Source: Lachnospiraceae bacterium AC2031 (GTDB lineage Bacteria > Bacillota > Clostridia > Lachnospirales > Lachnospiraceae). Taken from it: a stretch of 64,000 nt of DNA. Location of the stretch: assembly GCA_000687975.1 (NCBI GenBank), contig JIAB01000001.1, forward strand, positions 558,001-622,000. The letters are read 5' to 3'. A program made the position numbers and the translations under genes. Of the stretch, positions 1 to 64,000 are shown piece after piece (position 1 is the first letter of the stretch; every line of letters begins with the position of its first letter). The notes beneath the pieces are model-generated. The model was not told the origin of the DNA and searched no databases. It saw only the letters and a program-made list of their open reading frames with translations.

Positions 1-714
1 GAAATCAATGTCTCCCATAGCGACACTGACAGCTCCCATCTCCTTATCTTCTCTGATAACCTCAAGGTACTCCTTGGTACGACGTCTGTTGAAAAGACCA
101 GTCAGCTGGTCTGTGCCAGCTTCTTTCTTAAGCTGGTCATTATACTTCATAAGCTTGTTCTCTTTCTCATTCTCCTGCTTACTGAACACGTAAGATATGA
201 AGATGATTGAAACGAAAACAGCTGATATATTTGTAATCTGCAGTAACTTGTCATCCGTTCTGGTGATATCTGTAAGAGGCTTAATTCCGCCATAAACCCA
301 GATAACAGCAATTCGTATAGCAAGCACCACACCTGCATACATAAATTTATAAGCAGATTTGGCATGCATTGCAAAGAATGTCAGCATGAGAATAATAATA
401 AAGTAATTCTGCATACCTGCACTCCAGCCAACGCATGGAATCATAAAAAGCGTAAACGCAAAAAGGAAAATCATAAATAGGTATAGAGAAGGTTTTGTTT
501 TCGAATAATAAGTAAAAATAAAAAGAAGAATATTCGCCACAAGGAGCGCAAATATTCTGTAAGGATACATTTTAATAACCTCTAATCCTGCAAAACATAT
601 ATCAAGAATAAAGGCAATGAAGACAACGATATAGAGAATTCGTAGAGCTATGATAGTTCTGCTATTCTCGTTTTCAGCTTTTACATCTTTAGTAATTAAG
701 CTTCGTAACCCCAC
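1..714 (-). CDS. Membrane diguanylate cyclase (GGDEF), C-terminal part outside window
   Basis: The frame is open from a GTG at 714 to the window edge (238 codons seen), so the gene is cut by the window. An AGGGG ribosome site lies about 8 bases before the GTG, and the next upstream codons hold no ATG before a stop. About six hydrophobic segments fill residues 15-190. A short charged helix follows, and then GTDQLTGLFNRRR, the standard opening of a GGDEF domain, and VAMGDIDF, where the first metal-binding Asp of that domain sits. The GGDEF signature itself is beyond the edge. The family makes cyclic di-GMP from two GTP, with the membrane part as a sensor of unknown signal. The same pathway is served by the EAL protein at 3125-5296. 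Confidence 0.88.
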   Translation of the reverse strand, partial: MGLRSLITKDVKAENENSRTIIALRILYIVVFIAFILDICFAGLEVIKMYPYRIFALLVANILLFIFTYYSKTKPSLYLFMIFLFAFTLFMIPCVGWSAGMQNYFIIILMLTFFAMHAKSAYKFMYAGVVLAIRIAVIWVYGGIKPLTDITRTDDKLLQITNISAVFVSIIFISYVFSKQENEKENKLMKYNDQLKKEAGTDQLTGLFNRRRTKEYLEVIREDKEMGAVSVAMGDIDF

Positions 715-737
715 AATTTAACCCCTACTTTATACCC

Positions 738-773
738 CAAAATAATAAAGCACCGGACTAGTTATAGCCCGGT
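738..773 (-). terminator. Rho-independent terminator of glnN
   Basis: On the minus strand a 9-bp stem (ACCGGGCTA with TAGTCCGGT, one G-U pair) closes a four-base loop and is followed by a T-rich run, GCTTTATTATTTT. It lies 47 bases after the glnN stop codon and before the diguanylate cyclase start, so it should end the glnN transcript. Confidence 0.75.
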
Positions 774-819
774 ACTAATTATAACACACTTAAAGTATTT
801 TTACACTAAAATTATCACA

Positions 820-2919
820 TTAATTAACACTGAAAAGGAGCTGTCCGTAGCTTGGGAATGGCCAATCTCTCTGGGATGTTAGCATCTCTGCCTCGTCCAC
901 ATATTTTCTAAGCTTATCCATAGATGGAATAAGTGTATCACGCACGAATGCTGATGACTTAAAGATGTCATCTATTGTCTTAAACTCTGCAAGATTCTTT
1001 TCAAGCGCTATCACTGCATCCATTATCTCATCAGTAAGTTCTGAGAGGCGTTCCATAGTTGATACCTCATACTTGCACTTAACCGATGGACTTACCTGAC
1101 GCATAAGAACTGTAGTCTGTGAAAGTCTGTAAAGATATCTTTCGATTGCAGGCAGATAGTTCTTACGTACCATATCTACCATGGTGAGACCTTCAATATT
1201 TACTGTCTTAACATAGTTCTCCAGCATTATCTCACAGCGGCTCTGTACCTCTGTCTTGCTGAAGACCTTATGACGGATAAGCATCTCCACATTCTTCTCA
1301 TCTAAGAGGTGAGGCATAGCATCTGCTGTTGTCTTAAGGTTTGAAAGACCACGCTTTGCTGCTTCCTGTACCCACTCTTCGCTATATCCATTTCCGTCGA
1401 AGAGGATTCTCTCATGTTCTTTAATAACTCTCTTAATAAGTTCATGAAGAGCTGTCTCGAAATCCTCAGCACCTTCAAGCTCATCTGCATACTGACGAAG
1501 GCTCTCTGCTACTGCAGCGTTCAGCATAATGTTGCAGCATGCGATAGAGTTAGATGAACCAAGTGATCTGAACTCGAACTTGTTGCCTGTAAAGGCGAAA
1601 GGCGATGTTCTGTTTCTATCTGTTGTATCTCTGAAGAATCGTGGAAGACTGTGAACACCAAGCTTAAGCTTAACCTCTTCCGTTCCCTGATATGGTGCAT
1701 CATTCTTGATTGCTTCAAGAATTGCTGAAAGCTCTTCACCAAGGAATACGGAAATGATTGCTGGAGGTGCTTCATCTCCACCAAGTCTCAGATCATTGCT
1801 TGCAGTTGCTACTGACAGTCTGAGAAGATCTTGATAATCGTCTACAGCCTGGATTACTGCACACAGGAATAAAAGGAACTGTGCGTTCTCATAAGGTGTC
1901 TTTCCAGGTGAAAGAAGGTTAACGCCTGTATCTGTAGTAACAGACCAATTGTTGTGCTTTCCTGAACCATTTACACCTGCAAATGGCTTCTCGTGGAGAA
2001 GACATTTAAGTCCGTGTCTATCTGCCACCTTCTTCATTATCTCCATAGTCAGCTGATTTGAATCAGTTGCTACGTTAGTCGTTGAATATATAGGAGCCAG
2101 CTCGTGCTGTGCAGGAGCTACCTCGTTATGCTCTGTCTTTGCAAGGATACCAAGCTTCCAGAGTTCCTCGTTAAGATCCTCCATGAACTCACTTACTCTT
2201 GGCTTGATAACACCAAAGTAGTGGTCATCCATTTCCTGACCCTTAGGTGGCATAGCACCAAAAAGTGTTCTGCCTGTATATTTAAGATCTGGTCTTCTGC
2301 TCCATATATCAGCATCCACCAGGAAATACTCCTGCTCGGCGCCAACACTGGTGCGAACACATTTGACATCTTCGTTACCGAAAAGCTTAAGTACACGAAG
2401 GGCCTGGCGATTGATAGCCTGCATAGATCTAAGAAGCGGTGTCTTCTTATCAAGTGCATCTCCAGAATATGAGCAGAATGCTGTAGGGATGCAAAGTGTA
2501 TGATCCTTAATAAATGCAAAGGATGTAGGATCCCAAGCTGTATATCCTCTAGCTTCAAATGTGGCTCTAAGACCACCTGATGGGAAAGAAGAAGCATCTG
2601 GCTCTCCCTTTATCAGTTCCTTACCTGAGAACTCCATCATTACTCCGCCATCTGTGGCAGGTGTGATAAAGCTGTCATGCTTCTCTGCTGTTACACCAGT
2701 AAGTGGCTGGAACCAATGAGTAAAGTGGGTTGCCCCATTCTCTATAGCCCAGTTCTTCATCTCCTCAGCTACTGCATCAGCAACAGCATCATCAAGTCTC
2801 ACGTTCTCATCAATAGTCTTCTTAAGTGATGCATAGATCTCATCAGAGAGTCTAGCCTTCATCACCTTATCATTGAAGACCAGCGTTCCGAACATCTCAG
2901 GTACATTAATCTTGTCCAT
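820..2919 (-). CDS. glnN: Glutamine synthetase type III (GlnN)
   Basis: The 699-aa product makes glutamine from glutamate, ammonia and ATP in the cytoplasm. Its length is right for the large type III family (about 700-730 aa, against about 450 for type I). Catalytic-core motifs are visible: [10 protein letters not shown] near residue 195 (metal-binding Glu) and [10 protein letters not shown] near residue 320. The start has a strong GGAGG site 7 bases upstream. The gene stands alone with its own promoter and terminator. Type III enzymes are typical of Bacteroides, cyanobacteria and rumen Butyrivibrio, which fits the rest of the window. No PII or ammonium transporter gene is adjacent. Confidence 0.97.
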
Positions 2920-2994
2920 TCTTTTCCTCCATAGAAAGCCTTATAGATTCTTTTATAATCGCTGTTCAGCATGACGCCAAACAAAACTTTGTAA

Positions 2995-3023
2995 AGTATA
3001 GCACTATTAACACCGTCATTCAA
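2995..3023 (-). promoter_or_regulatory. glnN: Sigma-A type promoter of glnN
   Basis: On the minus strand a -35 box TTGAAT (3018-3023) and a -10 box TATACT (2995-3000) are exactly 17 bases apart. A TGC directly before the -10 box makes it an extended -10. The predicted transcript starts near 2988 and has a leader of about 70 bases that includes a small GCTG/CAGC hairpin. No classic nitrogen-control site was recognised. Confidence 0.65.
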
Positions 3024-3050
3024 CCCCGATACCACTTAATTATTTAACGA

Positions 3051-3087
3051 AAAAGTGACAAAATGCCACTAGCACTTTGTCACTTTT
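3051..3087 (-). terminator. Terminator hairpin after the EAL gene
   Basis: A perfect 12-bp inverted repeat, AAAAGTGACAAA and TTTGTCACTTTT, encloses 13 bases and ends in a run of T on the minus strand. It sits 38 bases after the EAL-protein stop codon and just upstream of the glnN promoter, so it should insulate glnN from read-through. Confidence 0.75.
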
Positions 3088-3124
3088 CACAGAATATATT
3101 ATATGTATCAAAATTTGGATAATT

Positions 3125-5296
3125 TCATCTTGACATGCGGTTTACATAATCTTCTTTAGGCATTGGCTTTGCATAGAAATAACCCTGGATCATATCGCAG
3201 CCCTGGTTAGCCAGGAACTCAACCTGTCCCTTTTCCTCTACACCTTCTGCCACAGTACGCATATTCAGATTCTTCGCAAGCTTGATAGCTTCTGATACAA
3301 CTATCTCTCCACGACCACCAGTCTCTTCTCCACGGAAGAAATCTGCATCCAGTTTAAGTACATCCAGCGGCATATCCTTGAGGGAGTTAAGAGATGAATA
3401 TCCTGCTCCAAAATCATCCATCGAAACCGCAAACCCGTAAGACTTGAGCTTCTTTATTGTATCGATCATAGCCTTCTTATCATCAAAGAAAGCACTTTCA
3501 GTAAGCTCTATCTCTATCAGGTTGTGAGGACAACCTGCCTCATCTACCATATCACGTATCTGTTCAGCCAGGTCCTTCTCAATAAAATGGGCTCTGGATA
3601 CATTTACTGATACTGGCACACACTTATATCCCTGATCCAACCATGCCTTCTGGTCGTGAGCAACATGAGAAATCATATAGTGATCTATCTCGGTGATGAA
3701 CCCATTTTTCTCGAATATAGGAATGAAGCGTCCAGGAGAAACTATCTCATCGTCAGAATACTGCCAACGGATAAGTGCCTCCGCCCCTCGAAGAGTATCG
3801 TCTTGAGGATTATACTTAGGCTGGTAGTAAACCAGGAACTCTCCTCTTTCCACTGCAGACTTCTGTCTTTCCTGAACTGTATCGGTCCACACCTGGTTTG
3901 CAAGGAGGGATTTATCAAAGAATTGGATTCCTGAATCATCTGAATCAGAAAGCTCTGCTCTTGCAGCACAGGCATTATTATAAATGTCATCTATGTATAT
4001 TTCTTTTCTGGAAACCCTATCCTCTTCACTTACTGACTCTATTATTTTCGCATTAGAAGGAAGTGTACTTACACCTACCTGGAAAGAGAATTCATGATCC
4101 TCTTCTATATGTGCCAGATCATCAATCATACTCTGTAGTCTCTGCTTCAATTCCAGTTCATCATCATACTTAAGTAGCAGAGCAAAATTTGAGGATGTAG
4201 CATGGGTACATATTTCATCCTTTTCTATTCTTTCACAAAGAGCCTTATTAATCTTTGCAAGAGCTTCTTCGCCATCTGGAATAGAATGGCATAGACAGTA
4301 ATTTCTGTAATTCAGGAATACAAAATTCACAGCCGCCCAGTTTTTATTCTTAGTGAAATAGCCATGAATCTTCTTATCGCCGTTGATTAGATAATAATTC
4401 CAGTTCTTACCTTCAGTAACAAAATCCTTATAAAAGAGATTCCTTACCCTGAAGTACTTAACAATACTTGATATAATACTTACCAGCATTATGATACTGA
4501 AGATTACTACAACAACGATTATCGCCAGTGCTACCTCTCCAACCAGTACCACATCCTTCATTTCAAAGGTGAACATAGCTTTTCCAACAAAGCACTGATC
4601 ATCACCAACATCAATAGATACCCATAGAGGCAGCTGAATAGTTTCAATATCCTTTAGACCATCAATAGTATCTCCATCCTGTGTATGAGACACATAGATT
4701 CCGTGAACATCTTCCACCTTTTCTACATCAAAGACAAAGCCTTCCTCATCCGCATCACCTTCAGTCCCAAACTCTGTCTCTGCTTCATCAGATATTACGA
4801 TAGTTTCTTTTACTACTCTTTTAAACCATTCATATATTTCACGCCACTTAACATCCAGGCCACCTTCACCATCAGGGTAGATATACTGTGATTCAGTATC
4901 CTTATATACCAGATATTCTTCCATGCCATTTGACATGTATATTTTGCTACCTTCAAAGCTGCAAGTATTATTGCCTTTCTGATGAATAACTCTGCCTGAT
5001 TTATCAGTGATCAGATAATCATTAGGAGTCTTACTTATGATACCTAAAACCTCTCCGCTATCTTTTCCTTTCTCATAAATCCCAGCCACTGTACTGATCC
5101 TGTTATACTCTTCCGAAAACTTTGACTCTAATATATATTCAATAAAGTATCCGCCAACAAGCAGGAGTAGTGCCGTAAAAAGGATTAAAAGCAAAAAGTA
5201 AGCAATAATAGACCCAAAGGTGTTATTATTCCTTACCTTTTTAAAAACCTTCATTCGTTTTTTCTTTATTTTATTTCTATCCCTTGTCTTAGCCAT
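3125..5296 (-). CDS. Membrane c-di-GMP phosphodiesterase, degenerate GGDEF plus EAL
   Basis: I place the start at the ATG at 5296 (723 aa), which has GGAGAAGGGG upstream; the frame extends to a TTG at 5350 with no good ribosome site. A lysine/arginine-rich N-terminus is followed by a membrane helix (about residues 30-52), a roughly 190-residue acidic outer domain and a second helix (about 249-275). Next comes a GGDEF-like region in which the GGDEF signature is replaced (HATSSNFALLL), so it is unlikely to make c-di-GMP. The C-terminal EAL domain keeps its catalytic motifs: AEALIRW, ELTES, DDFGAGYSS, KLD, EGVE and QGYFYAKPM. It should hydrolyse c-di-GMP. The sensed signal is unknown. Confidence 0.93.
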   Translation of the reverse strand: MAKTRDRNKIKKKRMKVFKKVRNNNTFGSIIAYFLLLILFTALLLLVGGYFIEYILESKFSEEYNRISTVAGIYEKGKDSGEVLGIISKTPNDYLITDKSGRVIHQKGNNTCSFEGSKIYMSNGMEEYLVYKDTESQYIYPDGEGGLDVKWREIYEWFKRVVKETIVISDEAETEFGTEGDADEEGFVFDVEKVEDVHGIYVSHTQDGDTIDGLKDIETIQLPLWVSIDVGDDQCFVGKAMFTFEMKDVVLVGEVALAIIVVVVIFSIIMLVSIISSIVKYFRVRNLFYKDFVTEGKNWNYYLINGDKKIHGYFTKNKNWAAVNFVFLNYRNYCLCHSIPDGEEALAKINKALCERIEKDEICTHATSSNFALLLKYDDELELKQRLQSMIDDLAHIEEDHEFSFQVGVSTLPSNAKIIESVSEEDRVSRKEIYIDDIYNNACAARAELSDSDDSGIQFFDKSLLANQVWTDTVQERQKSAVERGEFLVYYQPKYNPQDDTLRGAEALIRWQYSDDEIVSPGRFIPIFEKNGFITEIDHYMISHVAHDQKAWLDQGYKCVPVSVNVSRAHFIEKDLAEQIRDMVDEAGCPHNLIEIELTESAFFDDKKAMIDTIKKLKSYGFAVSMDDFGAGYSSLNSLKDMPLDVLKLDADFFRGEETGGRGEIVVSEAIKLAKNLNMRTVAEGVEEKGQVEFLANQGCDMIQGYFYAKPMPKEDYVNRMSR

Positions 5297-5411
5297 GCCG
5301 AATATCCCCTTCTCCAGACTAACCGCCTTAACAACAAACGATGTTAACAAAATACCAATACTATAATACCAAAAATCCCCCTACACTTCATTAAATAATT
5401 ATTAAATATAA

Positions 5412-5483
5412 ATGAGTCAAAACGGCTCAAAGCCAAATCGACTCATTTTTGAGTCAGTTTAGCTTTGAGCCGAATTGACTCAT
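5412..5483. repeat. Two inverted copies of a 35-base palindromic element
   Basis: Copy A (5412-5446) has outer arms ATGAGTC and GACTCAT around an inner GGCT/AGCC hairpin. Copy C (5450-5483) is the same element in the opposite orientation, differing at about five positions. Together they can fold as one long hairpin. The stop codon of the membrane protein at 5480-6775 lies inside copy C. Copy B at 23160-23194 matches copy A at 34 of 35 bases. The likely role is transcript termination or 3'-end protection; the U-tract is weak, so a simple terminator is not certain. Confidence 0.8.
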
Positions 5484-6775
5484 AGCTTTATTTTCTTCAT
5501 GCGTTTCAGGAAGCTGTCATCAGGCATCTTTTCACCGTATCTTACTTCCTCGTACATCTCGGTGAGGAGCTCTAAATTTTCCTCGTCTATCTCAGATTTT
5601 TTCTCTGGGACTTTACCAAAATACTTTTTATTAAGAGCAGGACGCTCAATGATCAGTCCCTTTATATCCTTGGTTGTAGAATATCTTTCAGGCGTAAAGT
5701 ATCTCCTGAAGGAAAGAACTCTGTTCTTATAAAGACGTCTTGCCACCATATCAGGTGTGGAGCCCTTAAGCTTATCCTCTCGAACAAAACGCTCCTTCTT
5801 GTTCTTCATCTTTCTCTTCACTTTAAGTTCTTCAGTTACATCATCTCTTCTTCTCTGTCTAGAAAGAAGAAGTCTGATAAGCCATCTGAAGAAAAGAATT
5901 ATCAGGAATACTGAAACAATTATGATCACGGTTATAAATAACAGATCAAGTATCTTGCCAAGAGCATTCTCTTCTCCATCTTCAGGAAGACTCATCTGAG
6001 GACGAGTTACTGAGGTGTCACCACCAAAAAGAATACTGAAGATAAATTTCAAAACAAATGCAATGATCGCCACCAAAATCTTTAGTATCGGTAAAAGGCT
6101 GATCAACACATCCTTGAGTACCACATCAAAACGCAGTAGATTTCCCAACACTATGGTTACCACAAATACCGTTATGATACCTGTTACAATAAGACTGTTT
6201 ACAGATATGATCTGCTTCATTGGAGCACCTGAAACACGGCGAGCTCCATTTAAATATTCCTCAAGGCCATCTATATAGAGAGATACCAGGAATATAAATA
6301 TGATCAGCACAGGCATGTAATAACCAACCCTTTGAAGTGGAACATTTCCCAAATGATATCCAAGGGCAATTGTAATAACGCCAAATATCATGCAAGGCCA
6401 TGGTGCTTCGAAGACTCTTTTTATGATGTAGTTGCTCCTTATATATATAAGACCATCCACAAAGTATCCTATCAGCACTGCGAATACCAAAAGCCTGATA
6501 TAAGGATTATCTACCAAGAAGTAGCACCCAACTCCCATAGCAATATGACTGATCAGAAGGAAAACACCTCTTCTGCTATAGTCACGGAATATGTATGAAA
6601 GTATGAGACAGGCAAAAAGCAGTCCCAGCAGATAAGCACCTGCAACCGGCTGTTTAAAAAGTCCCAGAACCGTATCCACGATCATCACCACATAAAGGAA
6701 TGAGGTTATAAGTCTCAGAACCTTTCTCATGTATCCCAGTATTCTTGGTGCACGTCCATATTCTTTATCAAACAT
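5480..6775 (-). CDS. Polytopic membrane protein with DUF4129-like tail
   Basis: The 431-aa product has about eight hydrophobic helices up to residue 265, a ninth at about 285-305, and then a basic cytoplasmic tail. The tail ends in a segment (YKNRVLSFRRYF, later YEEVRYGEKMP) that resembles the DUF4129 C-terminal region of transglutaminase-like proteins. The transglutaminase domain normally present in the third gene of MoxR-DUF58 operons is absent. The ATG has GGGAGGTG 7 bases upstream and overlaps the DUF58 stop by 8 bases, so translation is probably coupled. The function is unknown; a membrane partner of the MoxR/DUF58 pair is the context-based guess. Confidence 0.72.
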   Translation of the reverse strand: MFDKEYGRAPRILGYMRKVLRLITSFLYVVMIVDTVLGLFKQPVAGAYLLGLLFACLILSYIFRDYSRRGVFLLISHIAMGVGCYFLVDNPYIRLLVFAVLIGYFVDGLIYIRSNYIIKRVFEAPWPCMIFGVITIALGYHLGNVPLQRVGYYMPVLIIFIFLVSLYIDGLEEYLNGARRVSGAPMKQIISVNSLIVTGIITVFVVTIVLGNLLRFDVVLKDVLISLLPILKILVAIIAFVLKFIFSILFGGDTSVTRPQMSLPEDGEENALGKILDLLFITVIIIVSVFLIILFFRWLIRLLLSRQRRRDDVTEELKVKRKMKNKKERFVREDKLKGSTPDMVARRLYKNRVLSFRRYFTPERYSTTKDIKGLIIERPALNKKYFGKVPEKKSEIDEENLELLTEMYEEVRYGEKMPDDSFLKRMKKIKL

Positions 6776-7886
6776 TCAGCGGCACCTCCCAACTTTCAGC
6801 ATATTCACGGTTAGGAATATATGGATACTCTTTGTAGCAAGGCACGATCAGATGAACACTGGAATCCCCCCTATGAAGGATATCCAGTTTTTCAAGAATG
6901 TCTGCTCTGGCATAAGGACTTATAACCAGATACAGAGTATCTGTACGAACATCACTCAGTTCCTTATCAATAATATCAAGGAAGATATCTTTTCCTTCCG
7001 AGCTGTTTATTTCAGTCAGCATCCTGTCTATAGTGATACCATGCTTACGCTCAGCTCCCTCTTCCACAGGAGGAAGAAGTACACCGTGCTCATCAACGCC
7101 ATTTGTAATGATAGACACCATAACGCCTTTTTCCAGAAGGCTGCGAGCGATACTACTGGCAAGAGATATTGCCTCCTCAAGAAGCTGGTTTGTCTCGATC
7201 ATATAATCATTATCAAGATTCAGCATGATGCGTACACGGCTGTCTGTTGTATAGCCGTACATATTGACCATAAGCTCTCTGGCCTTAGCACTCTGCTTCC
7301 AGTTAATACTTCTATACGAATCAAATGGCTGATACTCTCTTATCCCACGGAAAGAAAGGCTGTCCTCAACAATACTGTGCTTCGATTCAATCTCTCCAAG
7401 TATTCCCTTAAAGATAAGCCTGAAATGATCCGTATTGATCTTCTTTGGAAAAACGTAAATGATATCGTTATATCTAAGCTTTGCGGCATAATTGCCGGTC
7501 ATGAAATAATCTCTTACTAAGATACTGGCATTCTTAATAGCGTATGTACCTCTTGAACTTCCCATAAAAGAAAGTCGTCTGGTAACACGCTGATGACCCA
7601 GCATGGAAAACAGTTCGTTCTTATGATAAAGGTCAGTAACATTTGAATTTGCAGTATCTTCGAAGATAAGACTTTTATCTACTGAAAACTTCAAATGAAA
7701 AACAGGCAGAGGCATGACCTTATCATTTGTTACAACTTCAATAAGCTCTGCGCTCTCCCCGCACTCTATATAGTCCCGACTGAAGCGAACCTCTGAGCCG
7801 AGACCTTTTAACCAATATTTTCCAAAAAGATATTTCTGTACTGCATAAACTAGTACGAAAACTATAGCAGCAACTAATAGTTTCAT
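6768..7886 (-). CDS. DUF58 protein, MoxR partner
   Basis: The 372-aa product begins with one or two membrane helices and carries the DUF58 signature FRGIREYQPFDSYRSINWKQ near residues 179-198. This is followed by a von Willebrand A-like fold (VRIMLNLDND). The family occurs almost always beside MoxR ATPases and is thought to help assemble or activate envelope proteins; the exact substrate is not known. The gene lies 35 bases after moxR and overlaps the next membrane gene by 8 bases, giving a three-gene operon. Confidence 0.88.
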   Translation of the reverse strand: MKLLVAAIVFVLVYAVQKYLFGKYWLKGLGSEVRFSRDYIECGESAELIEVVTNDKVMPLPVFHLKFSVDKSLIFEDTANSNVTDLYHKNELFSMLGHQRVTRRLSFMGSSRGTYAIKNASILVRDYFMTGNYAAKLRYNDIIYVFPKKINTDHFRLIFKGILGEIESKHSIVEDSLSFRGIREYQPFDSYRSINWKQSAKARELMVNMYGYTTDSRVRIMLNLDNDYMIETNQLLEEAISLASSIARSLLEKGVMVSIITNGVDEHGVLLPPVEEGAERKHGITIDRMLTEINSSEGKDIFLDIIDKELSDVRTDTLYLVISPYARADILEKLDILHRGDSSVHLIVPCYKEYPYIPNREYAESWEVPLNV

Positions 7887-7921
7887 ATATAACCCCTAAT
7901 ATTCCCTCAAGGGAAAACAAA

Positions 7922-8872
7922 TTATTTCCAGTCCTCTGTTGGAACATCAACTGTGGATGTGATCTCAACTATGATATCTCTCACATCCTTAAGACGAACT
8001 GCACCTGCACCAGACATTACTCTATGAGCATAAACATATGGAGCCAGGAATCTTACATCATCAGGTGTCACATAGTCTCTGCCTGATATAGCAGCAAAGG
8101 CCTGAGACATTCTCATAAGACTGAGAGAAGCTCTTGGACTAACTCCAGAGAAAAGCTTGCTGGAGTTACGAGTTGCATCTGAAATATTTACGATATATTC
8201 CATAACAGCCTTAGCAACTTTCACGTTCTTTACCGCTTCAGCAGCCTTTACGATATCTTCACCCTTACATACTGGAGTAACCTGTTCCTGTGGTGTATCT
8301 ACCACAAATCTTTCAAGAATTGCAACTTCGTTCTCAACTGAAAGATCACCCATAGTAAGCTTTACCATGAAACGGTCCAGCTGAGCCTCTGGAAGAGGAA
8401 ATGTACCTGTTGTCTCTATAGGATTTTCTGTAGCAATAACGATGAAGGGAGCCGCCAGCTTTCTGCTTTCACCATCAACTGTTACCACTCTCTCCTCCAT
8501 AGCCTCGAGAAGAGCTGACTGTGTACGAGGTGTAGCACGGTTTATCTCATCTGCAAGAAGAATATTTGTAAAAACAGGTCCAGGGATAAATTCGAACTCA
8601 TCAGTTTTCTGACTGAAGATGTTAAGACCTGTTATATCCTGTGGCATAAGATCCGGTGTGAACTGTACACGACGGAACTGTGCTTCAATACTGTCGGCGA
8701 TACATTTGGCCATGGTTGTCTTACCGGTACCTGGCATATCTTCAAGAAGAACATGTCCGTTCGACAGCATCGCTGAAAATACCAGTGAGAAGACCTCCTC
8801 GCTGCCGATCATTACTGTACGCATATTCTCCAATACTTTACTATATAATCCTCTAATTTCACTTACTTCCAT
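7922..8872 (-). CDS. MoxR-family AAA+ ATPase
   Basis: I chose the ATG at 8872 (316 aa, MEVSEIRG) because AAAAGGG lies upstream and the N-terminus then matches MoxR length; the frame extends to an ATG at 8932 without a ribosome site. Walker A (MPGTGKTTMAKC, about residue 48), Walker B (LLADEINRATPRTQ, about 102), sensor 1 (VIATENP) and the C-terminal lid are all present. MoxR proteins act as ATP-driven chaperones for a metal-dependent or vWA-domain partner, here the DUF58 protein next door. First gene of the three-gene operon. Confidence 0.93.
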   Translation of the reverse strand: MEVSEIRGLYSKVLENMRTVMIGSEEVFSLVFSAMLSNGHVLLEDMPGTGKTTMAKCIADSIEAQFRRVQFTPDLMPQDITGLNIFSQKTDEFEFIPGPVFTNILLADEINRATPRTQSALLEAMEERVVTVDGESRKLAAPFIVIATENPIETTGTFPLPEAQLDRFMVKLTMGDLSVENEVAILERFVVDTPQEQVTPVCKGEDIVKAAEAVKNVKVAKAVMEYIVNISDATRNSSKLFSGVSPRASLSLMRMSQAFAAISGRDYVTPDDVRFLAPYVYAHRVMSGAGAVRLKDVRDIIVEITSTVDVPTEDWK

Positions 8873-8966
8873 ACTACTACCCTTTTCTTTGTAAAATGTG
8901 ACAAACAGCAGGACGCCATTTGCCACATTCAAAAATACCTTATAATTGTTACTGAATTGTATCTAA

Positions 8967-11900
8967 TTACTTGAAGTAATCTACACCGGCTTCAAAGAGC
9001 TTCTGATCCTTATCACCATAGATATTAAGGTATGTATTCTTGTCACGACGCTCTGAGTGACCCATCTTTCCGAGTACACGACCGTCTGGACTTGTGATAC
9101 CTTCGATTGCCATGTAAGAACCGTTGATGTTGTAATCCTCATCCATAGTTGGGTTACCCTCAGCATCAACATACTGTGTAGCAACCTGTCCGTTCTCGAA
9201 GAGACGTCTAAGCCACTCTTCCTTAGCAACGAAGCGTCCCTCACCGTGTGAGATAGGGATTGAATAAACGCCGCCAAGAGTAGCTTTTGCAAGCCATGGA
9301 CTCTTGTTTGAAACAACCTTTGTATATGCGATACGAGACTGATGACGTCCGATAGAGTTACGAGCAAGTGTTGGGCTCATCTCTGTCTGCTCTACTATCT
9401 CGCCTGTTGGAACAAGTCCAAGCTTGATAAGAGCCTGGAATCCGTTACAGATACCAAGTACAAGACCATCTCTCTCGTTAAGAAGCTTCATCATCTCATC
9501 TTTGATTTTTTCATTTCTAAATGTAGTCGCAATGAACTTACCTGATCCGTCTGGTTCATCACCACCTGAGAAACCACCAGGGAACATTACGATCTGAGCC
9601 TGACTGATTGCTTTAGTAAATGCATCAACAGAATCTCTGATTCCCTGTGCATCCATGTTGTTAAGGACGATTACTTCTGTCTCAGCACCAGCTCTCTCAA
9701 AAGCTCTAGCACTATCGTACTCACAGTTTGTTCCTGGGAATACTGGGATAAATACCTTTGGCTTTGCAATCTTGTTCTTAGCAACGATTATATTCTTAGC
9801 CTGATATACGCCACCCTCGTAGCCTGTAAGCTCTGGGTTATAGCGATACTTAAGTTCTGTCTCAGGAGTACCAGCCTTCTTAGCTGCTATATAGTCCTTA
9901 GCATGTCCTTCGAATCTTGCCTCAACACCACTGTCTGTACTGAAGACCTTCTTAAGTGGTGTTGTCCATGCCTTGATTGCCTCATCCATAGTGATCTTAA
10001 CTGATCCATATGTGAACTCAGCCTTATCTGTTACAGTACCGATAACTCTTGCTGGAAGACCAAGAGACTTAACATCATCAGCCTTAACCTCAAGGATGAT
10101 TGAACCGTAGTCCTTTCTTCCAAGCTCATCCTCAGCGATAACATTTTTATCAAGAGCTACGCCAAGCTTGTTACCGAAGCCCATCTTGCTGACCGCTTCA
10201 ATAACACCACCGAAGCCAACTGCAAATGCTGACTGAACGAGACCAGCTTCTACAGCCTTACGAACAAGTGCATACTTCTCAAGAACATCTGCATAATCTG
10301 GAAGATCAAGGTCGTCCTTCTTAATGTCAAGCTTGAGGAGGACATTTCCTGCCTTCTTAAGTTCTGAAGAAACTACATTTTCTACTGTATTCATAACTAC
10401 TGCGAATGAGCAGAGTGTTGGAGGTACGTCAATCTCATTGAAGGATCCTGACATACTATCCTTACCACCGATTGATGGAAGTCCAAGACCGATCTGAGCT
10501 GAGTAAGCACCAAGAAGTGCTGCAAGAGGCTTGCCCCAGCGAGTCTTGTCCTCTGTCATTCTTTCGAAATATTCCTGGAATGTGAGACGAATCTTAGATA
10601 CGTCACCACCGGCAGCAGCGATTTTTGCTACAGAATCGATTACTGCGTAGATTGCACCGTGATATGGGCTCCAGCTAAGGAGATATGGATCAAGTCCGTA
10701 ACTCATCATGCTGACAGCGTCAGTCTTACGAGTTCCAAGCATAGGAACTGTTGCAACCATAGTCTGCATAGGTGAAAGCTGATACTTACCACCATATGGC
10801 ATAGTTACTGTATTTGCGCCGATTGTTGAGTCGAACATCTCAACAAGTCCACGCTCTGAAGCAACATTCAAGTCTGACAGAATATCAAGCCACTTTGTCT
10901 TAACATCTGCACCTGCATTGCTGTATGTTTCTGTACTATTCTCTGCATCGATACCAGCAAATGGCTTTACTGCCTCTGATGGCATCTCAACCTCAGCCTC
11001 TGTCTCCTGATGAGCACCGTTAGTGTTGAGGAATGCACGGCTTATATTAACTATCTCCTTGCCTCTCCACTTAAGAACGAGACGAGGTGACTCTGTTACT
11101 GTAGCAACCTTAACTGCTTCAAGGTTCTCTTCTCTTGCGTAGTCAAGGATCTTATCTGCATCCTTAGCGTCTACTACAAGAGCCATACGCTCCTGTGACT
11201 CAGAGATTGCAAGTTCTGTACCATCAAGACCTGCATACTTCTTTGGAACAAGGTCAAGGTTGATATCAAGACCGTCTGCCAGCTCACCGATAGCAACTGA
11301 TACACCACCTGCACCGAAGTCGTTACATTTCTTTATAAGCTTAGTAACTTCAGGACGACGGAACAGTCTCTGAAGCTTTCTCTCTGTTGGAGGATTACCC
11401 TTCTGTACCTCTGCACCACATGTTTCAAGGGACTCAGATGTGTGAGCCTTTGAAGAACCTGTAGCACCACCGCATCCATCACGGCCTGTACGTCCACCAA
11501 GGAGAACGATAACATCTCCTGGATCAGATGTAAGACGCATTACGTTATCCTTTGGAGCAGCACCGATAACAGCACCGATCTCCATACGCTTAGCAACGTA
11601 ATTTGGATGATATACTTCCTGAACAAGACCAGTAGCAAGACCAATCTGGTTACCATAGGATGAATATCCCTTAGCAGCTGTTGTTACGATCTTACGCTGT
11701 GGAAGCTTGTTAGCAAGTGTCTCTGAAAGTGGCTTTGTAGGATCAGCAGCACCTGTAACACGCATTGCCTGATATACATATGTACGACCTGACAGTGGAT
11801 CACGGATTGCACCACCAAGACATGTTGCAGCACCACCGAAAGGCTCTATCTCTGTTGGATGGTTGTGAGTTTCATTTTTAAATGATATTAACCAATCCTC

Positions 11901-12866
11901 TGTTACTATCTCACCATCTTCATTTCTGATCTGAAGTGGAGCAACGATTGTACAAGCATTGATCTCGTCTGATACATCAAGATCCTCAAGCTTGCCATCC
12001 TTGCGAAGCTTCTTCATTCCCATGAGTGCGATATCCATGAGGCATGTGAACTTGTCATCTCTGCCTGCATTTATCTCAGCAGCATCTGCAAGGTACTTCT
12101 TAAATGTACCCTCGATTGCATTCTTATATTTTCCTTCATCAAACTTGATATCTGTAAGCTCTGTCGCAAATGTTGTATGACGACAGTGATCTGACCAATA
12201 TGTATCAAGTACCTTTATCTCAGTGAAGCTTGGATCTCTCTTCTCTTCATCTGTGAAGTAATTACGAATGTGCCAGAAGTCTTTGTAGGTCATAGCAAGA
12301 CCAAGGCTGTCATAAAGAGCCTTGAAGTCGTCCTCTGACATAGAACAAAAGCCATCCATTATCTTTACATCAGCTGGCTCATCATAGTTCATAACAAGAG
12401 TATCAGGCTTAGCTGCCTTATCAACGCGAGCTTCTACAGGGTTGATAACGTAAGCTTCGATAGTCTTCTTCTCTTCATCAGTAAGTGCCTTACCAGCATT
12501 ACTTACTACATATGTGATACCTGATCTGATGATAGGCTCTGATGAATCATCAAGAAGCTTTACACACTGCTCAGCTGAATCAGCACGCTGATCGAACTGA
12601 CCTGGCAGGTACTCCATAGAGAATACGAAGTCGCTCTCCTCTGAAGGGAACTCCTCCTTATAAACTATATCAACCGGTGGCTCTGAAAAGACGGTAACTA
12701 TCGCCTCCTCAAATACCTCATCAGAGAGATTCTCAACGTCGTAACGTACAAGCTCTCTTACGGTCACATCCTTAAGACCCAGATAAGCTCTGAACTCATT
12801 TGTCAGCTCATCTGCTCTTACCGCATAGTCCGGTCTTTTTTCTACGTAGATTCTTCTTACACTCAT
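8967..12866 (-). CDS. purL: Phosphoribosylformylglycinamidine synthase, fused PurL/PurQ
   Basis: The 1299-aa product is the large, single-chain enzyme for the fourth step of purine synthesis, converting FGAR, glutamine and ATP into FGAM. It has an N-terminal PurS-like region, two AIRS-type synthetase halves (SDHCRHTTF near residue 230; GGKDSMSGSF near 805) and a C-terminal class I glutaminase. In the glutaminase the motifs are FPGTNCEYD, the nucleophile in ICNGFQ (about residue 1140) and SHGEGRF. The ATG has GAGGAG 8 bases upstream. No other pur gene is adjacent. The two direct TAGCAGG repeats just upstream (12910-12945) have no known meaning. Confidence 0.97.
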   Translation of the reverse strand: MSVRRIYVEKRPDYAVRADELTNEFRAYLGLKDVTVRELVRYDVENLSDEVFEEAIVTVFSEPPVDIVYKEEFPSEESDFVFSMEYLPGQFDQRADSAEQCVKLLDDSSEPIIRSGITYVVSNAGKALTDEEKKTIEAYVINPVEARVDKAAKPDTLVMNYDEPADVKIMDGFCSMSEDDFKALYDSLGLAMTYKDFWHIRNYFTDEEKRDPSFTEIKVLDTYWSDHCRHTTFATELTDIKFDEGKYKNAIEGTFKKYLADAAEINAGRDDKFTCLMDIALMGMKKLRKDGKLEDLDVSDEINACTIVAPLQIRNEDGEIVTEDWLISFKNETHNHPTEIEPFGGAATCLGGAIRDPLSGRTYVYQAMRVTGAADPTKPLSETLANKLPQRKIVTTAAKGYSSYGNQIGLATGLVQEVYHPNYVAKRMEIGAVIGAAPKDNVMRLTSDPGDVIVLLGGRTGRDGCGGATGSSKAHTSESLETCGAEVQKGNPPTERKLQRLFRRPEVTKLIKKCNDFGAGGVSVAIGELADGLDINLDLVPKKYAGLDGTELAISESQERMALVVDAKDADKILDYAREENLEAVKVATVTESPRLVLKWRGKEIVNISRAFLNTNGAHQETEAEVEMPSEAVKPFAGIDAENSTETYSNAGADVKTKWLDILSDLNVASERGLVEMFDSTIGANTVTMPYGGKYQLSPMQTMVATVPMLGTRKTDAVSMMSYGLDPYLLSWSPYHGAIYAVIDSVAKIAAAGGDVSKIRLTFQEYFERMTEDKTRWGKPLAALLGAYSAQIGLGLPSIGGKDSMSGSFNEIDVPPTLCSFAVVMNTVENVVSSELKKAGNVLLKLDIKKDDLDLPDYADVLEKYALVRKAVEAGLVQSAFAVGFGGVIEAVSKMGFGNKLGVALDKNVIAEDELGRKDYGSIILEVKADDVKSLGLPARVIGTVTDKAEFTYGSVKITMDEAIKAWTTPLKKVFSTDSGVEARFEGHAKDYIAAKKAGTPETELKYRYNPELTGYEGGVYQAKNIIVAKNKIAKPKVFIPVFPGTNCEYDSARAFERAGAETEVIVLNNMDAQGIRDSVDAFTKAISQAQIVMFPGGFSGGDEPDGSGKFIATTFRNEKIKDEMMKLLNERDGLVLGICNGFQALIKLGLVPTGEIVEQTEMSPTLARNSIGRHQSRIAYTKVVSNKSPWLAKATLGGVYSIPISHGEGRFVAKEEWLRRLFENGQVATQYVDAEGNPTMDEDYNINGSYMAIEGITSPDGRVLGKMGHSERRDKNTYLNIYGDKDQKLFEAGVDYFK

Positions 12867-12937
12867 GGTTTTCTCCTCTATATTATATAAAATTAATAAT
12901 ATTGCATTATTATGACCTGCTAGTTTAACGCCGCCTG

Positions 12938-13897
12938 CTATTTGTGAATCTTTTTAATTATGCGAAAAATAACAACGTTCTGGTAGATCAGTGGGGCATC
13001 CTGCTGATAGAATATGATTCCATCTACTGGGGAACGAACCTCACTTAGCACATGTCCATCCATAGGGTCGATGATCTCAGCTAGTAGATCACCTCGTCTT
13101 ACCTCAACGTTTACATTCTTCATACGCTTGAAGAAGCCCGCTGATTCGGACTTGATAGATAACATTTCATCCTCATCCATGATGGTGGAAATGTTACCAC
13201 CCATGCTATTATACTTTATTATTCCCATTCGGGAAAGAAATCTTAATACAGCACTTGCTGCAATCTCAGCATATTCCTCATTTATACGGCTTGTTCCGCC
13301 TGAATAAAGGGAGAATGCCTCGGTTCCCGCCTTCTGCCAGTTATAGTTCAGTGTTCCTTCGTCGAAGGCTCTCATCTCAGCAAGCATGACGAAAGGAAGT
13401 CCAAAAAGATTGGCAAGGTTTGTACTCTCATATCCTGTCTTCATTATTCTAACATGAGGGATAAAGCGACCTCTCATGTAATAGGATGGAAACTGAATTC
13501 CATAGGAGTACTGCTTCAGTTCATCCATTAATGCTGCAGCAAGTCGGCTTGTAGCAGTTCCTTCTGGATTACCAGGGAACTCACGATTAATATCTGAATC
13601 ATCAGAAAGCCAGAACTTATGATTAGCATTCATGGCACTGTAGTTTACTGATGGTACCAGCAGAACTGATTTTCCATGAACGATATCTCCATGTGCCTCT
13701 ATCTCTGAAAGCTTTGAAGCAAGCTTTGAACATATGTAAAGCTGCTGATGCTCATTGCCTCGCATAGCTCCGACGATTGCTGCACTTGGCTCTGCCTGTT
13801 CAGGCTCTGAATATGTGCCGGCTCCGTAAACGAAGCCATATATATTATGCTCACCACTAAATGGTGTTTCATATGAAAATAATGTTTTCTGTCTCAT
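12938..13897 (-). CDS. Aspartoacylase/AstE-like protein with altered metal site (copy 1)
   Basis: I chose the ATG at 13897 (319 aa, MRQKTLF) with TGGGGA upstream; the frame runs to a TTG inside the preceding gene. The fold family (zinc carboxypeptidase-like succinylglutamate desuccinylase/aspartoacylase) is shown by GAMRGNEHQQ near residue 43, DINREFPGN near 102 and a C-terminal beta-barrel (EVRSPVDGIIF). In active members the first motif is HGNE, but here the His is Arg. The later D-x-H zinc motif is also not found: the matching stretch reads YGIQFPSYY. Catalysis by the usual mechanism is therefore doubtful. It follows copy 2 by 28 bases. Confidence 0.75.
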   Translation of the reverse strand: MRQKTLFSYETPFSGEHNIYGFVYGAGTYSEPEQAEPSAAIVGAMRGNEHQQLYICSKLASKLSEIEAHGDIVHGKSVLLVPSVNYSAMNANHKFWLSDDSDINREFPGNPEGTATSRLAAALMDELKQYSYGIQFPSYYMRGRFIPHVRIMKTGYESTNLANLFGLPFVMLAEMRAFDEGTLNYNWQKAGTEAFSLYSGGTSRINEEYAEIAASAVLRFLSRMGIIKYNSMGGNISTIMDEDEMLSIKSESAGFFKRMKNVNVEVRRGDLLAEIIDPMDGHVLSEVRSPVDGIIFYQQDAPLIYQNVVIFRIIKKIHK

Positions 13898-13925
13898 TTT
13901 ACATCCCCAAATGTGTTTTACAATA

Positions 13926-14873
13926 TTATAATTCAACAATGCGGCAAAGAAGTGAACCCATCTCTATGGCAGGATACTCTCGGATTGCCGTTATGGTTCC
14001 GCTGGTTGGCGCGATCACCTTCTGTTCAACTGTACCTGTGAGTACATTTATCACCGAACCTATCAGCATACCAGCTTCAACCTTATCGTAAACATCTACA
14101 TTTGATATGAATATACCACTACTCTCAGAATTAATATATGTCACCTGGTTCTCTCTTGCAACATGTGGCTTCTTGATCTGATTGATCTCGCCCTGCCACA
14201 TACCAAGATCCTTCATAACAGCAAAGATACCATCTACCAGCTGATTACCATACTTCTGATCTATCCTATATGCTGTAGTAGATTCTGTAACGCAGGAAAT
14301 TACTCCGCGCTGATTAAGCTCATAAACAAGACTTCCGTTCTTAACCTGATTCGAAGGATGAATCCAGACCATATCTGTATTAAGCTTTGTGGCGTATGGC
14401 ATGATCTCATCTACCATGTCATCATTCATTCTGATCTGTGGAATCTCCTTGAGATAAAGATCACTTCCGTGAATATCCAGGCAGAACTCAGCCTTAGGGC
14501 CATCCTCACTGCTGATGATATCATCGATCAGACAGCTGGCAGCATACTCACCCAGAGCGCCACTCTTAGCACCTGGGAAAAGCTCGTTCATATCAAGCTC
14601 TGGTCCAGGAATAACACGAGTCTTTGCTTCAAGAGCCAGCGGATTAATGTAAGGATACACATCCACGATTCCTGTAAGATTCGCATAATTCTCCTTGATC
14701 CTGCGGATCACTTCATAGCATATATACATTCCCTGCAACTCATCGCCGTAGATACCAGATACAAGTGCGATACGCTTCTCATTTCCAGTTATATTATCTG
14801 GCGTGAGTCTGTTCTTTTTTATCTTGAGGACCTCATTTACCATGAGATTCACTCTTGCAACAGTTTCAATCAT
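13926..14873 (-). CDS. Aspartoacylase/AstE-like protein with altered metal site (copy 2)
   Basis: The 315-aa product belongs to the same family as its neighbour. The first motif reads GIYGDELQG (His replaced by Tyr, Glu kept). The substrate-binding NRxFPG motif reads MNELFPG (Arg lost), while the zinc motif DIHGS near residue 131 is kept. The C-terminal barrel is present (VIAPTSGTITAI). Copy 1 keeps the NRxFPG Arg but lacks DIH, so the two chains look complementary. The ATG has AGGGGA about 10 bases upstream. A substrate cannot be named from the sequence. It lies 32 bases after recN and may be co-transcribed with it. Confidence 0.75.
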   Translation of the reverse strand: MIETVARVNLMVNEVLKIKKNRLTPDNITGNEKRIALVSGIYGDELQGMYICYEVIRRIKENYANLTGIVDVYPYINPLALEAKTRVIPGPELDMNELFPGAKSGALGEYAASCLIDDIISSEDGPKAEFCLDIHGSDLYLKEIPQIRMNDDMVDEIMPYATKLNTDMVWIHPSNQVKNGSLVYELNQRGVISCVTESTTAYRIDQKYGNQLVDGIFAVMKDLGMWQGEINQIKKPHVARENQVTYINSESSGIFISNVDVYDKVEAGMLIGSVINVLTGTVEQKVIAPTSGTITAIREYPAIEMGSLLCRIVEL

Positions 14874-14905
14874 TTTACTTTTTCCCCTAATATCAAAATC
14901 ACTTG

Positions 14906-16561
14906 CTATCGGGCAATCATCTCTCGGGCAGCAGCTACAACGCTGTCTGTCACGCTGGCTCCACCAAGGAGACGAGCAAGTTCCATAACCCTGCCTTCGT
15001 CATCCAGCCTCTTAATGCCCGTGATAGTCTTCTCTCCCACAACCTCTTTTTCAATAACAAATGCAGCATCTGCACATGCAGCGATCTGAGGCAAATGGGT
15101 TATCGATATAATCTGTCTCGAAGCAGCCAGACGCTTCATGGCAGCTCCAACCTTTTCTGCAGTAATACCACTAATTCCAACATCAATCTCATCGAAGATA
15201 AGTGTAGGTGTATCTGCCGCCTCTGAAACCACAGACTTAATGGCAAGCATTACACGTGACAGTTCACCGCCTGAAGCCACATTAACGAGAGGCCTCATGT
15301 CTTCACCGACGTTTGTCGAAATAATAAATTCAGCGATATCATTTCCGTTTGATGTGAAGGTATCGGACTTGTCAAATGACATATCAAAACGTACGTCATT
15401 GAAGTTAAGATCCTTCATTGCGTCAGATATAACCTTGCAAAGCTTCTTTGCCGCTTTCTTTCTAGCTTCCGTCAGTTTATCTGAAGCCTTAGCGAGAGCA
15501 ACCAGCTTTGCATCTCTTTCTTTTTCCAGATTCTTAAGTGTGTCCTCAAAGCCTGCAAGTTCTTCCTCTTCCGACTGAAGATTCCCCAGAGTTTCCAGCA
15601 CATCCTGAATAGTTCTACCGTATCTTGCCTTAAGTGTATTAATGAGATTCAGTCTTTCTTCAGCATTTCGAAGGGATTCCTCATCGAACTCCATATCACT
15701 TATGTAGTCAGCAAGCTGTCTATTAAAATCACTTATTAATGAATCTATATCAGTTAATGTACTTATAAGCGAATCCGCATTTTCATCATACTTGGAAAGC
15801 TGCTGCAGATTTCTTAGTGCTTCAGAAACCTGACTTCCACCAGATGAATCTCTGTCATATCCTGTAAGGGATTCAACCTCTGATGTGATCTCAGCTATGG
15901 ACTGAGCATTGCTGGCTTTCTTGTAAAGCTCCTCCAGCTCATCATCCTCACCTTCAACAAGTCTTGCGGCCTCGATATCATTTATCTCGTATCGGATATA
16001 ATCGAGACGCTTTGCACGTTCGGTCTCATCCATGTTGAAGCTTCCCAGTTTATCAGAAAGCTCTTTGTAGGCCTTATATTCCTTAGCCACCTTTTCCTTA
16101 AGCTCTGCAATCGATGAATCGTAGGAATCAACGATTTCCAGATGGCGCGATGCCTTAAGAAGGGTTCTCTGTTCATGCTGAGCGTGAAGGCTGATAAGCT
16201 TCTCAGCCACCTTCTTCAGTTTTGCAACAGTTACTGTACTGTCATTTATACGGTTAATGGATTTTCCACCTGCAAGACGACGGGATATGAGAAGTTCTCC
16301 ATCCTGTACGTCGATTTCATCCTCTTTTAATGACTCAGCCAATGCCTCATCAACAGAGAAAAGCAGTTCAACCATTCCATCTTTATCTGGATTTCTAAGG
16401 AGAGAACTATCGAAACGGCCTCCCAGTCCAATTCCGATAGAACCTATAATTATGGATTTTCCGGCACCAGTTTCACCAGTAAGGATATTCAGGCCCTCTG
16501 CGAAATCCACATCCAGCTCGTCAATAAGAGCAAGATTTACTATATGAAGATTTACAAGCAT
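14906..16561 (-). CDS. recN: DNA repair protein RecN
   Basis: The 551-aa SMC-like ATPase acts early in double-strand break repair in the cytoplasm. The P-loop TGETGAGKS is at about residues 29-37, a long coiled-coil region spans about 150-360, the ABC signature region GGELSRVMLA is near 430, and the Walker B segment IFDEIDVGISG is near 455. Length and order are typical. In related clostridia argR usually lies between nadK and recN; here the two are separated by only 33 bases and argR is absent. Confidence 0.96.
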   Translation of the reverse strand: MLVNLHIVNLALIDELDVDFAEGLNILTGETGAGKSIIIGSIGIGLGGRFDSSLLRNPDKDGMVELLFSVDEALAESLKEDEIDVQDGELLISRRLAGGKSINRINDSTVTVAKLKKVAEKLISLHAQHEQRTLLKASRHLEIVDSYDSSIAELKEKVAKEYKAYKELSDKLGSFNMDETERAKRLDYIRYEINDIEAARLVEGEDDELEELYKKASNAQSIAEITSEVESLTGYDRDSSGGSQVSEALRNLQQLSKYDENADSLISTLTDIDSLISDFNRQLADYISDMEFDEESLRNAEERLNLINTLKARYGRTIQDVLETLGNLQSEEEELAGFEDTLKNLEKERDAKLVALAKASDKLTEARKKAAKKLCKVISDAMKDLNFNDVRFDMSFDKSDTFTSNGNDIAEFIISTNVGEDMRPLVNVASGGELSRVMLAIKSVVSEAADTPTLIFDEIDVGISGITAEKVGAAMKRLAASRQIISITHLPQIAACADAAFVIEKEVVGEKTITGIKRLDDEGRVMELARLLGGASVTDSVVAAAREMIAR

Positions 16562-16594
16562 ACTATCTAACCTCGTTACCTTTCTGCCTGCCGT

Positions 16595-17449
16595 TTAATT
16601 TCCTATCTTTTTCTTAAGTATCTCATAGACACTGGACTCTTCCAGTTTTATCATGGTGAAGACCGTTGGCGACGCAGTAATTGTCACCTTATCTCCAGGC
16701 GTCATTCTATGATTATTTGTACCATCGAAGGAAACAAGACCTACATTATCTGCATCCTTACGTTTTTCTATAAGCTTAAGTGTTATCTTGTCATTTGCAC
16801 CGAAGACAACGCTCCGACTTGAAAGTGAATAAGGTGAAATCGGTGTCATCACCAGCAGCCTTGCATCTGGCTGAACTATAGGTCCACCAGCGGACAGATT
16901 ATAACTGGTTGAACCGGTCGGTGTCGACACGATGATTCCATCAGCTTCGATAGTATCAAACATTTTTCCATTTACATATATTCTTACCGTGATCAGTCTA
17001 AGTGAATTCTCACGGGCAAGTACTACATCATTTAAAGCCTCATGGGTATATACGCTCTTCTTGTTTCCGTCCTTGATCTCCACATTTCCTGTAACCATCA
17101 TTCGGTCCTCAAGAAAATAGTCGCCAGCCATAAGACGCTTAACCATCTTGTTGATGTCCTTCTTTACAACCTCAGTCATAAATCCGACCACACCAAGATT
17201 TACGCCTATAACAGGAATACCTGTTCCCACAAGAATATGGGAAACTCTGAGCATTGTGCCGTCGCCTCCCAAAACGATAACTGCTTCAACTCCCTCCAGA
17301 GCCGCACGAATACCATCGGCTGAAACACCTACAACCAGCTTCACCGATGCACCTGACTCCAGCAGCTTCTTTTCGATGGACTTAGAATATTTAAGATTCT
17401 TGTCCTTCTGCTCGTTTGCAATTATCAAAAAACTTTTCAAACACTTCAT
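16595..17449 (-). CDS. nadK: NAD kinase
   Basis: The product phosphorylates NAD to NADP. I chose the ATG at 17449 (284 aa, MKCLKSFLIIAN), one base after the tlyA stop, because the longer frame would place 12 extra residues inside tlyA. The family motifs are clear: VLGGDGTML near residue 58, NLGVVGFMTEV, and TPTGSTSYNLSAGGP for NAD binding. The ribosome site GGATAAG is modest, which suggests translational coupling to tlyA. Confidence 0.95.
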   Translation of the reverse strand: MKCLKSFLIIANEQKDKNLKYSKSIEKKLLESGASVKLVVGVSADGIRAALEGVEAVIVLGGDGTMLRVSHILVGTGIPVIGVNLGVVGFMTEVVKKDINKMVKRLMAGDYFLEDRMMVTGNVEIKDGNKKSVYTHEALNDVVLARENSLRLITVRIYVNGKMFDTIEADGIIVSTPTGSTSYNLSAGGPIVQPDARLLVMTPISPYSLSSRSVVFGANDKITLKLIEKRKDADNVGLVSFDGTNNHRMTPGDKVTITASPTVFTMIKLEESSVYEILKKKIGN

Positions 17450-17450
17450 A

Positions 17451-18266
17451 TTACTTATCCAATGCCGTATGGCTGTCTTCAACAAGTTTCTTTATCACAT
17501 CCTTATCAGCCTGCGTCTCCTGGACAGGCTCAGCTGTTTTTCTCAGATGAATAAGATACTCTATATTTCCTTCAGGTCCCTTCACTGGTGAGAAATCCAG
17601 ACCAAGGATTTCAAATCCATTCTCCAGTGCAAAGCCCGAAACATTCTCTATAACTTCTGCATGTACTGCCTTATCTCGTACAACGCCCTTCTTGCCAACC
17701 TTTTCACGGCCAGCCTCGAACTGTGGCTTTATAAGACAGACAACTTCCGCTTCATCCTTAAGCAATTCTCTAAGTGGTGGAAGCACCTTTGATAAGGAGA
17801 TAAATGACACGTCCACGGAAGCGAAGTCGATGCGGTCATCGATATCTTCAGGAGTTACATACCTGATATTAGTTTTCTCCATGCATACAACTCTGTCATC
17901 TTCTCTCAGCTTCCAGGCAAGCTGTCCATAGCCAACATCGACAGAATAAACCTTTACGGCTCCATTTTGAAGCATGCAATCAGTAAAGCCTCCTGTTGAT
18001 GCACCAACGTCCATACATACTTTACCACCAAGTGTTATAGGAAAAACCTGCATGGCTTTCTCAAGCTTTAAACCTCCTCGGCTTACATACTTAAGAGTCT
18101 TACCTCTAACTTCTATGGATGCAGTCTCCGGAAATGTGCTACCAGCTTTATCTTCCTTCTCGCCTTCTACATATACAATTCCTGACATAATGATGGCTTT
18201 CGCTTTCTCACGGGACTCTGCAAATCCCTGCTCCACCAACATTACATCTAATCTCTTCTTACTCAT
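17451..18266 (-). CDS. tlyA: TlyA family rRNA (cytidine-2'-O)-methyltransferase
   Basis: The 271-aa product has an N-terminal S4 RNA-binding domain (RLDVMLVEQGFAESREKA, residues 4-21) and an FtsJ-like methyltransferase domain with the SAM loop MDVGASTGGFTD near residue 90. The family methylates ribosomal RNA riboses; some older members were called haemolysins. The start overlaps the dxs stop by four bases (ATGA), so the two are coupled. Confidence 0.94.
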   Translation of the reverse strand: MSKKRLDVMLVEQGFAESREKAKAIIMSGIVYVEGEKEDKAGSTFPETASIEVRGKTLKYVSRGGLKLEKAMQVFPITLGGKVCMDVGASTGGFTDCMLQNGAVKVYSVDVGYGQLAWKLREDDRVVCMEKTNIRYVTPEDIDDRIDFASVDVSFISLSKVLPPLRELLKDEAEVVCLIKPQFEAGREKVGKKGVVRDKAVHAEVIENVSGFALENGFEILGLDFSPVKGPEGNIEYLIHLRKTAEPVQETQADKDVIKKLVEDSHTALDK

Positions 18267-20158
18267 TTTTTAATCTTCTCAATAATATCTTTATAAATAC
18301 TGTCTGCATCAAGCCCCTGCTCTTCGCGAAGCTTCTTAACACTGCCGTGCTGAAGAGTTTCTGACTTAATACAGTAATGATGAAATCTTGTAGTCTGATC
18401 ACCTGAAACAGCCATCTCATAAGCTATGGCTTCTCCCACGCTCCCTCTTCTTACAGATTCCTCAATAACAGCTACATTTTCAAAATTCTGAATAGTCTCT
18501 CTGATACGATCAGAATCAATAGGATTAATGAATCTTACATTTATCAGTTCAGGTTCATAACCATATTCTTCCTTCATCTTATCTCTAACTTCTGTAGCAG
18601 TCTGAACCATGCTGCCTACAGCAAAGATAGCCAGGGACTCACACCTTTCTTCACCGATCTGCGAACTGAAGTTGATCACTTCAGATTTTCCTTCAATAAA
18701 CTGAAACTGCTTATCATCCAGACCAGTATATGCTGCACCCTTTGGATACTTTATGCATACAGGACCATCACAGCTTACAGCATAGTCCATAGCATCCTCA
18801 AGTTCCTTGGCACCCTTTGGAGCCAGAATAGTTAGTCCTGGAATACTCCTAAGGTAGGATGTGTCGTAGATACCCATATGAGTCTCTCCATCCTCACCAA
18901 CAATTCCTGATCTATCTATCATTATTATCACATGCAGTTTTTGAAGTGCCACATCATGAAGCAGCTGATCATATCCTCTCTGAAGGAAGGAACTATATAT
19001 AGCAACTATAGGAATAAATCCCCCCTTAGCAAGTCCAGCCGCAAAAGTCAGAGCATGCTGCTCTGCAATACCTACATCATAGGCTCTATCCGGGTAGGCC
19101 TTTTGAAATGGTCTCACACCGGTTCCTCTGGACATGGCAGCAGTAATAGCTACTATATTCTTATTCTTAGCTCCAAGAGAAAGCAGTTTCTTTGCAAATA
19201 CATCTGTATAAGTTTGGACAGACTTAACCCGGAGCGCCTTTCCTGTCTCAGGATCGAATGGACCGACCCCATGAAAATGCTCCGGATATCTTTCAGCTAT
19301 CTTGTAGCCTTTACCCTTTACAGTCTTTACATGCACGATAACAGGACGACCCAATTTAAATGCGTCTTCAAAAATTTCTGTCATCTGCTCAATATCGTGA
19401 CCATCAATAGGACCAACATAGGTGATACCCATATCACCAAAGATAGTACCTGGCACAAAAAGATTCTTGATAGAATCCTTAGATTTCTTAATTCCCTTAG
19501 CCACCTTGTGACCAACAGAAGGAATATCAAGAAGAGCGTTCTCTACATTAGACTTCAGTTCATTGTAGGACTTACCTACACGGAACTTAGAAAGACTACT
19601 GGAAAGGCCGCCCACATTTTGCGAGATAGACATCTCGTTATCATTTAAAACAATAAGGAGATTGGACTTAAGGCTGGCAAGCTGATCAAGTGCCTCAAAC
19701 ACCATACCGCCAGTCATGGAACCATCTCCGATCACTGCACAAATCTTCTCGTTTGAACCGCGAAGATCTCTTGCTTCAGCAAGACCCATGGCAGCAGATA
19801 TAGAAGTTGAACTATGTCCAGTGTTGAAAGAATCCGACTCAGATTCACAGGTCTTAGGAAAACCACTGATACCACCATACTGTCTAAGTCGATAAAAGTC
19901 ATCCTTCCTGCCAGTCAGGATCTTATGTGTATAGGACTGATGTCCAACGTCAAAAATAATCTTATCCTCTGGAAGGTTCATACAAAGATGAAGTGCCATG
20001 GTAAGTTCCACCGCACCCAGATTAGAAGCCAGATGTCCACCTGTCTTCGATACATTATTTATAATAAACCTGCGGATTTCCTCAGCCAGGGCTGGCATCT
20101 CGGAAGTCCTAAGGTTTTTGATGTCATTTTCTTTTTCTATTCTTTCTAGTAAACTCAT
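18263..20158 (-). CDS. dxs: 1-deoxy-D-xylulose-5-phosphate synthase
   Basis: The 631-aa thiamine-diphosphate enzyme joins pyruvate and glyceraldehyde-3-phosphate in the first step of the MEP isoprenoid pathway. The TPP/Mg motif GDGSMTGGMVFEALD is near residue 140 with its later NDN. The catalytic region GIAEQHALTFAAGLA and the motif DRSGIVGEDGETHMG follow. Full length. The start codon shares one base with the ispA stop (TAATG), so it is coupled to the next isoprenoid gene upstream. Confidence 0.97.
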   Translation of the reverse strand: MSLLERIEKENDIKNLRTSEMPALAEEIRRFIINNVSKTGGHLASNLGAVELTMALHLCMNLPEDKIIFDVGHQSYTHKILTGRKDDFYRLRQYGGISGFPKTCESESDSFNTGHSSTSISAAMGLAEARDLRGSNEKICAVIGDGSMTGGMVFEALDQLASLKSNLLIVLNDNEMSISQNVGGLSSSLSKFRVGKSYNELKSNVENALLDIPSVGHKVAKGIKKSKDSIKNLFVPGTIFGDMGITYVGPIDGHDIEQMTEIFEDAFKLGRPVIVHVKTVKGKGYKIAERYPEHFHGVGPFDPETGKALRVKSVQTYTDVFAKKLLSLGAKNKNIVAITAAMSRGTGVRPFQKAYPDRAYDVGIAEQHALTFAAGLAKGGFIPIVAIYSSFLQRGYDQLLHDVALQKLHVIIMIDRSGIVGEDGETHMGIYDTSYLRSIPGLTILAPKGAKELEDAMDYAVSCDGPVCIKYPKGAAYTGLDDKQFQFIEGKSEVINFSSQIGEERCESLAIFAVGSMVQTATEVRDKMKEEYGYEPELINVRFINPIDSDRIRETIQNFENVAVIEESVRRGSVGEAIAYEMAVSGDQTTRFHHYCIKSETLQHGSVKKLREEQGLDADSIYKDIIEKIKK

Positions 20159-21099
20159 TAGTTATCTCGATTTATTAAAAACTTTATTAATTCGGTCATG
20201 AGGTCTCTGTACTCTGACTGAACCACCTCAGACTCGATTATGGAAATCGCTTCTTCAGAGCATTCCCTTACATATTCTCTGGCACGGTCTAGTCCGAATT
20301 CAGCCACGTATGTATTCTTCTCATTTCGAGCGTCCTGATTAACTTCTTTTCCAAGCTTCTCAGCACAGCTGGTCACATCCAGGATATCGTCCTGAACCTG
20401 AAATGCCATGCCCACCAGATATCCTACGCGGTCAAGGCTTTCTATTATGGCGTTGTCACCGCCTGCAAGGAAAGCACCTATCTTGAGCGGTGCCTTTATC
20501 AGGGCGCAGGTCTTATGATCATAGATATAATCTCTATCTTCCGTAGTAGTTGGTTCACCTGAAAGCTCCACATCCAAAGCCTGTCCTCCAAGCATTCCAT
20601 CAATGCCTGTTGCAAAGGCCAGTTCATTCTGAGCCTTTACCATACTTAGTAGCGAATCACTATTATCTACGTTAGACTTTGAAAGTACAGAACAAATTCT
20701 GCTGCTTACTACTTCATATGCATAATTAAGAAGTGCATCTCCAGCCAGTATTGCAGTAGACTCATTATAAGCTACATGAACTGTTGGCTTTCCACGTCTT
20801 AAGCTGTCATTATCAAGCGCTGGAAGATCATCATGTATCAGCGAATGAGTATGTATCATCTCGATTGCTGCCATAAAGGCATTACATACCTCTTCATCAC
20901 ATGCAGCTTCTAAAGCATTCGCCTGTGATACCATTTTATAACTTAGATATAAAAGAGCTGGTCTGATCCTTTTTCCACCAGCTGACATAGCATAGTTCAT
21001 TGCTTCAACCAGCTTAGATGGGTACCCGCTTTCATCAGGCAGACAACTCTTTACTTTATCATCTACAAGTTTAATTATATCTACGAGATCCTGTGTCAT
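20158..21099 (-). CDS. ispA: Geranyl/farnesyl diphosphate synthase
   Basis: The 313-aa trans-prenyltransferase builds the short-chain prenyl diphosphate used for bactoprenol and quinone-type lipids. The first Asp-rich motif is DDLPALDND near residue 88, followed by RRGKPT. The second is FQVQDDILD near 232. KRIRPALLYLS at the N-terminus binds the diphosphate. It is the standard partner of xseB and dxs in this cluster. Confidence 0.95.
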   Translation of the reverse strand: MTQDLVDIIKLVDDKVKSCLPDESGYPSKLVEAMNYAMSAGGKRIRPALLYLSYKMVSQANALEAACDEEVCNAFMAAIEMIHTHSLIHDDLPALDNDSLRRGKPTVHVAYNESTAILAGDALLNYAYEVVSSRICSVLSKSNVDNSDSLLSMVKAQNELAFATGIDGMLGGQALDVELSGEPTTTEDRDYIYDHKTCALIKAPLKIGAFLAGGDNAIIESLDRVGYLVGMAFQVQDDILDVTSCAEKLGKEVNQDARNEKNTYVAEFGLDRAREYVRECSEEAISIIESEVVQSEYRDLMTELIKFLINRDN

Positions 21100-21117
21100 C
21101 TCTTATCTGTCTCCTCT

Positions 21118-21324
21118 TTACTGCTGAATAAGTGTTGGATCAATCTCCTGAAGAGTCTTCTTTGTATCCTCAAGGCTGGCCTTGCACTGCTTAGCCAGAT
21201 TAATTCCTTCCTCATAAAGCTTCATAGCATCAGTAAGCTTAATAGATGAATCATTAAGCGCTGCATTTATCTCTGACAGTCTCTTCATTCCTTCTTCTAT
21301 ATTAAAAACTGTAGCGTCATCCAT
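21118..21324 (-). CDS. xseB: Exodeoxyribonuclease VII small subunit
   Basis: The 68-aa product has the usual two-helix XseB pattern: NIEEGMKRLSEINAAL, later LYEEGINLAKQCKASL. It joins XseA to form the nuclease that degrades single-stranded DNA to oligonucleotides. It lies 12 bases after xseA and 18 bases before ispA. Length is typical (60-80 aa). Confidence 0.95.
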   Translation of the reverse strand: MDDATVFNIEEGMKRLSEINAALNDSSIKLTDAMKLYEEGINLAKQCKASLEDTKKTLQEIDPTLIQQ

Positions 21325-21336
21325 TAGTGATTCCTC

Positions 21337-22731
21337 CTATATCTTAGTAACCTTCGCCATAAAAGCACCATCAGAAAGCTGAACCTTCACTTCGTCATCA
21401 ACACTAACGTCCTTCACAGATGTTACAGGTTCCTCACCCTTCTGAATGTATCCAAATCCACCAACCAGCTTCTTGGCTGGGTTCTCAGCAATCAGTAATT
21501 CATATTCCTTTGCAAAGGAATTCCATTTGTTTATAAATAAATCCCGCATATTTCTGCTCATATTGTCAGAAACATGGGCCAGCTCGGATTCCAGTTTTTC
21601 CAGCTTAACCTTTGGATTATTCATCTGTATTCCAGCACTCATATTACTGAGGCCATTCTCATATAGATTAAGAACTCTCAGCATGTTATAGGACATGCCT
21701 TGAGATATCTTATCCAGCTCAGCGAACTTATCACCCAGCTGCTTCGCAGGACTCTTGCTCTCAATCTTAAGCCTATACTCTTCCAACATACGATCATAGA
21801 AATCATATGTGCGATATATATTAAAGTTTAACTCTTTTATCTGATTATTTATTCTTTCAATCTCAGAAACCACATCGAATACAGCCTCGTAAGCTGCGTC
21901 CGTTGGATTATTAGCCAGTTTATCAACTGCATAGTCCGCCAGGGTTCTGTTCGGTGTATGTCCCGTACCAGCAATGATGTAGGTATTACAGTTGTAAATG
22001 GCTTCCACAACCTCCACATCATCATAAGCAGTAAGATCAAGCTTATCTCCACCACCTCGACCGATGATAATAATATCCACATCTTCTTTCTTATCGAAGA
22101 ACCTGATGGCATTTGCAATGCTCCTGCCGGCTCCCGCTCCCTGAACCAAAGAGTGACAAAGATACAGCTGAACATACGGATTCTTCTTCTGAACTGTCTT
22201 CTCTATATCGTGTCTCGCATCTCCCGCCTGAGAAGTAATGATTCCAATGGCTCTAGGATATTTAGGTGCAACCTGCTTCTTATGAGCCTCATCAAAGTAG
22301 CCCTTCTTTTCCAGCTCTATACGTCTCTTCTCACGCTCAGCACTAGCTATTCCTTCTTCGTCGGTAAGAAATGCATTCTTGACGATGATATTTACCTGAG
22401 AATTCTGGTTATAGCAATTCACATTGCCGAAAACAGTGATAACATCTCCTTCTTTTATCTTCGTCTTATCCTTGTTGTACTGGTTATCCCATTTAAACCA
22501 TTTACATGAGATTCGGTAGAACACGTCCTTGCCATCCTTATCCTTCTGCGGAGATTTCTCCACAAGAGTCATATAGATGTGACCCGAAGGGTAGCTCTTA
22601 TAGCTGGAAACCTCTGCTTTCACGCGAACGCCGGAAAGCACTATATCACTACCAAGGACCTTATTAATTTCCTCGTATAGCTTAGTGACAGAAAATACCA
22701 TATTCGGATTTCTAGCTTCTATACTACTCAT
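21337..22731 (-). CDS. xseA: Exodeoxyribonuclease VII large subunit
   Basis: The 464-aa catalytic subunit has an N-terminal OB fold (VRVKAEVSSYKSYPSGHIYM), the central nuclease core with GIITSQAGDARHDI and IIIGRGGGDKLDL, and a long helical region after residue 280. GHTPNRTLADYAVD is the conserved active-site stretch. The ATG has AAGGA 7 bases upstream and lies 9 bases after nusB. Confidence 0.96.
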   Translation of the reverse strand: MSSIEARNPNMVFSVTKLYEEINKVLGSDIVLSGVRVKAEVSSYKSYPSGHIYMTLVEKSPQKDKDGKDVFYRISCKWFKWDNQYNKDKTKIKEGDVITVFGNVNCYNQNSQVNIIVKNAFLTDEEGIASAEREKRRIELEKKGYFDEAHKKQVAPKYPRAIGIITSQAGDARHDIEKTVQKKNPYVQLYLCHSLVQGAGAGRSIANAIRFFDKKEDVDIIIIGRGGGDKLDLTAYDDVEVVEAIYNCNTYIIAGTGHTPNRTLADYAVDKLANNPTDAAYEAVFDVVSEIERINNQIKELNFNIYRTYDFYDRMLEEYRLKIESKSPAKQLGDKFAELDKISQGMSYNMLRVLNLYENGLSNMSAGIQMNNPKVKLEKLESELAHVSDNMSRNMRDLFINKWNSFAKEYELLIAENPAKKLVGGFGYIQKGEEPVTSVKDVSVDDEVKVQLSDGAFMAKVTKI

Positions 22732-22740
22732 TCACGTTCC

Positions 22741-23130
22741 TTATTCTTTAATGATTCCTGAAAGAACACCATTTATAAATCCAGCTGAGTTATCATCACA
22801 ATAACTCTTAGCCAGTTCTACTGCCTCATTGATAGCAACCTTCTCTGGAATATCATCATCATAATCAATCTCATAGATAGCAAGTCTGAGTATTGCAAGC
22901 TCGCTCTTTCCAAGACGTCTGATCTTCCATTTGTTGCTATGCTTATCCAGCTTCTTATCTATCTCTGCGAGATTCTCCTTGATAGCAGCGACCTTAGCAT
23001 CAATATACTGTCTATCCTTTTCAGAGATTTTCTCATCCGCCACAATCTCCATCTCAGGCACATCACCCTCATAAAATGGAAACTGAAAAATTGTCTGAAA
23101 AATTCTCTCTCTTAATTCATGTCTTGTCAT
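22741..23130 (-). CDS. nusB: Transcription antitermination factor NusB
   Basis: The 129-aa all-helical RNA-binding protein works with NusE (S10) at boxA in rRNA antitermination. The N-terminus [16 protein letters not shown] and the C-terminal part ([26 protein letters not shown], continuing to SAGFINGVL) are typical. AGGGA lies 8 bases before the start. It is separated from asp23 by a 65-base gap holding a palindromic repeat, so it may start a new transcript. Confidence 0.94.
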
Positions 23131-23159
23131 AAATCTATCCCTAATCTTATATTATTTGA

Positions 23160-23194
23160 ATGAGTCAAAAGGGCTCAAAGCCAAATCGACTCAT
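23160..23194. repeat. Single copy of the 35-base palindromic element
   Basis: This copy (B) begins one base after the asp23 stop codon and matches copy A at 5412-5446 at 34 of 35 bases. It can form a stem ATGAGTC/GACTCAT with an inner GGCT/AGCC hairpin. It lies between asp23 and nusB on the same strand and may end or process the asp23 transcript. Confidence 0.8.
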
Positions 23195-23195
23195 T

Positions 23196-23573
23196 TTACT
23201 CAGCAAAGTCGATTCCAGATACCTTAACGTTAATAACTGAACACTCAAGGCCAGTCATGTTAAGAAGTGTGGTCTTAACCTTATCCTGTATCTCCTTGGA
23301 TACATCAACGATGTTATAACCAAACTTTACTTCTACAGAAACATCAACCTTGACCTTATCATCCTCATACTGAACGATGATACCCTTAGAAAGGTTGTGC
23401 TTTCCAAGCTTGGCCACTATATCTCTGGTGATTCCACCTGTAAGACGTGCAACGCCCTCAACCTCAGTACAGGCAAGACCAACAATGCTGGATACAACAT
23501 CATCAGCTATCTGAATGAAGCCAGAACCGTCTCCCTCGATAGTGTATTTATTATCTTTAACATTTTCAGCCAT
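23196..23573 (-). CDS. Asp23/Gls24 family envelope stress protein
   Basis: The 125-aa product shows the Asp23 pattern: IADDVVSSIVGLACTEVEGV, the KVDVSVEVKFGYNI strand and a C-terminal VSGIDF. Members bind the inner face of the membrane through partners and respond to envelope stress. The ATG has GGAGG upstream. The place upstream of nusB is standard in clostridia. Confidence 0.93.
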   Translation of the reverse strand: MAENVKDNKYTIEGDGSGFIQIADDVVSSIVGLACTEVEGVARLTGGITRDIVAKLGKHNLSKGIIVQYEDDKVKVDVSVEVKFGYNIVDVSKEIQDKVKTTLLNMTGLECSVINVKVSGIDFAE

Positions 23574-23658
23574 TTAGGTATCCTCCTCTAAAAACTGATT
23601 CAATTCTATATTAGAACATACAGAGTTATTATACTTCATATCAATATATATTGCTAGA

Positions 23659-23686
23659 GAAAAAAGGGAGTGACCGAAGTCACCCC
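23659..23686 (-). terminator. Strong terminator overlapping a stop codon
   Basis: On the minus strand the stem GGGGTGAC/GTCACTCC with a UUCG tetraloop is followed by CTTTTTT. The TGA stop of the gene at 23680-24174 is inside the 5' arm of the stem. Confidence 0.88.
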
Positions 23687-24174
23687 ACATTGTTTACGTT
23701 ATTCACGTCCATATATAATTTCCATTTTCTTTCGATTTCCTTGCACTGCTCAAAATGGATTATCTCCAGAATCATATTAACAAGACCTGGAATGATCAGG
23801 AACAAGAATGTCCTTGTACTGCAATACGCTATTACTATGCAGCAAAAGCAACATACGAAGCATATTATAGGGTTCACAAGCCTCTGATTTATCACTTCCC
23901 CAATAAGAGTGGCTCCTCCAAGGAACATGTATAATTTAAGAAAGCTTTCTATATCATACTCCCAATTCACAACATATATTCTCAGGAAATCTATGATCAG
24001 TATTACTATCACAGCTATTCCTACAGCACGGAAGCTTCGGCGCTTTCCCTTCATATCTACACTTTTAAAGTACTGATATCTTGTATATGGAGCAGGACTA
24101 TAATAGTCACTGGACATAACAACTGCATCCATTTCTTTTTCTGAATCAGTACTGTAGTAATAATCTTCGTTCAT
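23680..24174 (-). CDS. Uncharacterised four-helix membrane protein
   Basis: The 164-aa product starts with an acidic, tyrosine-rich cytoplasmic segment (YYYSTDSEKE, SDYYSPAPYTRYQYF). Four hydrophobic helices follow at about residues 50-70, 78-98, 104-120 and 123-142, one of them Cys-rich (ICFVCCFCCIVIAYC). No family was recognised. The ATG has GGAGGAG upstream. It is transcribed alone, divergently from the YfhO-type gene, and ends in a strong terminator. Confidence 0.7.
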   Translation of the reverse strand: MNEDYYYSTDSEKEMDAVVMSSDYYSPAPYTRYQYFKSVDMKGKRRSFRAVGIAVIVILIIDFLRIYVVNWEYDIESFLKLYMFLGGATLIGEVINQRLVNPIICFVCCFCCIVIAYCSTRTFLFLIIPGLVNMILEIIHFEQCKEIERKWKLYMDVNNVNNVG

Positions 24175-24280
24175 TAGTTCTCTTCTCCTCCAGTCTCAAG
24201 TATAACACTTTTCTCTTAAACATATAATCCCCAATTCATAAAGCGACCGGAAATCAAACATAGTAAAAACAAGGCTTCTT

Positions 24281-24289
24281 TGGTATAAT
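24281..24289 (+). promoter_or_regulatory. Extended -10 promoter of the YfhO-type gene
   Basis: TGG directly precedes a perfect TATAAT (24284-24289). No good -35 box is visible, which is usual for extended -10 promoters. The start codon is 38 bases downstream of the -10 box, with AAAGGTGA as the ribosome site. Confidence 0.6.
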
Positions 24290-24327
24290 CTAGTTCGGTT
24301 TACTATACTAACAAAAGGTGATTATAT

Positions 24328-27255
24328 ATGACACTCATAAAAAAAACTGGAACAAAGATTCTGAATAGATATAAAAAACTAGACATAAACACTAGATTCT
24401 TCATTCTATATACTGTTATCTTTCTAGCAGTTTCATATCTTGTGTTCTATGAATTTATTATAAACAAAAAATCTCTGGTATGGATGCACGACGGATACGA
24501 TCAGCATACTAAAGCTGCTGTATACATATCTCAATGGATGAGAGGATATCTCTACAATATATTTAAAAAACACGACTTTAAACCAGAGACATATACATTT
24601 GGACTCGGTTACGGCGGAGATATAGTTACAACTCTCAATTTCTATGGATTTGGAGATGTTATATATCTACCGACCATCAACATGAACCAGCATGGTGCTA
24701 TGCTATATCACAACTTTATAAACTATTTTAGATACTACCTAGCAGGACTTTCATTTTATGCATTCTTTAGTTATACACAGAAGGAAAAGGGATTCAGAGT
24801 TTACCAGCCTATCTCTGGTGCTTTAATATATGTATTCTGTGGTTACGCTTTAGTTGCCGGACTCAGGCATCCCCAGTTCCTTATACCTATGGTTATGTTT
24901 CCTCTTGCTCTCTTGGGACTGGAAAAACTCCTTCAAGAAAAGAAACCAACAACCTTTGTTATCATAGTATTTCTATCCTCTATGGCTAACTTCATACTGT
25001 TCTTTATGATGGCAATCCTTATCGTTGTTTACTTCTTCTGGAGAGAAATTAGCACCTACGGAATAAAGAATACCAAACAAATTATAAGAGACTTAATGAC
25101 AACAGCCGTTTTCGCTCTTCTGGGACTACTCCTGGCAAGTGTTATCATCGTACCAGTTATAATGATGCTTCTTGGTGACACCAGAACCAGCAAGGGACTT
25201 GATAATTTCTTCCTTTATTCCTGGAAACAGATATGGGGATTCCTTGAGGGATTTCTTAATGTAAATAAACACGAAAGCTATACATATCTCGCTTACGGCG
25301 CTGCTGGTGCGCTTGCTGTTTATTACCTACTAACCAACATTAAGAAAAACAAGAAAATGTTCTGGGCCTTTGCTATTATTACTGGCTTCCTCTGTCTCCC
25401 AGCCTTCGGATACCTTGTATACGGTACATCATACGCAGGAAACAGATGGGTTTGGGCATATTCATTTCTCATTGGATACCTAACTGCGCTTTATCTGCCA
25501 GAAATTATCTCTATATCAAAAGAAAAATATAAAAGACTTATCACAGCCGCAATCATATATTCATTATTGCTTCTGGCTTTGGATTTTTCCTTATCCATAG
25601 AATCCGCTGTACAGTTAATTCTGATTTTTGCGGCCTGTTCAATAATCGGACTATATACTGACAATAAAAAAATGGCAGCAAAGACAGCTCCTGTCTTCGC
25701 TATAATACTATCCATTTTTTCAGTTTTAGGTTCCACCTACTTCTACACTTCCTATAAATATGGAAATGTATCTGATGCAGCTATTGACTACGCAGCATTT
25801 GAAGATGGAGGAGAATTCTGGGCAACAGATGCTGCCACACTAAACGAAGTATACTCTCCGAATTCATTTTATAGACTAGCAGGACAGACACTTGTAACTA
25901 ACGGAGGACTCCTAACTGGTGTATCCACAACAAGATACTTCTGGAGCACATCAAACAAATATATGAACGAATTCAGAAGTGAGATAGGCCTAAGCGATAT
26001 TCATAACAGAATCTTCAATTACTATGATCTGGATTATCGTCCATACCTATACTCTCTTTCATCTGTATATATCTATAGACCTTCCGGTGGAAAGCATCCT
26101 TATGGATTCTATAACTCCAATGAGCTTATGGACCTTGATCCATACTACTACCTGTTAAACGAAAACGCTCTGCCAATCGGATATGGATACAAAAATGTAA
26201 TCTCACGAGATACAGCAGACTCTGTAGATGCTGCCACAAAAGAAAAACTAATGATGAAGGCAGCCATAGTCGAGGATAACTCTATAGACAGCTTAAACAA
26301 GCTGGAAAACAATAATATATCCTCTTATGGTCTCGCTGAAATAAAAGAGTTTCCTTATAGGGAGGTTTGTGGAAGTGATGATGTAGTTGTAACTGATAAC
26401 AAAATCATTACAACCGCCAACAACACTACCCTCACACTTGAAATCAATAATGCAATTAATCCAACAGTCCTAAACTCTGATCAAATGGATTACCTTGAGA
26501 TAAAAGGAATAAGCTTCAAAGGAAACCCTGCCCTGAATGTTTATAAAGGCAGTGATAAGAAATATGATCCAGACAGCTTATACGGCAAGGATGAATGGAA
26601 AGAGCTTACCACAAAAGAAAGACGTGATATGTTAAGAAGCGCTGTATATTACACAGAACCAGAGAACACCTCTGTTAAGATAACATTCCATTTTTCAGAT
26701 AATTATACTGTTACCCAGCCACTAGAGCTTCACTCAAAGAATTCCCCATGGGGTACAGACAATAATTATTTCCTTGTTAACTCTGGACTTGCTGACGGAA
26801 GAAGACTCGAATCCATAGATATAAATCTACCAAGAATCGGAACATATACATATGACAGTTTCCGAATCATCGGTACATCCATCGAAGGATTCGTTGAAGA
26901 TGTAGATGACCTAAAAACTCGTACAGTAACAGATGTTGAACTAAATAAAAATGGAATCAGCTATGCAACTAACAAAATAACTGCTAAGTACTCTGCCGAC
27001 ACAGATACATTTCTAACTTTCTCTATCCCTTATGGAGAGGGCTGGTCAATCTATGTTGATGGAGAGGAAAAAGAGTTAGTTCGCGCAAATATTGCATACA
27101 TGGGAACCTACGTTGAAGCGGGTAACCATGACATAGAGTTAAAATATGAAACACCAGGACTTAAGCTCGGTTTACTACTAACTCTAATCGCTGTTCTTCT
27201 GTTCATTATCCTTCAAATAAAACTAAAGATGGAAACAAAGAAAAAAGAATTCTAA
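24328..27255 (+). CDS. YfhO-family membrane glycosyltransferase (GT-C)
   Basis: The 975-aa product has about 13 membrane helices in residues 20-480, a large extracytoplasmic domain and a final helix near the C-terminus. After the first helix the loop WMHDGYDQHTKAAVY (about residue 54) carries the Asp expected for a GT-C catalytic site. The C-terminal part has the YfhO hallmark FSIPYGEGWSIYVDGEE and then a short hydrophobic anchor. YfhO proteins transfer sugars from polyprenyl-phosphate donors to outer-face acceptors such as teichoic acids; the acceptor here is unknown. The gene ends 8 bases from a convergent LuxE-LuxC gene with no obvious terminator between. Confidence 0.87.
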   Translation: MTLIKKTGTKILNRYKKLDINTRFFILYTVIFLAVSYLVFYEFIINKKSLVWMHDGYDQHTKAAVYISQWMRGYLYNIFKKHDFKPETYTFGLGYGGDIVTTLNFYGFGDVIYLPTINMNQHGAMLYHNFINYFRYYLAGLSFYAFFSYTQKEKGFRVYQPISGALIYVFCGYALVAGLRHPQFLIPMVMFPLALLGLEKLLQEKKPTTFVIIVFLSSMANFILFFMMAILIVVYFFWREISTYGIKNTKQIIRDLMTTAVFALLGLLLASVIIVPVIMMLLGDTRTSKGLDNFFLYSWKQIWGFLEGFLNVNKHESYTYLAYGAAGALAVYYLLTNIKKNKKMFWAFAIITGFLCLPAFGYLVYGTSYAGNRWVWAYSFLIGYLTALYLPEIISISKEKYKRLITAAIIYSLLLLALDFSLSIESAVQLILIFAACSIIGLYTDNKKMAAKTAPVFAIILSIFSVLGSTYFYTSYKYGNVSDAAIDYAAFEDGGEFWATDAATLNEVYSPNSFYRLAGQTLVTNGGLLTGVSTTRYFWSTSNKYMNEFRSEIGLSDIHNRIFNYYDLDYRPYLYSLSSVYIYRPSGGKHPYGFYNSNELMDLDPYYYLLNENALPIGYGYKNVISRDTADSVDAATKEKLMMKAAIVEDNSIDSLNKLENNNISSYGLAEIKEFPYREVCGSDDVVVTDNKIITTANNTTLTLEINNAINPTVLNSDQMDYLEIKGISFKGNPALNVYKGSDKKYDPDSLYGKDEWKELTTKERRDMLRSAVYYTEPENTSVKITFHFSDNYTVTQPLELHSKNSPWGTDNNYFLVNSGLADGRRLESIDINLPRIGTYTYDSFRIIGTSIEGFVEDVDDLKTRTVTDVELNKNGISYATNKITAKYSADTDTFLTFSIPYGEGWSIYVDGEEKELVRANIAYMGTYVEAGNHDIELKYETPGLKLGLLLTLIAVLLFIILQIKLKMETKKKEF

Positions 27256-27263
27256 TAAGGAAA

Positions 27264-29642
27264 CTACGATGGAAGTGACTGAGTAAGCTCTTCAAACAGA
27301 TCATATCCATCCCACTCAAAATCGAAATCCATAGTATGCCCCAGCTTTACTACTCTGTAAATGCCCTGGGGCTTCTTTTCTAGTAATGGTTCTATAATAT
27401 CCTTCTCTCCCATAAGACCAATGGTCTGACAGTGAGGATCATTACAGAAATCATATATAGATGTAATCTCATCTGTCTCATACTCATAGAAAAGACCAGA
27501 GTTACCGCGATACTCCATAAGTTCTGGAGCTGCCTTATCTATAGCCACTCTAACCAATGTATTATCTACGGATTCAGAATTATGTAAACCTGCATCTTTC
27601 ACCTTTATATCAATACTCGAAAGAGCTGCTGCCTCATAGATATTTGTAATCTTATCAACTCCTTGAATGGTCTGGAAGTTGTACTTCTTACATACAAGCG
27701 ACTCCACAGCCTTCCAGAATATATCCTGCGCCTTATTCTTTTGAGCTCCAGTCCACACTACTACTCTCGGGCTTGTGCAGGCATTCTGATCTGAAAGATA
27801 TGTATCATTATAGAAATCGCTGGCTATACGATTAATCACCTTAGTACTTTCCTCATCAGATAGTTCGCCATTCGTACCATGAATCTGATTCATATAATAA
27901 TCTGAATCTATGACAGCAAGAGAATATCTATCTGCAAAAAGAACCTCTGCAGCCCCATCTTTGATCGGCGACTTCTGAATCTCCTCAATAGTCTTATCTC
28001 CGCCCCAGATTACTCTTACATCAGCAAAACTAGACAGGTAATCATTAATAACCTTATCTCTCTCATATCGAACTAGAACAATATATGGTCTCATTTCAGG
28101 ATACTCATCTAAAGCCTTCTCAATCGCTGCATTTATCAGATCCACCTGAACAAATGCCTTCGATGGAACTCTAACCACATTTGCATTTCCTGTTAGTAAA
28201 CCAGTAAATAATGAATAAGCATAGTTAACAGGAACATTAGAAGGAGCGATATGCATTAAAGCCCCACGTCCAGTTCGTCCCTCTATTCTATCCTCGTATC
28301 TCATCTTATACTGCATAAGAGACGCTTTCCTAAGCCAAAAACCCAAAGTAATAACATCAGAAAACGTCTTATTCTCACGAGCAGACAAAAGATTTTTAGA
28401 AACCGCTTCTGTAAATTCAAATATCTTATCACCAAATGGAACAAGTGGTTTTACGTTGCTTAAGTTCGTAAGCTCCTGTGCACTACCAACCAGGAAACTA
28501 ACTCCTGATAAAGCAGCTGTCTTATCTATATCACGATTACCACTATTCTTAAGAGCCGCACCAGCAGCAAATGTATCACTACATCCTCTGATCTCTGCAC
28601 TCTTAATACGACCAAGAATCTTAAAGTACTTACCCTTTCTACCACAAGGGCAGTCATCCTCACCTAAGATTACACCCTCATCCTCAGTAAGCAGCGAATG
28701 TCCAGGATAAGACTCAGGAATCGTAGATACAACCTGAACAATACCCTTTTCTCCAATAGCACACTCAGAAAAATCTCTAGGATTTCTAACTATAACATCA
28801 GAAAAGATACTGGCATGCAGGTGTCCACATTCACATTCCATATAGATGCATCCTGTCTGCTCCACCATTCCATAATAATCATGAATATCAGAAAGGCCAC
28901 AAACATCCTCAAATCTCTTGTGGAATTCCTCTTCAGTAACTGCTTCACTTATCAGTTTTTTCCAGCCACCACCATGGATCATGATTGCATTTGACAAGTC
29001 AAATGTAATTCCTTCTTTCTTCAGCCTTACAAGCTCAGCATAAAAGTACTGCCAGATCATAAAGGTAAAACCAAAAAGAAGAATTCTTTTTCCACTGAAT
29101 TTTTCAAGGAACTCTTTTAATCCATCTACATCCAAATGCATATCATCATCCAAAGCGTATATCTTCTTAGCACCAAATATAGAGAAACCGAGGATTCCAG
29201 CACCTCTGGCAGAGAACATATTTCTGTTCTTAATGACCGACGGACAATCTATAATTATCATCGGCATTCTTTCAGAACCGGTAAATGAACTTACTATCTT
29301 TACCATAGTCTTCTGCTGATTCGATGCAGTAGCTCTATCCAGATAGATTTTTGAAACCCTCTGTCCTGTAGTACCAGAAGAAGTCATAGTCTTAACCACC
29401 TCTGTATCATCAACGCTCTTTAAGGACATATCCTTAAAAAGACGCACAGGCAGAAATGGAATATCCTTATAACTATTAACCTTTTCAGAATCATAAGAAA
29501 CTGCCCCAAGTATCTTCTTATACTCAGTGCAGTTATCTCTATGCAGCTCAGTCAGTTCAGTCAGTCTCTCAGTAAGAAGACTTTCCTTCTCCTCCTTCGC
29601 CAACGAATATGGTTCAATTTTCAATATATCTTCGTAATTCAT
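27264..29642 (-). CDS. LuxE-LuxC fusion: acyl-protein synthetase and acyl reductase
   Basis: I chose the ATG at 29642 (792 aa, MNYEDILKIEPYS) because it lines up with the separate LuxE at 55669-56757 and lies one base after the preceding stop. Residues 1-355 are LuxE-like: the adenylation loop MTSSGTTGQRVSKI (about 85-98), YYGMVEQTGCIYMECECGH, CPCGRKGKYFKILGR, and a Cys in RGCSDTF near 350. Residues 370-792 are LuxC-like: APSNVPVN near 466 and the nucleophile region LSDQNACTSPR near 618. LuxE activates a carboxylic acid and forms an acyl thioester; LuxC reduces the thioester to an aldehyde with NADPH. No luciferase genes are present. Fusion joins both steps in one chain. Confidence 0.9.
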   Translation of the reverse strand: MNYEDILKIEPYSLAKEEKESLLTERLTELTELHRDNCTEYKKILGAVSYDSEKVNSYKDIPFLPVRLFKDMSLKSVDDTEVVKTMTSSGTTGQRVSKIYLDRATASNQQKTMVKIVSSFTGSERMPMIIIDCPSVIKNRNMFSARGAGILGFSIFGAKKIYALDDDMHLDVDGLKEFLEKFSGKRILLFGFTFMIWQYFYAELVRLKKEGITFDLSNAIMIHGGGWKKLISEAVTEEEFHKRFEDVCGLSDIHDYYGMVEQTGCIYMECECGHLHASIFSDVIVRNPRDFSECAIGEKGIVQVVSTIPESYPGHSLLTEDEGVILGEDDCPCGRKGKYFKILGRIKSAEIRGCSDTFAAGAALKNSGNRDIDKTAALSGVSFLVGSAQELTNLSNVKPLVPFGDKIFEFTEAVSKNLLSARENKTFSDVITLGFWLRKASLMQYKMRYEDRIEGRTGRGALMHIAPSNVPVNYAYSLFTGLLTGNANVVRVPSKAFVQVDLINAAIEKALDEYPEMRPYIVLVRYERDKVINDYLSSFADVRVIWGGDKTIEEIQKSPIKDGAAEVLFADRYSLAVIDSDYYMNQIHGTNGELSDEESTKVINRIASDFYNDTYLSDQNACTSPRVVVWTGAQKNKAQDIFWKAVESLVCKKYNFQTIQGVDKITNIYEAAALSSIDIKVKDAGLHNSESVDNTLVRVAIDKAAPELMEYRGNSGLFYEYETDEITSIYDFCNDPHCQTIGLMGEKDIIEPLLEKKPQGIYRVVKLGHTMDFDFEWDGYDLFEELTQSLPS

Positions 29643-29643
29643 A

Positions 29644-31095
29644 CTATGTCCCGCTGTAATATACTTCAAGAGCTTTATAAAGAGTCTTTCCCGAATCATT
29701 CTTCGGTATCTCTTCAATAAGCTTAACCTTAAAAGCCGAAGGATTCAGCTTAGTCTTAGCTACAACAAAACTCTTTATATCATCGCAAAGTTTTTCTATT
29801 GCCGCATCACCTTCTGAACCTGCAATAAAGATAAACATATGATCATCAACACCGCCACAGGCAACGTCCACGCCTTCGAAATGTCCCTTAATCATTCTTT
29901 CAGTCTCATCAAGATTTACTCTGTTACCAAATATCTTAAGGAATCTCTTCTTTCTTCCCACAATAAAGTAGAATCCATCAGCATCCCTCTTTGCCATATC
30001 TCCAGTCTGAAGAACTCCGCCTCTCTCATCACCAAGGAAAAGATCCTCGCCCTTTTCGGCATAGCCGAGAGTTACATTTGGACCTGAATACACAAGCTCA
30101 CCAGTTGTATCAGCGGCATCAATCTTATTGCCACTTTCATCTATCAGTTCAAAATGTCCACCTGGAATAGCAATACCCATGGAGCCACATTTGGAAACCG
30201 CATACTCGGCTGGAAGATATCCCATACGTGCTGTAGCCTCGCACTGACCATACATGACTATGAACTTCTTTCCATTCTTCTCAGCATAATCAGCATACTT
30301 GCTATGAAGCTCAGGAGTGATCTTTCCACCAGCCTGAGTCATGTAACGAAGGCTTGGAAGATCCATTCGATAAAATCTCAGCTTATCAAGCATCTCATAT
30401 GTATAAGGAACACCGCCGAAGGAAGTCGCCCCAGCTCCCTTAAAGAAGTTCCAGAACTCCTTCTGCATCAGCCCCTTGTCAGTCACAAGAATCTCAGCAC
30501 CAACAAGCAAATGAGAATTAATTATGGAGAGACCATATGTATAATTCATAGGCAGCGTTGTGATCGGCTTTTCCGTCTCGTCTATGGCCAGATACTCTGC
30601 TATTGCCTCTGCATTTGCCTTTACATTCTTATAACTCTGACGAACAAACTTAGGACTGCCCGTGGAGCCAGACGTTGTAAGAAGAAGACAAAGCTCATCA
30701 TTAAGCGGATACTCAACATCATAGTTGGTCTTCACAAGCACAAAACCAAATGCCTGATATACGCTCTCCACGCCTGCTCCAACAAGCTCAGACACACTCT
30801 CCAAAAGAGAGTCAGGAATCCAAACATAAGGTGGCTTATAAAGTGTCAAAAGATTTGCCAGCAATTCACTCTCCAACTCCGCACTAAGCAGCACTGGAAC
30901 CACACCATTATTGATAAATGATGTATATCCCACTATAGAACCCAACGAATTCTGACAAAGTGAAAATACCAGACTCCTTCGACCAATCACACTATATAAT
31001 TTTCTATTTTCTTCCTGCAGCTCGGCATAACTGAGTGTATTTCCGTATTCATCAGTTAAAGCTGCATTATTAGAAAATTTCTGTAAATCCCACAT
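29644..31095 (-). CDS. AMP-forming acyl/aryl ligase (ANL superfamily)
   Basis: The 483-aa product has the ANL core: TTSGSTGSPKF near residue 137, the GQCEATARM adenine region, TGDMAKRDADGFYFIVGRKK near 365, and the C-terminal Lys loop PKNDSGKTLYKAL. It activates a carboxylic acid as acyl-AMP and passes it to CoA or a carrier protein. The substrate cannot be told. It lies one base before the LuxE-LuxC fusion, so the two probably act in one route. An acyl carrier protein is encoded at 47825-48064 and might be the acceptor (inference). Confidence 0.9.
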   Translation of the reverse strand: MWDLQKFSNNAALTDEYGNTLSYAELQEENRKLYSVIGRRSLVFSLCQNSLGSIVGYTSFINNGVVPVLLSAELESELLANLLTLYKPPYVWIPDSLLESVSELVGAGVESVYQAFGFVLVKTNYDVEYPLNDELCLLLTTSGSTGSPKFVRQSYKNVKANAEAIAEYLAIDETEKPITTLPMNYTYGLSIINSHLLVGAEILVTDKGLMQKEFWNFFKGAGATSFGGVPYTYEMLDKLRFYRMDLPSLRYMTQAGGKITPELHSKYADYAEKNGKKFIVMYGQCEATARMGYLPAEYAVSKCGSMGIAIPGGHFELIDESGNKIDAADTTGELVYSGPNVTLGYAEKGEDLFLGDERGGVLQTGDMAKRDADGFYFIVGRKKRFLKIFGNRVNLDETERMIKGHFEGVDVACGGVDDHMFIFIAGSEGDAAIEKLCDDIKSFVVAKTKLNPSAFKVKLIEEIPKNDSGKTLYKALEVYYSGT

Positions 31096-31108
31096 AATTC
31101 AAACCTTC

Positions 31109-31978
31109 TTAATACGACCACTCTCGCTTCCAGTCGCCGTTCTCTTCATATTCTTTCCACGAGTTTGCAAAACTTATAGTTGCGACTACGGCATAGACAA
31201 ATGCAATCATCGCCCAATACATTCGAAACTCACGAAATCTCATAAGTGTCATAATCAGATTAATAGCAGTAATCACAAGTCCAGTAATCGCACAAGCCCT
31301 GCTCTTCAAAATAAATATACCTAGACCAAGGCATACAAGAACAACCGAAAGAAAAATCTGTGTCGTCATTATTGCCTTAGTATCGATCTGATACTCAGCA
31401 CCCATACCAAACTGTTCAGCAAGATTATTCACCATATCAATCTGTCTCTGAAATGTTGTGAGCCAAAAGTCAGTTCTAATAACATCAAATATAGCTGTAA
31501 CAATAACAACTATGGAAGATATGATAATTCTATCTCTGTCTCTTCTGTTTCTTGGACTGTTGAAAAACTCTTTCTTTGACAGCTTACGAGGTCTTTCACC
31601 ACCACCCGGCAAATTGTCTGGATTCTGATTCATGTTCCCAGCCTGCGTTCCTCCATTCATTCCACCTGGAGTATTAACACCTGCACCACTGTAATATGAT
31701 CCTGCACCAACTCCAACACCAGTTCCAGCACCAGTTCCAACACCGCTTCCATATGGATCAACTGTATTACTTACTCCACCATATGGATCCAGATTATTCT
31801 GAGTAGGTTGATTATTTGCCATGGAATCAAATGTCTTCGGTTCATCGAAGAGTCCACCCTCATAATCAAACTCTAGTTCAGGATTAAAATAATCATTATT
31901 ATTGACTGTATTATCAGGCGCTTCACTCTTCGCCTTTTCCTCCTCAGTCACCTCAGGTTCTGTAACTTTTAACTGCAT
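31109..31978 (-). CDS. Membrane protein with Gly/Asn-rich N-terminal tail
   Basis: The start is the ATG at 31978 (289 aa), 7 bases after GGAGG; the longer frame begins at a GTG that overlaps this ribosome site. Residues 1-60 are acidic. Residues 60-125 are low-complexity Gly/Asn/Pro/Tyr sequence with short repeats (TGAGTGVGVGAG, DPYGG/DPYGS). A basic patch (RNRRDRDR) comes next, and then four membrane helices at about 146-165, 202-220, 228-245 and 253-272. No family recognised. It lies 13 bases before the acyl ligase, so it may be co-transcribed. It has no visible enzymatic motif. Confidence 0.72.
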   Translation of the reverse strand: MQLKVTEPEVTEEEKAKSEAPDNTVNNNDYFNPELEFDYEGGLFDEPKTFDSMANNQPTQNNLDPYGGVSNTVDPYGSGVGTGAGTGVGVGAGSYYSGAGVNTPGGMNGGTQAGNMNQNPDNLPGGGERPRKLSKKEFFNSPRNRRDRDRIIISSIVVIVTAIFDVIRTDFWLTTFQRQIDMVNNLAEQFGMGAEYQIDTKAIMTTQIFLSVVLVCLGLGIFILKSRACAITGLVITAINLIMTLMRFREFRMYWAMIAFVYAVVATISFANSWKEYEENGDWKREWSY

Positions 31979-32002
31979 ACTTTTTTCCTCCACCTTAATT
32001 AT

Positions 32003-33043
32003 CTACAATACTATCCAATGACCTTTTTTGTTGCTACCTTCACGGACTATAAATCCATCAGATTTTAGTAAACTAATATTTCTCTTGACCGTTGCTTCTG
32101 AGATATCAAGAAGCTTAGCGTATTCCTGATAGCTTAATGAACCATCAGCCTTTATCGCATCCAAAACCTTTTGAGCAGATTTTTTAAGATTTATTGGGTC
32201 ATTTTTTTGATTTATTAGGTCATTTTTTACTTTTATTAGGTCATTTTTTTGTGATTTCTTATATTCAGCAAGCTCATTTTCAAGATTTTTAATATGCTCT
32301 TCGTACATAAATCTCCGAAATGGCTCGTACGAATCTTCTTCTCTTGACGCTTCCAAAGCTTCTATATATTCTACCCTATCTTCTTTTAGAATCTTTACTG
32401 GAATCAGATTCATTTCATACTGAAGCTGATTCATCACCATTCTCGAAGTTCGACCATTCCCATCAACCCAAGGATGAATAGTTACTAGATCAAGATGAGC
32501 ATCAAAACTTACATTATACTTTTCAATAATGCTGCCATTATTTAATAGTTTACTACGACATTCATTTATCTTATCACACAGTTTCTGAAGTCTATCCGGA
32601 ACCTTCCTAAAGTCCATATAAGATCTTCCGCCTACTCCAGCGGTTACTCCAACTAAACGTAAGTCACCCTTCGAAGCATCAAAATTGCCAAATATGGTGT
32701 TATATTCAGCCCCAGTATTTTTCATAACAAGAGCAGCTAGTTCTTTAAGCATATCAATTGAGTAATTCAAATGAGACTCTGCCATTTTCATTGAACGCTC
32801 ATACGCATTTTTAAGATCTAGATTCATCAGCTGCTCACGCATATTTTTACCTTTAATGGAAATCCCCTCATCAAACAGAACTTGATTTTCTAATTCCGTT
32901 ATAGTACTCCCCTCTATCGCTGTAGAATGTGTAATTAAAGAATACAGGTAGAACTTTTTATAATCCACCTGCTCAGCAATTCCCAAAGAAGAATACTCTT
33001 CTAATATTTTATTTAGTTTTTCTCCATAATCAAAAGAAATCAT
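32003..33043 (-). CDS. Fic-domain protein (AMPylase type) with C-terminal winged helix
   Basis: I chose the ATG at 33043 (346 aa, MISFDYG) with AAAGGGAC upstream; the longer frame starts at a TTG. The catalytic Fic motif is HPWVDGNGRTSR (about residues 187-198). The inhibitory helix motif S/TxxxEG appears near residue 38 as STAIEGS, placing it in the class with N-terminal self-inhibition. Residues 260-290 form a three-fold repeat of about 7 aa (KNDLI.. KNDLI.. KNDPI..). The C-terminus is a winged helix (LSYQEYAKLLDISEATVKRN). Such proteins add AMP to a target protein or act as regulators; the target is unknown. No antitoxin-like partner was found. Confidence 0.92.
   Translation of the reverse strand: MISFDYGEKLNKILEEYSSLGIAEQVDYKKFYLYSLITHSTAIEGSTITELENQVLFDEGISIKGKNMREQLMNLDLKNAYERSMKMAESHLNYSIDMLKELAALVMKNTGAEYNTIFGNFDASKGDLRLVGVTAGVGGRSYMDFRKVPDRLQKLCDKINECRSKLLNNGSIIEKYNVSFDAHLDLVTIHPWVDGNGRTSRMVMNQLQYEMNLIPVKILKEDRVEYIEALEASREEDSYEPFRRFMYEEHIKNLENELAEYKKSQKNDLIKVKNDLINQKNDPINLKKSAQKVLDAIKADGSLSYQEYAKLLDISEATVKRNISLLKSDGFIVREGSNKKGHWIVL
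32190..32252. repeat. Three tandem 21-base repeats inside the Fic gene
   Basis: Units at 32190-32210, 32211-32231 and 32232-32252 share TTTATTRGGTCATTTTTT on the plus strand. Each encodes seven residues, so copy-number change keeps the frame and alters only the length of the linker between the Fic and winged-helix domains. Confidence 0.85.
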
Positions 33044-33072
33044 AACTTGTCCCTTTGCATACTGCAAATCAG

Positions 33073-33105
33073 AAAAAACTCAAAAAACTAATAGTTTTTT
33101 GGAGT
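33073..33105 (-). terminator. AT-rich hairpin with U-tract before the Fic gene
   Basis: On the minus strand ACTCCAAAAAACTA pairs with TAGTTTTTTGAGT (one bulged C) and is followed by TTTTT. It lies 30 bases upstream of the Fic start. It could be a back-up terminator for the upstream gene or part of the Fic leader; it overlaps the start of the predicted Fic transcript. Confidence 0.55.
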
Positions 33106-33106
33106 C

Positions 33107-33135
33107 ATTATCTCAAATTTAGGATCACGAGTCAC
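33107..33135 (-). promoter_or_regulatory. Possible promoter of the Fic gene
   Basis: On the minus strand GTGACT (33130-33135) and GATAAT (33107-33112) are 17 bases apart. An inverted repeat ACGGTA/TACCGT (33134-33154) borders the -35 box and could be an operator. The overlap of the expected start site with the hairpin at 33073-33105 lowers confidence. Confidence 0.4.
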
Positions 33136-33202
33136 GGTACTCGCTATTTACCGTATACTCTTTTTTCACTATTTCGGTGATAATCGTATCATAAAATGCC
33201 AC

Positions 33203-33238
33203 AAAACTCACTATGTTTTCGAAAACACAGTGAGTTTT
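33203..33238. terminator. Bidirectional-looking 18-bp hairpin
   Basis: AAAACTCACTATGTTTTC and GAAAACACAGTGAGTTTT form an 18-bp near-perfect palindrome (one mismatch) with runs of A and T at its ends. It sits 48 bases after the stop of the gene at 33286-34050 and is the likely terminator of that transcript. Confidence 0.7.
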
Positions 33239-33285
33239 TTAATGATTTATATAATATTCCAATTAGTTAGGACTTTAAATTTTCA

Positions 33286-34050
33286 TTAATCTAACTTTCC
33301 TTCATCAATCAGTTCATTAATAGATAAAAGCAAAACAAATGTAAACAGCGCATGAACTATCGCCATAATATTTGCAAGACGATCTCGTTCCTCTTTCTGA
33401 TCAATATTTGTATTGATCACCATAGGTCTTATTGTATAATCTGCTTCTTCAATCCCAGAATTAGAAACAGCAGTATTATAGACATTCTCCATATCGTCCA
33501 CAAAGTTCACAATCCTACCTGTAACCTCTATGGTATCCTTACCACTATCCGACTTTCCGCCGCCTATCTTCTTTTCAGATGCCTTGATATATTCATCGTA
33601 AAATGACATCTCGCCTTCATCAACATATATCGCAAAAACCGCCGGCTTCTCGCCACTATTCTCCAAAACAACTGGATAGTAAACGCTTCCTGTCCTCGAG
33701 TGAATCGGCCCAAACTCCTGCCCCACCATATTAAATGAAAGAGTCACATACGAATGTTCTTCTGGTATATCGTTAAACTTAGCCCTTTCATTTAAATCTA
33801 TGGACTTCCCATAAAATGCATATGCACCATCACTTTTTAAACACTTACAAAAGATAATGACGCCTACAAACGTAGCTAGTGATAAAAGCGCTATCAAAAA
33901 AAGCGACACAATTCGACTAACAGATGACCTATTAGCCCTTGAATCAACAAACTTTCTTATATAGTTATCTTTGGCTGGATTTCCAGTCAGTGGTTTATTT
34001 AAGCAATAAATCTTAAACAACACATAAACAAGAAGTATTAATTGCAGCAT
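33286..34050 (-). CDS. Uncharacterised membrane protein
   Basis: The 254-aa product has a hydrophobic helix at residues 1-18, a second at about 46-68, an outer domain of about 150 residues with a predicted beta-rich character (SYVTLSFNMV, KPAVFAIYVDEGEMSFY), and a C-terminal helix at about 230-246. No family recognised. AAGGA lies 4-5 bases before the ATG. It is 41 bases after pseG and may be the last gene of the glycan transcript or a separate unit; its hairpin terminator follows. Confidence 0.68.
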   Translation of the reverse strand: MLQLILLVYVLFKIYCLNKPLTGNPAKDNYIRKFVDSRANRSSVSRIVSLFLIALLSLATFVGVIIFCKCLKSDGAYAFYGKSIDLNERAKFNDIPEEHSYVTLSFNMVGQEFGPIHSRTGSVYYPVVLENSGEKPAVFAIYVDEGEMSFYDEYIKASEKKIGGGKSDSGKDTIEVTGRIVNFVDDMENVYNTAVSNSGIEEADYTIRPMVINTNIDQKEERDRLANIMAIVHALFTFVLLLSINELIDEGKLD

Positions 34051-34084
34051 TTATCCTTCACCAAATCACATACAACTCTTTCAC

Positions 34085-34101
34085 AAAAATGTTAAGAACA
34101 T
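34085..34101 (-). terminator. Weak hairpin overlapping the pseG stop
   Basis: On the minus strand ATGTT-CTT-AACAT is followed by TTTTG, and the pseG TAA lies in the hairpin. The stem is only five AT-rich pairs, so it may end only part of the long glycan transcript. Confidence 0.3.
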
Positions 34102-35123
34102 ATTTTATTTATTATTCTTTCCGCACCCTTTCCATCTACAACAGAAAGCATTTTTTCAGAAAGACTTTTTCTTAACTCAAAATCATTTATTAGCATTTTA
34201 AGATTATCTAGTATACCAGAACAATCAAAATCAACTATTCTTAAGTCGCCTGCATTCAACATGATTTTTTTCTTTTCAAACCCTGTTGCCCCGCCAATCT
34301 GATTATCAGCAATAACATATGTAATCGTAGGCACACCACAAGAACAAAGTTCATATAATGTACTCCCTGCAGCTGAAATCGCCACATCACACATATTCAT
34401 TATCTCAGACATATTCTTAACGTTTCGGTGCAGATTTATCCACTTATTACTCTCAGATAAAGATTTAATCTCATCAAAATCAGGCTCATAACTACCAATA
34501 ATAAAATGGTATTCTATCCCTTCTGATAGTTCTTTATCATCCTTCAACTTATTAATTATTCTAAGCACCAAACCAAACTCATCAGATCCACCAGTAGAAA
34601 CAAATACTTTCTTTGCCTCATCCCTTACGCCTGATGGAATATTACGTATAAACTCATCTCTTAAAGGTATATACTCAGTTCCTAAAAGCAATTCAGGCAT
34701 GGTCTTCTCATTATATAATTCACTATATTTTTCATGTGATGCATAAATATTATAATTAATTAGATAATCAACATCATACGGAAACGAAAAAATATCATCT
34801 AAATAAATAAACTTTGAATACTTCTTGATTGTTCTGAAATAATCATTTGAAACATAATAACTATCAACAAATATATTGTCCGGTTTTTCTTTCTTTATAA
34901 CCTCTATAAATCTATCTGTCTCACTCTCCATATCTCGGTAATCAGTATTCAGTACAACCACACGAAAGTCTTTTCTTTCAATTAGACTCCTCATCGAATC
35001 ATCAGCACAAACAAAAAAACACTCAGCGCCTAAATCTCTAGCCGCTGAGGCAATGGATAGGGATCTCATAACATGTCCCCAACCTATTGTTGAATTTCCA
35101 TCTGCACGAAATATAATCTTCAT
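34092..35123 (-). CDS. pseG: PseG-type UDP-sugar hydrolase
   Basis: The 343-aa GT-B-fold enzyme resembles PseG/SpsG, which removes UDP from UDP-2,4-diacetamido-trideoxy-altrose to give the free sugar for PseI. GWGHVMRSLSIA at residues 14-25 holds the glycine loop and catalytic His. The C-terminal half has the nucleotide-binding pattern AISAAGSTLYELCSCGVPTI. It is the last Pse gene of the operon, 20 bases after the PIG-L deacetylase. The exact sugar is inferred from PseB, PseC and PseI in the same operon. Confidence 0.88.
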   Translation of the reverse strand: MKIIFRADGNSTIGWGHVMRSLSIASAARDLGAECFFVCADDSMRSLIERKDFRVVVLNTDYRDMESETDRFIEVIKKEKPDNIFVDSYYVSNDYFRTIKKYSKFIYLDDIFSFPYDVDYLINYNIYASHEKYSELYNEKTMPELLLGTEYIPLRDEFIRNIPSGVRDEAKKVFVSTGGSDEFGLVLRIINKLKDDKELSEGIEYHFIIGSYEPDFDEIKSLSESNKWINLHRNVKNMSEIMNMCDVAISAAGSTLYELCSCGVPTITYVIADNQIGGATGFEKKKIMLNAGDLRIVDFDCSGILDNLKMLINDFELRKSLSEKMLSVVDGKGAERIINKICS

Positions 35124-35143
35124 ATAAAATCCATTAACGTTTT

Positions 35144-35824
35144 TCAGTTAATCTCATACATAAGCTCAAAAGCTTCTGCTAATTTAACTCCAATATTTGA
35201 TCCTCGATATTTAGCTAAAGCCTCTAACGCCTCAGCACTTCTAGGATGCGGATACCTAGTTGATTCAGTTCGGTAACAAGCCATCCCATCCACTTTATAT
35301 TGAAACGTTTCTGAAATATCAAAATATGCATTAGGTCTAAACGAATCATTATATATATAATTCCATTCTGTTGATGAAGGCGTTTCAAATGCGTATATCT
35401 TTTTTACAGTATAATCACCAACCGGACGACACGCTGTAAGTACAGCTTCACAAGTAAGTCTATGATCAATATTCAAATCACCATGATGATGTGTAAAAAT
35501 CGTATCAGGCTTATACTTTTCCACATACATAGATATAACTTTGATTATATCCAGCAATTCAGTTCCGTCCATTCTATTATCTGGAAAACCACAAAAATCT
35601 ATACTCTTATATCCAACTATTTTCGCTGCTTTTCTTGCATCATCCTGTAATTCTTTCAATTCAGAAAAATCCGCATCACTTCTTTTTGCTGCTCTTGATG
35701 TTAATCCCTCCGCCAATATTACTGCATGAGCATCCACACCTTCATTAACTATTCTTCGTATTGTACCACCTAATCCTAGCAATTCATCATCTGGATGAGC
35801 AGCAAACACTAAAACTGTATTCAT
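35144..35824 (-). CDS. PIG-L/LmbE-type N-acetyl-sugar deacetylase
   Basis: The 226-aa zinc hydrolase has FAAHPDDELLGLGG at residues 7-20 (metal and catalytic Asp) and HHHGDLNIDHR near residue 113 (the second metal His). The family removes N-acetyl groups from amino sugars. Its start overlaps the stop of the formyltransferase by four bases, so the two proteins are made together, which suggests acetyl removal and replacement by formyl on the same sugar (inference). Confidence 0.88.
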   Translation of the reverse strand: MNTVLVFAAHPDDELLGLGGTIRRIVNEGVDAHAVILAEGLTSRAAKRSDADFSELKELQDDARKAAKIVGYKSIDFCGFPDNRMDGTELLDIIKVISMYVEKYKPDTIFTHHHGDLNIDHRLTCEAVLTACRPVGDYTVKKIYAFETPSSTEWNYIYNDSFRPNAYFDISETFQYKVDGMACYRTESTRYPHPRSAEALEALAKYRGSNIGVKLAEAFELMYEIN

Positions 35825-36507
35825 ATTTTTTTATCCTCCGAAAAACTTGCAGTCGCTGTAACTACTCCATTATTGTATTGCGCGTTAGTAAAATATATCC
35901 TTTTATCAATACATTTAACAAATGCTGTCGGATATCCCTCACCATCCAACATTCTTATATAATCATATAATTGTCTTTGCGAGAGACCTTCTGGAATTTC
36001 ACTTTGTTCTGGTTTTCGTCTTTTAAAACAAATCGCTTCTCCAACCTGTTCTTTCGGTATTAATTCATTTTCTAAAAAAATAGGAATCATTTTTGAAAAC
36101 ACAATGTTCGAAACAGCTTTTAATATTTCATCTGCATTTCCCTCACTAATATCAATAGATTCTTTTAAGTACACGGGACCTTCATCCAATCCCTCAACAA
36201 CCTTTATAGCCGATACTTTAGTTTCATAAATGCCTCTTACCAAAAGATTTTGCAATGGACTCCCACCTCTTCCGAACGGAAGATCTGTCATATGAAATAC
36301 TACACATCTAAAATTTTCATATATTTCCTTCGGAATAATCCATGACCAATGTGGAAAAAACACATATTCTGGTTGAATTGAATCTAAATATTCTTTTGTT
36401 AAACTATTTTTTTCATCTATTAAAACTATGTTTTTGTTATGCTCAATCAATTTTCGTGCATTTTCAATATTCCAGCTTTTTGTTGTAGCTATAACATACT
36501 TTGACAT
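35821..36507 (-). CDS. Formyltransferase-like protein acting on an amino sugar
   Basis: The 228-aa product looks like the N-terminal catalytic domain of methionyl-tRNA formyltransferase and sugar N-formyltransferases: FFPHWSWIIPKEIY, then VVFHMTDLPFGRGGSPLQNL near residue 70 and the Asp-containing LDEGPVYLK. The family uses 10-formyl-tetrahydrofolate. The tRNA-binding domain of true Fmt is absent, and the sugar context argues for an N-formyl sugar. The usual catalytic Asn-His-Asp set could not be fully placed by eye. Confidence 0.82.
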   Translation of the reverse strand: MSKYVIATTKSWNIENARKLIEHNKNIVLIDEKNSLTKEYLDSIQPEYVFFPHWSWIIPKEIYENFRCVVFHMTDLPFGRGGSPLQNLLVRGIYETKVSAIKVVEGLDEGPVYLKESIDISEGNADEILKAVSNIVFSKMIPIFLENELIPKEQVGEAICFKRRKPEQSEIPEGLSQRQLYDYIRMLDGEGYPTAFVKCIDKRIYFTNAQYNNGVVTATASFSEDKKI

Positions 36508-36508
36508 T

Positions 36509-36964
36509 TTATTTCTCCATAAGATTCAGCTCATATTGAATAAAACTATTTTCATATCCAGAACTCTGAAAGCATGATTCAGAAGCTATATTCCCTGATT
36601 TAACCCTACCGATTAATTTATTTATATGTGGCATATCTTTTTTAACTTGCAATCTAAGCAATTCCAGAATTTTCTTCCCTAAACCACGTCCTCTATATTC
36701 AGGTGCAATGCTATAATCAATTTCAGCAGAATTATTATTCTCCACTGATAATCTAATCTGACCAACAGCAATATCGTCGCACATCAATATGTACTGATAT
36801 TGCGAATCATCCATTATCAGTTTATTAAACCAATTTGTATGTTCCTCTAATGTGATAGTTTCAGAATGAAATGCATTTTTCCTAACATCTGGATCATTAG
36901 CCCATTTAAATAACATAAGCATATCATTCTCAGTTACTTTTCTTAAAAAAAGCTTTCCATCCAT
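36509..36964 (-). CDS. GNAT acetyltransferase, PseH-like
   Basis: I chose the ATG at 36964 (151 aa, MDGKLFL), which follows TGAGGG and lies one base after the pseI stop. The GNAT fold is clear: DIAVGQIRLSVE, acetyl-CoA loop YRGRGLGKKILELL and NIASESCFQSSGY. PseH N-acetylates the 4-amino group of the UDP-altrosamine between PseC and PseG. The position in this operon supports that role; another N-acyl donor is possible. Confidence 0.85.
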   Translation of the reverse strand: MDGKLFLRKVTENDMLMLFKWANDPDVRKNAFHSETITLEEHTNWFNKLIMDDSQYQYILMCDDIAVGQIRLSVENNNSAEIDYSIAPEYRGRGLGKKILELLRLQVKKDMPHINKLIGRVKSGNIASESCFQSSGYENSFIQYELNLMEK

Positions 36965-36965
36965 T

Positions 36966-38000
36966 TTATGCGCCCTCATAATCATCAAATATTATAGGCT
37001 CACCCCTTTTAATGACTCTATTACTTTTTTGACCAATAATCTTTTCATAATACTTTGGTGCAAGCCCATTTCCAGGTCTTATAACACGAATATTATCCTC
37101 TGAAAACAATTCTCCTTCATAAATATCTTTTACCGCAAAAATACTACGTCTGAAAACCAAAGAACTGCTCTCACCTTTTGTTAGATTATAGTCAGGACCT
37201 TGTGCAATAATCTTTGCACTTTTCACATCATTGACCATGCATTTAAACTCTTGTATAGTCATACTAAATTTACTATCAGCACTTTCAATTCCACCTATCT
37301 TTACATGCTTTTCAATTACACACGCTCCAAGAGTCGCGCCTACTATTGCACCAAGACTTCCCGAACTATGATCAGACAAACCTATAGGCAAATTAAATCT
37401 CTGTTTCATGTCAGGGATATTACCCAAATGCATATCTGACCATGGTGTTGGATACTCACTACAACATTTTAATAACACTATATCCTTATTACCCACGCTA
37501 TAACAAGCGTAAATGGCATCCTGTATTTCATCTATACTAGCCATGCCAGTAGATATAATCATCGTCTTACCTTTAGAAGCCGCATATTTAATTAGAGGTA
37601 TATCAACAAGCTCAAAACTTGCGATTTTATATGCATCAACTCCTAAACTATCTAAAAAATCCACTGCATGTGAGTCAAAAGGAGTCGATAAAAAATCCAC
37701 TCCATTTTTTTCACATTCTTCTTTTATTGCTGAGTGCCATTCATATGGTGTACTAGCCTCGACATAAAGATCATAAAGATTATAACCATCCCATAATCCG
37801 CCATGAATTTTAAAATAATCATTGTCACAGTTAATAGTCATACTATCAGCCGTATATGTCTGTATTTTTACACAATCCGCCCCAGCTGCAGCAGCCTGCC
37901 GAACAATCTCGAGCGCATTATCAAGGCTCCCTCCATGATTCGCACTCATCTCAGCAATAAAATATACCTCATCCCTTATCTTTTCATGTAATTTTGACAT
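36966..38000 (-). CDS. pseI: Pseudaminic acid synthase (NeuB family)
   Basis: The 344-aa enzyme joins a six-carbon amino sugar with phosphoenolpyruvate to a nine-carbon nonulosonic acid. The TIM-barrel part has FIAEMSANHGGSLDNAL, VKIQTY, STPFD and VIEKHVKI. The C-terminal antifreeze-like SAF domain (about residues 285-344) has AVKDIYEGELF and the loop IRPGNGLAPKYY. The PseI assignment rather than NeuB or LegI rests on PseB/PseC/PseG nearby. Confidence 0.92.
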   Translation of the reverse strand: MSKLHEKIRDEVYFIAEMSANHGGSLDNALEIVRQAAAAGADCVKIQTYTADSMTINCDNDYFKIHGGLWDGYNLYDLYVEASTPYEWHSAIKEECEKNGVDFLSTPFDSHAVDFLDSLGVDAYKIASFELVDIPLIKYAASKGKTMIISTGMASIDEIQDAIYACYSVGNKDIVLLKCCSEYPTPWSDMHLGNIPDMKQRFNLPIGLSDHSSGSLGAIVGATLGACVIEKHVKIGGIESADSKFSMTIQEFKCMVNDVKSAKIIAQGPDYNLTKGESSSLVFRRSIFAVKDIYEGELFSEDNIRVIRPGNGLAPKYYEKIIGQKSNRVIKRGEPIIFDDYEGA

Positions 38001-38012
38001 ATAGCACCTTGA

Positions 38013-39344
38013 TTAATTCAACCTTCCAAACCCACTATGACAAACTTCACCGACTATCTGACTTTCAACATCTTTTCCACTAGAATTACATTGACTTATC
38101 ATAGAAAAAACTTCATCTACATTTTCTAAATATTTATCTATTATTGTCTTCGAATGTGCATAGGATGTATAAAAAGCCGTTGATGCTAAATATCCTCTCT
38201 TTAACATTTCCTGAGTAAAGAACGTCTTATAGACTAATGAATTTTCTTTGCCCTTAATAGCAAAATGACAAAGTGGATCTATTCCTCCAACTTCAATATC
38301 CAATCCATTTTTTTCAGCCGCTGCTTTCCATCCGGCTTTTATCTGTTTTCCATACTGAATCTGCTTTTCCCAAACTTTCTCTCTATTATATATCTCGATA
38401 CTCTTTAGCGTAGCAGCAAATGCTATTCTTTCAGTATAAAATGTACTGCTGATAAATGTTCCCTGAGAAGCTTCCATTACTTCTTTTCTTCCAACTATAG
38501 CTGACAGAGGGTATCCGTTAGTCATAGCTTTTCCAAATACAGCAATATCTGGTTCTATTCCAAGGACCTTATGGCTTCCACCTGCACATAATCTGAACCC
38601 AGCTGTTATTTCATCAAACACTAAAAGAATACCTTTATCTTTTGTAACTTTTCTGATTATATCAAGGAATCCATTCTCTGGATAATCATTTCGTATAGGT
38701 TCCATTACAACCGCTGCTACATTTTCTCCATACGTATCAATCAGCTTATTAAATTCATCAATATCATTATAATGAAACGGTATATTTGTTCCAGCAAGGC
38801 CCTTAGGGACACCTAATGGTTCCAATCCCGCTATATGCTGATCATCTAAAGCATCTTCTCTAGAAAGATTAGCAGATAAATACCAATCATGCCATCCATG
38901 ATATCCACAAAAGAGAACTACATCCTTCTTCGAATATGCTCTAGCTATTCTTACAGCAAGTGACATTGCCTCTCCACCTGCTTTTGCATATCTAACACCA
39001 CCAGCCCACGGATGTAATTCAATAAGCTTCTCGGCTAGATAAACCTCTTCAGGTGCATTTAATGTACACATACCACCATTGTGAATAGCTTCTATAGCTG
39101 CTGAATCTACTTCATCATTGGCATATCCCAGAACATTTGCTCCAATTCCCATATAGCTTACGTCTATATATTCATTACCATCCATGTCCCACACTTTGCA
39201 ACCTTTTGCTTTTGAATAGTACGCAGGCCAATAATCAGGTAAAAACATTTCCGGTCTTTTACTTAACAACTGAGTTCCCCCTGGAATCATAGTTTTTGCT
39301 TTTTTATATAGTTTCTGTCCATTCCCGATTTTCAATTCGTACAT
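38013..39344 (-). CDS. Class III PLP aminotransferase/aminomutase-like enzyme
   Basis: The 443-aa product is related to glutamate-1-semialdehyde aminomutase (GIGANVLGYANDEVD, AKAGGEAMSLAVRIARA, VFDEITAGFR). The PLP lysine is in VFGKAMTNGYPL near residue 266. Homologues are common in nonulosonate and spore-coat glycan clusters beside PseI/SpsF genes, where their role is not well defined. It is not likely to serve haem synthesis, because no hem genes are near. It lies 12 bases before pseI and 4 bases after the cytidylyltransferase. Confidence 0.88.
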   Translation of the reverse strand: MYELKIGNGQKLYKKAKTMIPGGTQLLSKRPEMFLPDYWPAYYSKAKGCKVWDMDGNEYIDVSYMGIGANVLGYANDEVDSAAIEAIHNGGMCTLNAPEEVYLAEKLIELHPWAGGVRYAKAGGEAMSLAVRIARAYSKKDVVLFCGYHGWHDWYLSANLSREDALDDQHIAGLEPLGVPKGLAGTNIPFHYNDIDEFNKLIDTYGENVAAVVMEPIRNDYPENGFLDIIRKVTKDKGILLVFDEITAGFRLCAGGSHKVLGIEPDIAVFGKAMTNGYPLSAIVGRKEVMEASQGTFISSTFYTERIAFAATLKSIEIYNREKVWEKQIQYGKQIKAGWKAAAEKNGLDIEVGGIDPLCHFAIKGKENSLVYKTFFTQEMLKRGYLASTAFYTSYAHSKTIIDKYLENVDEVFSMISQCNSSGKDVESQIVGEVCHSGFGRLN

Positions 39345-39348
39345 ATTC

Positions 39349-40119
39349 TTATTCCTCTATATTTAATATGATGTCATTATTAATGGACTTTTGAAGTCCT
39401 TCATTTCTTGCAAATCGACTATTTATTTTTTCTATTTCAGGGTTATCATTTAAAAACTCTATAATATTTTTATAATTAAACTCATCAAAACCTAATCCAA
39501 TAAAATGCTCAAATATTTTGGAAACAACTTCAAAATCCTCTGGTTCATCAACTGTCCACCGATGGTTTCCAAAATAACCAATAGGAGATTCAAAATTTTG
39601 AAGTTTAAACAACTCCGGATGCCTGATAATATACTGAGTAACATGCTCCCGTTCAAAAGAATGCTTTGCCTCTTTCCATGCTTTCTTTAAAGCTGAAAAC
39701 TTCATAATTTCTAGATCTAATCCATCAGCGAAAGACTCTGTAAGCATACCACAATAGTCTGAATTTGATTCCATTTGTTCTATTGCTAGATCCAATAATT
39801 CAGGATCAAAACATGGACAATCCGCCGTCAAACGAATCACATATTCAGGATTCAAAAGCTTAGCCGTTTGATAATATCTATCAAGGACGTCTTCTTCAGA
39901 ACCCACTCCTACTCTTATACCAATTTCAGAACAAAGCCTCAATATGGGCAAATTTTCTTTTTCGATTGACGTTATTACCATAACTTCATCAACCTTATTT
40001 GATTTTTGGACTCTTCTTATCATTTGCTCTAATGCTGTTTTACCACAAAGATCTTTTAACACCTTATTGGGAAGCCTTGTAGAACCACATCTTGCTTGAA
40101 TCAAAACTAAATATTTCAT
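39349..40119 (-). CDS. SpsF/PseF-like cytidylyltransferase
   Basis: I chose the ATG at 40119 (256 aa, MKYLVLIQARCGS); the longer frame enters the upstream methyltransferase gene. The nucleotide loop IQARCGSTRLPNKVL is at residues 6-20 and RLTADCPCFDP near 95 holds the metal Asp. The enzyme should charge the nonulosonic acid with CMP, the step done by PseF. SpsF-type proteins take the same place in several Gram-positive clusters. The ribosome site is weak. Confidence 0.85.
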   Translation of the reverse strand: MKYLVLIQARCGSTRLPNKVLKDLCGKTALEQMIRRVQKSNKVDEVMVITSIEKENLPILRLCSEIGIRVGVGSEEDVLDRYYQTAKLLNPEYVIRLTADCPCFDPELLDLAIEQMESNSDYCGMLTESFADGLDLEIMKFSALKKAWKEAKHSFEREHVTQYIIRHPELFKLQNFESPIGYFGNHRWTVDEPEDFEVVSKIFEHFIGLGFDEFNYKNIIEFLNDNPEIEKINSRFARNEGLQKSINNDIILNIEE

Positions 40120-40130
40120 ATAATTCTTTT

Positions 40131-40850
40131 TTATTTCCTCGCTATCACAGATAAATATTCTACAATCATACAATTATTATTATAAGATCTGGTATCTTTT
40201 TCAATAGATTCTATACTAAAATCAACCTTTTCATACATCATCTTTGTAAGAGATGGACTCCAAAAAGACATTTGCTTATTATTGTTTAATGGCATCCTTT
40301 TATCAAACACATTGTCAACTGTAGCAGAATCAACATATTCACCACCTGAATTTTGAAACATACAACTACCATCAGATAAGCGATAACTAAAAAACAAACC
40401 TCCAGATTTTAATACTCTGTATATTTCCTTTAAAGCAACTTCACTTTCTTGTAAATTTAAATGTTGTAAACTAACTACATCAACAACCGCATCAAATACA
40501 TCATTTTTATATGGTAAAGTGTCAAATCTTGCCTCATCTACTGTTGCTGAAACGCCCCATTTTTCTTCTAAATGATTTCTACAAATCTTAACAGCTTCTT
40601 CACTACCATCAATCCCAAATGTATTAAAACCTTCCTTTGAAATCATCCATAGATTTCCACCACTACCACATCCAACCTCTAAAATCGAGTATTGTTTTCT
40701 AACATTTTTTTCAATAGAAAAAAAATATCTCCCCATAAATCGACATAACGCCTCATTTGGATATAAGCGTTGAGAATCAACCCCATAATTTTTATATTCC
40801 TCATCAAAATGAGAAATAGATTCACTTTGATAATCAATATCTTTATTCAA
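40131..40850 (-). CDS. Class I SAM-dependent methyltransferase
   Basis: The 239-aa product has the SAM loop ILEVGCGSGGNLW near residue 52, acidic loop FGIDGSEEAV and motif VVSLQHLN, followed by EIYRVLKSGGLFF. It probably O- or N-methylates the glycan or its precursor; the target is not visible. It lies 3 bases after the FemAB-like gene and 11 bases before the cytidylyltransferase. Confidence 0.87.
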   Translation of the reverse strand: MNKDIDYQSESISHFDEEYKNYGVDSQRLYPNEALCRFMGRYFFSIEKNVRKQYSILEVGCGSGGNLWMISKEGFNTFGIDGSEEAVKICRNHLEEKWGVSATVDEARFDTLPYKNDVFDAVVDVVSLQHLNLQESEVALKEIYRVLKSGGLFFSYRLSDGSCMFQNSGGEYVDSATVDNVFDKRMPLNNNKQMSFWSPSLTKMMYEKVDFSIESIEKDTRSYNNNCMIVEYLSVIARK

Positions 40851-40853
40851 AAC

Positions 40854-41954
40854 TCATACCTCACTTATCACAATATTATCTGAATTTAAATTTATTAAAA
40901 TACGCGGAAAAATATGCGTTGCAAACCCCTCTTTATATTTTCCTATATTTATAAGTTTTTCATCATTAACAACATCACCTGGATATGTTCGTTCTCCTAT
41001 TTCATACCATCTAACTCCCTTGTTTCTCATATAATTCATAGAAAACGCTTGAATAATATGTCCAACAGGTTTTGAAAATCGACTTCTATCATATGCCGCT
41101 ACACTATACAATCCAGATTGTGGCGTAGCTGTGAATAATGCAGCCCCTACTAATTCTTTTGTTATCTTTTCTCTGATAAAAACAACAAAATCAAAACCAG
41201 AACTAGACGTATTATTTCTTATACTTTCTTCTTGAATATTCCAAGTTTTTTCACTTCGGGTTATTCGTCCACTCACGTTAAAATGAAGCCTTCTAAACTC
41301 TTTAAATGCCTCTGACAATTTATCCTTTTCTTTATCATCAATGACAGCAACTTCATACAAAGTCTCACCTTTACTTACGCTATATCTATTTGTCCTTCTT
41401 ATTTTTGCATATATCTCTTCTTCAGATAAATTCAAATCAGCGAATGCAATCCACTTTACTTGTGAACAGGTCGCCCCATACTCCAAAAGCATTTTCCCCC
41501 ATTGAGAAATACCATCATCTACCAATGTAATTTGCGAAACTATACAGGAATCAAAATCATCATTTTTACACCATTCCATCAACGCTTTTAATATATTCCT
41601 TATAACTTTTCTCTTAGCCTCATCTTTGTTTAAATCCGTAAAAATAGGTTCTATCAGAGGTCCCCCCAGGCTACCGAAATGAATCCGACCATTCTTTATA
41701 TACAAGCAAACAGGCCAAATTCCAACAGGTCTTCCTCCTCGATATAAAATCATTGAAATATCTTTATAAGCATCGTAAACATCAGAAAAATACTCTGCCT
41801 GATATAATATAAACGAAGGTTTGTAAAAAATCGAAACATATTTATCTGATGGAATACTATTTAAACATGATAACCAAACCTCCTCACAATCGTTTAATCT
41901 TTTTGCCTCTATATTTTCAAAAAACTCTTGTGCTATTACATCTAAATTCTTCAT
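40854..41954 (-). CDS. FemAB/GNAT-type acyl- or aminoacyltransferase
   Basis: The 366-aa product has the two-domain FemAB-like layout: an N-terminal GNAT-like half (YQAEYFSDVYDAYK, GGRPVGIWPV) and a C-terminal half with IRRTNRYSVSKGE, GHIIQAFSMNYMRNKG, and the ending IGKYKEGFATHIFPR that is common in the family. FemAB-related proteins move amino acids or acyl groups to cell-wall or sugar amines. In this cluster an N-acyl modification of the nonulosonic sugar is likely, but this is inference. Confidence 0.75.
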   Translation of the reverse strand: MKNLDVIAQEFFENIEAKRLNDCEEVWLSCLNSIPSDKYVSIFYKPSFILYQAEYFSDVYDAYKDISMILYRGGRPVGIWPVCLYIKNGRIHFGSLGGPLIEPIFTDLNKDEAKRKVIRNILKALMEWCKNDDFDSCIVSQITLVDDGISQWGKMLLEYGATCSQVKWIAFADLNLSEEEIYAKIRRTNRYSVSKGETLYEVAVIDDKEKDKLSEAFKEFRRLHFNVSGRITRSEKTWNIQEESIRNNTSSSGFDFVVFIREKITKELVGAALFTATPQSGLYSVAAYDRSRFSKPVGHIIQAFSMNYMRNKGVRWYEIGERTYPGDVVNDEKLINIGKYKEGFATHIFPRILINLNSDNIVISEV

Positions 41955-41978
41955 ATTTACGGTTATACTCCTTAAATG

Positions 41979-42866
41979 CTACTTTTTCCATAAACTTGGC
42001 ATAACTATCTCTGCTTCAATATTATCAAATTCCATTTCAAGCTGTTTTAATAACTCTTCGTCAACATCACTATCAAAGAAGTTTATATCTTTTTTTAATT
42101 GTTCTAACGAGTCAACCCCAAAAACCAAATGAGAAATTGTTTTCTCTCTTTTCACATAAGCCATCGCTAACTCAACCCTACTGAGTCCTGTTTCTTTACA
42201 AACAATATCAATCTTTCTTATAATCGGTTTGGCATTTGCCAAAAATGTAGGAATATTATCTTCATCCATAATAATAAGACCTTGAATAAAAGCACTTCTT
42301 GTATCGATTTGACATCTATCGTTCCTGTCTAAAACGCCTGACTTTTTCATTCTATGATCAAATATACTATAAGGTGCCTGAATAATATCTACATATTTAC
42401 TCTTAAAACAGGCATCTGCTTCCTCAGGTTCATATATAGATACACCTACATCACGTGCTAACCCTTCTTTCTTCACCTCGTATAAAGCCTCAAGAATACT
42501 ATCATCAAACGCATATCTAGCACTATGAAGATAATAAGCATCAACATAATCTGTATGTAACTGTTTTAGCGAATTACATATATTATCTCTTATAACACTT
42601 TTATATAATTCAGTTTTGACGTCATCAAGAGTATTAGGTTTAAACTTTGTACTAATCCATAAGTTATCTCGAGCGATGGTATGTTTAGACAAAAATTGTC
42701 CCACTATCTCTTCAGCATCGCCATACGCCGTGGCTGTATCAATCGCTCTAACACCATTCTGAGTAGCATAATCCAAACATTTAATTGAATTCTCTGCAGG
42801 CGGTTTTTTCGTATTTAATATTCCATAATCCATACCAAATTGTACGGTTCCTAAGCAAAGTTCCAT
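41979..42866 (-). CDS. Aldo/keto reductase family protein
   Basis: I chose the ATG at 42866 (295 aa, MELCLGTVQFG). The AKR barrel is shown by LGTVQFGMDYGI, AIDTATAYGDAEEIVG (catalytic Asp and Tyr), YYLHSARY (His) and SHLVFGVDSLEQL. This subgroup (GTVQFG type) is found in glycan clusters next to SpsF and PseI homologues and may oxidise or reduce a sugar precursor. The substrate is unknown. It lies 15 bases after pseC. Confidence 0.87.
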   Translation of the reverse strand: MELCLGTVQFGMDYGILNTKKPPAENSIKCLDYATQNGVRAIDTATAYGDAEEIVGQFLSKHTIARDNLWISTKFKPNTLDDVKTELYKSVIRDNICNSLKQLHTDYVDAYYLHSARYAFDDSILEALYEVKKEGLARDVGVSIYEPEEADACFKSKYVDIIQAPYSIFDHRMKKSGVLDRNDRCQIDTRSAFIQGLIIMDEDNIPTFLANAKPIIRKIDIVCKETGLSRVELAMAYVKREKTISHLVFGVDSLEQLKKDINFFDSDVDEELLKQLEMEFDNIEAEIVMPSLWKK

Positions 42867-42881
42867 CTTGCACAGCACCTC

Positions 42882-44081
42882 TTATTTTGAATAATATAAA
42901 GCAACCTTTCTTATAGCATCAACTACATCCTGACAGTCTTTATCACTTAAAGCAGGATATAATGGAATACTCATCATACCACTATAAATTAATTCAGCAT
43001 TCGGACAAATTCCTTTTTTATATCCCAATCTTTGATAATACGGGAACCAATATACAGGAATATAATGTACTTGACACTGAACATTTTCTTTACTCATTGC
43101 ATTAAAAAATTCAGTTCTAGAACAATTTAAAACATTAGTATCAATTCTTATAACAAATAAATGATTGCAACTATCCGATTCTGGCAACTGTTTTTGAAGA
43201 ATAATACCTGGTATGCTATCTAATTCTGATCTATAAAATGAACATATCTCCTGTCTTCTTTTCTTAAATGAGTCAAGTTTATTTAACTGATTAGAAAGAA
43301 TAGCAGACTGAAAATCAGTTAAGCGATAATTATACCCCAAAAACTGCTGTTCGTAATACCAAGGCCCCTCATTCAAATCTGGATATTCAAATATTTCTTT
43401 ATCGTGAACAATCCCATGTGTTCTAGCATCTTTCAATACTTTATTATATCGTGCATCATTAGTTAGAATTGCTCCACCTTCGCCACAGGTAATATTTTTT
43501 ACAGGATGAAAACTAAAACATGTCATATCTGCAATACTACCTACTTTTCTATCTTTATAAACGGTGCCAATCGAATGAGCCGCATCCTCTATAAAAACAA
43601 GATTATGTCTATTGCAAATATCTCTTATCTCATCTAACTGAGCTGTTTGTCCTGTAAAATCAACAGCAATTACAGCCTTTGTTTTATCAGTTATTTTTTT
43701 TTCTATATCTTTAGGATCAATCGTATACGTATCTAAATTTACATCAGCAAAAACAGGTGTTCCGCCACAATACAGTATACAATTCGCACTTGCGGCAAAA
43801 GTTAAGGGTGTTGTAATAACCTCATCTCCAGGTCCTATTCCTGCCGCAATACAAGCAAGATGCAAAGCAGCTGTACCATTTGAGACAAGTGTTGCATATT
43901 TTGCGCCTGTATAGTCTTCTAAATCCTTTTCAGCTTGGGATACGGCTGGTCCACAAGTAATATAATCTGATAATAGAACACTTCCTGCAGCATCTAGATC
44001 ACTTTGATCAATACTTTGATGACCATAGAATATCTTTTCATTTCTTACAGGTGTTCCACCAAAAATAGCAAGTTTATCCAT
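42882..44081 (-). CDS. pseC: UDP-4-keto-sugar aminotransferase (PseC)
   Basis: The 399-aa DegT/DnrJ-family PLP enzyme has the PLP lysine in FHPVKNITCGEGG near residue 187, the phosphate-binding SNGTAALHL near 85 and DAAHSIG near 165. The N-terminus FGGTPVRNEKIFYGHQSI and the whole length match PseC. It puts an amino group at C4 of the PseB product. It lies 12 bases after pseB. Confidence 0.93.
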   Translation of the reverse strand: MDKLAIFGGTPVRNEKIFYGHQSIDQSDLDAAGSVLLSDYITCGPAVSQAEKDLEDYTGAKYATLVSNGTAALHLACIAAGIGPGDEVITTPLTFAASANCILYCGGTPVFADVNLDTYTIDPKDIEKKITDKTKAVIAVDFTGQTAQLDEIRDICNRHNLVFIEDAAHSIGTVYKDRKVGSIADMTCFSFHPVKNITCGEGGAILTNDARYNKVLKDARTHGIVHDKEIFEYPDLNEGPWYYEQQFLGYNYRLTDFQSAILSNQLNKLDSFKKRRQEICSFYRSELDSIPGIILQKQLPESDSCNHLFVIRIDTNVLNCSRTEFFNAMSKENVQCQVHYIPVYWFPYYQRLGYKKGICPNAELIYSGMMSIPLYPALSDKDCQDVVDAIRKVALYYSK

Positions 44082-44093
44082 ACAACCCCTCTA

Positions 44094-45089
44094 TCAATCA
44101 TGATATATATCAGTCTTAAGTTTTTTCTTTAAATCCTCAACAGAAAGCCATTCATTATTGTTTCCAGAGCTATATTCAAAACCTTGTTCTACAAGCTTTC
44201 CACCTGGAAGAATTTTGCTGTTATCCCACCAGTCATAATGAGGATATACAATAAAATGCTTTTCATATTCATATGTATGTAATGAATCTTCTCTTGTTAC
44301 CATTATTTCATGAAGCTTCTCTCCCTCACGAATACCTACCTCTGGCATATCACAACCAGGAAGCATTGCCTCAGCAAGATCTGTTATTTTAAAAGATGGA
44401 ATCTTAGAAATAAAAGTCTCACCACCCTGAGCTTCTTCTAACGCTTTTATAACTAATTCTACACCCTGTTCCAAACTAATCCAAAATCTAGTCATCCTAT
44501 AATCAGTAATTGGAAGTTCTTTTCCTCCATTTTCAATTATATTTCTAAAGAATGGAATAACTGATCCTCTACTACCTGCAACGTTACCATATCTGACTAC
44601 AGAAAAAATAGTCCCGTTTGATCCCGAATACGCATTTGCTGCAGTAAACAGTTTGTCAGATACCAGCTTGGTTCCACCGTAAAGATTTATAGGATTAACT
44701 GCCTTATCCGTTGATAGCGCAACAACCTTTTTAACCCCAGTATCAAGACATGCATTTATTACATTTATAGCACCATTAACATTTGTTTTTATTGCTTCTA
44801 TAGGATTATATTCACAAGCAGGAACCTGCTTTAATGCGGCTGCGTGTATAACATAATCAACTCCATTCATAGCACGGCGAAGTCTATCTTCATCCCTAAC
44901 ATCTCCAATAAAGAATCTAAGAATATCAGCATACTCCTTATACTCCCCACTCATTACAAACTGTTTATATTCATCTCTAGAATATATTATTATTTTCTTC
45001 GGATTATAATGTTTTAAGATATAATCAACGAAATGATGTCCAAAAGATCCAGTACCACCTGTAATTAAAATAACTTTATTATTTAACAT
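44094..45089 (-). CDS. pseB: UDP-GlcNAc 4,6-dehydratase, inverting (PseB)
   Basis: The 331-aa SDR starts pseudaminic acid synthesis by dehydrating and inverting UDP-GlcNAc. The Rossmann loop is GGTGSFGHHFV at residues 10-20. HAAALKQVPACEYNP is diagnostic for the family, and the catalytic YGGTK is near 137. The typical C-terminal EGEKLHEIMVTREDS is present. Confidence 0.95.
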   Translation of the reverse strand: MLNNKVILITGGTGSFGHHFVDYILKHYNPKKIIIYSRDEYKQFVMSGEYKEYADILRFFIGDVRDEDRLRRAMNGVDYVIHAAALKQVPACEYNPIEAIKTNVNGAINVINACLDTGVKKVVALSTDKAVNPINLYGGTKLVSDKLFTAANAYSGSNGTIFSVVRYGNVAGSRGSVIPFFRNIIENGGKELPITDYRMTRFWISLEQGVELVIKALEEAQGGETFISKIPSFKITDLAEAMLPGCDMPEVGIREGEKLHEIMVTREDSLHTYEYEKHFIVYPHYDWWDNSKILPGGKLVEQGFEYSSGNNNEWLSVEDLKKKLKTDIYHD

Positions 45090-45093
45090 ATTT

Positions 45094-46512
45094 CTACCTC
45101 TTCTTTATTAATTCTTTCAATTTTTCATATCCCCATTCAACCGTATGAATATTTATAAATATCATCATGATAAATATCAGTAAAAAACACGATAAATAGA
45201 TATATTTATTATGATAAAATACATAAAATATCAATGCTACTATAATAAGAATCACAAAATTAAATATTGTTTTTTTCGCATTATTTATAGAGATATAATA
45301 CTTTTGTCCCCAATAAGTCATAAATATAAAATGCAATACTGAAGAAATCATTGAAGCAAATGCTATTCCATCCAATCCAAAAACTGGACTCAGCATTGCA
45401 CATAAAATAACATTAATCAATGTAGTTGAAAAATAAATTGTTAAACTTATTTCATTCTTTTTTTCAATATTCATCCCGTATGCAGTAGTTTCAATTAAAA
45501 TAACTGCAATTGGATAAATCAATAGTAATCCCAATAAATTCTGATTTTTTCTAAATGATTCTCCAATAAACAAATATAAAATTTTATGAACACTTAATAT
45601 TCCAACCAATACTACAATCATTGAGATCATGACCAAATCATGAATATTTTTTATGGCAGAAGAATTAATCTTATAATTTTTATACATATATGGTGACCAA
45701 AAAGTTGTAAACCCCGTACTTAATATTTGAATAGCTGAACAAAACAACAGAGAAGCACCATATATTCCCAGTATATCTTCCCCTAAATTACTTTTTATTA
45801 TTACTTGGGGCAAATATCCATTAAGATATATAATTGCAAAACCAGGCGCCGATAAAATAGAAAAGCGGTATATATCATAATTTTTTTTAAAATCAAATGA
45901 TGCTCTTTTTATAATATTTTTTTTATTCACCAAAAAAAATACTAATGAGAAAACAAACATAAAAACAGCAATTAGATAAATGCATCTATTAAAATCATTT
46001 GTAAACATATGTATAAACAAAAATAATGTCTTTGATAAAACAGTAGAACTAATTGTAACTATAGAAAACCAAATCACTTTGCTCTTCATTCTAAAAAATA
46101 TAGTTAAGTATCTTATAATATACTGAGCAATAACTACAAGCATAAAAGCTACAACATAAAAATAGCCATTACCTCCTATCATATTAATTAGTAATTGCGT
46201 ATTCTGGATAATAAATAATATTGCAGTAACTAAAACAAAAAAAATCACAGAAGGTATAACACATATATAGGCGAGTTGTTTTTCATCTAGAGAGTCAGGC
46301 GTTTCATAAAAAAATCTTATATAAGCACAATCAAGACCAAAGCACACAAAACTCATCACAAGATTAGCTGCAGAAATAAAAAGATTAATTCGCCCAAAAA
46401 AAGCTTCTGATGTTGTTCTAGTCAAAAATATCATAGTTATGAATGAAACAGCTGCATTAACAATAGAAATAGCTGTATATATAGCAAAGTCACGCGAATC
46501 TTTATTATTCAT
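45094..46512 (-). CDS. Wzx-like oligosaccharide flippase
   Basis: The 472-aa product is hydrophobic throughout, with 12-14 membrane helices, and begins FAIYTAISIVNAAVSFITMI as flippases of the MOP superfamily do. It should move the lipid-linked repeat unit across the membrane. No Wzy-like polymerase or initiating phosphoglycosyltransferase is in the window. The gene is very AT-rich. It overlaps the glycosyltransferase gene upstream by 8 bases. Confidence 0.87.
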   Translation of the reverse strand: MNNKDSRDFAIYTAISIVNAAVSFITMIFLTRTTSEAFFGRINLFISAANLVMSFVCFGLDCAYIRFFYETPDSLDEKQLAYICVIPSVIFFVLVTAILFIIQNTQLLINMIGGNGYFYVVAFMLVVIAQYIIRYLTIFFRMKSKVIWFSIVTISSTVLSKTLFLFIHMFTNDFNRCIYLIAVFMFVFSLVFFLVNKKNIIKRASFDFKKNYDIYRFSILSAPGFAIIYLNGYLPQVIIKSNLGEDILGIYGASLLFCSAIQILSTGFTTFWSPYMYKNYKINSSAIKNIHDLVMISMIVVLVGILSVHKILYLFIGESFRKNQNLLGLLLIYPIAVILIETTAYGMNIEKKNEISLTIYFSTTLINVILCAMLSPVFGLDGIAFASMISSVLHFIFMTYWGQKYYISINNAKKTIFNFVILIIVALIFYVFYHNKYIYLSCFLLIFIMMIFINIHTVEWGYEKLKELIKKR

Positions 46513-47794
46513 ATTTTTTTATCCTGGCAAATCTTTTTCTGTTAACTTTTATTTCTTTAATATAATCATGCATTTCTCTATGAGAATGAAAAATATCAGC
46601 TCTATATTTTGAAGGAGCTATTTTGCTATAATCAATAACTCCAGCTATAGACATTAATATGTTATATATAAATATTTTTATTACAGTTAAATGAGAATAC
46701 TTAAACTTCCTTTTGAAATCAACTTTACTTCTATTTTTGTAAACATCTTCACACATATCTACAAATGTCATAAAGGAATCTGAAATCATAAAATTACTAT
46801 AATATTCATCTATAGTTGTTCCGACAACATCATGATCTTCATTAACATTCAAAATACTTTTCTTAAAATCTTCGTAACAATTAATTATTTCCTGATCAAG
46901 ATACAGTCTATATTCCATGCTTCTAGGAAACGGAATAGGTCTAATAACACAACATTTTTTCTTTGCATAATAAACATCAACAATTGAAGTACTACACCAT
47001 GTATATATTGAATCACATACCCTAATCCACTGACGAATAGAATAATCCGATATGCAAATAAAATTTTTGTGTTTAACCGATAGTTTTTTAATTTTTTCAC
47101 TTTCAACCTCATGCGGATGAGGACGATAAATAATATAATCATCAGTCTCATTTAATACACTATCAAACCATTTTAATACTATATTTTGAGATTTTTCGCA
47201 TAATTCAGTATAATCATAAATATCATCACATATTTCAGACCATTGTTGCTTCTCTTCATTTGAAATACCAACGCACGAAAAACTAGAAATAAACAAATGC
47301 CATTTTTTATCTTTCGGAAGATTATACTTCTGAGCAATTTTATTTCTATCAAGAAATACTTTATCATATTTTTTATAATTTAAATCCATTGATATATGTC
47401 CTACCGTATAAATGTTTTTATCATTTATACCATTTTCTATCATTAATCGTTTGGGAATATCGCCCCAAGCAACATGATAGGCTAATCTTGCAGATTCAAC
47501 AGGAATAAGTGCCCTACTTTCCTCTCCCTCAATAGTAAAAACCTGTTCATACTGCATATTTATTACTTTTCTAAACTGATAAAATGGATTGATAGCAAAA
47601 TCAACAACAGTTTTGTTATTATAAAAAAATGGAACAATAAGAACTTCTGCTTTTTGAAATGATCTACGCGCAGATCTACGAAATTCTATAGCTACTTTGT
47701 ATCCTTTTTTTTCTAACATCATAGCTATTAGAACTGCATTCTCTAGTTCTCGATTTCTATGCTCATACAGAATAATAAAATCATACTTAAACAT
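46505..47794 (-). CDS. Probable GT-B glycosyl/phosphosugar transferase
   Basis: The 429-aa product has a first half with FIILYEHRNRELENAVLIA and YHVAWGDIPKR, and a C-terminal half with IIYRPHPHEVESEKI, a stretch like that of CDP-glycerol transferases, KpsS-type enzymes and surface carbohydrate biosynthesis proteins. A Ser-rich donor loop (YTWCSTSIVDV) follows. It could use CMP-nonulosonate as donor, since it neighbours the flippase and Pse genes; this is inference. The gene is very AT-rich. Confidence 0.62.
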   Translation of the reverse strand: MFKYDFIILYEHRNRELENAVLIAMMLEKKGYKVAIEFRRSARRSFQKAEVLIVPFFYNNKTVVDFAINPFYQFRKVINMQYEQVFTIEGEESRALIPVESARLAYHVAWGDIPKRLMIENGINDKNIYTVGHISMDLNYKKYDKVFLDRNKIAQKYNLPKDKKWHLFISSFSCVGISNEEKQQWSEICDDIYDYTELCEKSQNIVLKWFDSVLNETDDYIIYRPHPHEVESEKIKKLSVKHKNFICISDYSIRQWIRVCDSIYTWCSTSIVDVYYAKKKCCVIRPIPFPRSMEYRLYLDQEIINCYEDFKKSILNVNEDHDVVGTTIDEYYSNFMISDSFMTFVDMCEDVYKNRSKVDFKRKFKYSHLTVIKIFIYNILMSIAGVIDYSKIAPSKYRADIFHSHREMHDYIKEIKVNRKRFARIKKYE

Positions 47795-47824
47795 ATGAAT
47801 CCCCTATTAACCTAAAGATAAAAA

Positions 47825-48064
47825 CTAGATTTCAACCTCATACTTCTTCATTATCTCAATTCCTTTTTCATAAGAACTGAAATCAATAATATCATCAGTA
47901 TCCATCATGATATCAAATGCATCCTCAAGGCATGCAATAAGTCCCATATGACCTACTGAATCCCATTCAGGGATTCCCTGATACTCAAGTCCTTCTTTAA
48001 CAATATCTGCATCTATTTCAAGTCCTTCAACAAAAGCATTAATGTATTTTTCTTTATTTGTCAT
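47825..48064 (-). CDS. Acyl carrier protein
   Basis: I chose the ATG at 48064 (79 aa, MTNKEKY) with AGGAGG 6 bases upstream. The phosphopantetheine serine is in PEWDSVGHMGLI near residue 36; the rest is four-helix and acidic as expected. No fatty acid synthesis gene is near, so it is a dedicated carrier for this cluster. Possible clients are the AMP ligase at 29644, the LuxE/LuxC enzymes or the aldolase next to it (inference). Confidence 0.9.
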   Translation of the reverse strand: MTNKEKYINAFVEGLEIDADIVKEGLEYQGIPEWDSVGHMGLIACLEDAFDIMMDTDDIIDFSSYEKGIEIMKKYEVEI

Positions 48065-48132
48065 GATTATCCTCCTAAATTCCAAGCATGAGCTCGAAAC
48101 AATTTTTCTTATTCTTTAATGTACGACAACAA

Positions 48133-48927
48133 TTATAATGACAGTGTAGATCCAGCTATCTCTAGTCTCTCAGCCATCATCTTAAGTCTTGCCTGATCTT
48201 CTTTTGCCATTCTGTCATAGTACTCACATTTATTTTTAAGATATAGAGTTTCAAACTCCATAGCTTTAAGTATTCCATCTTTTAACTTCTTTTCATCATC
48301 TGTTCCATGGAATACAACTTTTCTAGTTTCAAATCTGTCATTTGTTGGATACATATTCTTGATAAAAGGAATCGCATCAAATGATATACCACCACCGAAG
48401 TTTACCATGTAACCAGCTTCTTTTGCTCTCTTAGCTATGTCCTGAGTAACGCCGAACATCTGGTCACTATTTATCTCTGCTCTTGTAAGTCCCATTGATG
48501 CTGAAAGATCAACACGACCTATAGATACTGTAGAGAGGAAGTCCTTTCCCTCTTCAAATATATCGTCAAGGTTCTCATGACATGTCTTTGTCTCAGCATT
48601 TATGATCCACTCGATATCTTTCCAGTTATCTCCGTAGACCTTCTTAGCTGCATTCTTGAACTTGCTCATAGCAAAAGGAGACTCAATCATTGGAGCCATA
48701 ATTCCTGATGCACCAAGAAGCTTGCACTGATCTATATCACGAACAGCCTCACATCCACCAATCTTAATATATAGCTTCATGTCAGCTCTAAAGATAATCT
48801 CATTAAGCATTACAAGTTCATCAGTTCTGCTTCCTTCTGCTTCAAATTCCGCCTTAATTGCTATTATGTCATGTTCATCCTTTAAATATCTTAGGATATC
48901 TAACATCTTTTTTTCTGTATTATTCAT
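48133..48927 (-). CDS. HpcH/HpaI-type aldolase/citrate lyase family enzyme
   Basis: The 264-aa TIM-barrel protein has KLYIKIGGCEAVRDI, ASGIMAPMIESPFAMSKF and SIGRVDLSASMG, the pattern of the metal-dependent HpcH/CitE superfamily that forms or breaks C-C bonds between a 2-keto acid or acyl-thioester enolate and an aldehyde. It lies between the acyl carrier protein gene and a GNAT gene. An aldehyde from LuxC could be a partner (inference). Some such proteins are lyases and not aldolases. Confidence 0.8.
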   Translation of the reverse strand: MNNTEKKMLDILRYLKDEHDIIAIKAEFEAEGSRTDELVMLNEIIFRADMKLYIKIGGCEAVRDIDQCKLLGASGIMAPMIESPFAMSKFKNAAKKVYGDNWKDIEWIINAETKTCHENLDDIFEEGKDFLSTVSIGRVDLSASMGLTRAEINSDQMFGVTQDIAKRAKEAGYMVNFGGGISFDAIPFIKNMYPTNDRFETRKVVFHGTDDEKKLKDGILKAMEFETLYLKNKCEYYDRMAKEDQARLKMMAERLEIAGSTLSL

Positions 48928-48947
48928 TTAGTTCCCCTTTTAGCGTA

Positions 48948-49664
48948 TTATATATGTTTAACGAAAACATGTTCTATAGAATAAGGTTTATAACCATTCA
49001 TTATAAGCGCCTTAAACTGTCCAACATTATTGGATGAAACAGTGGTAACAACTCTCTTTCCACCCAAGGCCTTCGTTATTTCCTGTTCTTTCTGAATAAT
49101 TCCAATTCCAGATTTTCTGTATTTTTGATAACCACCACCTAGAATTGAACTGTAAGTTATCTGGTCCTTCGTGTCGAGAACAACAAAGCCAGTACTATCA
49201 TCTCTGTACCGTATAGCGTAGAACCTTGCCCCTTTATTGCGCAAGTCCTTCGACCAATTAATATATCTGTTAGCTGCCTTTTCTTTACCAAAGTGTGGGT
49301 CATTCGATATTCTATCACTATCAAACATTCCGTCTTTAATCTCAGTAATAAGCTGCTCAAAATCTTCATCGTTCATTTCACGATAGGTTGTTTCATCATA
49401 TAATCTTTGTATGATTCGATTTCTTTCAACTTCCTTTAAATCATGTTCTACATGAATTAAATCTTCAATATAGAGAAACCCAAGTTCTTGAACAATACTG
49501 TTAAATTCGGATAGATCAGATGGAACTTTAATAACAATATAATCCCCATCAATGTTTTCTATCTGTTGTTTTACTTCATCTATATTGTCACCCGTTTCTA
49601 TGCTTAATTCATAAGCATTAACTCCAAGATTCTTCTTCTCCCAAACGGCGTTTACTATTCTCAT
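48948..49664 (-). CDS. GNAT-family sugar N-acetyltransferase, WecD-like
   Basis: The 238-aa product has an N-terminal domain and a C-terminal GNAT fold with DRISNDPHFGKEKAANRYINW, a stretch that recalls WecD/RffC, and KSGIGIIQKEQEI at the acetyl-CoA site. WecD acetylates dTDP-Fuc4N made by WecE; a WecE-like enzyme is encoded at 59618-60754, so the pair may work in series. The start overlaps the glycosyltransferase gene by 47 bases, with AAAGG just upstream of the ATG. Confidence 0.75.
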   Translation of the reverse strand: MRIVNAVWEKKNLGVNAYELSIETGDNIDEVKQQIENIDGDYIVIKVPSDLSEFNSIVQELGFLYIEDLIHVEHDLKEVERNRIIQRLYDETTYREMNDEDFEQLITEIKDGMFDSDRISNDPHFGKEKAANRYINWSKDLRNKGARFYAIRYRDDSTGFVVLDTKDQITYSSILGGGYQKYRKSGIGIIQKEQEITKALGGKRVVTTVSSNNVGQFKALIMNGYKPYSIEHVFVKHI

Positions 49665-50610
49665 TACCTTTTATTTCCTTAATTACATATTGTGGAGAAT
49701 TATTGATACATATATAGATTCTTCCAACATACTCTCCTATCAGTCCAAGCATTATCATTATTATTCCACCAATAATCAGAATAATTGAAATAGTCGAACT
49801 CCAACCAGCCTCCATATTTGGTGAAATAAAAAGCTTTCGAATAATAGTGATCAAAGCATATATAAAACCAACAAATGCGAAGAAAAATCCAGCATACGAA
49901 CCCAGTCTAAGAGGTTTTATAGAAAATGCAGTGAAACCATTAAGCCAGAGATTAATAAGTCCACGAAACGAATAGCCTGATCTTCCTTCCATTCTGTCAC
50001 GATGTTCAACAAAGACAAAGCCTATATTTCTAGTTGCCCTAAATACAAGACCTCCCATATATGGATAAGGATTTCCATATTTGATTACTTCTTGTATTAT
50101 GAATCTTCTGGCTACGAAATAACTACTGCCTTGGTTATTATCCTTTGCTTTAACATCAAACATATAATCTGACATAGCTTTTGCAAATCTTGATCCAAGC
50201 TTTCTTATTATATTTTGATGAACCTCACCATACGATGCATAGACAACATCATATCCCTTTTCCAATTCATCTATCAAACTATAGACTTCACAGGCAGGAG
50301 TCTGTCCATCATCATCAAGCGATACCACATAATCACCTGAGCAATAATGATATCCCGCAAGAAGCGCTGAATGTTGTCCAAAATTTTTAGCAAAATTTAT
50401 ACCTATAATATTATCATTTTCCTTTGATAATTTTGCTATAACATCCCATACACCATCTGGCGAACAGTCATTTACAAGTACAATCTCGAAATCAAAACCC
50501 TTTCGAGTTTTTACAGTATCCTGTATTTCTTTTACTACCGTCTCTATAGTATTCTGAGATCTATAACATGGTATAACAAATGATATTAATTTATTAGATT
50601 GGTTTTCCAT
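49618..50610 (-). CDS. GT2 family polyprenyl-phosphate glycosyltransferase
   Basis: I chose the ATG at 50610 (330 aa, MENQSNK), with TTGGAG upstream; it overlaps the TPP-enzyme stop by 17 bases. The GT-A core has FVIPCYRSQNTIE, VLVNDCSPDG and the DxD-type VVSLDDDGQTP. Two C-terminal membrane helices (about residues 224-246 and 265-290) are typical of GtrB/DPM1-like enzymes that charge polyprenyl phosphate with a sugar. Such lipid-linked sugars are the donors for GT-C enzymes like the two YfhO-type proteins that flank the region. Confidence 0.92.
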   Translation of the reverse strand: MENQSNKLISFVIPCYRSQNTIETVVKEIQDTVKTRKGFDFEIVLVNDCSPDGVWDVIAKLSKENDNIIGINFAKNFGQHSALLAGYHYCSGDYVVSLDDDGQTPACEVYSLIDELEKGYDVVYASYGEVHQNIIRKLGSRFAKAMSDYMFDVKAKDNNQGSSYFVARRFIIQEVIKYGNPYPYMGGLVFRATRNIGFVFVEHRDRMEGRSGYSFRGLINLWLNGFTAFSIKPLRLGSYAGFFFAFVGFIYALITIIRKLFISPNMEAGWSSTISIILIIGGIIMIMLGLIGEYVGRIYICINNSPQYVIKEIKGNENSKRRLGEEESWS

Positions 50611-52423
50611 AACTTGTCTCCAATGGTTCAACAATCATTTCTTCAAAGAAAGTATCTCTATCAATAAATGGAGATTGATCTTCTATAGGTCTAAATCCAA
50701 CCTTTCTTTTTCCATACATAACTAGTGCATTATGAAGATCGAACTGTTCAGGATCGGTCATAATTTCAAGCACATATGGTGAATCTGAACTAAACATATC
50801 AACTATAGCTTTATCCAAAGAATTAAGCTTATCTACTTTAGAATAGCGAATACCAAACGCATCGGATATCTTTCCAAAATCAGGAAAATCAAGACCATTT
50901 GTCTCATCAGTACCAATCGATTTTCCTCTAAAATGTGCTTTTTGTCCGTGACGAACACCTGAATACCCATTATTATTTATAATTACTAACTTTATATTAT
51001 AATTATTTCTAACAATAGTTTGAAGTTCCTGAAGATTCATCATAAAAGAACCATCGCCTTCAAATGCTATCACAGGCTTTTCAGTAGCTGAAGCAACTCC
51101 ACACGCTCCTGGAACAGAGAATCCCATCTCTCCCTGAGCAAAAGAATGAACTAAACCGTCCCCTTCTTTAAATATGGTACATGCCGTTGCTGCTGCACCT
51201 GTAAATCCAGCATCAGATACAACAACTGATCCTAATGGCATGCTTTCAGTCACTCGTCTCATTGCAAACTTAGCATCAAGCAATTCATTTGCTGTATAAG
51301 GATTGCTATAGTCATCAAAGAGAGATTTCCAATAATTACACTTATCAATCCAAGCTTGTTCAGTATGATATATAGAACTATCATTTACGGATTCTAAGTT
51401 TTGGTTTATATCATCAAGAAATACTTTTGCATCAGATATGATCAGTTTATCAATCTTTACTCCTGCCTTCTTATGTTCTAGCTCGTCAATATCAACCACA
51501 TATATTTTAGCTTCTCTTGCAAAGGTATCTGAATTACTTCCTATAGTATCCTTGCACAGTCTTGAGCCAATTGATATCAAGAGATCACTATTTTGCACAG
51601 CAAAATTCGCATATCTTTGTCCACCAGCAGCTCCATTTAAAACACCCATATTATATGGAGCATCATATGGCATCATATCGTAGGTTCTTCTAGAGAAGGT
51701 AACCGGAATATGAGTCAACTCAACAAACTTTTTCATCTCATCTATAGCGCCAGCACTTCTTACGCCATATCCGATATGAAGAATAGGTCTCTTGGCCTCT
51801 TTTATCGCCTTAAGAACTTCCTCTATATCATTACCAGATACAGCAGAAAATGTTTCAGTATTATCTGGCACAAATCTTTCCAGTTTTTCCTCATCCACCA
51901 TTGCATTTTGCACATTCAATGGTACATCAACCCATACTGGTCCTTTTCGTCCTTCTCGCGCCATATAGATAGCTTTATCAATATGATAAGCAATCTCTTC
52001 AGCACTTGGTACAGTAACTGCATATTTAGTAATAGGTGAAACAATCCTCTCAGTATCAGCTTCCTGTATACCCACCTGTCGTAAAGGAAGTCCTGATGCT
52101 TTTATAGTATTCTCATAATTCTGCTGACCTGATATTACTATCATAGGAATGCTATCTTGCCACGCATGAAGAACCCCTGTTAATGTATTAGTCCCAGCGC
52201 AGCCAGTAGTAACGAGGCACGCACCAAAATTATTTGTATATTCCGAGTAAGAAAGTGCAGCCATAGCACACGCCTGCTCATGGTGCATAGCGACCGGGGT
52301 TATATCTTCACTTCTTCGAAGAGCATCACATAAATAGACACATTGTCCACCTGCCACATAAAAAAGCTGTTTCACTCCCTCTTCAGCTATACGTTTTATT
52401 ATATAATCAGCTACTCTAATCAT
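50594..52423 (-). CDS. Acetolactate-synthase-like thiamine diphosphate enzyme
   Basis: The 609-aa product has three TPP-fold domains: MHHEQACAMAALSYSE (catalytic Glu near residue 45), a central domain, and the TPP/Mg site FEGDGSFMMNLQELQTIVRN near 454 followed by NNNGYSGVRHGQ. It is not next to ilvN or ilvC. Related enzymes in sugar clusters (YerE type) attach a two-carbon unit from pyruvate to a keto sugar, making branched sugars. That role is inferred here from the glycan context. Confidence 0.88.
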   Translation of the reverse strand: MIRVADYIIKRIAEEGVKQLFYVAGGQCVYLCDALRRSEDITPVAMHHEQACAMAALSYSEYTNNFGACLVTTGCAGTNTLTGVLHAWQDSIPMIVISGQQNYENTIKASGLPLRQVGIQEADTERIVSPITKYAVTVPSAEEIAYHIDKAIYMAREGRKGPVWVDVPLNVQNAMVDEEKLERFVPDNTETFSAVSGNDIEEVLKAIKEAKRPILHIGYGVRSAGAIDEMKKFVELTHIPVTFSRRTYDMMPYDAPYNMGVLNGAAGGQRYANFAVQNSDLLISIGSRLCKDTIGSNSDTFAREAKIYVVDIDELEHKKAGVKIDKLIISDAKVFLDDINQNLESVNDSSIYHTEQAWIDKCNYWKSLFDDYSNPYTANELLDAKFAMRRVTESMPLGSVVVSDAGFTGAAATACTIFKEGDGLVHSFAQGEMGFSVPGACGVASATEKPVIAFEGDGSFMMNLQELQTIVRNNYNIKLVIINNNGYSGVRHGQKAHFRGKSIGTDETNGLDFPDFGKISDAFGIRYSKVDKLNSLDKAIVDMFSSDSPYVLEIMTDPEQFDLHNALVMYGKRKVGFRPIEDQSPFIDRDTFFEEMIVEPLETSYGKPI

Positions 52424-52444
52424 TTTATTGCCCCATGTTTACTT

Positions 52445-53575
52445 CTAGTTTTTAGGAATTGCCCATAGTATGGTATGAAAACCACATCTAAGATAAAAAT
52501 CATAATCACATCCCAAGCTATTAATATACTTTGGAATATCAATAACATCATTCTTTCTGTGATATACACAGATAGCTAGAAACGGTGTATGCTCCTTTAT
52601 TATATTTTCTGCACCTCTAAGTGCATCCATTTCAGATCCCTCAATATCCATCTTGATATATAATCGACCTTTAATATCAAGACCCAGATCATCCATTCTT
52701 CGAATCTCTAGTTTTAATCCTTCAAACCCTTCATCCACATCAATAAAGCGTCCTGCATCCTTTTGTTTGTTATCTGGAAGTTCAAATCCTAAGGTCGCAT
52801 TTTTGTTTCCGACACCATATTCCAAAACATCTAGTTTAAAACACGCCTTATTAAAATCAGGATTATTTCTTATTATCTCTGCATTTTCCTGATCAGGTTC
52901 GTATGCATAATAGATAACCTTTTCTTCTGGAATATCATTACAAATCTGTAATATGTTATCTCCAATATATGCTCCACAATCAAATATCGTAGCAAATTCT
53001 TCATTTGTTCCATTAAAATCATATGTATCCCAGTAAGTTTCAGCAAAATAATACATATCTTTTATCTCTGGATAACTTACTAATTCAAATGAATCTTTTT
53101 CAGAATCATAAGTTTTGGAAGATCTAAGTTTATCAAAAATCCTTAAAGATTCCTCATCTTTAAAATATCCTCTAATTTCATCATATATACTATCAGTTAC
53201 AGGAATACGTGTTTCTGAAGCAAAATCGTCATTCATTACACATGGTCTAAGACAAGTATATGGATTAGGTAAAATCAATTTGTTGTAATCAAATCCACAT
53301 ACATTTCCATAGTAATCAATTATTCCAAGTGACTGAAATGCATTTATTGCAAGTATTGCACATACATCATCACGTTCTAAAATATCCTTATATTCAGAAA
53401 GATTTTTAACTTCTACATCTCGATATGATGTTTTCTTTCTAGTTGTCTCATCCAGATTATCAGCAACTCCTAAAAGTTCAAGTCCACTTTCTAGAAGCTG
53501 TGGAGTCATTCTATCTGCGACTACTCCTGCACCAATTAACACATATCCTTTGTAAGCATCTAAAACATTTGACAT
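52445..53575 (-). CDS. FkbM-family methyltransferase with N-terminal nucleotide-fold domain
   Basis: The start may be the ATG at 53575 (376 aa) or the one at 53584; GAGAGG is 11 and 2 bases away, so the first is better. An N-terminal Rossmann-like region (YVLIGAGVVADRMTPQLLE) is followed by the SAM domain (FDCGAYIGDN near residue 197) and the FkbM ending IKMDIEGSEMDALRGAENII. It probably O-methylates a sugar. The N-terminal part resembles a nucleotide-sugar dehydratase-like fold seen in other FkbM fusions. Confidence 0.85.
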   Translation of the reverse strand: MSNVLDAYKGYVLIGAGVVADRMTPQLLESGLELLGVADNLDETTRKKTSYRDVEVKNLSEYKDILERDDVCAILAINAFQSLGIIDYYGNVCGFDYNKLILPNPYTCLRPCVMNDDFASETRIPVTDSIYDEIRGYFKDEESLRIFDKLRSSKTYDSEKDSFELVSYPEIKDMYYFAETYWDTYDFNGTNEEFATIFDCGAYIGDNILQICNDIPEEKVIYYAYEPDQENAEIIRNNPDFNKACFKLDVLEYGVGNKNATLGFELPDNKQKDAGRFIDVDEGFEGLKLEIRRMDDLGLDIKGRLYIKMDIEGSEMDALRGAENIIKEHTPFLAICVYHRKNDVIDIPKYINSLGCDYDFYLRCGFHTILWAIPKN

Positions 53576-53602
53576 TTTTACCATAACCTCTCACTAAAAT
53601 AA

Positions 53603-54364
53603 TTATCTAAGTCCGCCATCAGCTCTAATAACCTGAGCTGTAATAAATGAAGCCATATCTGAAGAGAGAAAAGCAACTGTATCAGCTATCTCTCTTGGTT
53701 CACCCTTCCTCTTCATTATATTCATAGAAAGAGCGATTTTTTCATCTTCTTCATTCATGCTGTTACCCATATCGGTAGCTGTAAGTCCAGGAGCCACAGC
53801 ATTGACTCTTATATTATACGGACCATATTCAACAGCAAGTCTCTTAACTTCACCTATTATAGCCGCCTTACTAGCCGAATACTCAATATTTGCGCCACCA
53901 TCATAGGCCGCTGAAGAAGAAACAAAAACAATGCTTCCACTCTTACTACGCATCATACTTCGAGCGAGTAACTGTGTTAGAAGCATTGGTCCAAAAAGAT
54001 TCACTTCAAATGCGCTCTTTATTGTATCCATCTTGGTCATAGCAAAAGAATTAAGAGGATTACTCATACCAGCGTTATTTACAAGTATGTCGATATTCTT
54101 CTTATTTCCTTCACTATCCTTATATCCCAGGATACTTTTAGCACCTTCACGTATTTCATCCTCATTTGACAGATCCATGTATACAGGAATAATAGTCACC
54201 TTATACTCTGTCATAAGACCTTCAATAAAAGAAGTGAATTCATTATTCTCTTTTCTTACTACCGCGAATACATCCGCGCCATTCTTTGCAAAGTTTTCCA
54301 GAATTGCCTTTCCAATTCCCCTGTTGCAGCCTGTTACGACTGCAGTCTTACCTTCTAATATCAT
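53603..54364 (-). CDS. Short-chain dehydrogenase/reductase (SDR copy 1)
   Basis: The 253-aa product has TGCNRGIGKAILENF at the NADPH site, the NNAG motif, and the catalytic Ser plus YSASK near residue 155. The ending FLSSDMASFITAQVIRADGG is FabG-like. It is a clear paralogue of the SDR at 58762-59562. Position, directly after luxC, suggests reduction of a ketone formed in the same route (inference). Confidence 0.92.
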   Translation of the reverse strand: MILEGKTAVVTGCNRGIGKAILENFAKNGADVFAVVRKENNEFTSFIEGLMTEYKVTIIPVYMDLSNEDEIREGAKSILGYKDSEGNKKNIDILVNNAGMSNPLNSFAMTKMDTIKSAFEVNLFGPMLLTQLLARSMMRSKSGSIVFVSSSAAYDGGANIEYSASKAAIIGEVKRLAVEYGPYNIRVNAVAPGLTATDMGNSMNEEDEKIALSMNIMKRKGEPREIADTVAFLSSDMASFITAQVIRADGGLR

Positions 54365-54411
54365 ATTGTAACCCTGTCGTTTTTATTTCTAGTAAAATTT
54401 TATATCATAGA

Positions 54412-55659
54412 CTATCTGGTATAAATATATACCACCCTGGACATCTGTTCTATCATCCTGTAGCCATCCCAGGTAAACTCAAGCCCCATAGTATCTCCGA
54501 TATCAACAACTCGGTCTACACCACGAACACCTTTATCCATGACAAAATCTACCATATCATTTTTGTCTATGCCAAGAACCGCGACCGTCTGGCAGTTCTT
54601 GCCCATAATAGATATTATATCATTTATTGAGCTTGCTGTGAACTCGAAGAAGTAACCTCCGCCCATCTTGTAATCCATCACATCATCACTTAGTTCATCC
54701 AAGGATATGATATAAAGCTTATTGCTTTTCTTCTCTAGATGCACACCATCTTTCTTCATCGAAAGCTCAGTAAACATGGACAGTTTATCAATAGCCTGAA
54801 TAGGCTGCATTTCATAACCTGAATCAACTTCTTTAGCAAGAGCATTCCAAAACGAATCCCTTACCTCTTTTGTTCTACTAGCTTTATCTTCAAGCCATAT
54901 TACAATTCTAGGTGAACTACATGCATTCTGATCAGAATAATATGTATCCGTATAGAACTTCTTGGCAAGCTCTGTCATTTTATCGTCCGAAATATTACCA
55001 TCCTCAGTAATATAGTCCAAGTATTCTTCAGGTCTTATTACCGCTATGGAATGTCTATCAGCAAAACACATTTCAATAGCTCTTGGTGGTATCGGATAAC
55101 GTCTTATCTGTTCTATAGTCCTGTCACCGCCCCAGATAATACGCACATCACATATGGATGAAAGATACCCAGTTATCTCGTCAGAGTGTTCGTATCTCAT
55201 TATACAGATATATTGTTTCATCTGTGTGAACTCATCCTGTGAAAACACCCTGTTTATTGCCGAGCAGATTATGTCAACCTCTTCAAAGGTCTTTTGTGAA
55301 ACTCGTATTACCGTTATATTTCCTGCAAGCAGCGATGATGTCATAGAAACAGCAAAGTTAACTGGAACATTAGATGGAGCAATATGAAATGCCACTCCTC
55401 TTCCAATTCTATGAATATCATCTCTTTCCGTATCTTTTCTAGCCTGTTCAACTGAGGCCTTTCTAATCCAATACGCATACGACATTACGTCTGTATGATT
55501 TCTTATTCCAGGAACAGAAAGGAGTTCCTTAGAAAGTGCCGAAAGAAATCCTACCACCAAATCAGAGAATATAGGAAGTGCAGGTGTCCTTGGTGCATTT
55601 TCTAAAGTCTCAGCATCACCAACAAGATATTTAATTTTATCTAACACCTCTTTATTCAT
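54412..55659 (-). CDS. LuxC-type acyl reductase
   Basis: The 415-aa product matches the C-terminal half of the fusion at 27264-29642. It has HIAPSNVPVNFAVS near residue 90 and YYSDQNACSSPRIVIW with the nucleophilic Cys near residue 244. LuxC accepts an acyl group from LuxE on its Cys and reduces it with NADPH to an aldehyde. It lies 9 bases after luxE. No luxA, luxB or luxD is present, so light production is not the purpose. Confidence 0.92.
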   Translation of the reverse strand: MNKEVLDKIKYLVGDAETLENAPRTPALPIFSDLVVGFLSALSKELLSVPGIRNHTDVMSYAYWIRKASVEQARKDTERDDIHRIGRGVAFHIAPSNVPVNFAVSMTSSLLAGNITVIRVSQKTFEEVDIICSAINRVFSQDEFTQMKQYICIMRYEHSDEITGYLSSICDVRIIWGGDRTIEQIRRYPIPPRAIEMCFADRHSIAVIRPEEYLDYITEDGNISDDKMTELAKKFYTDTYYSDQNACSSPRIVIWLEDKASRTKEVRDSFWNALAKEVDSGYEMQPIQAIDKLSMFTELSMKKDGVHLEKKSNKLYIISLDELSDDVMDYKMGGGYFFEFTASSINDIISIMGKNCQTVAVLGIDKNDMVDFVMDKGVRGVDRVVDIGDTMGLEFTWDGYRMIEQMSRVVYIYTR

Positions 55660-55668
55660 ATAAACTCT

Positions 55669-56757
55669 CTAATACTTCATCTTATCAGCATATGTATCGC
55701 TGCAGCCTCTTAGCTCAGCACTTTTTAGTCTTCCAAGTATCTGAATATACTTTCCTTTTCTACCACATGGACAATCATCCTCGCCTAGGATTAAGCCTTC
55801 ATCTTCAGTAAGCAGCGAATGTCCAGGATATGAATGAGGGAGAACTGATACAGTCTGTATTATTCCCTTTTCTCCAATCCCTTTTAGTGAGAAGTCATTT
55901 GCATCTCTAATAAATACATCTGAATAATTACTAGCATGCAGGTGACCACACTCACATTCAGCATATATACAACCTGTCTGCTCAACCATTGCATAATGAT
56001 CCAGGAAATGTTTGATACCAAATGTATCAGTTATTCTCTTCTTGAATTCATCCTGGGATATGCTGTCAGAAACCAGTTTCTTCCAGCCTCCACCAGTCAT
56101 AAGAAAAGCTTCAGAAAGGTCATAAGGCTCTAAGGCTTCTGAACCATATAACGCCTGATAAAAATGCTGCCACACAATAAATGTAAATCCAAAGATAATA
56201 AATCTCTGTCCACTATACTTATCTAGAAAAGCTTTTACAGCTTCAACATTAAGACTCATATCATCATTCAGCGCATATACAATATCACGCGCAACAATCT
56301 GAAGACCCATGATAGCCGCTCCACGAGCAGTAAACTGCTGTCGGTTACGTACAGTCTCCTTGGAGTCTATAACAAGCATAGGAAGTTGCTTCTTTCCCCA
56401 GTAGTCGCTAAGGATCTTAACAAGCACCTTTTGCTGTATCAAAGCAGTCTCTTTATCGACAAATATCTTAGACACTCTCTGCCCAGTAGTTCCAGATGAA
56501 GTCATAGTCTTAAATACTTCTTCTCTTGGAATACTCAGTAAGTCAACATCCTTAAAAGCACGCACCGGGAAAAATGGAATATCCGCAGGAGTCTTTACTA
56601 AGGACTCATCATATCCGATTGCCTTAAGATACCTTGCATATTCAGGACAACTCTCCTGATGTCTTCTAGTTAGTTCAATCAGTTCAGAGGTAAGCTTCTC
56701 AGCCTTTTCTTCTTTATTCAGTTCATATGGTTCTAATTCATAAAAATCTTCAATCAT
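55669..56757 (-). CDS. LuxE-type acyl-protein synthetase
   Basis: The 362-aa product matches the N-terminal half of the LuxE-LuxC fusion. The adenylation loop MTSSGTTGQRVSKIF is near residue 85, YAMVEQTGCIYAECECGH near 265 and CPCGRKGKYIQILGR near 320. The Cys in RGCSDTYADKMKY lies about ten residues from the C-terminus, where Vibrio LuxE carries its acyl-accepting Cys. It activates a carboxylic acid with ATP and hands the acyl group to LuxC. The ribosome site is poor, which suggests coupling to the transketolase gene 30 bases upstream. Confidence 0.92.
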   Translation of the reverse strand: MIEDFYELEPYELNKEEKAEKLTSELIELTRRHQESCPEYARYLKAIGYDESLVKTPADIPFFPVRAFKDVDLLSIPREEVFKTMTSSGTTGQRVSKIFVDKETALIQQKVLVKILSDYWGKKQLPMLVIDSKETVRNRQQFTARGAAIMGLQIVARDIVYALNDDMSLNVEAVKAFLDKYSGQRFIIFGFTFIVWQHFYQALYGSEALEPYDLSEAFLMTGGGWKKLVSDSISQDEFKKRITDTFGIKHFLDHYAMVEQTGCIYAECECGHLHASNYSDVFIRDANDFSLKGIGEKGIIQTVSVLPHSYPGHSLLTEDEGLILGEDDCPCGRKGKYIQILGRLKSAELRGCSDTYADKMKY

Positions 56758-56787
56758 AATTACTAAATTATAAACTTAAAAGTTTAA

Positions 56788-57804
56788 CTACTTCGAAATC
56801 TCCTCTTTAATTCTTTCTGCTATTTTTTCAGTCGATAGACCAGCCTCATCTAATACAAAGTCCTGATTTCCTGCTGGATAGAAAGAATCATTGAATCCTA
56901 TAAACACCTGACGAGGAGCACTTTCCTTTGTAGCCTTATACTCTGCAACAGCACTGCCCATGCCACCAAGTACATTATGCTCTTCTACCGTAATAACCAG
57001 ATCTGAATCAGCAAATATCTTATCAAGTCCCTCTTTATCAAGAGGCTTTATTGTGTGCATATTATACACTGAAAAACTTACATCATTTTGCTGCTCGTTT
57101 AATTCATCTTCTATCTTTTTAACAGCGTCCAAGATTCTCGAAACCATAAGACCTGTAGCGATAATACTAACCTTTTTTGCCGACCCCTTTGATTCGTTCA
57201 TTTCTGAAGAAACTAAAGGTACCAGCTTTCCAGGAATAAAATCATAATCCTCACGATAAACGATAGGACAATTAAGTCCGCCACTAAGACGAATATACAT
57301 AGGACCTTCAGTCTTTGCCGCATATTCTATAATCTTTATAGCCTCTAGACTATCTGCTGGAGAAAAAACCTGCATATTAGGAAGAACCCTTGTAAATGCT
57401 ATATCCTCAGTCGCCCAGTGTGAAACGCCTGACTTTGCAGCCACTACACCAGCTGCGGATCCAATAAGCTTAACATTACATCCCAAATATGAAAGATGCT
57501 GTCTTACAAACTCTAAAGACCTAACAGCAATAAATGATGCATAAGTTGTAGCAAATACATTGTATCCACTCATAGCAAGGCCGGCTGATATACCAATCAT
57601 GTTCTGCTCTGCTATACCCACATTTAGGAACTTCTCTGGAAACTTTTGAATAAACCTATCCATTCCAGAAAGCAGTGATAGATCAGCAGTAACAAGCTTC
57701 AGATTATCAGCAGTTTCTCCAATCTCAGGAAATGCTATTCCAAATACCGCTCCACGCTGACCAAGCATAGACCATTTTCTTATATTAGCGGAGGTTACGT
57801 TCAT
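56788..57804 (-). CDS. Transketolase, C-terminal subunit
   Basis: The 338-aa product has the pyrimidine-binding domain (FLNVGIAEQNMIGISAGLA near residue 62, catalytic Glu) and the C-terminal domain (VEEHNVLGGMGSAVAEY). It pairs with the N-terminal subunit, whose gene overlaps by 4 bases. Split transketolases of this kind are found both in the pentose pathway and in sugar clusters. Here it probably moves a two-carbon ketol unit onto an aldehyde made by LuxE/LuxC (inference). Confidence 0.92.
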   Translation of the reverse strand: MNVTSANIRKWSMLGQRGAVFGIAFPEIGETADNLKLVTADLSLLSGMDRFIQKFPEKFLNVGIAEQNMIGISAGLAMSGYNVFATTYASFIAVRSLEFVRQHLSYLGCNVKLIGSAAGVVAAKSGVSHWATEDIAFTRVLPNMQVFSPADSLEAIKIIEYAAKTEGPMYIRLSGGLNCPIVYREDYDFIPGKLVPLVSSEMNESKGSAKKVSIIATGLMVSRILDAVKKIEDELNEQQNDVSFSVYNMHTIKPLDKEGLDKIFADSDLVITVEEHNVLGGMGSAVAEYKATKESAPRQVFIGFNDSFYPAGNQDFVLDEAGLSTEKIAERIKEEISK

Positions 57805-58733
57805 TCTGCCACCTCCTCTCCAAGGATCTCAGCCCTTGCAATAATATATTCTTTTTCAGAAAGTCTATGATGATGCCACTCAGGACGACCTTCCATAAAG
57901 GAAACTCCCATACCCTTTATAGTATCAACTATAACTACTTGAGGTTTTCCTACGGCTGTATCACTCAGCTTCCATGATGACTCACAATCACTTATAGATT
58001 CATCCGTTATATATCTTTCATCAAACGCCCTAAGTACATCTCCTACTTCTCGACCATTACAATCAGAGACATACCACCCAAAGCTTCTCATCTTATCGGA
58101 AAGATTACCGAGAGCCATCACTTCTTCAGTATTACCATCATAGGAAAGATGATTCCTATCGATAATAGCTATAAGATTATCCAGCTTATAATGAGCCGCA
58201 GACATGAATGCCTCCCATATGGAGCCCTCATTTAACTCGGCATCACCCATCAAAACATAAAACTTACGTCTAACTTTCCAGTCAAGATTACTTTCTTCCT
58301 TCTCTTTCTCTGCTAAAGCCATACCTATAGACACAGGAAGTGCCATCCCTAGACTACCACCAGAATACTCGAGACCAATCTCAGGTCTATATGGATATCC
58401 TGCGAGACGTCCACCATTCTTTTGGAACTCAAGACATTCTTCCTTTGATATCATTCCTGCCTCAGCAAGAGCAGGAATATGTGCCAACACGCAATGATTC
58501 TTGCTAGGAATAAAGATATCTCTATCTTTCGATAAGGCATCCTTATCGTTCTCAGATTTATGTAAACTAAGAATCTCACCATAGAGTACTGCGAGGATTT
58601 CCATACAGGAGAAACTTCCACCAAGATGTGAGCCCCCATTTCCTGTGGAAAGTGCCATATCAAGACCAAGGAGTCTCATTCTCTTGGTCATCTCAGTAAG
58701 TCTATTAATATTGTCAGAAGATAAATTATACAT
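57801..58733 (-). CDS. Transketolase, N-terminal subunit
   Basis: The 310-aa product binds the diphosphate of TPP: GDAELNEGSIWEAFMSA near residue 165, with the later DRN, and HLGGSFSCMEIL near residue 33. It needs the C-terminal subunit for activity. The start lies 28 bases after the SDR gene. Confidence 0.93.
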   Translation of the reverse strand: MYNLSSDNINRLTEMTKRMRLLGLDMALSTGNGGSHLGGSFSCMEILAVLYGEILSLHKSENDKDALSKDRDIFIPSKNHCVLAHIPALAEAGMISKEECLEFQKNGGRLAGYPYRPEIGLEYSGGSLGMALPVSIGMALAEKEKEESNLDWKVRRKFYVLMGDAELNEGSIWEAFMSAAHYKLDNLIAIIDRNHLSYDGNTEEVMALGNLSDKMRSFGWYVSDCNGREVGDVLRAFDERYITDESISDCESSWKLSDTAVGKPQVVIVDTIKGMGVSFMEGRPEWHHHRLSEKEYIIARAEILGEEVAE

Positions 58734-58761
58734 ACTCTTCCTTATATCCCCTATACACTAA

Positions 58762-59562
58762 CTATATTAACCGTCCACCATCAGCATTTATAATACTTCC
58801 TGTTATGAAAGACGAAGCATCTGTTGAAAGGAAATATACAACATCAGCTATCTCCTCAGGAGAACCCTTACGCTTCATACTGATAGCATCCAGTATCTTC
58901 TGCTGTTCAATATCATTTTTAAAGTCGCCCATATCGGTTTCAATAAGCCCTGGTGCAACAGCATTAACCCTTATTTTATAAGGAGCAAGTTCCTTAGATA
59001 TGCATCTGGTAGACCACATAAATGCAGCCTTACTTGATCCATATGCAAGATATCCTTCTCTTGCTTCTATGCCTCCTACAGAACCAATATTTACTATGGC
59101 TCGAGATTTAAATACTGCCTCAGAATCAGTCTCAACCGACTCCTTTAATTCCTTGTTAAACTCACGGATCATTAACTTAGATATCTTCTGAATAAGTGAT
59201 ATCTGTCCTATAAAATTCACTTCCATAACATCACGCAAAGTATCAAGTGATGTCATCTGCATAAGTCCTCCACTTGGAACACCTGCATTGTTAACAAGAA
59301 TATCTATCCCCTGCTTATTTCCATCATCATCCTTCGTAGATGAGATAACCTTCACAGCAGCCTTAATTGACTCTTCGCTACGGAGGTCCATTTCTATAGG
59401 AATTATCCAGCATTCACTACCTTTACAGATGCCTTCCATATCCTTAGCAAAGGAATCATCCATATGACTTGTAGCTGCCCATACATTAATTCCGCTATCT
59501 ATAAACTTTTTAACTATAGCCCGGCCAATACCTCGTCGAGCCCCTGTAACTATTGCATTCAT
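58762..59562 (-). CDS. Short-chain dehydrogenase/reductase (SDR copy 2)
   Basis: I chose the ATG at 59562 (266 aa, MNAIVTGARRG) with AAAGGA 8 bases upstream. TGARRGIGRAI binds NADPH, NNAG follows, and the catalytic YGSSK is near residue 173. It is paralogous to the SDR at 53603-54364 (IRVNAVAPGL, EEIADVVYFLS) but carries an insertion before the active site. The two SDR genes bracket the transketolase and LuxE/LuxC genes. Confidence 0.92.
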   Translation of the reverse strand: MNAIVTGARRGIGRAIVKKFIDSGINVWAATSHMDDSFAKDMEGICKGSECWIIPIEMDLRSEESIKAAVKVISSTKDDDGNKQGIDILVNNAGVPSGGLMQMTSLDTLRDVMEVNFIGQISLIQKISKLMIREFNKELKESVETDSEAVFKSRAIVNIGSVGGIEAREGYLAYGSSKAAFMWSTRCISKELAPYKIRVNAVAPGLIETDMGDFKNDIEQQKILDAISMKRKGSPEEIADVVYFLSTDASSFITGSIINADGGRLI

Positions 59563-59617
59563 ATATGAATCCTTTAAATATCTTCCCATTGGTTTTAGAA
59601 AGAAAAATCATTACACA

Positions 59618-60754
59618 TTATGGTGTCAATCCGTAGAACTTCTTAAGTGTTCCGATAATATAACTCTGCGTACTTTCATCAAGATCAAAGTAGAGTGGAA
59701 GTCTCACAAGCCTCTCACTCTCTTTTGTTGTATACTTATCCTCACCTCTAAACTCTCCAAACATCTTTCCAGCTGGAGCCTGATGAAGTGGTATATAATG
59801 GAATACAGCCAGAATATCATTATCCTTCATGTAGTTAATTAGTCTTGTTCGCTCATCAAGATTTCTGGTCTTAACATAGAATATATGAGCATTATGCTTA
59901 CATTCTTCAGGTATAATCGGAAGTTCAATAATTCCCATATCCATAAGAGGCTTTAATTCCTCGTAATATCTATTCCATATAGCCATTCTCTTATCATATA
60001 TCTCATCTGCTATCTCAAGCTGTGCCCAAAGGTATGCGGCAAGGATATCACTTGGAAGATAAGATGAACCCATATCCATCCATGTATACTTATCTATCTC
60101 TCCACGATAGAACTTACTTCGATTAGTACCCTTCTCACGAAGAATCTCAGCTCTTTCAAAAAGATCTTTATGATTAAGAAGAATAGCTCCACCTTCGCCC
60201 ATTGAATAGTTCTTGGTCTCGTGGAAACTGAAGCATCCAATATCTCCTATAGAACCAAGAGCACGCCCCTTATATTCAGACATGACACCCTGAGCAGCAT
60301 CTTCTATCACTGGAATATTGTGTCGACGAGCTATATCCAGTATTGTATCCATTTCACAGGCAACACCTGCATAATGAACAGGAACTATGGCCTTAGTCTT
60401 ATCAGTGATTGCAGCTTCTATCAATGTTTCGTCCATATTCATGGTATCAGGACGAATATCAACATATATAATCTTCGCTCCTCTAAGGACAAATGCATTC
60501 GCAGTTGAAACAAAAGTAAAGGACGGCATGATCACTTCATCCCCCGGCTTAATCCCCAAAAGAAGTGCTGCCATCTCTAAACTATGCGAACAGGACGTAG
60601 TAAGCATAACCTTTGGAGAACCTGTTCGAACCTCAAACCAACGATCACAGAACTTGGTATACTTACCATCTCCACAGATTTTCTTATTATTTACAGCATC
60701 CTGCATATATTCAAAAACTTTCTCCGTAAACGGAGCAACGTTATAACTTATCAT
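59618..60754 (-). CDS. WecE-like dTDP-4-keto-6-deoxysugar aminotransferase
   Basis: The 378-aa DegT-family enzyme has the PLP lysine in FHETKNYSMGEGG near residue 180 and the stretches LREKGTNRSKFYRG and YTWMDMGSSYLPSD, which closely resemble WecE/RffA. WecE turns dTDP-4-keto-6-deoxyglucose into dTDP-Fuc4N. No rmlA or rmlB is in the window, so the substrate must come from elsewhere. It is the first gene of the long glycan transcript. A branched keto sugar made by the neighbouring TPP enzymes is a possible alternative substrate. Confidence 0.9.
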   Translation of the reverse strand: MISYNVAPFTEKVFEYMQDAVNNKKICGDGKYTKFCDRWFEVRTGSPKVMLTTSCSHSLEMAALLLGIKPGDEVIMPSFTFVSTANAFVLRGAKIIYVDIRPDTMNMDETLIEAAITDKTKAIVPVHYAGVACEMDTILDIARRHNIPVIEDAAQGVMSEYKGRALGSIGDIGCFSFHETKNYSMGEGGAILLNHKDLFERAEILREKGTNRSKFYRGEIDKYTWMDMGSSYLPSDILAAYLWAQLEIADEIYDKRMAIWNRYYEELKPLMDMGIIELPIIPEECKHNAHIFYVKTRNLDERTRLINYMKDNDILAVFHYIPLHQAPAGKMFGEFRGEDKYTTKESERLVRLPLYFDLDESTQSYIIGTLKKFYGLTP

Positions 60755-60802
60755 ATATACCTTCCCTCAGTGCCCAATAAGTCACTTTACATAATCCAAA
60801 AT

Positions 60803-60811
60803 ATTATATCA
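60803..60811 (-). promoter_or_regulatory. Extended -10 promoter of the glycan operon
   Basis: On the minus strand TGA precedes a perfect TATAAT (60803-60808), about 48 bases before the WecE-like start codon. No convincing -35 box is visible. If used, it would drive the minus-strand block down to about 34.1 kb. Confidence 0.5.
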
Positions 60812-60874
60812 TAAATATGACAATAATAATACTTTTTTTTCTTACTCACACCTCTTCCATTTCATCGTTTTTGT

Positions 60875-60903
60875 TCGACTTTATGCGTCTTCCATGATAA
60901 AAT
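60875..60903 (+). promoter_or_regulatory. Promoter of the double YfhO-type gene
   Basis: TGA directly precedes TAAAAT (60898-60903), and TCGACT (60875-60880) is 17 bases upstream as a weak -35 box. GGAGG follows at 60932-60936 as the ribosome site. Confidence 0.5.
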
Positions 60904-60942
60904 GAAAGTTAGCACTTTATTTACACAACGTGGAGGATGATG

Positions 60943-63900
60943 ATGAGTAATACTGAATCAAAAAAGAAAAAAGAGACTGAAAAGAAAAGAACTGAATTAA
61001 AGATAAATAAGCTATATATTATATCTTTCCTATTATCAGTTTTTGTTGCAATCCTCAGTTTCATTGTCTGTGGATTCGCCCCTTTCGGCGACAAGGATAT
61101 ATTAACTGCCAACGGAAACGCTGGTTATATAACTAACTATCTAAAACTATACGACTTTGTTCATAATAACCTTAACAGTTCAGAGATAGGTGAACTATAT
61201 TCTTTTTATATGACAGATCCAACTAATATCATAACTTTGATATTTCCTAGAGCTGCCATCGTTGGAGTACTAAGCGTACTATATGTGATAAAGCTCGGAT
61301 TTGCCTCACTTCTTACCACTCTATATTTTGATAAGAAACAATCAGCTAATAAAAAGAGTAATCTTGTTACTCTTCTTCTTTCTGTAGCATACTCCCTCTC
61401 AGGATTTATGCTTACTTATGGTACCAGCATATCATACTTATCAGTAATTGTTCTTCTTCCACTAATCGTACTCTTCTTCGAGGATATGATATACGAAAGA
61501 AAATGGCTTCGATTCTATATTGTTCTTTCAATATCATTTATTTTAAATGTATATACAACATTTATCGTTACACTTTTTCTTTGCTTATATCTATTAGTAA
61601 TTAACTATAAAAACAAGAAGCATATCTTTGACGCAGTTGTGTTCACATTTGGATCCATACTTCTATCCATAATGTCAACCCTCTTTGTTATCATGCCTGT
61701 TATAAATACTAATCTTTCTTTCTTCCAGAAGGAAGCACCTTATAATTCAACTATAAATGGCTTCTTTGATTATTTCAAAAGATATCTGTTTTTATCAGAA
61801 CCATCTTCAATAACTGATACTGACTATGGAATAGATCTATACCTAGGATTACTTGGAATCCTTTTGGTAATCATCTACTTTGTTAATCCAAGCTTTAATG
61901 TTTTCAAAAAGATTCGTGTTTTCCTACTAATCGCAATTCTTTCAGCAGGAACCTTCATGACTGGTCCAAATTCTATACTGGACTTCTTTGCAAACAAAGA
62001 GAGAAACTCATGTCACTTTGCTTTCTGTCTTATATTCCTTATCCTTATTCTGTCATATGAAGTATTGGATAATATTGAAAATATAAAACTACTATCTGTA
62101 ATTCTTTCTGGAGTTCTTCTAGAGGGACTTATTATTGCATCACTCATTTTCTCGCATACGTATTATCATTCAAATCCTTTCATCTATTCAATTGAGATAG
62201 CTCTTCTCTATACCCTGATTCTAGTCGTTATGGTATTAAAGATAAAAGGATATAAGGCACATCATGCAGGCTTACTGATCATCGGTATACTGGAAATCAT
62301 TCTTACATTCTTTACAGGATGCTTAAGTCTTTCAAAAACAGAATCAACATACACGAACAGCTATAGCTTCAATAAATATGCTGTAGAGATGAATTATAAA
62401 GATTCTACCATCCTAGACTACAACCAATGGGATGACTACTTTAATCCAGTATTGAATGTAATAAATGGATATGAATATGTAATGATTGCATCTGGAAAAG
62501 ATATTCCTGATGCATGTTTAGAGTTCGATCAAACTATTGGACGAATAGATATTTATAAGAATCCAAATGCAAAAAATGAACCTATCTTTGTTTCAAATGA
62601 TATATTGAACTGGACATACAGTAAGACCAGTACTTATCCTTCAATGAATAGTTTAGCAAGTATTGTAGCATCTAAAGATATCAAAATATTTAATAAAATA
62701 TATGGTATCACTTCGACACTAGCTGACAACTATACAGACGAAGTTGGAAATAAATTAAACGATATTGAATACGCTAAGATTCAATACGATGTAAGTGAGG
62801 AAGGTTATATATACACCAATTATATAAGACCTTCATATCTTGGAGCCTATTCAAGCGAATCTCCAATTATCAAGGATTATATTATTCCATACTACCATTC
62901 CCAGTACTGTTACTTTGATAATAAAACCTACTATACGTTTGATAACGATGCTTATTTAGATTTCTGTAACAATATAAAATATATCGAAAATGGTGCCCAA
63001 ATTCCAGAAAAAGGTTATATCATCGTTCCAGGAAACGACAAACCTTTATATGACGTAAAAATCGATGGAAAAACTATCACTCCAATACATATTGATAGTT
63101 CTCTTTTTGTTGTTCCAGTTGATTCAAACAACAGTATTGAATTAGTTGAAGGATCAACTCATACAAGCATGTTGTTCTATTTTATATCTATCATTACTTT
63201 CATTGCTGTATTATTGATCAATAAATTTAAACTTTGTTTCAAACTTATTAAATCTATATATAACAAAGCTGAAAACATCTGTAGAAATAACTATGTTTAT
63301 ATTATATCTACAATCGTTCCTCTCATGGTGGTTATTTTGTCATCTTACTTTTGGTCCTGTACTCCTTTTGGAAAAACCTCAGCTATGGCATCTGATGGAT
63401 ATGTTCAGACTTATCCAGCTATTGCTGAAATGATCAAAGGACTAAATCTAAAAAGCTTACTCCCATCCACAATCGGATTTGGAACTCTAATTTATAGTTC
63501 AGGTTCAGATCCAATTACTGGATTTATTTCAACATTGATTCAATTATTCTATAGATTATTTATATGGACAAATGATGGCAATCTTTATACAACGATATGG
63601 GCAACCATATACTTTGTATATTCAGGCCCTGCTATCGTATTCTACTTCACACATAGATATTCAGGCAAAAGAATTGACAAGCGAAATCCACTGTTAATTC
63701 TAATCGCGTTACTCTATTCACTATGCTCATATTCAATAGGTTACTTTATCTTTAACAACTTTATATATGGGCTATATACTCCGATAATAATATATGCGCT
63801 TGAACGACTAATCTATAAGAAAAAACCATTTATATATATATTAGCGCTCTCTTTCATAATGATGCGAGGTTATTATTCAGCATTTCTTTTATGCGAATTT

Positions 63901-64000
63901 GTAGCTTTGTTCTTTATTACATTTGATTTTAAGAACGCAAAAGATTTTATAACAAAAACACTACATTTTATTTTATCCAGTTTACTGGCAGCAGGACTAG
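60943..64000 (+). CDS. Giant membrane protein with two YfhO/GT-C-like modules (incomplete)
   Basis: The frame is open from the ATG at 60943 to the window edge, 1019 codons, and goes on beyond it. Three ATGs are in a row; the third lies 6 bases after GGAGG and was chosen. Module 1 (about residues 25-770) has many membrane helices and an outer domain. Module 2 starts near residue 790 with a new helix and the loop CTPFGKTSAMASDGYVQTYP, the expected GT-C catalytic loop with Asp. The matching loop of module 1 reads CGFAPFGDKDILTANGNAG and lacks that Asp. Module 1 may be a structural or acceptor-binding half. This architecture was not recognised as a named family. Confidence 0.85.
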   Translation, partial: MSNTESKKKKETEKKRTELKINKLYIISFLLSVFVAILSFIVCGFAPFGDKDILTANGNAGYITNYLKLYDFVHNNLNSSEIGELYSFYMTDPTNIITLIFPRAAIVGVLSVLYVIKLGFASLLTTLYFDKKQSANKKSNLVTLLLSVAYSLSGFMLTYGTSISYLSVIVLLPLIVLFFEDMIYERKWLRFYIVLSISFILNVYTTFIVTLFLCLYLLVINYKNKKHIFDAVVFTFGSILLSIMSTLFVIMPVINTNLSFFQKEAPYNSTINGFFDYFKRYLFLSEPSSITDTDYGIDLYLGLLGILLVIIYFVNPSFNVFKKIRVFLLIAILSAGTFMTGPNSILDFFANKERNSCHFAFCLIFLILILSYEVLDNIENIKLLSVILSGVLLEGLIIASLIFSHTYYHSNPFIYSIEIALLYTLILVVMVLKIKGYKAHHAGLLIIGILEIILTFFTGCLSLSKTESTYTNSYSFNKYAVEMNYKDSTILDYNQWDDYFNPVLNVINGYEYVMIASGKDIPDACLEFDQTIGRIDIYKNPNAKNEPIFVSNDILNWTYSKTSTYPSMNSLASIVASKDIKIFNKIYGITSTLADNYTDEVGNKLNDIEYAKIQYDVSEEGYIYTNYIRPSYLGAYSSESPIIKDYIIPYYHSQYCYFDNKTYYTFDNDAYLDFCNNIKYIENGAQIPEKGYIIVPGNDKPLYDVKIDGKTITPIHIDSSLFVVPVDSNNSIELVEGSTHTSMLFYFISIITFIAVLLINKFKLCFKLIKSIYNKAENICRNNYVYIISTIVPLMVVILSSYFWSCTPFGKTSAMASDGYVQTYPAIAEMIKGLNLKSLLPSTIGFGTLIYSSGSDPITGFISTLIQLFYRLFIWTNDGNLYTTIWATIYFVYSGPAIVFYFTHRYSGKRIDKRNPLLILIALLYSLCSYSIGYFIFNNFIYGLYTPIIIYALERLIYKKKPFIYILALSFIMMRGYYSAFLLCEFVALFFITFDFKNAKDFITKTLHFILSSLLAAGL

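Follow-up and report, generated by a model that had tools for sequence, protein, structure and literature searches.

A segment of a surface-glycan operon in the gut bacterium Lachnospiraceae bacterium AC2031 appears, in the reading that we favour with somewhat better than even confidence, to make an unusual acyl side chain and to join it to a 4-amino sugar. The window, i.e., the whole stretch of 64,000 nucleotides that was analysed, carries the features collected in Table 1, whose domains were called from Pfam and NCBIfam profile matches judged against the family cut-offs. The genes named in the initial annotation were found to be present, intact, and co-directional as described there: within 47825..58733 they all lie on the - strand, head to tail, with no internal stops. 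That annotation did not include the AMP ligase and the LuxE-LuxC fusion (27264-31095), which fall outside its coordinates, and left the acyltransferase gene at 48948-49664 unnamed.

Table 1. Genes of the glycan operon segment and of the second LuxE/LuxC module in the window
Feature	Coordinates	Strand	Evidence
WecE-type dTDP-4-keto-6-deoxyglucose transaminase	59618..60754	-	TIGR02379, 633.8 bits vs cut-off 434.85
SDR1, FabG-like reductase, first gene of module A	58762..59589	-	PF13561 4.1e-45
TKN, N-terminal half of split transketolase	57801..58733	-	PF00456 (Transketolase_N) 8.3e-27
TKC, C-terminal half of split transketolase	56788..57804	-	Transket_pyr 3.1e-25 and Transketolase_C 3.5e-18
LuxE, acyl-AMP/acyl-protein ligase	55669..56757	-	PF04443 8.7e-51
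LuxC, acyl-thioester reductase	54412..55659	-	PF05893 7.3e-27
SDR2, FabG-like reductase	53603..54364	-	PF13561 1.5e-51
FkbM methyltransferase, accessory	52445..53584	-	PF05050 4.2e-11
TPP-dependent carboligase, acetolactate-synthase superfamily, accessory	50594..52423	-	three TPP-enzyme domains
GT2 glycosyltransferase	49618..50634	-	PF00535 7.6e-25
WecD-fold N-acyltransferase (GNAT)	48948..49664	-	predicted fold
HpcH/HpaI-type aldolase homologue	48133..48927	-	PF03328 (HpcH_HpaI) 1.4e-8, weak but above cut-off
Acyl carrier protein (ACP)	47825..48085, start probably 48064	-	homology to ACPs of distant LuxE loci
AMP-binding acyl ligase, module B	29644..31095	-	PF00501 7.4e-37
LuxE-LuxC fusion, module B	27264..29717, start probably 29642	-	PF04443 7.5e-57 and PF05893 1.2e-25, one ORF

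A genome scan for relatives of the module yielded at least 587, of which the best 80 were kept; these gave 78 distinct LuxE loci, which are by design those nearest to the query and several of which are cut off by the end of a contig. A gene was scored as present from BLAST matches and from clustering of non-overlapping ORFs (75 aa or longer), each neighbour cluster being named from one representative, and the set includes near-copies (L054/L055 and L112/L114) and one locus, L056, that holds two copies. Among these 78 best loci, LuxC was present in 73, the AMP ligase in 66, ACP in 62, an SDR in 62, and both transketolase halves in 45, while ACP, AMP ligase, LuxE, and LuxC occurred together in 57. 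The order SDR-TKN-TKC-LuxE-LuxC was found in 16 of the 78; some of the 33 loci in which the transketolase pair was missing end at contig ends. When the 22 LuxE-type copies of module A (from 21 loci) were counted within 6.5 kb on the same strand, TKN and TKC accompanied 18, and LuxC and an SDR all 22.

The transketolase-bearing loci are spread over five named phyla. As a rough yardstick, 52 Transketolase_C matches of whatever kind above cut-off in about 53 Mb from 21 relatives give an expectation of about 0.02 per 21-kb locus, against which the 45 loci with both halves, although chosen as nearest to the query, are beyond chance. A transketolase was found in only one (L035) of the eight nearer-clade loci fetched first (L033-L036 and L039-L042), and in none of five loci of more distant LuxE-family proteins (L038 and L043-L046; 4 to 20 kb each). 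The split transketolase is thus common, not universal, among related LuxE loci, and the co-occurrence of LuxE/LuxC, split transketolase, and SDR that had been set as a test is supported as a conserved unit across other genomes.

The window LuxE and LuxC have the family domains and acyl cysteines of the Lux fatty acid reductase. C352 of LuxE is invariant in 10 aligned rows and aligns with the GCS cysteine of the luminous LuxE 7xc6, and C247 of LuxC is invariant in 14 aligned rows; with E411 of the transketolase also kept (transketolase residues are given in E. coli numbering throughout), the active-site motifs are intact, as had been proposed. The proteins thus belong to the same families as LuxE and LuxC of the LuxC/LuxD/LuxE system of luminous bacteria, and a thioesterase adjoins LuxE/LuxC in some relatives of the module, but the gene setting differs and the scores lie far under the NCBIfam long-chain equivalog cut-offs (77.4 vs 550 bits for LuxE and 40.5 vs 750 bits for LuxC). 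Strong LuxE matches (E < 1e-100) were found in 7 of 61 genomes of the same genus, its own genome counted. In a phylum sample of 398 genomes, 99 had PF04443 matches, many of them covering a short C-terminal stretch only, and 36 were above cut-off. A single-protein scan reaching only close relatives confirmed no viral carriage of LuxE among three pattern matches.

Together, TKN and TKC have the three domains and the catalytic Glu and His residues of transketolase (EC 2.2.1.1). The TKN equivalents of H26, H66, and H261 were kept in 52 of 52 homologues; the H100 position, Tyr in the window, was His in 28 of the 52. Among 50 module TKC homologues (one of 51 sequences, of 235 aa, was left out), E411 was kept in all and H473 in 48, and the H461 place was never His and the D469 place never Asp. 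The window protein, with A and S at these two places, and L035 fall outside the count of 50 and likewise do not have H461 and D469. Both residues were kept in seven of seven housekeeping split transketolases, in TktA, and in one full-length enzyme, and the host genome has its own housekeeping split pair elsewhere. The best solved relative of TKC (1.4e-97), the split transketolase of Carboxydothermus hydrogenoformans (6yaj), keeps T-H-A ... G-E-D-G at the H461/D469 places, whereas the module TKC does not. R520 was dropped as a second phosphate residue, the housekeeping enzyme having the same letter there, apparently because the alignment is shifted, and a DXS-like identity was rejected on scores of 329.7 bits to split transketolase and 173.4 to the best DXS.

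In a phylogenetic tree the module transketolases stood apart from the housekeeping ones (SH-aLRT 92), and those adjoining LuxE formed a tighter branch (SH-aLRT 96); inside the module branch were also two split enzymes from genomes with no strong LuxE match. Three split transketolases from such genomes (L141, L147, and L154) have likewise lost H461 and D469, and no LuxE was found within about 10 kb of that of L147; loss of the two residues is therefore not confined to LuxE clusters. In this neighbourhood check L049, L050, and L051 apparently repeat G447, G457, and G402 in part. E. coli transketolase variants H461S, D469T, and D469S were reported (PMC3657141) to have altered activity toward propanal, laboratory substitutions at these two places being in favour of simple aldehydes. 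Loss of both residues is what would be expected if the acceptor were a non-phosphorylated aldehyde. From this loss and the conserved adjacency to LuxE/LuxC we infer ketol transfer to such an aldehyde, and the part of the initial annotation in which an aldehyde is joined to another carbon unit is accordingly well supported.

The genes for loading and transfer point to an acyl side chain as the product. Further acyl-handling clusters among the 78 best loci were a thioesterase (19 loci), a FabA-like protein (11), a lactate/malate dehydrogenase (9), and KASIII (8). The ACP profile score is weak alone (20.9 vs 66 bits in NCBIfam and 13.3 vs 20.8 in Pfam); the protein is 39-63% identical to ACPs in eight distant LuxE loci. 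Alignments with these homologues begin near residue 8 of the ACP, and those of the LuxE-LuxC fusion with its own homologues near residue 26, from which the probable starts in Table 1 were taken. Some 17 kb of the window separate the ACP from the AMP ligase. HpcH and ACP are 96-97% identical to their counterparts in NE2001 and the adjoining gene 47%, a side-by-side difference which indicates that the locus recombines.

The acyltransferase was predicted by modelling to have the WecD fold along its whole chain, with 18% identity in that alignment to WecD, the TDP-fucosamine acetyltransferase (2fs5), and scored far under the WecD cut-off (15.6 vs 219 bits, NCBIfam PRK10975). It is probably an enzyme of acyl transfer to a 4-amino sugar. 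Among the 78 best loci a WecD-fold acyltransferase was present in only 21; 38 held a protein either of WecD fold or of NeuD/VioB type, 21 of these with a DegT transaminase as well. WecE scores far above the cut-off for its family of dTDP-sugar transaminases, and RmlB, the maker of its usual substrate, was above its own cut-off in the host genome.

The TPP enzyme and FkbM, present in 13 and 12, respectively, of the 78 best loci, look accessory; a GT2 cluster was present in 20. The best solved relative of the TPP enzyme is 8rph (3.2e-101). The TPP enzyme scored at best 329.7 vs 738 bits for acetolactate synthase and stayed under the NCBIfam cut-off for all 25 families listed out of 54. Branched-sugar synthases of the YerE type use a CDP-4-keto-3,6-dideoxy sugar as substrate. 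The HpcH-type aldolase, which had been counted as a member of the set, is not conserved (1 of the 78 best loci) and was dropped as a core part.

In the proposed route, LuxE would use ATP to activate a small carboxylic acid, probably a hydroxylated one, and move it to its own conserved cysteine, and LuxC, through its cysteine, would reduce the activated acid to an aldehyde. The split transketolase would then join a two-carbon ketol unit to this non-phosphorylated aldehyde, and the resulting ketone would be reduced by SDR1 or SDR2. A transketolase product ends in CH2OH, and for the chain to become an acyl group the starter must have a second carboxyl, as is assumed here. The AMP ligase would load this free carboxyl end onto the ACP, WecE would provide a dTDP-4-amino-4,6-dideoxyhexose, a step well supported by its family, and the enzyme of predicted WecD fold may move the acyl group to the amine. 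The TPP enzyme, HpcH, and FkbM may carry out further tailoring of the chain or the sugar, and the LuxE-LuxC fusion a separate reduction like that of the V. cholerae tetronate system.

A product that does not require the second carboxyl is the subject of a less probable alternative, in which the aldehyde and the two-carbon unit yield a polyol, an ulosonic acid, or an alkyl substituent joined other than as N-acyl, for example by a NeuB-like condensation. A NeuB-family cluster, whose representative is under both NCBIfam cut-offs, was present in 13 of the 78 best loci and directly before LuxE-LuxC in L079, L081, and L089. When these 13 loci were checked with PseG and PseF of the window as queries, PseG matched one (L060) and PseF none. 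The NeuB-type gene of the window, however, is a PseI above cut-off in a pse operon, and the WecD-fold acyltransferase and the ACP need an acyl donor. It is also unlikely that these are fatty-acid genes of a lipid-bearing glycan ("liposugar") whose LuxE and LuxC reduce a long fatty acid to the aldehyde, as published for Gram-negative relatives. Both proteins are named for long-chain substrates, ACP, thioesterase, KASIII, and FabA-like genes are among the neighbours, and Aeromonas, Enterobacteriaceae, and Dickeya papers state this reading. Against it are the distance from the long-chain cut-offs, the absence of an evident role for a ketol-transferring enzyme in a plain lipid, and, in V. cholerae O1, the tie between a LuxE domain and a hydroxy acid of four carbons (PMC4772473 and PMC12208996).

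The route of the initial annotation, in which the aldehyde would go into an extended or branched sugar for amination by WecE and methylation by FkbM, is improbable. It accords with the presence of FkbM and of a TPP carboligase whose superfamily joins acyl units to carbonyls, but these two are infrequent among the related loci, the score of WecE and the availability of its usual substrate through RmlB argue against a branched substrate, and the ACP, ligase, and acyltransferase, which point to an acyl chain, would be left unexplained. That unrelated glycan genes came together by chance in a locus that changes fast, as its recombination and the few strong LuxE matches in the genus might suggest, is very improbable given the same gene order across phyla and the residue losses common to the transketolases, and was already disfavoured by the recurrence.

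The acyl side-chain route resembles systems in print, compared here by description. As in the V. cholerae O1 tetronate genes (RfbK/L/M/N/O, VC0248-VC0252), so far as accessible accounts of them extend, the surface-glycan locus of the window combines an ACP and an AMP ligase with a LuxE-LuxC protein; beyond these it has SDRs, a split transketolase, and another LuxE/LuxC pair. Those accounts name an iron alcohol dehydrogenase (RfbM) and, in the accessible part, no transketolase; none of the window proteins scanned (part of the window ORFs) is an iron-containing alcohol dehydrogenase, and the SDRs may replace it. The product of the O1-type system is 3-deoxytetronic (2,4-dihydroxybutanoic) acid.

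The claim that the set is undescribed was too strong. Nearly the same set (FkbM, LuxC, LuxE, ligase, two transketolase genes, two FabG, ACP, and a sugar aminotransferase) is in print for the Gram-negative Dickeya zeae, where it adjoins flagellin and, in the available text of PMC7575072 and PMC4522980, is classed under fatty acids and sugars, no pathway being given. A flagellin link was rejected for the present host, whose genome has no Flagellin_N match (4 of 14 controls match). The group II flagellar glycosylation islands of Aeromonas hold an ACP, a 3-oxoacyl-ACP reductase, an AMP synthetase, LuxE, and LuxC in a pse-containing island, and the main text of PMC7874193 does not use the word "transketolase"; the same source reports a 102-Da unit of unassigned structure in strain AH-3. 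Among the papers listed in the literature searched, mostly outside subscription journals, no title or abstract opening proposed the present route.

More tentatively, and with less than even confidence, the locus may represent one variant of a widespread and modular system that builds chains for surface glycans, in which a LuxE/LuxC aldehyde would be extended by an exchangeable carbon-carbon ligase (an altered split transketolase, NeuB-like enzyme, TPP lyase, aldolase, or KASIII), reduced by an SDR, and placed on an amino sugar by an enzyme of WecD or VioB type together with ACP and ligase. One or more of these carbon-carbon ligases were present in 57 of the 78 best loci, the transketolase in 45 of them.

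LuxE/LuxC genes in glycan islands have so far been filed as fatty-acid or "liposugar" genes, but since they are linked, in a conserved way, to a transketolase whose substrate residues are changed, they can be tested as a route of aldehyde formation and carboligation. By arithmetic, the route may explain the 102-Da unit of Aeromonas flagellin, a deoxytetronic acid residue (C4H6O3) having the same nominal mass; with malate as the starter, the acyl residue gained would be C6H10O5, which has the mass of a hexose and would be missed by mass spectrometry alone, and a C6H10O4 acyl would likewise coincide in mass with a deoxyhexose. If the route is true, these would be natural transketolases for non-phosphorylated aldehydes, which have so far been made by directed evolution.

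In the host genome (3.19 Mb; window at 558001-622000), the genes named in the initial annotation were confirmed to lie in one co-directional run on the minus strand. The run comprises 13 genes with small gaps or overlaps and no internal stops, in the order WecE, SDR1, TKN, TKC, LuxE, LuxC, SDR2, FkbM, TPP enzyme, GT2, a 238-aa protein, HpcH, and ACP, where SDR1 and SDR2 are FabG-like reductases, TKN and TKC are the N- and C-terminal halves of a split transketolase, and the TPP enzyme is an acetolactate-synthase-like carboligase. Downstream on the same strand are a flippase-like gene and a pse operon, whose PseB, PseC, PseI, and PseG all score above the family cut-offs. Two important parts of the gene set were unnamed in that annotation or fell outside its coordinates.

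Coordinates of features in the window and in related loci
Feature	Location	Strand	Remark
13-gene run	60754 to 47825	-	WecE to ACP
Segment given in the initial annotation	47825-58733	-	
238-aa protein	48948-49664	-	read as WecD-fold acyltransferase
HpcH and ACP	47825-48927	-	NE2001 counterpart L049:16738-17857
Region with split likeness	50594-54364	-	includes SDR2 and TPP enzyme
pse (pseudaminic acid) operon with additions	33286-45089	-	
PIG-L deacetylase	35144		pse addition
Formyltransferase	35821		pse addition
Glutamate-1-semialdehyde-aminomutase-like transaminase	38013		pse addition
FemAB-like protein	40854		pse addition
Aldo/keto reductase	41979		pse addition
ORF between pse operon and AMP ligase	32003-33067		HPWVDGNGR, presumably a Fic-like motif
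AMP-binding ligase and LuxE-LuxC fusion	27264-31095		
Large ORFs flanking the long minus-strand run	24328-27255; 60937-63999	+	many membrane segments; YfhO-like as judged by eye
NeuB-family synthases	L079:8967-10004; L081:8977-10008; L089:7790-8821		
L147 split transketolase	G405:C1:229185-229517		flanks in L172

A genome scan using a 10-row LuxE alignment as query identified at least 587 relatives, and the best rows, nearest to the query, gave 78 loci. With clusters lacking their own name labelled from one representative each, the loci contained LuxE (75/78), LuxC (73), AMP ligase (66), ACP (62), SDR (62), TKC (45), TKN (45), DegT/WecE transaminase (33), WecD-fold protein (21), GT2 (20), thioesterase (TE; 19), NeuD/VioB type (17), TPP enzyme (13), NeuB (13), FkbM (12), FabA-like (11), RmlB-like (9), lactate/malate dehydrogenase (9), and KASIII (8). 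The three loci outside the LuxE cluster (L104, L111, and L121) yet each have a LuxE match by BLAST. Two arrangements were prominent: module A, SDR-TKN-TKC-LuxE-LuxC-SDR, as in the window, and module B, [SDR-TKN-TKC]-ACP-AMP-[TE]-LuxE-LuxC; they stand in tandem in L060, L062, L063, L064, and L076. The order SDR-TKN-TKC-LuxE-LuxC was found in 16 of the 78 loci, TKN-TKC-ACP-AMP in 14, and ACP-AMP-(TE)-LuxE-LuxC in 29. Of 22 module A copies, 4 lacked a nearby transketolase (L061, L065, L069, and L079); the L061 contig starts at LuxE, and in L069 both halves lie in another part of the locus. A strong LuxE match (E <1e-100) was present in 7 of 61 same-genus genomes, own included, a patchiness that fits a surface-polysaccharide locus. 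Four other strong-match genomes carry module A behind WecE in unchanged order, two of them also with the ligase and fusion separate from it. A NeuB-family synthase directly precedes LuxE-LuxC in three loci (that of L079 scores below both NCBIfam cut-offs) and perhaps condenses PEP with the LuxC aldehyde.

HpcH and ACP are 96-97% identical to those of Lachnospiraceae NE2001, whereas the adjoining 238-aa protein is 47% identical to its counterpart, which points to recent recombination within this locus. From WecE through LuxC, the window is about equally similar to L163 and NE2001 (L165); beyond, likeness to L163 versus NE2001 splits sharply (SDR2, 90 vs 58%; TPP enzyme, 83 vs 54%), which is read, from these identities, as putative allele exchange.

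Residues were numbered by alignment to E. coli TktA. Module TKC homologues keep E411 (50/50), H473 (48/50), and R358 (34/50), but none has His at H461, which we take to bind the substrate phosphate (S, A, T, G, and others; A in the window), and Asp is likewise missing from the D469 position in all 50 (L, S, F, and others; S in the window). TKN homologues keep H26, H66, and H261 (52/52); the H100 place is His in 28/52 and Tyr in 17/52 and in the window. The host has a separate housekeeping split transketolase outside the module, and H461 and D469 are retained in housekeeping split enzymes (7/7), TktA, and one full-length enzyme. Both are also gone in the split enzymes L141, L147, and L154, whose genomes have no strong LuxE match. 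A TKC tree built by a quick method and with some long branches separated 54 rows from the housekeeping enzymes with an SH-aLRT of 92; these rows comprised 50 sequences of the 78 loci, the window, L035, and two split enzymes not linked to LuxE. Within the tree, 19 rows grouped around LuxE-adjacent ones (SH-aLRT 96), 3 of them labelled otherwise by the position rule. A DXS gene is present in the window; a DXS reading of TKC was rejected, TKC being closer to transketolase.

When E. coli transketolase was evolved in the laboratory, H461S reportedly improved activity on glycolaldehyde and propanal, D469T and D469A did so on propanal, and with D469S the kcat/Km for propanal rose (PMC3657141). Another study moved the enzyme stepwise away from phosphorylated substrates and toward simple aldehydes through changes at S385, D469, and R520 (PMC5073344). 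Because the natural module departs at two of these engineered places, we infer that its acceptor may be LuxC's aldehyde, the H461/D469 difference being the strongest hint. The proposed route from acid through aldehyde to branched sugar stands in part: its core, an aldehyde joined to a carbon unit, is strengthened by comparison across loci, while WecE amination of a branched sugar is unlikely and HpcH is accessory.

The gene set is already published. A Dickeya zeae cluster has nearly the same genes, called fatty-acid and sugar genes; one paper considers a flagellin glycan possible, and an earlier one finds a link to flagellar biogenesis unlikely (PMC4522980, PMC7575072). Aeromonas group II islands share ACP, reductase, ligase, LuxE, and LuxC; an uncharacterized 102-Da unit occurs in strain AH-3 (PMC7874193). 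Since the accessible parts of these papers present the genes without an aldehyde-plus-ketol route, and a literature search of titles and abstract beginnings found no earlier acid-aldehyde-ketol proposal, that reading is apparently new as far as the search reached.

Neighbouring ACP, ligase, thioesterase, FabA-like, KASIII, and lactate/malate dehydrogenase genes point to acyl-chain chemistry. The literature on V. cholerae O1 links RfbN (LuxE-bearing), RfbK (carrier protein), and RfbL (ligase) to 2,4-dihydroxybutanoic acid, which sits on the perosamine amino group (PMC3441752, PMC12208996, PMC4772473, PMC9201469). Given also a WecD-fold or NeuD/VioB-type protein in 38 of the 78 loci, the module is probably a maker of the N-acyl side chain of the WecE-made sugar, a chain that the transketolase would lengthen; an assumed two-carboxyl starter (malate, succinate, or the like) would be required for its product to become an acyl thioester.
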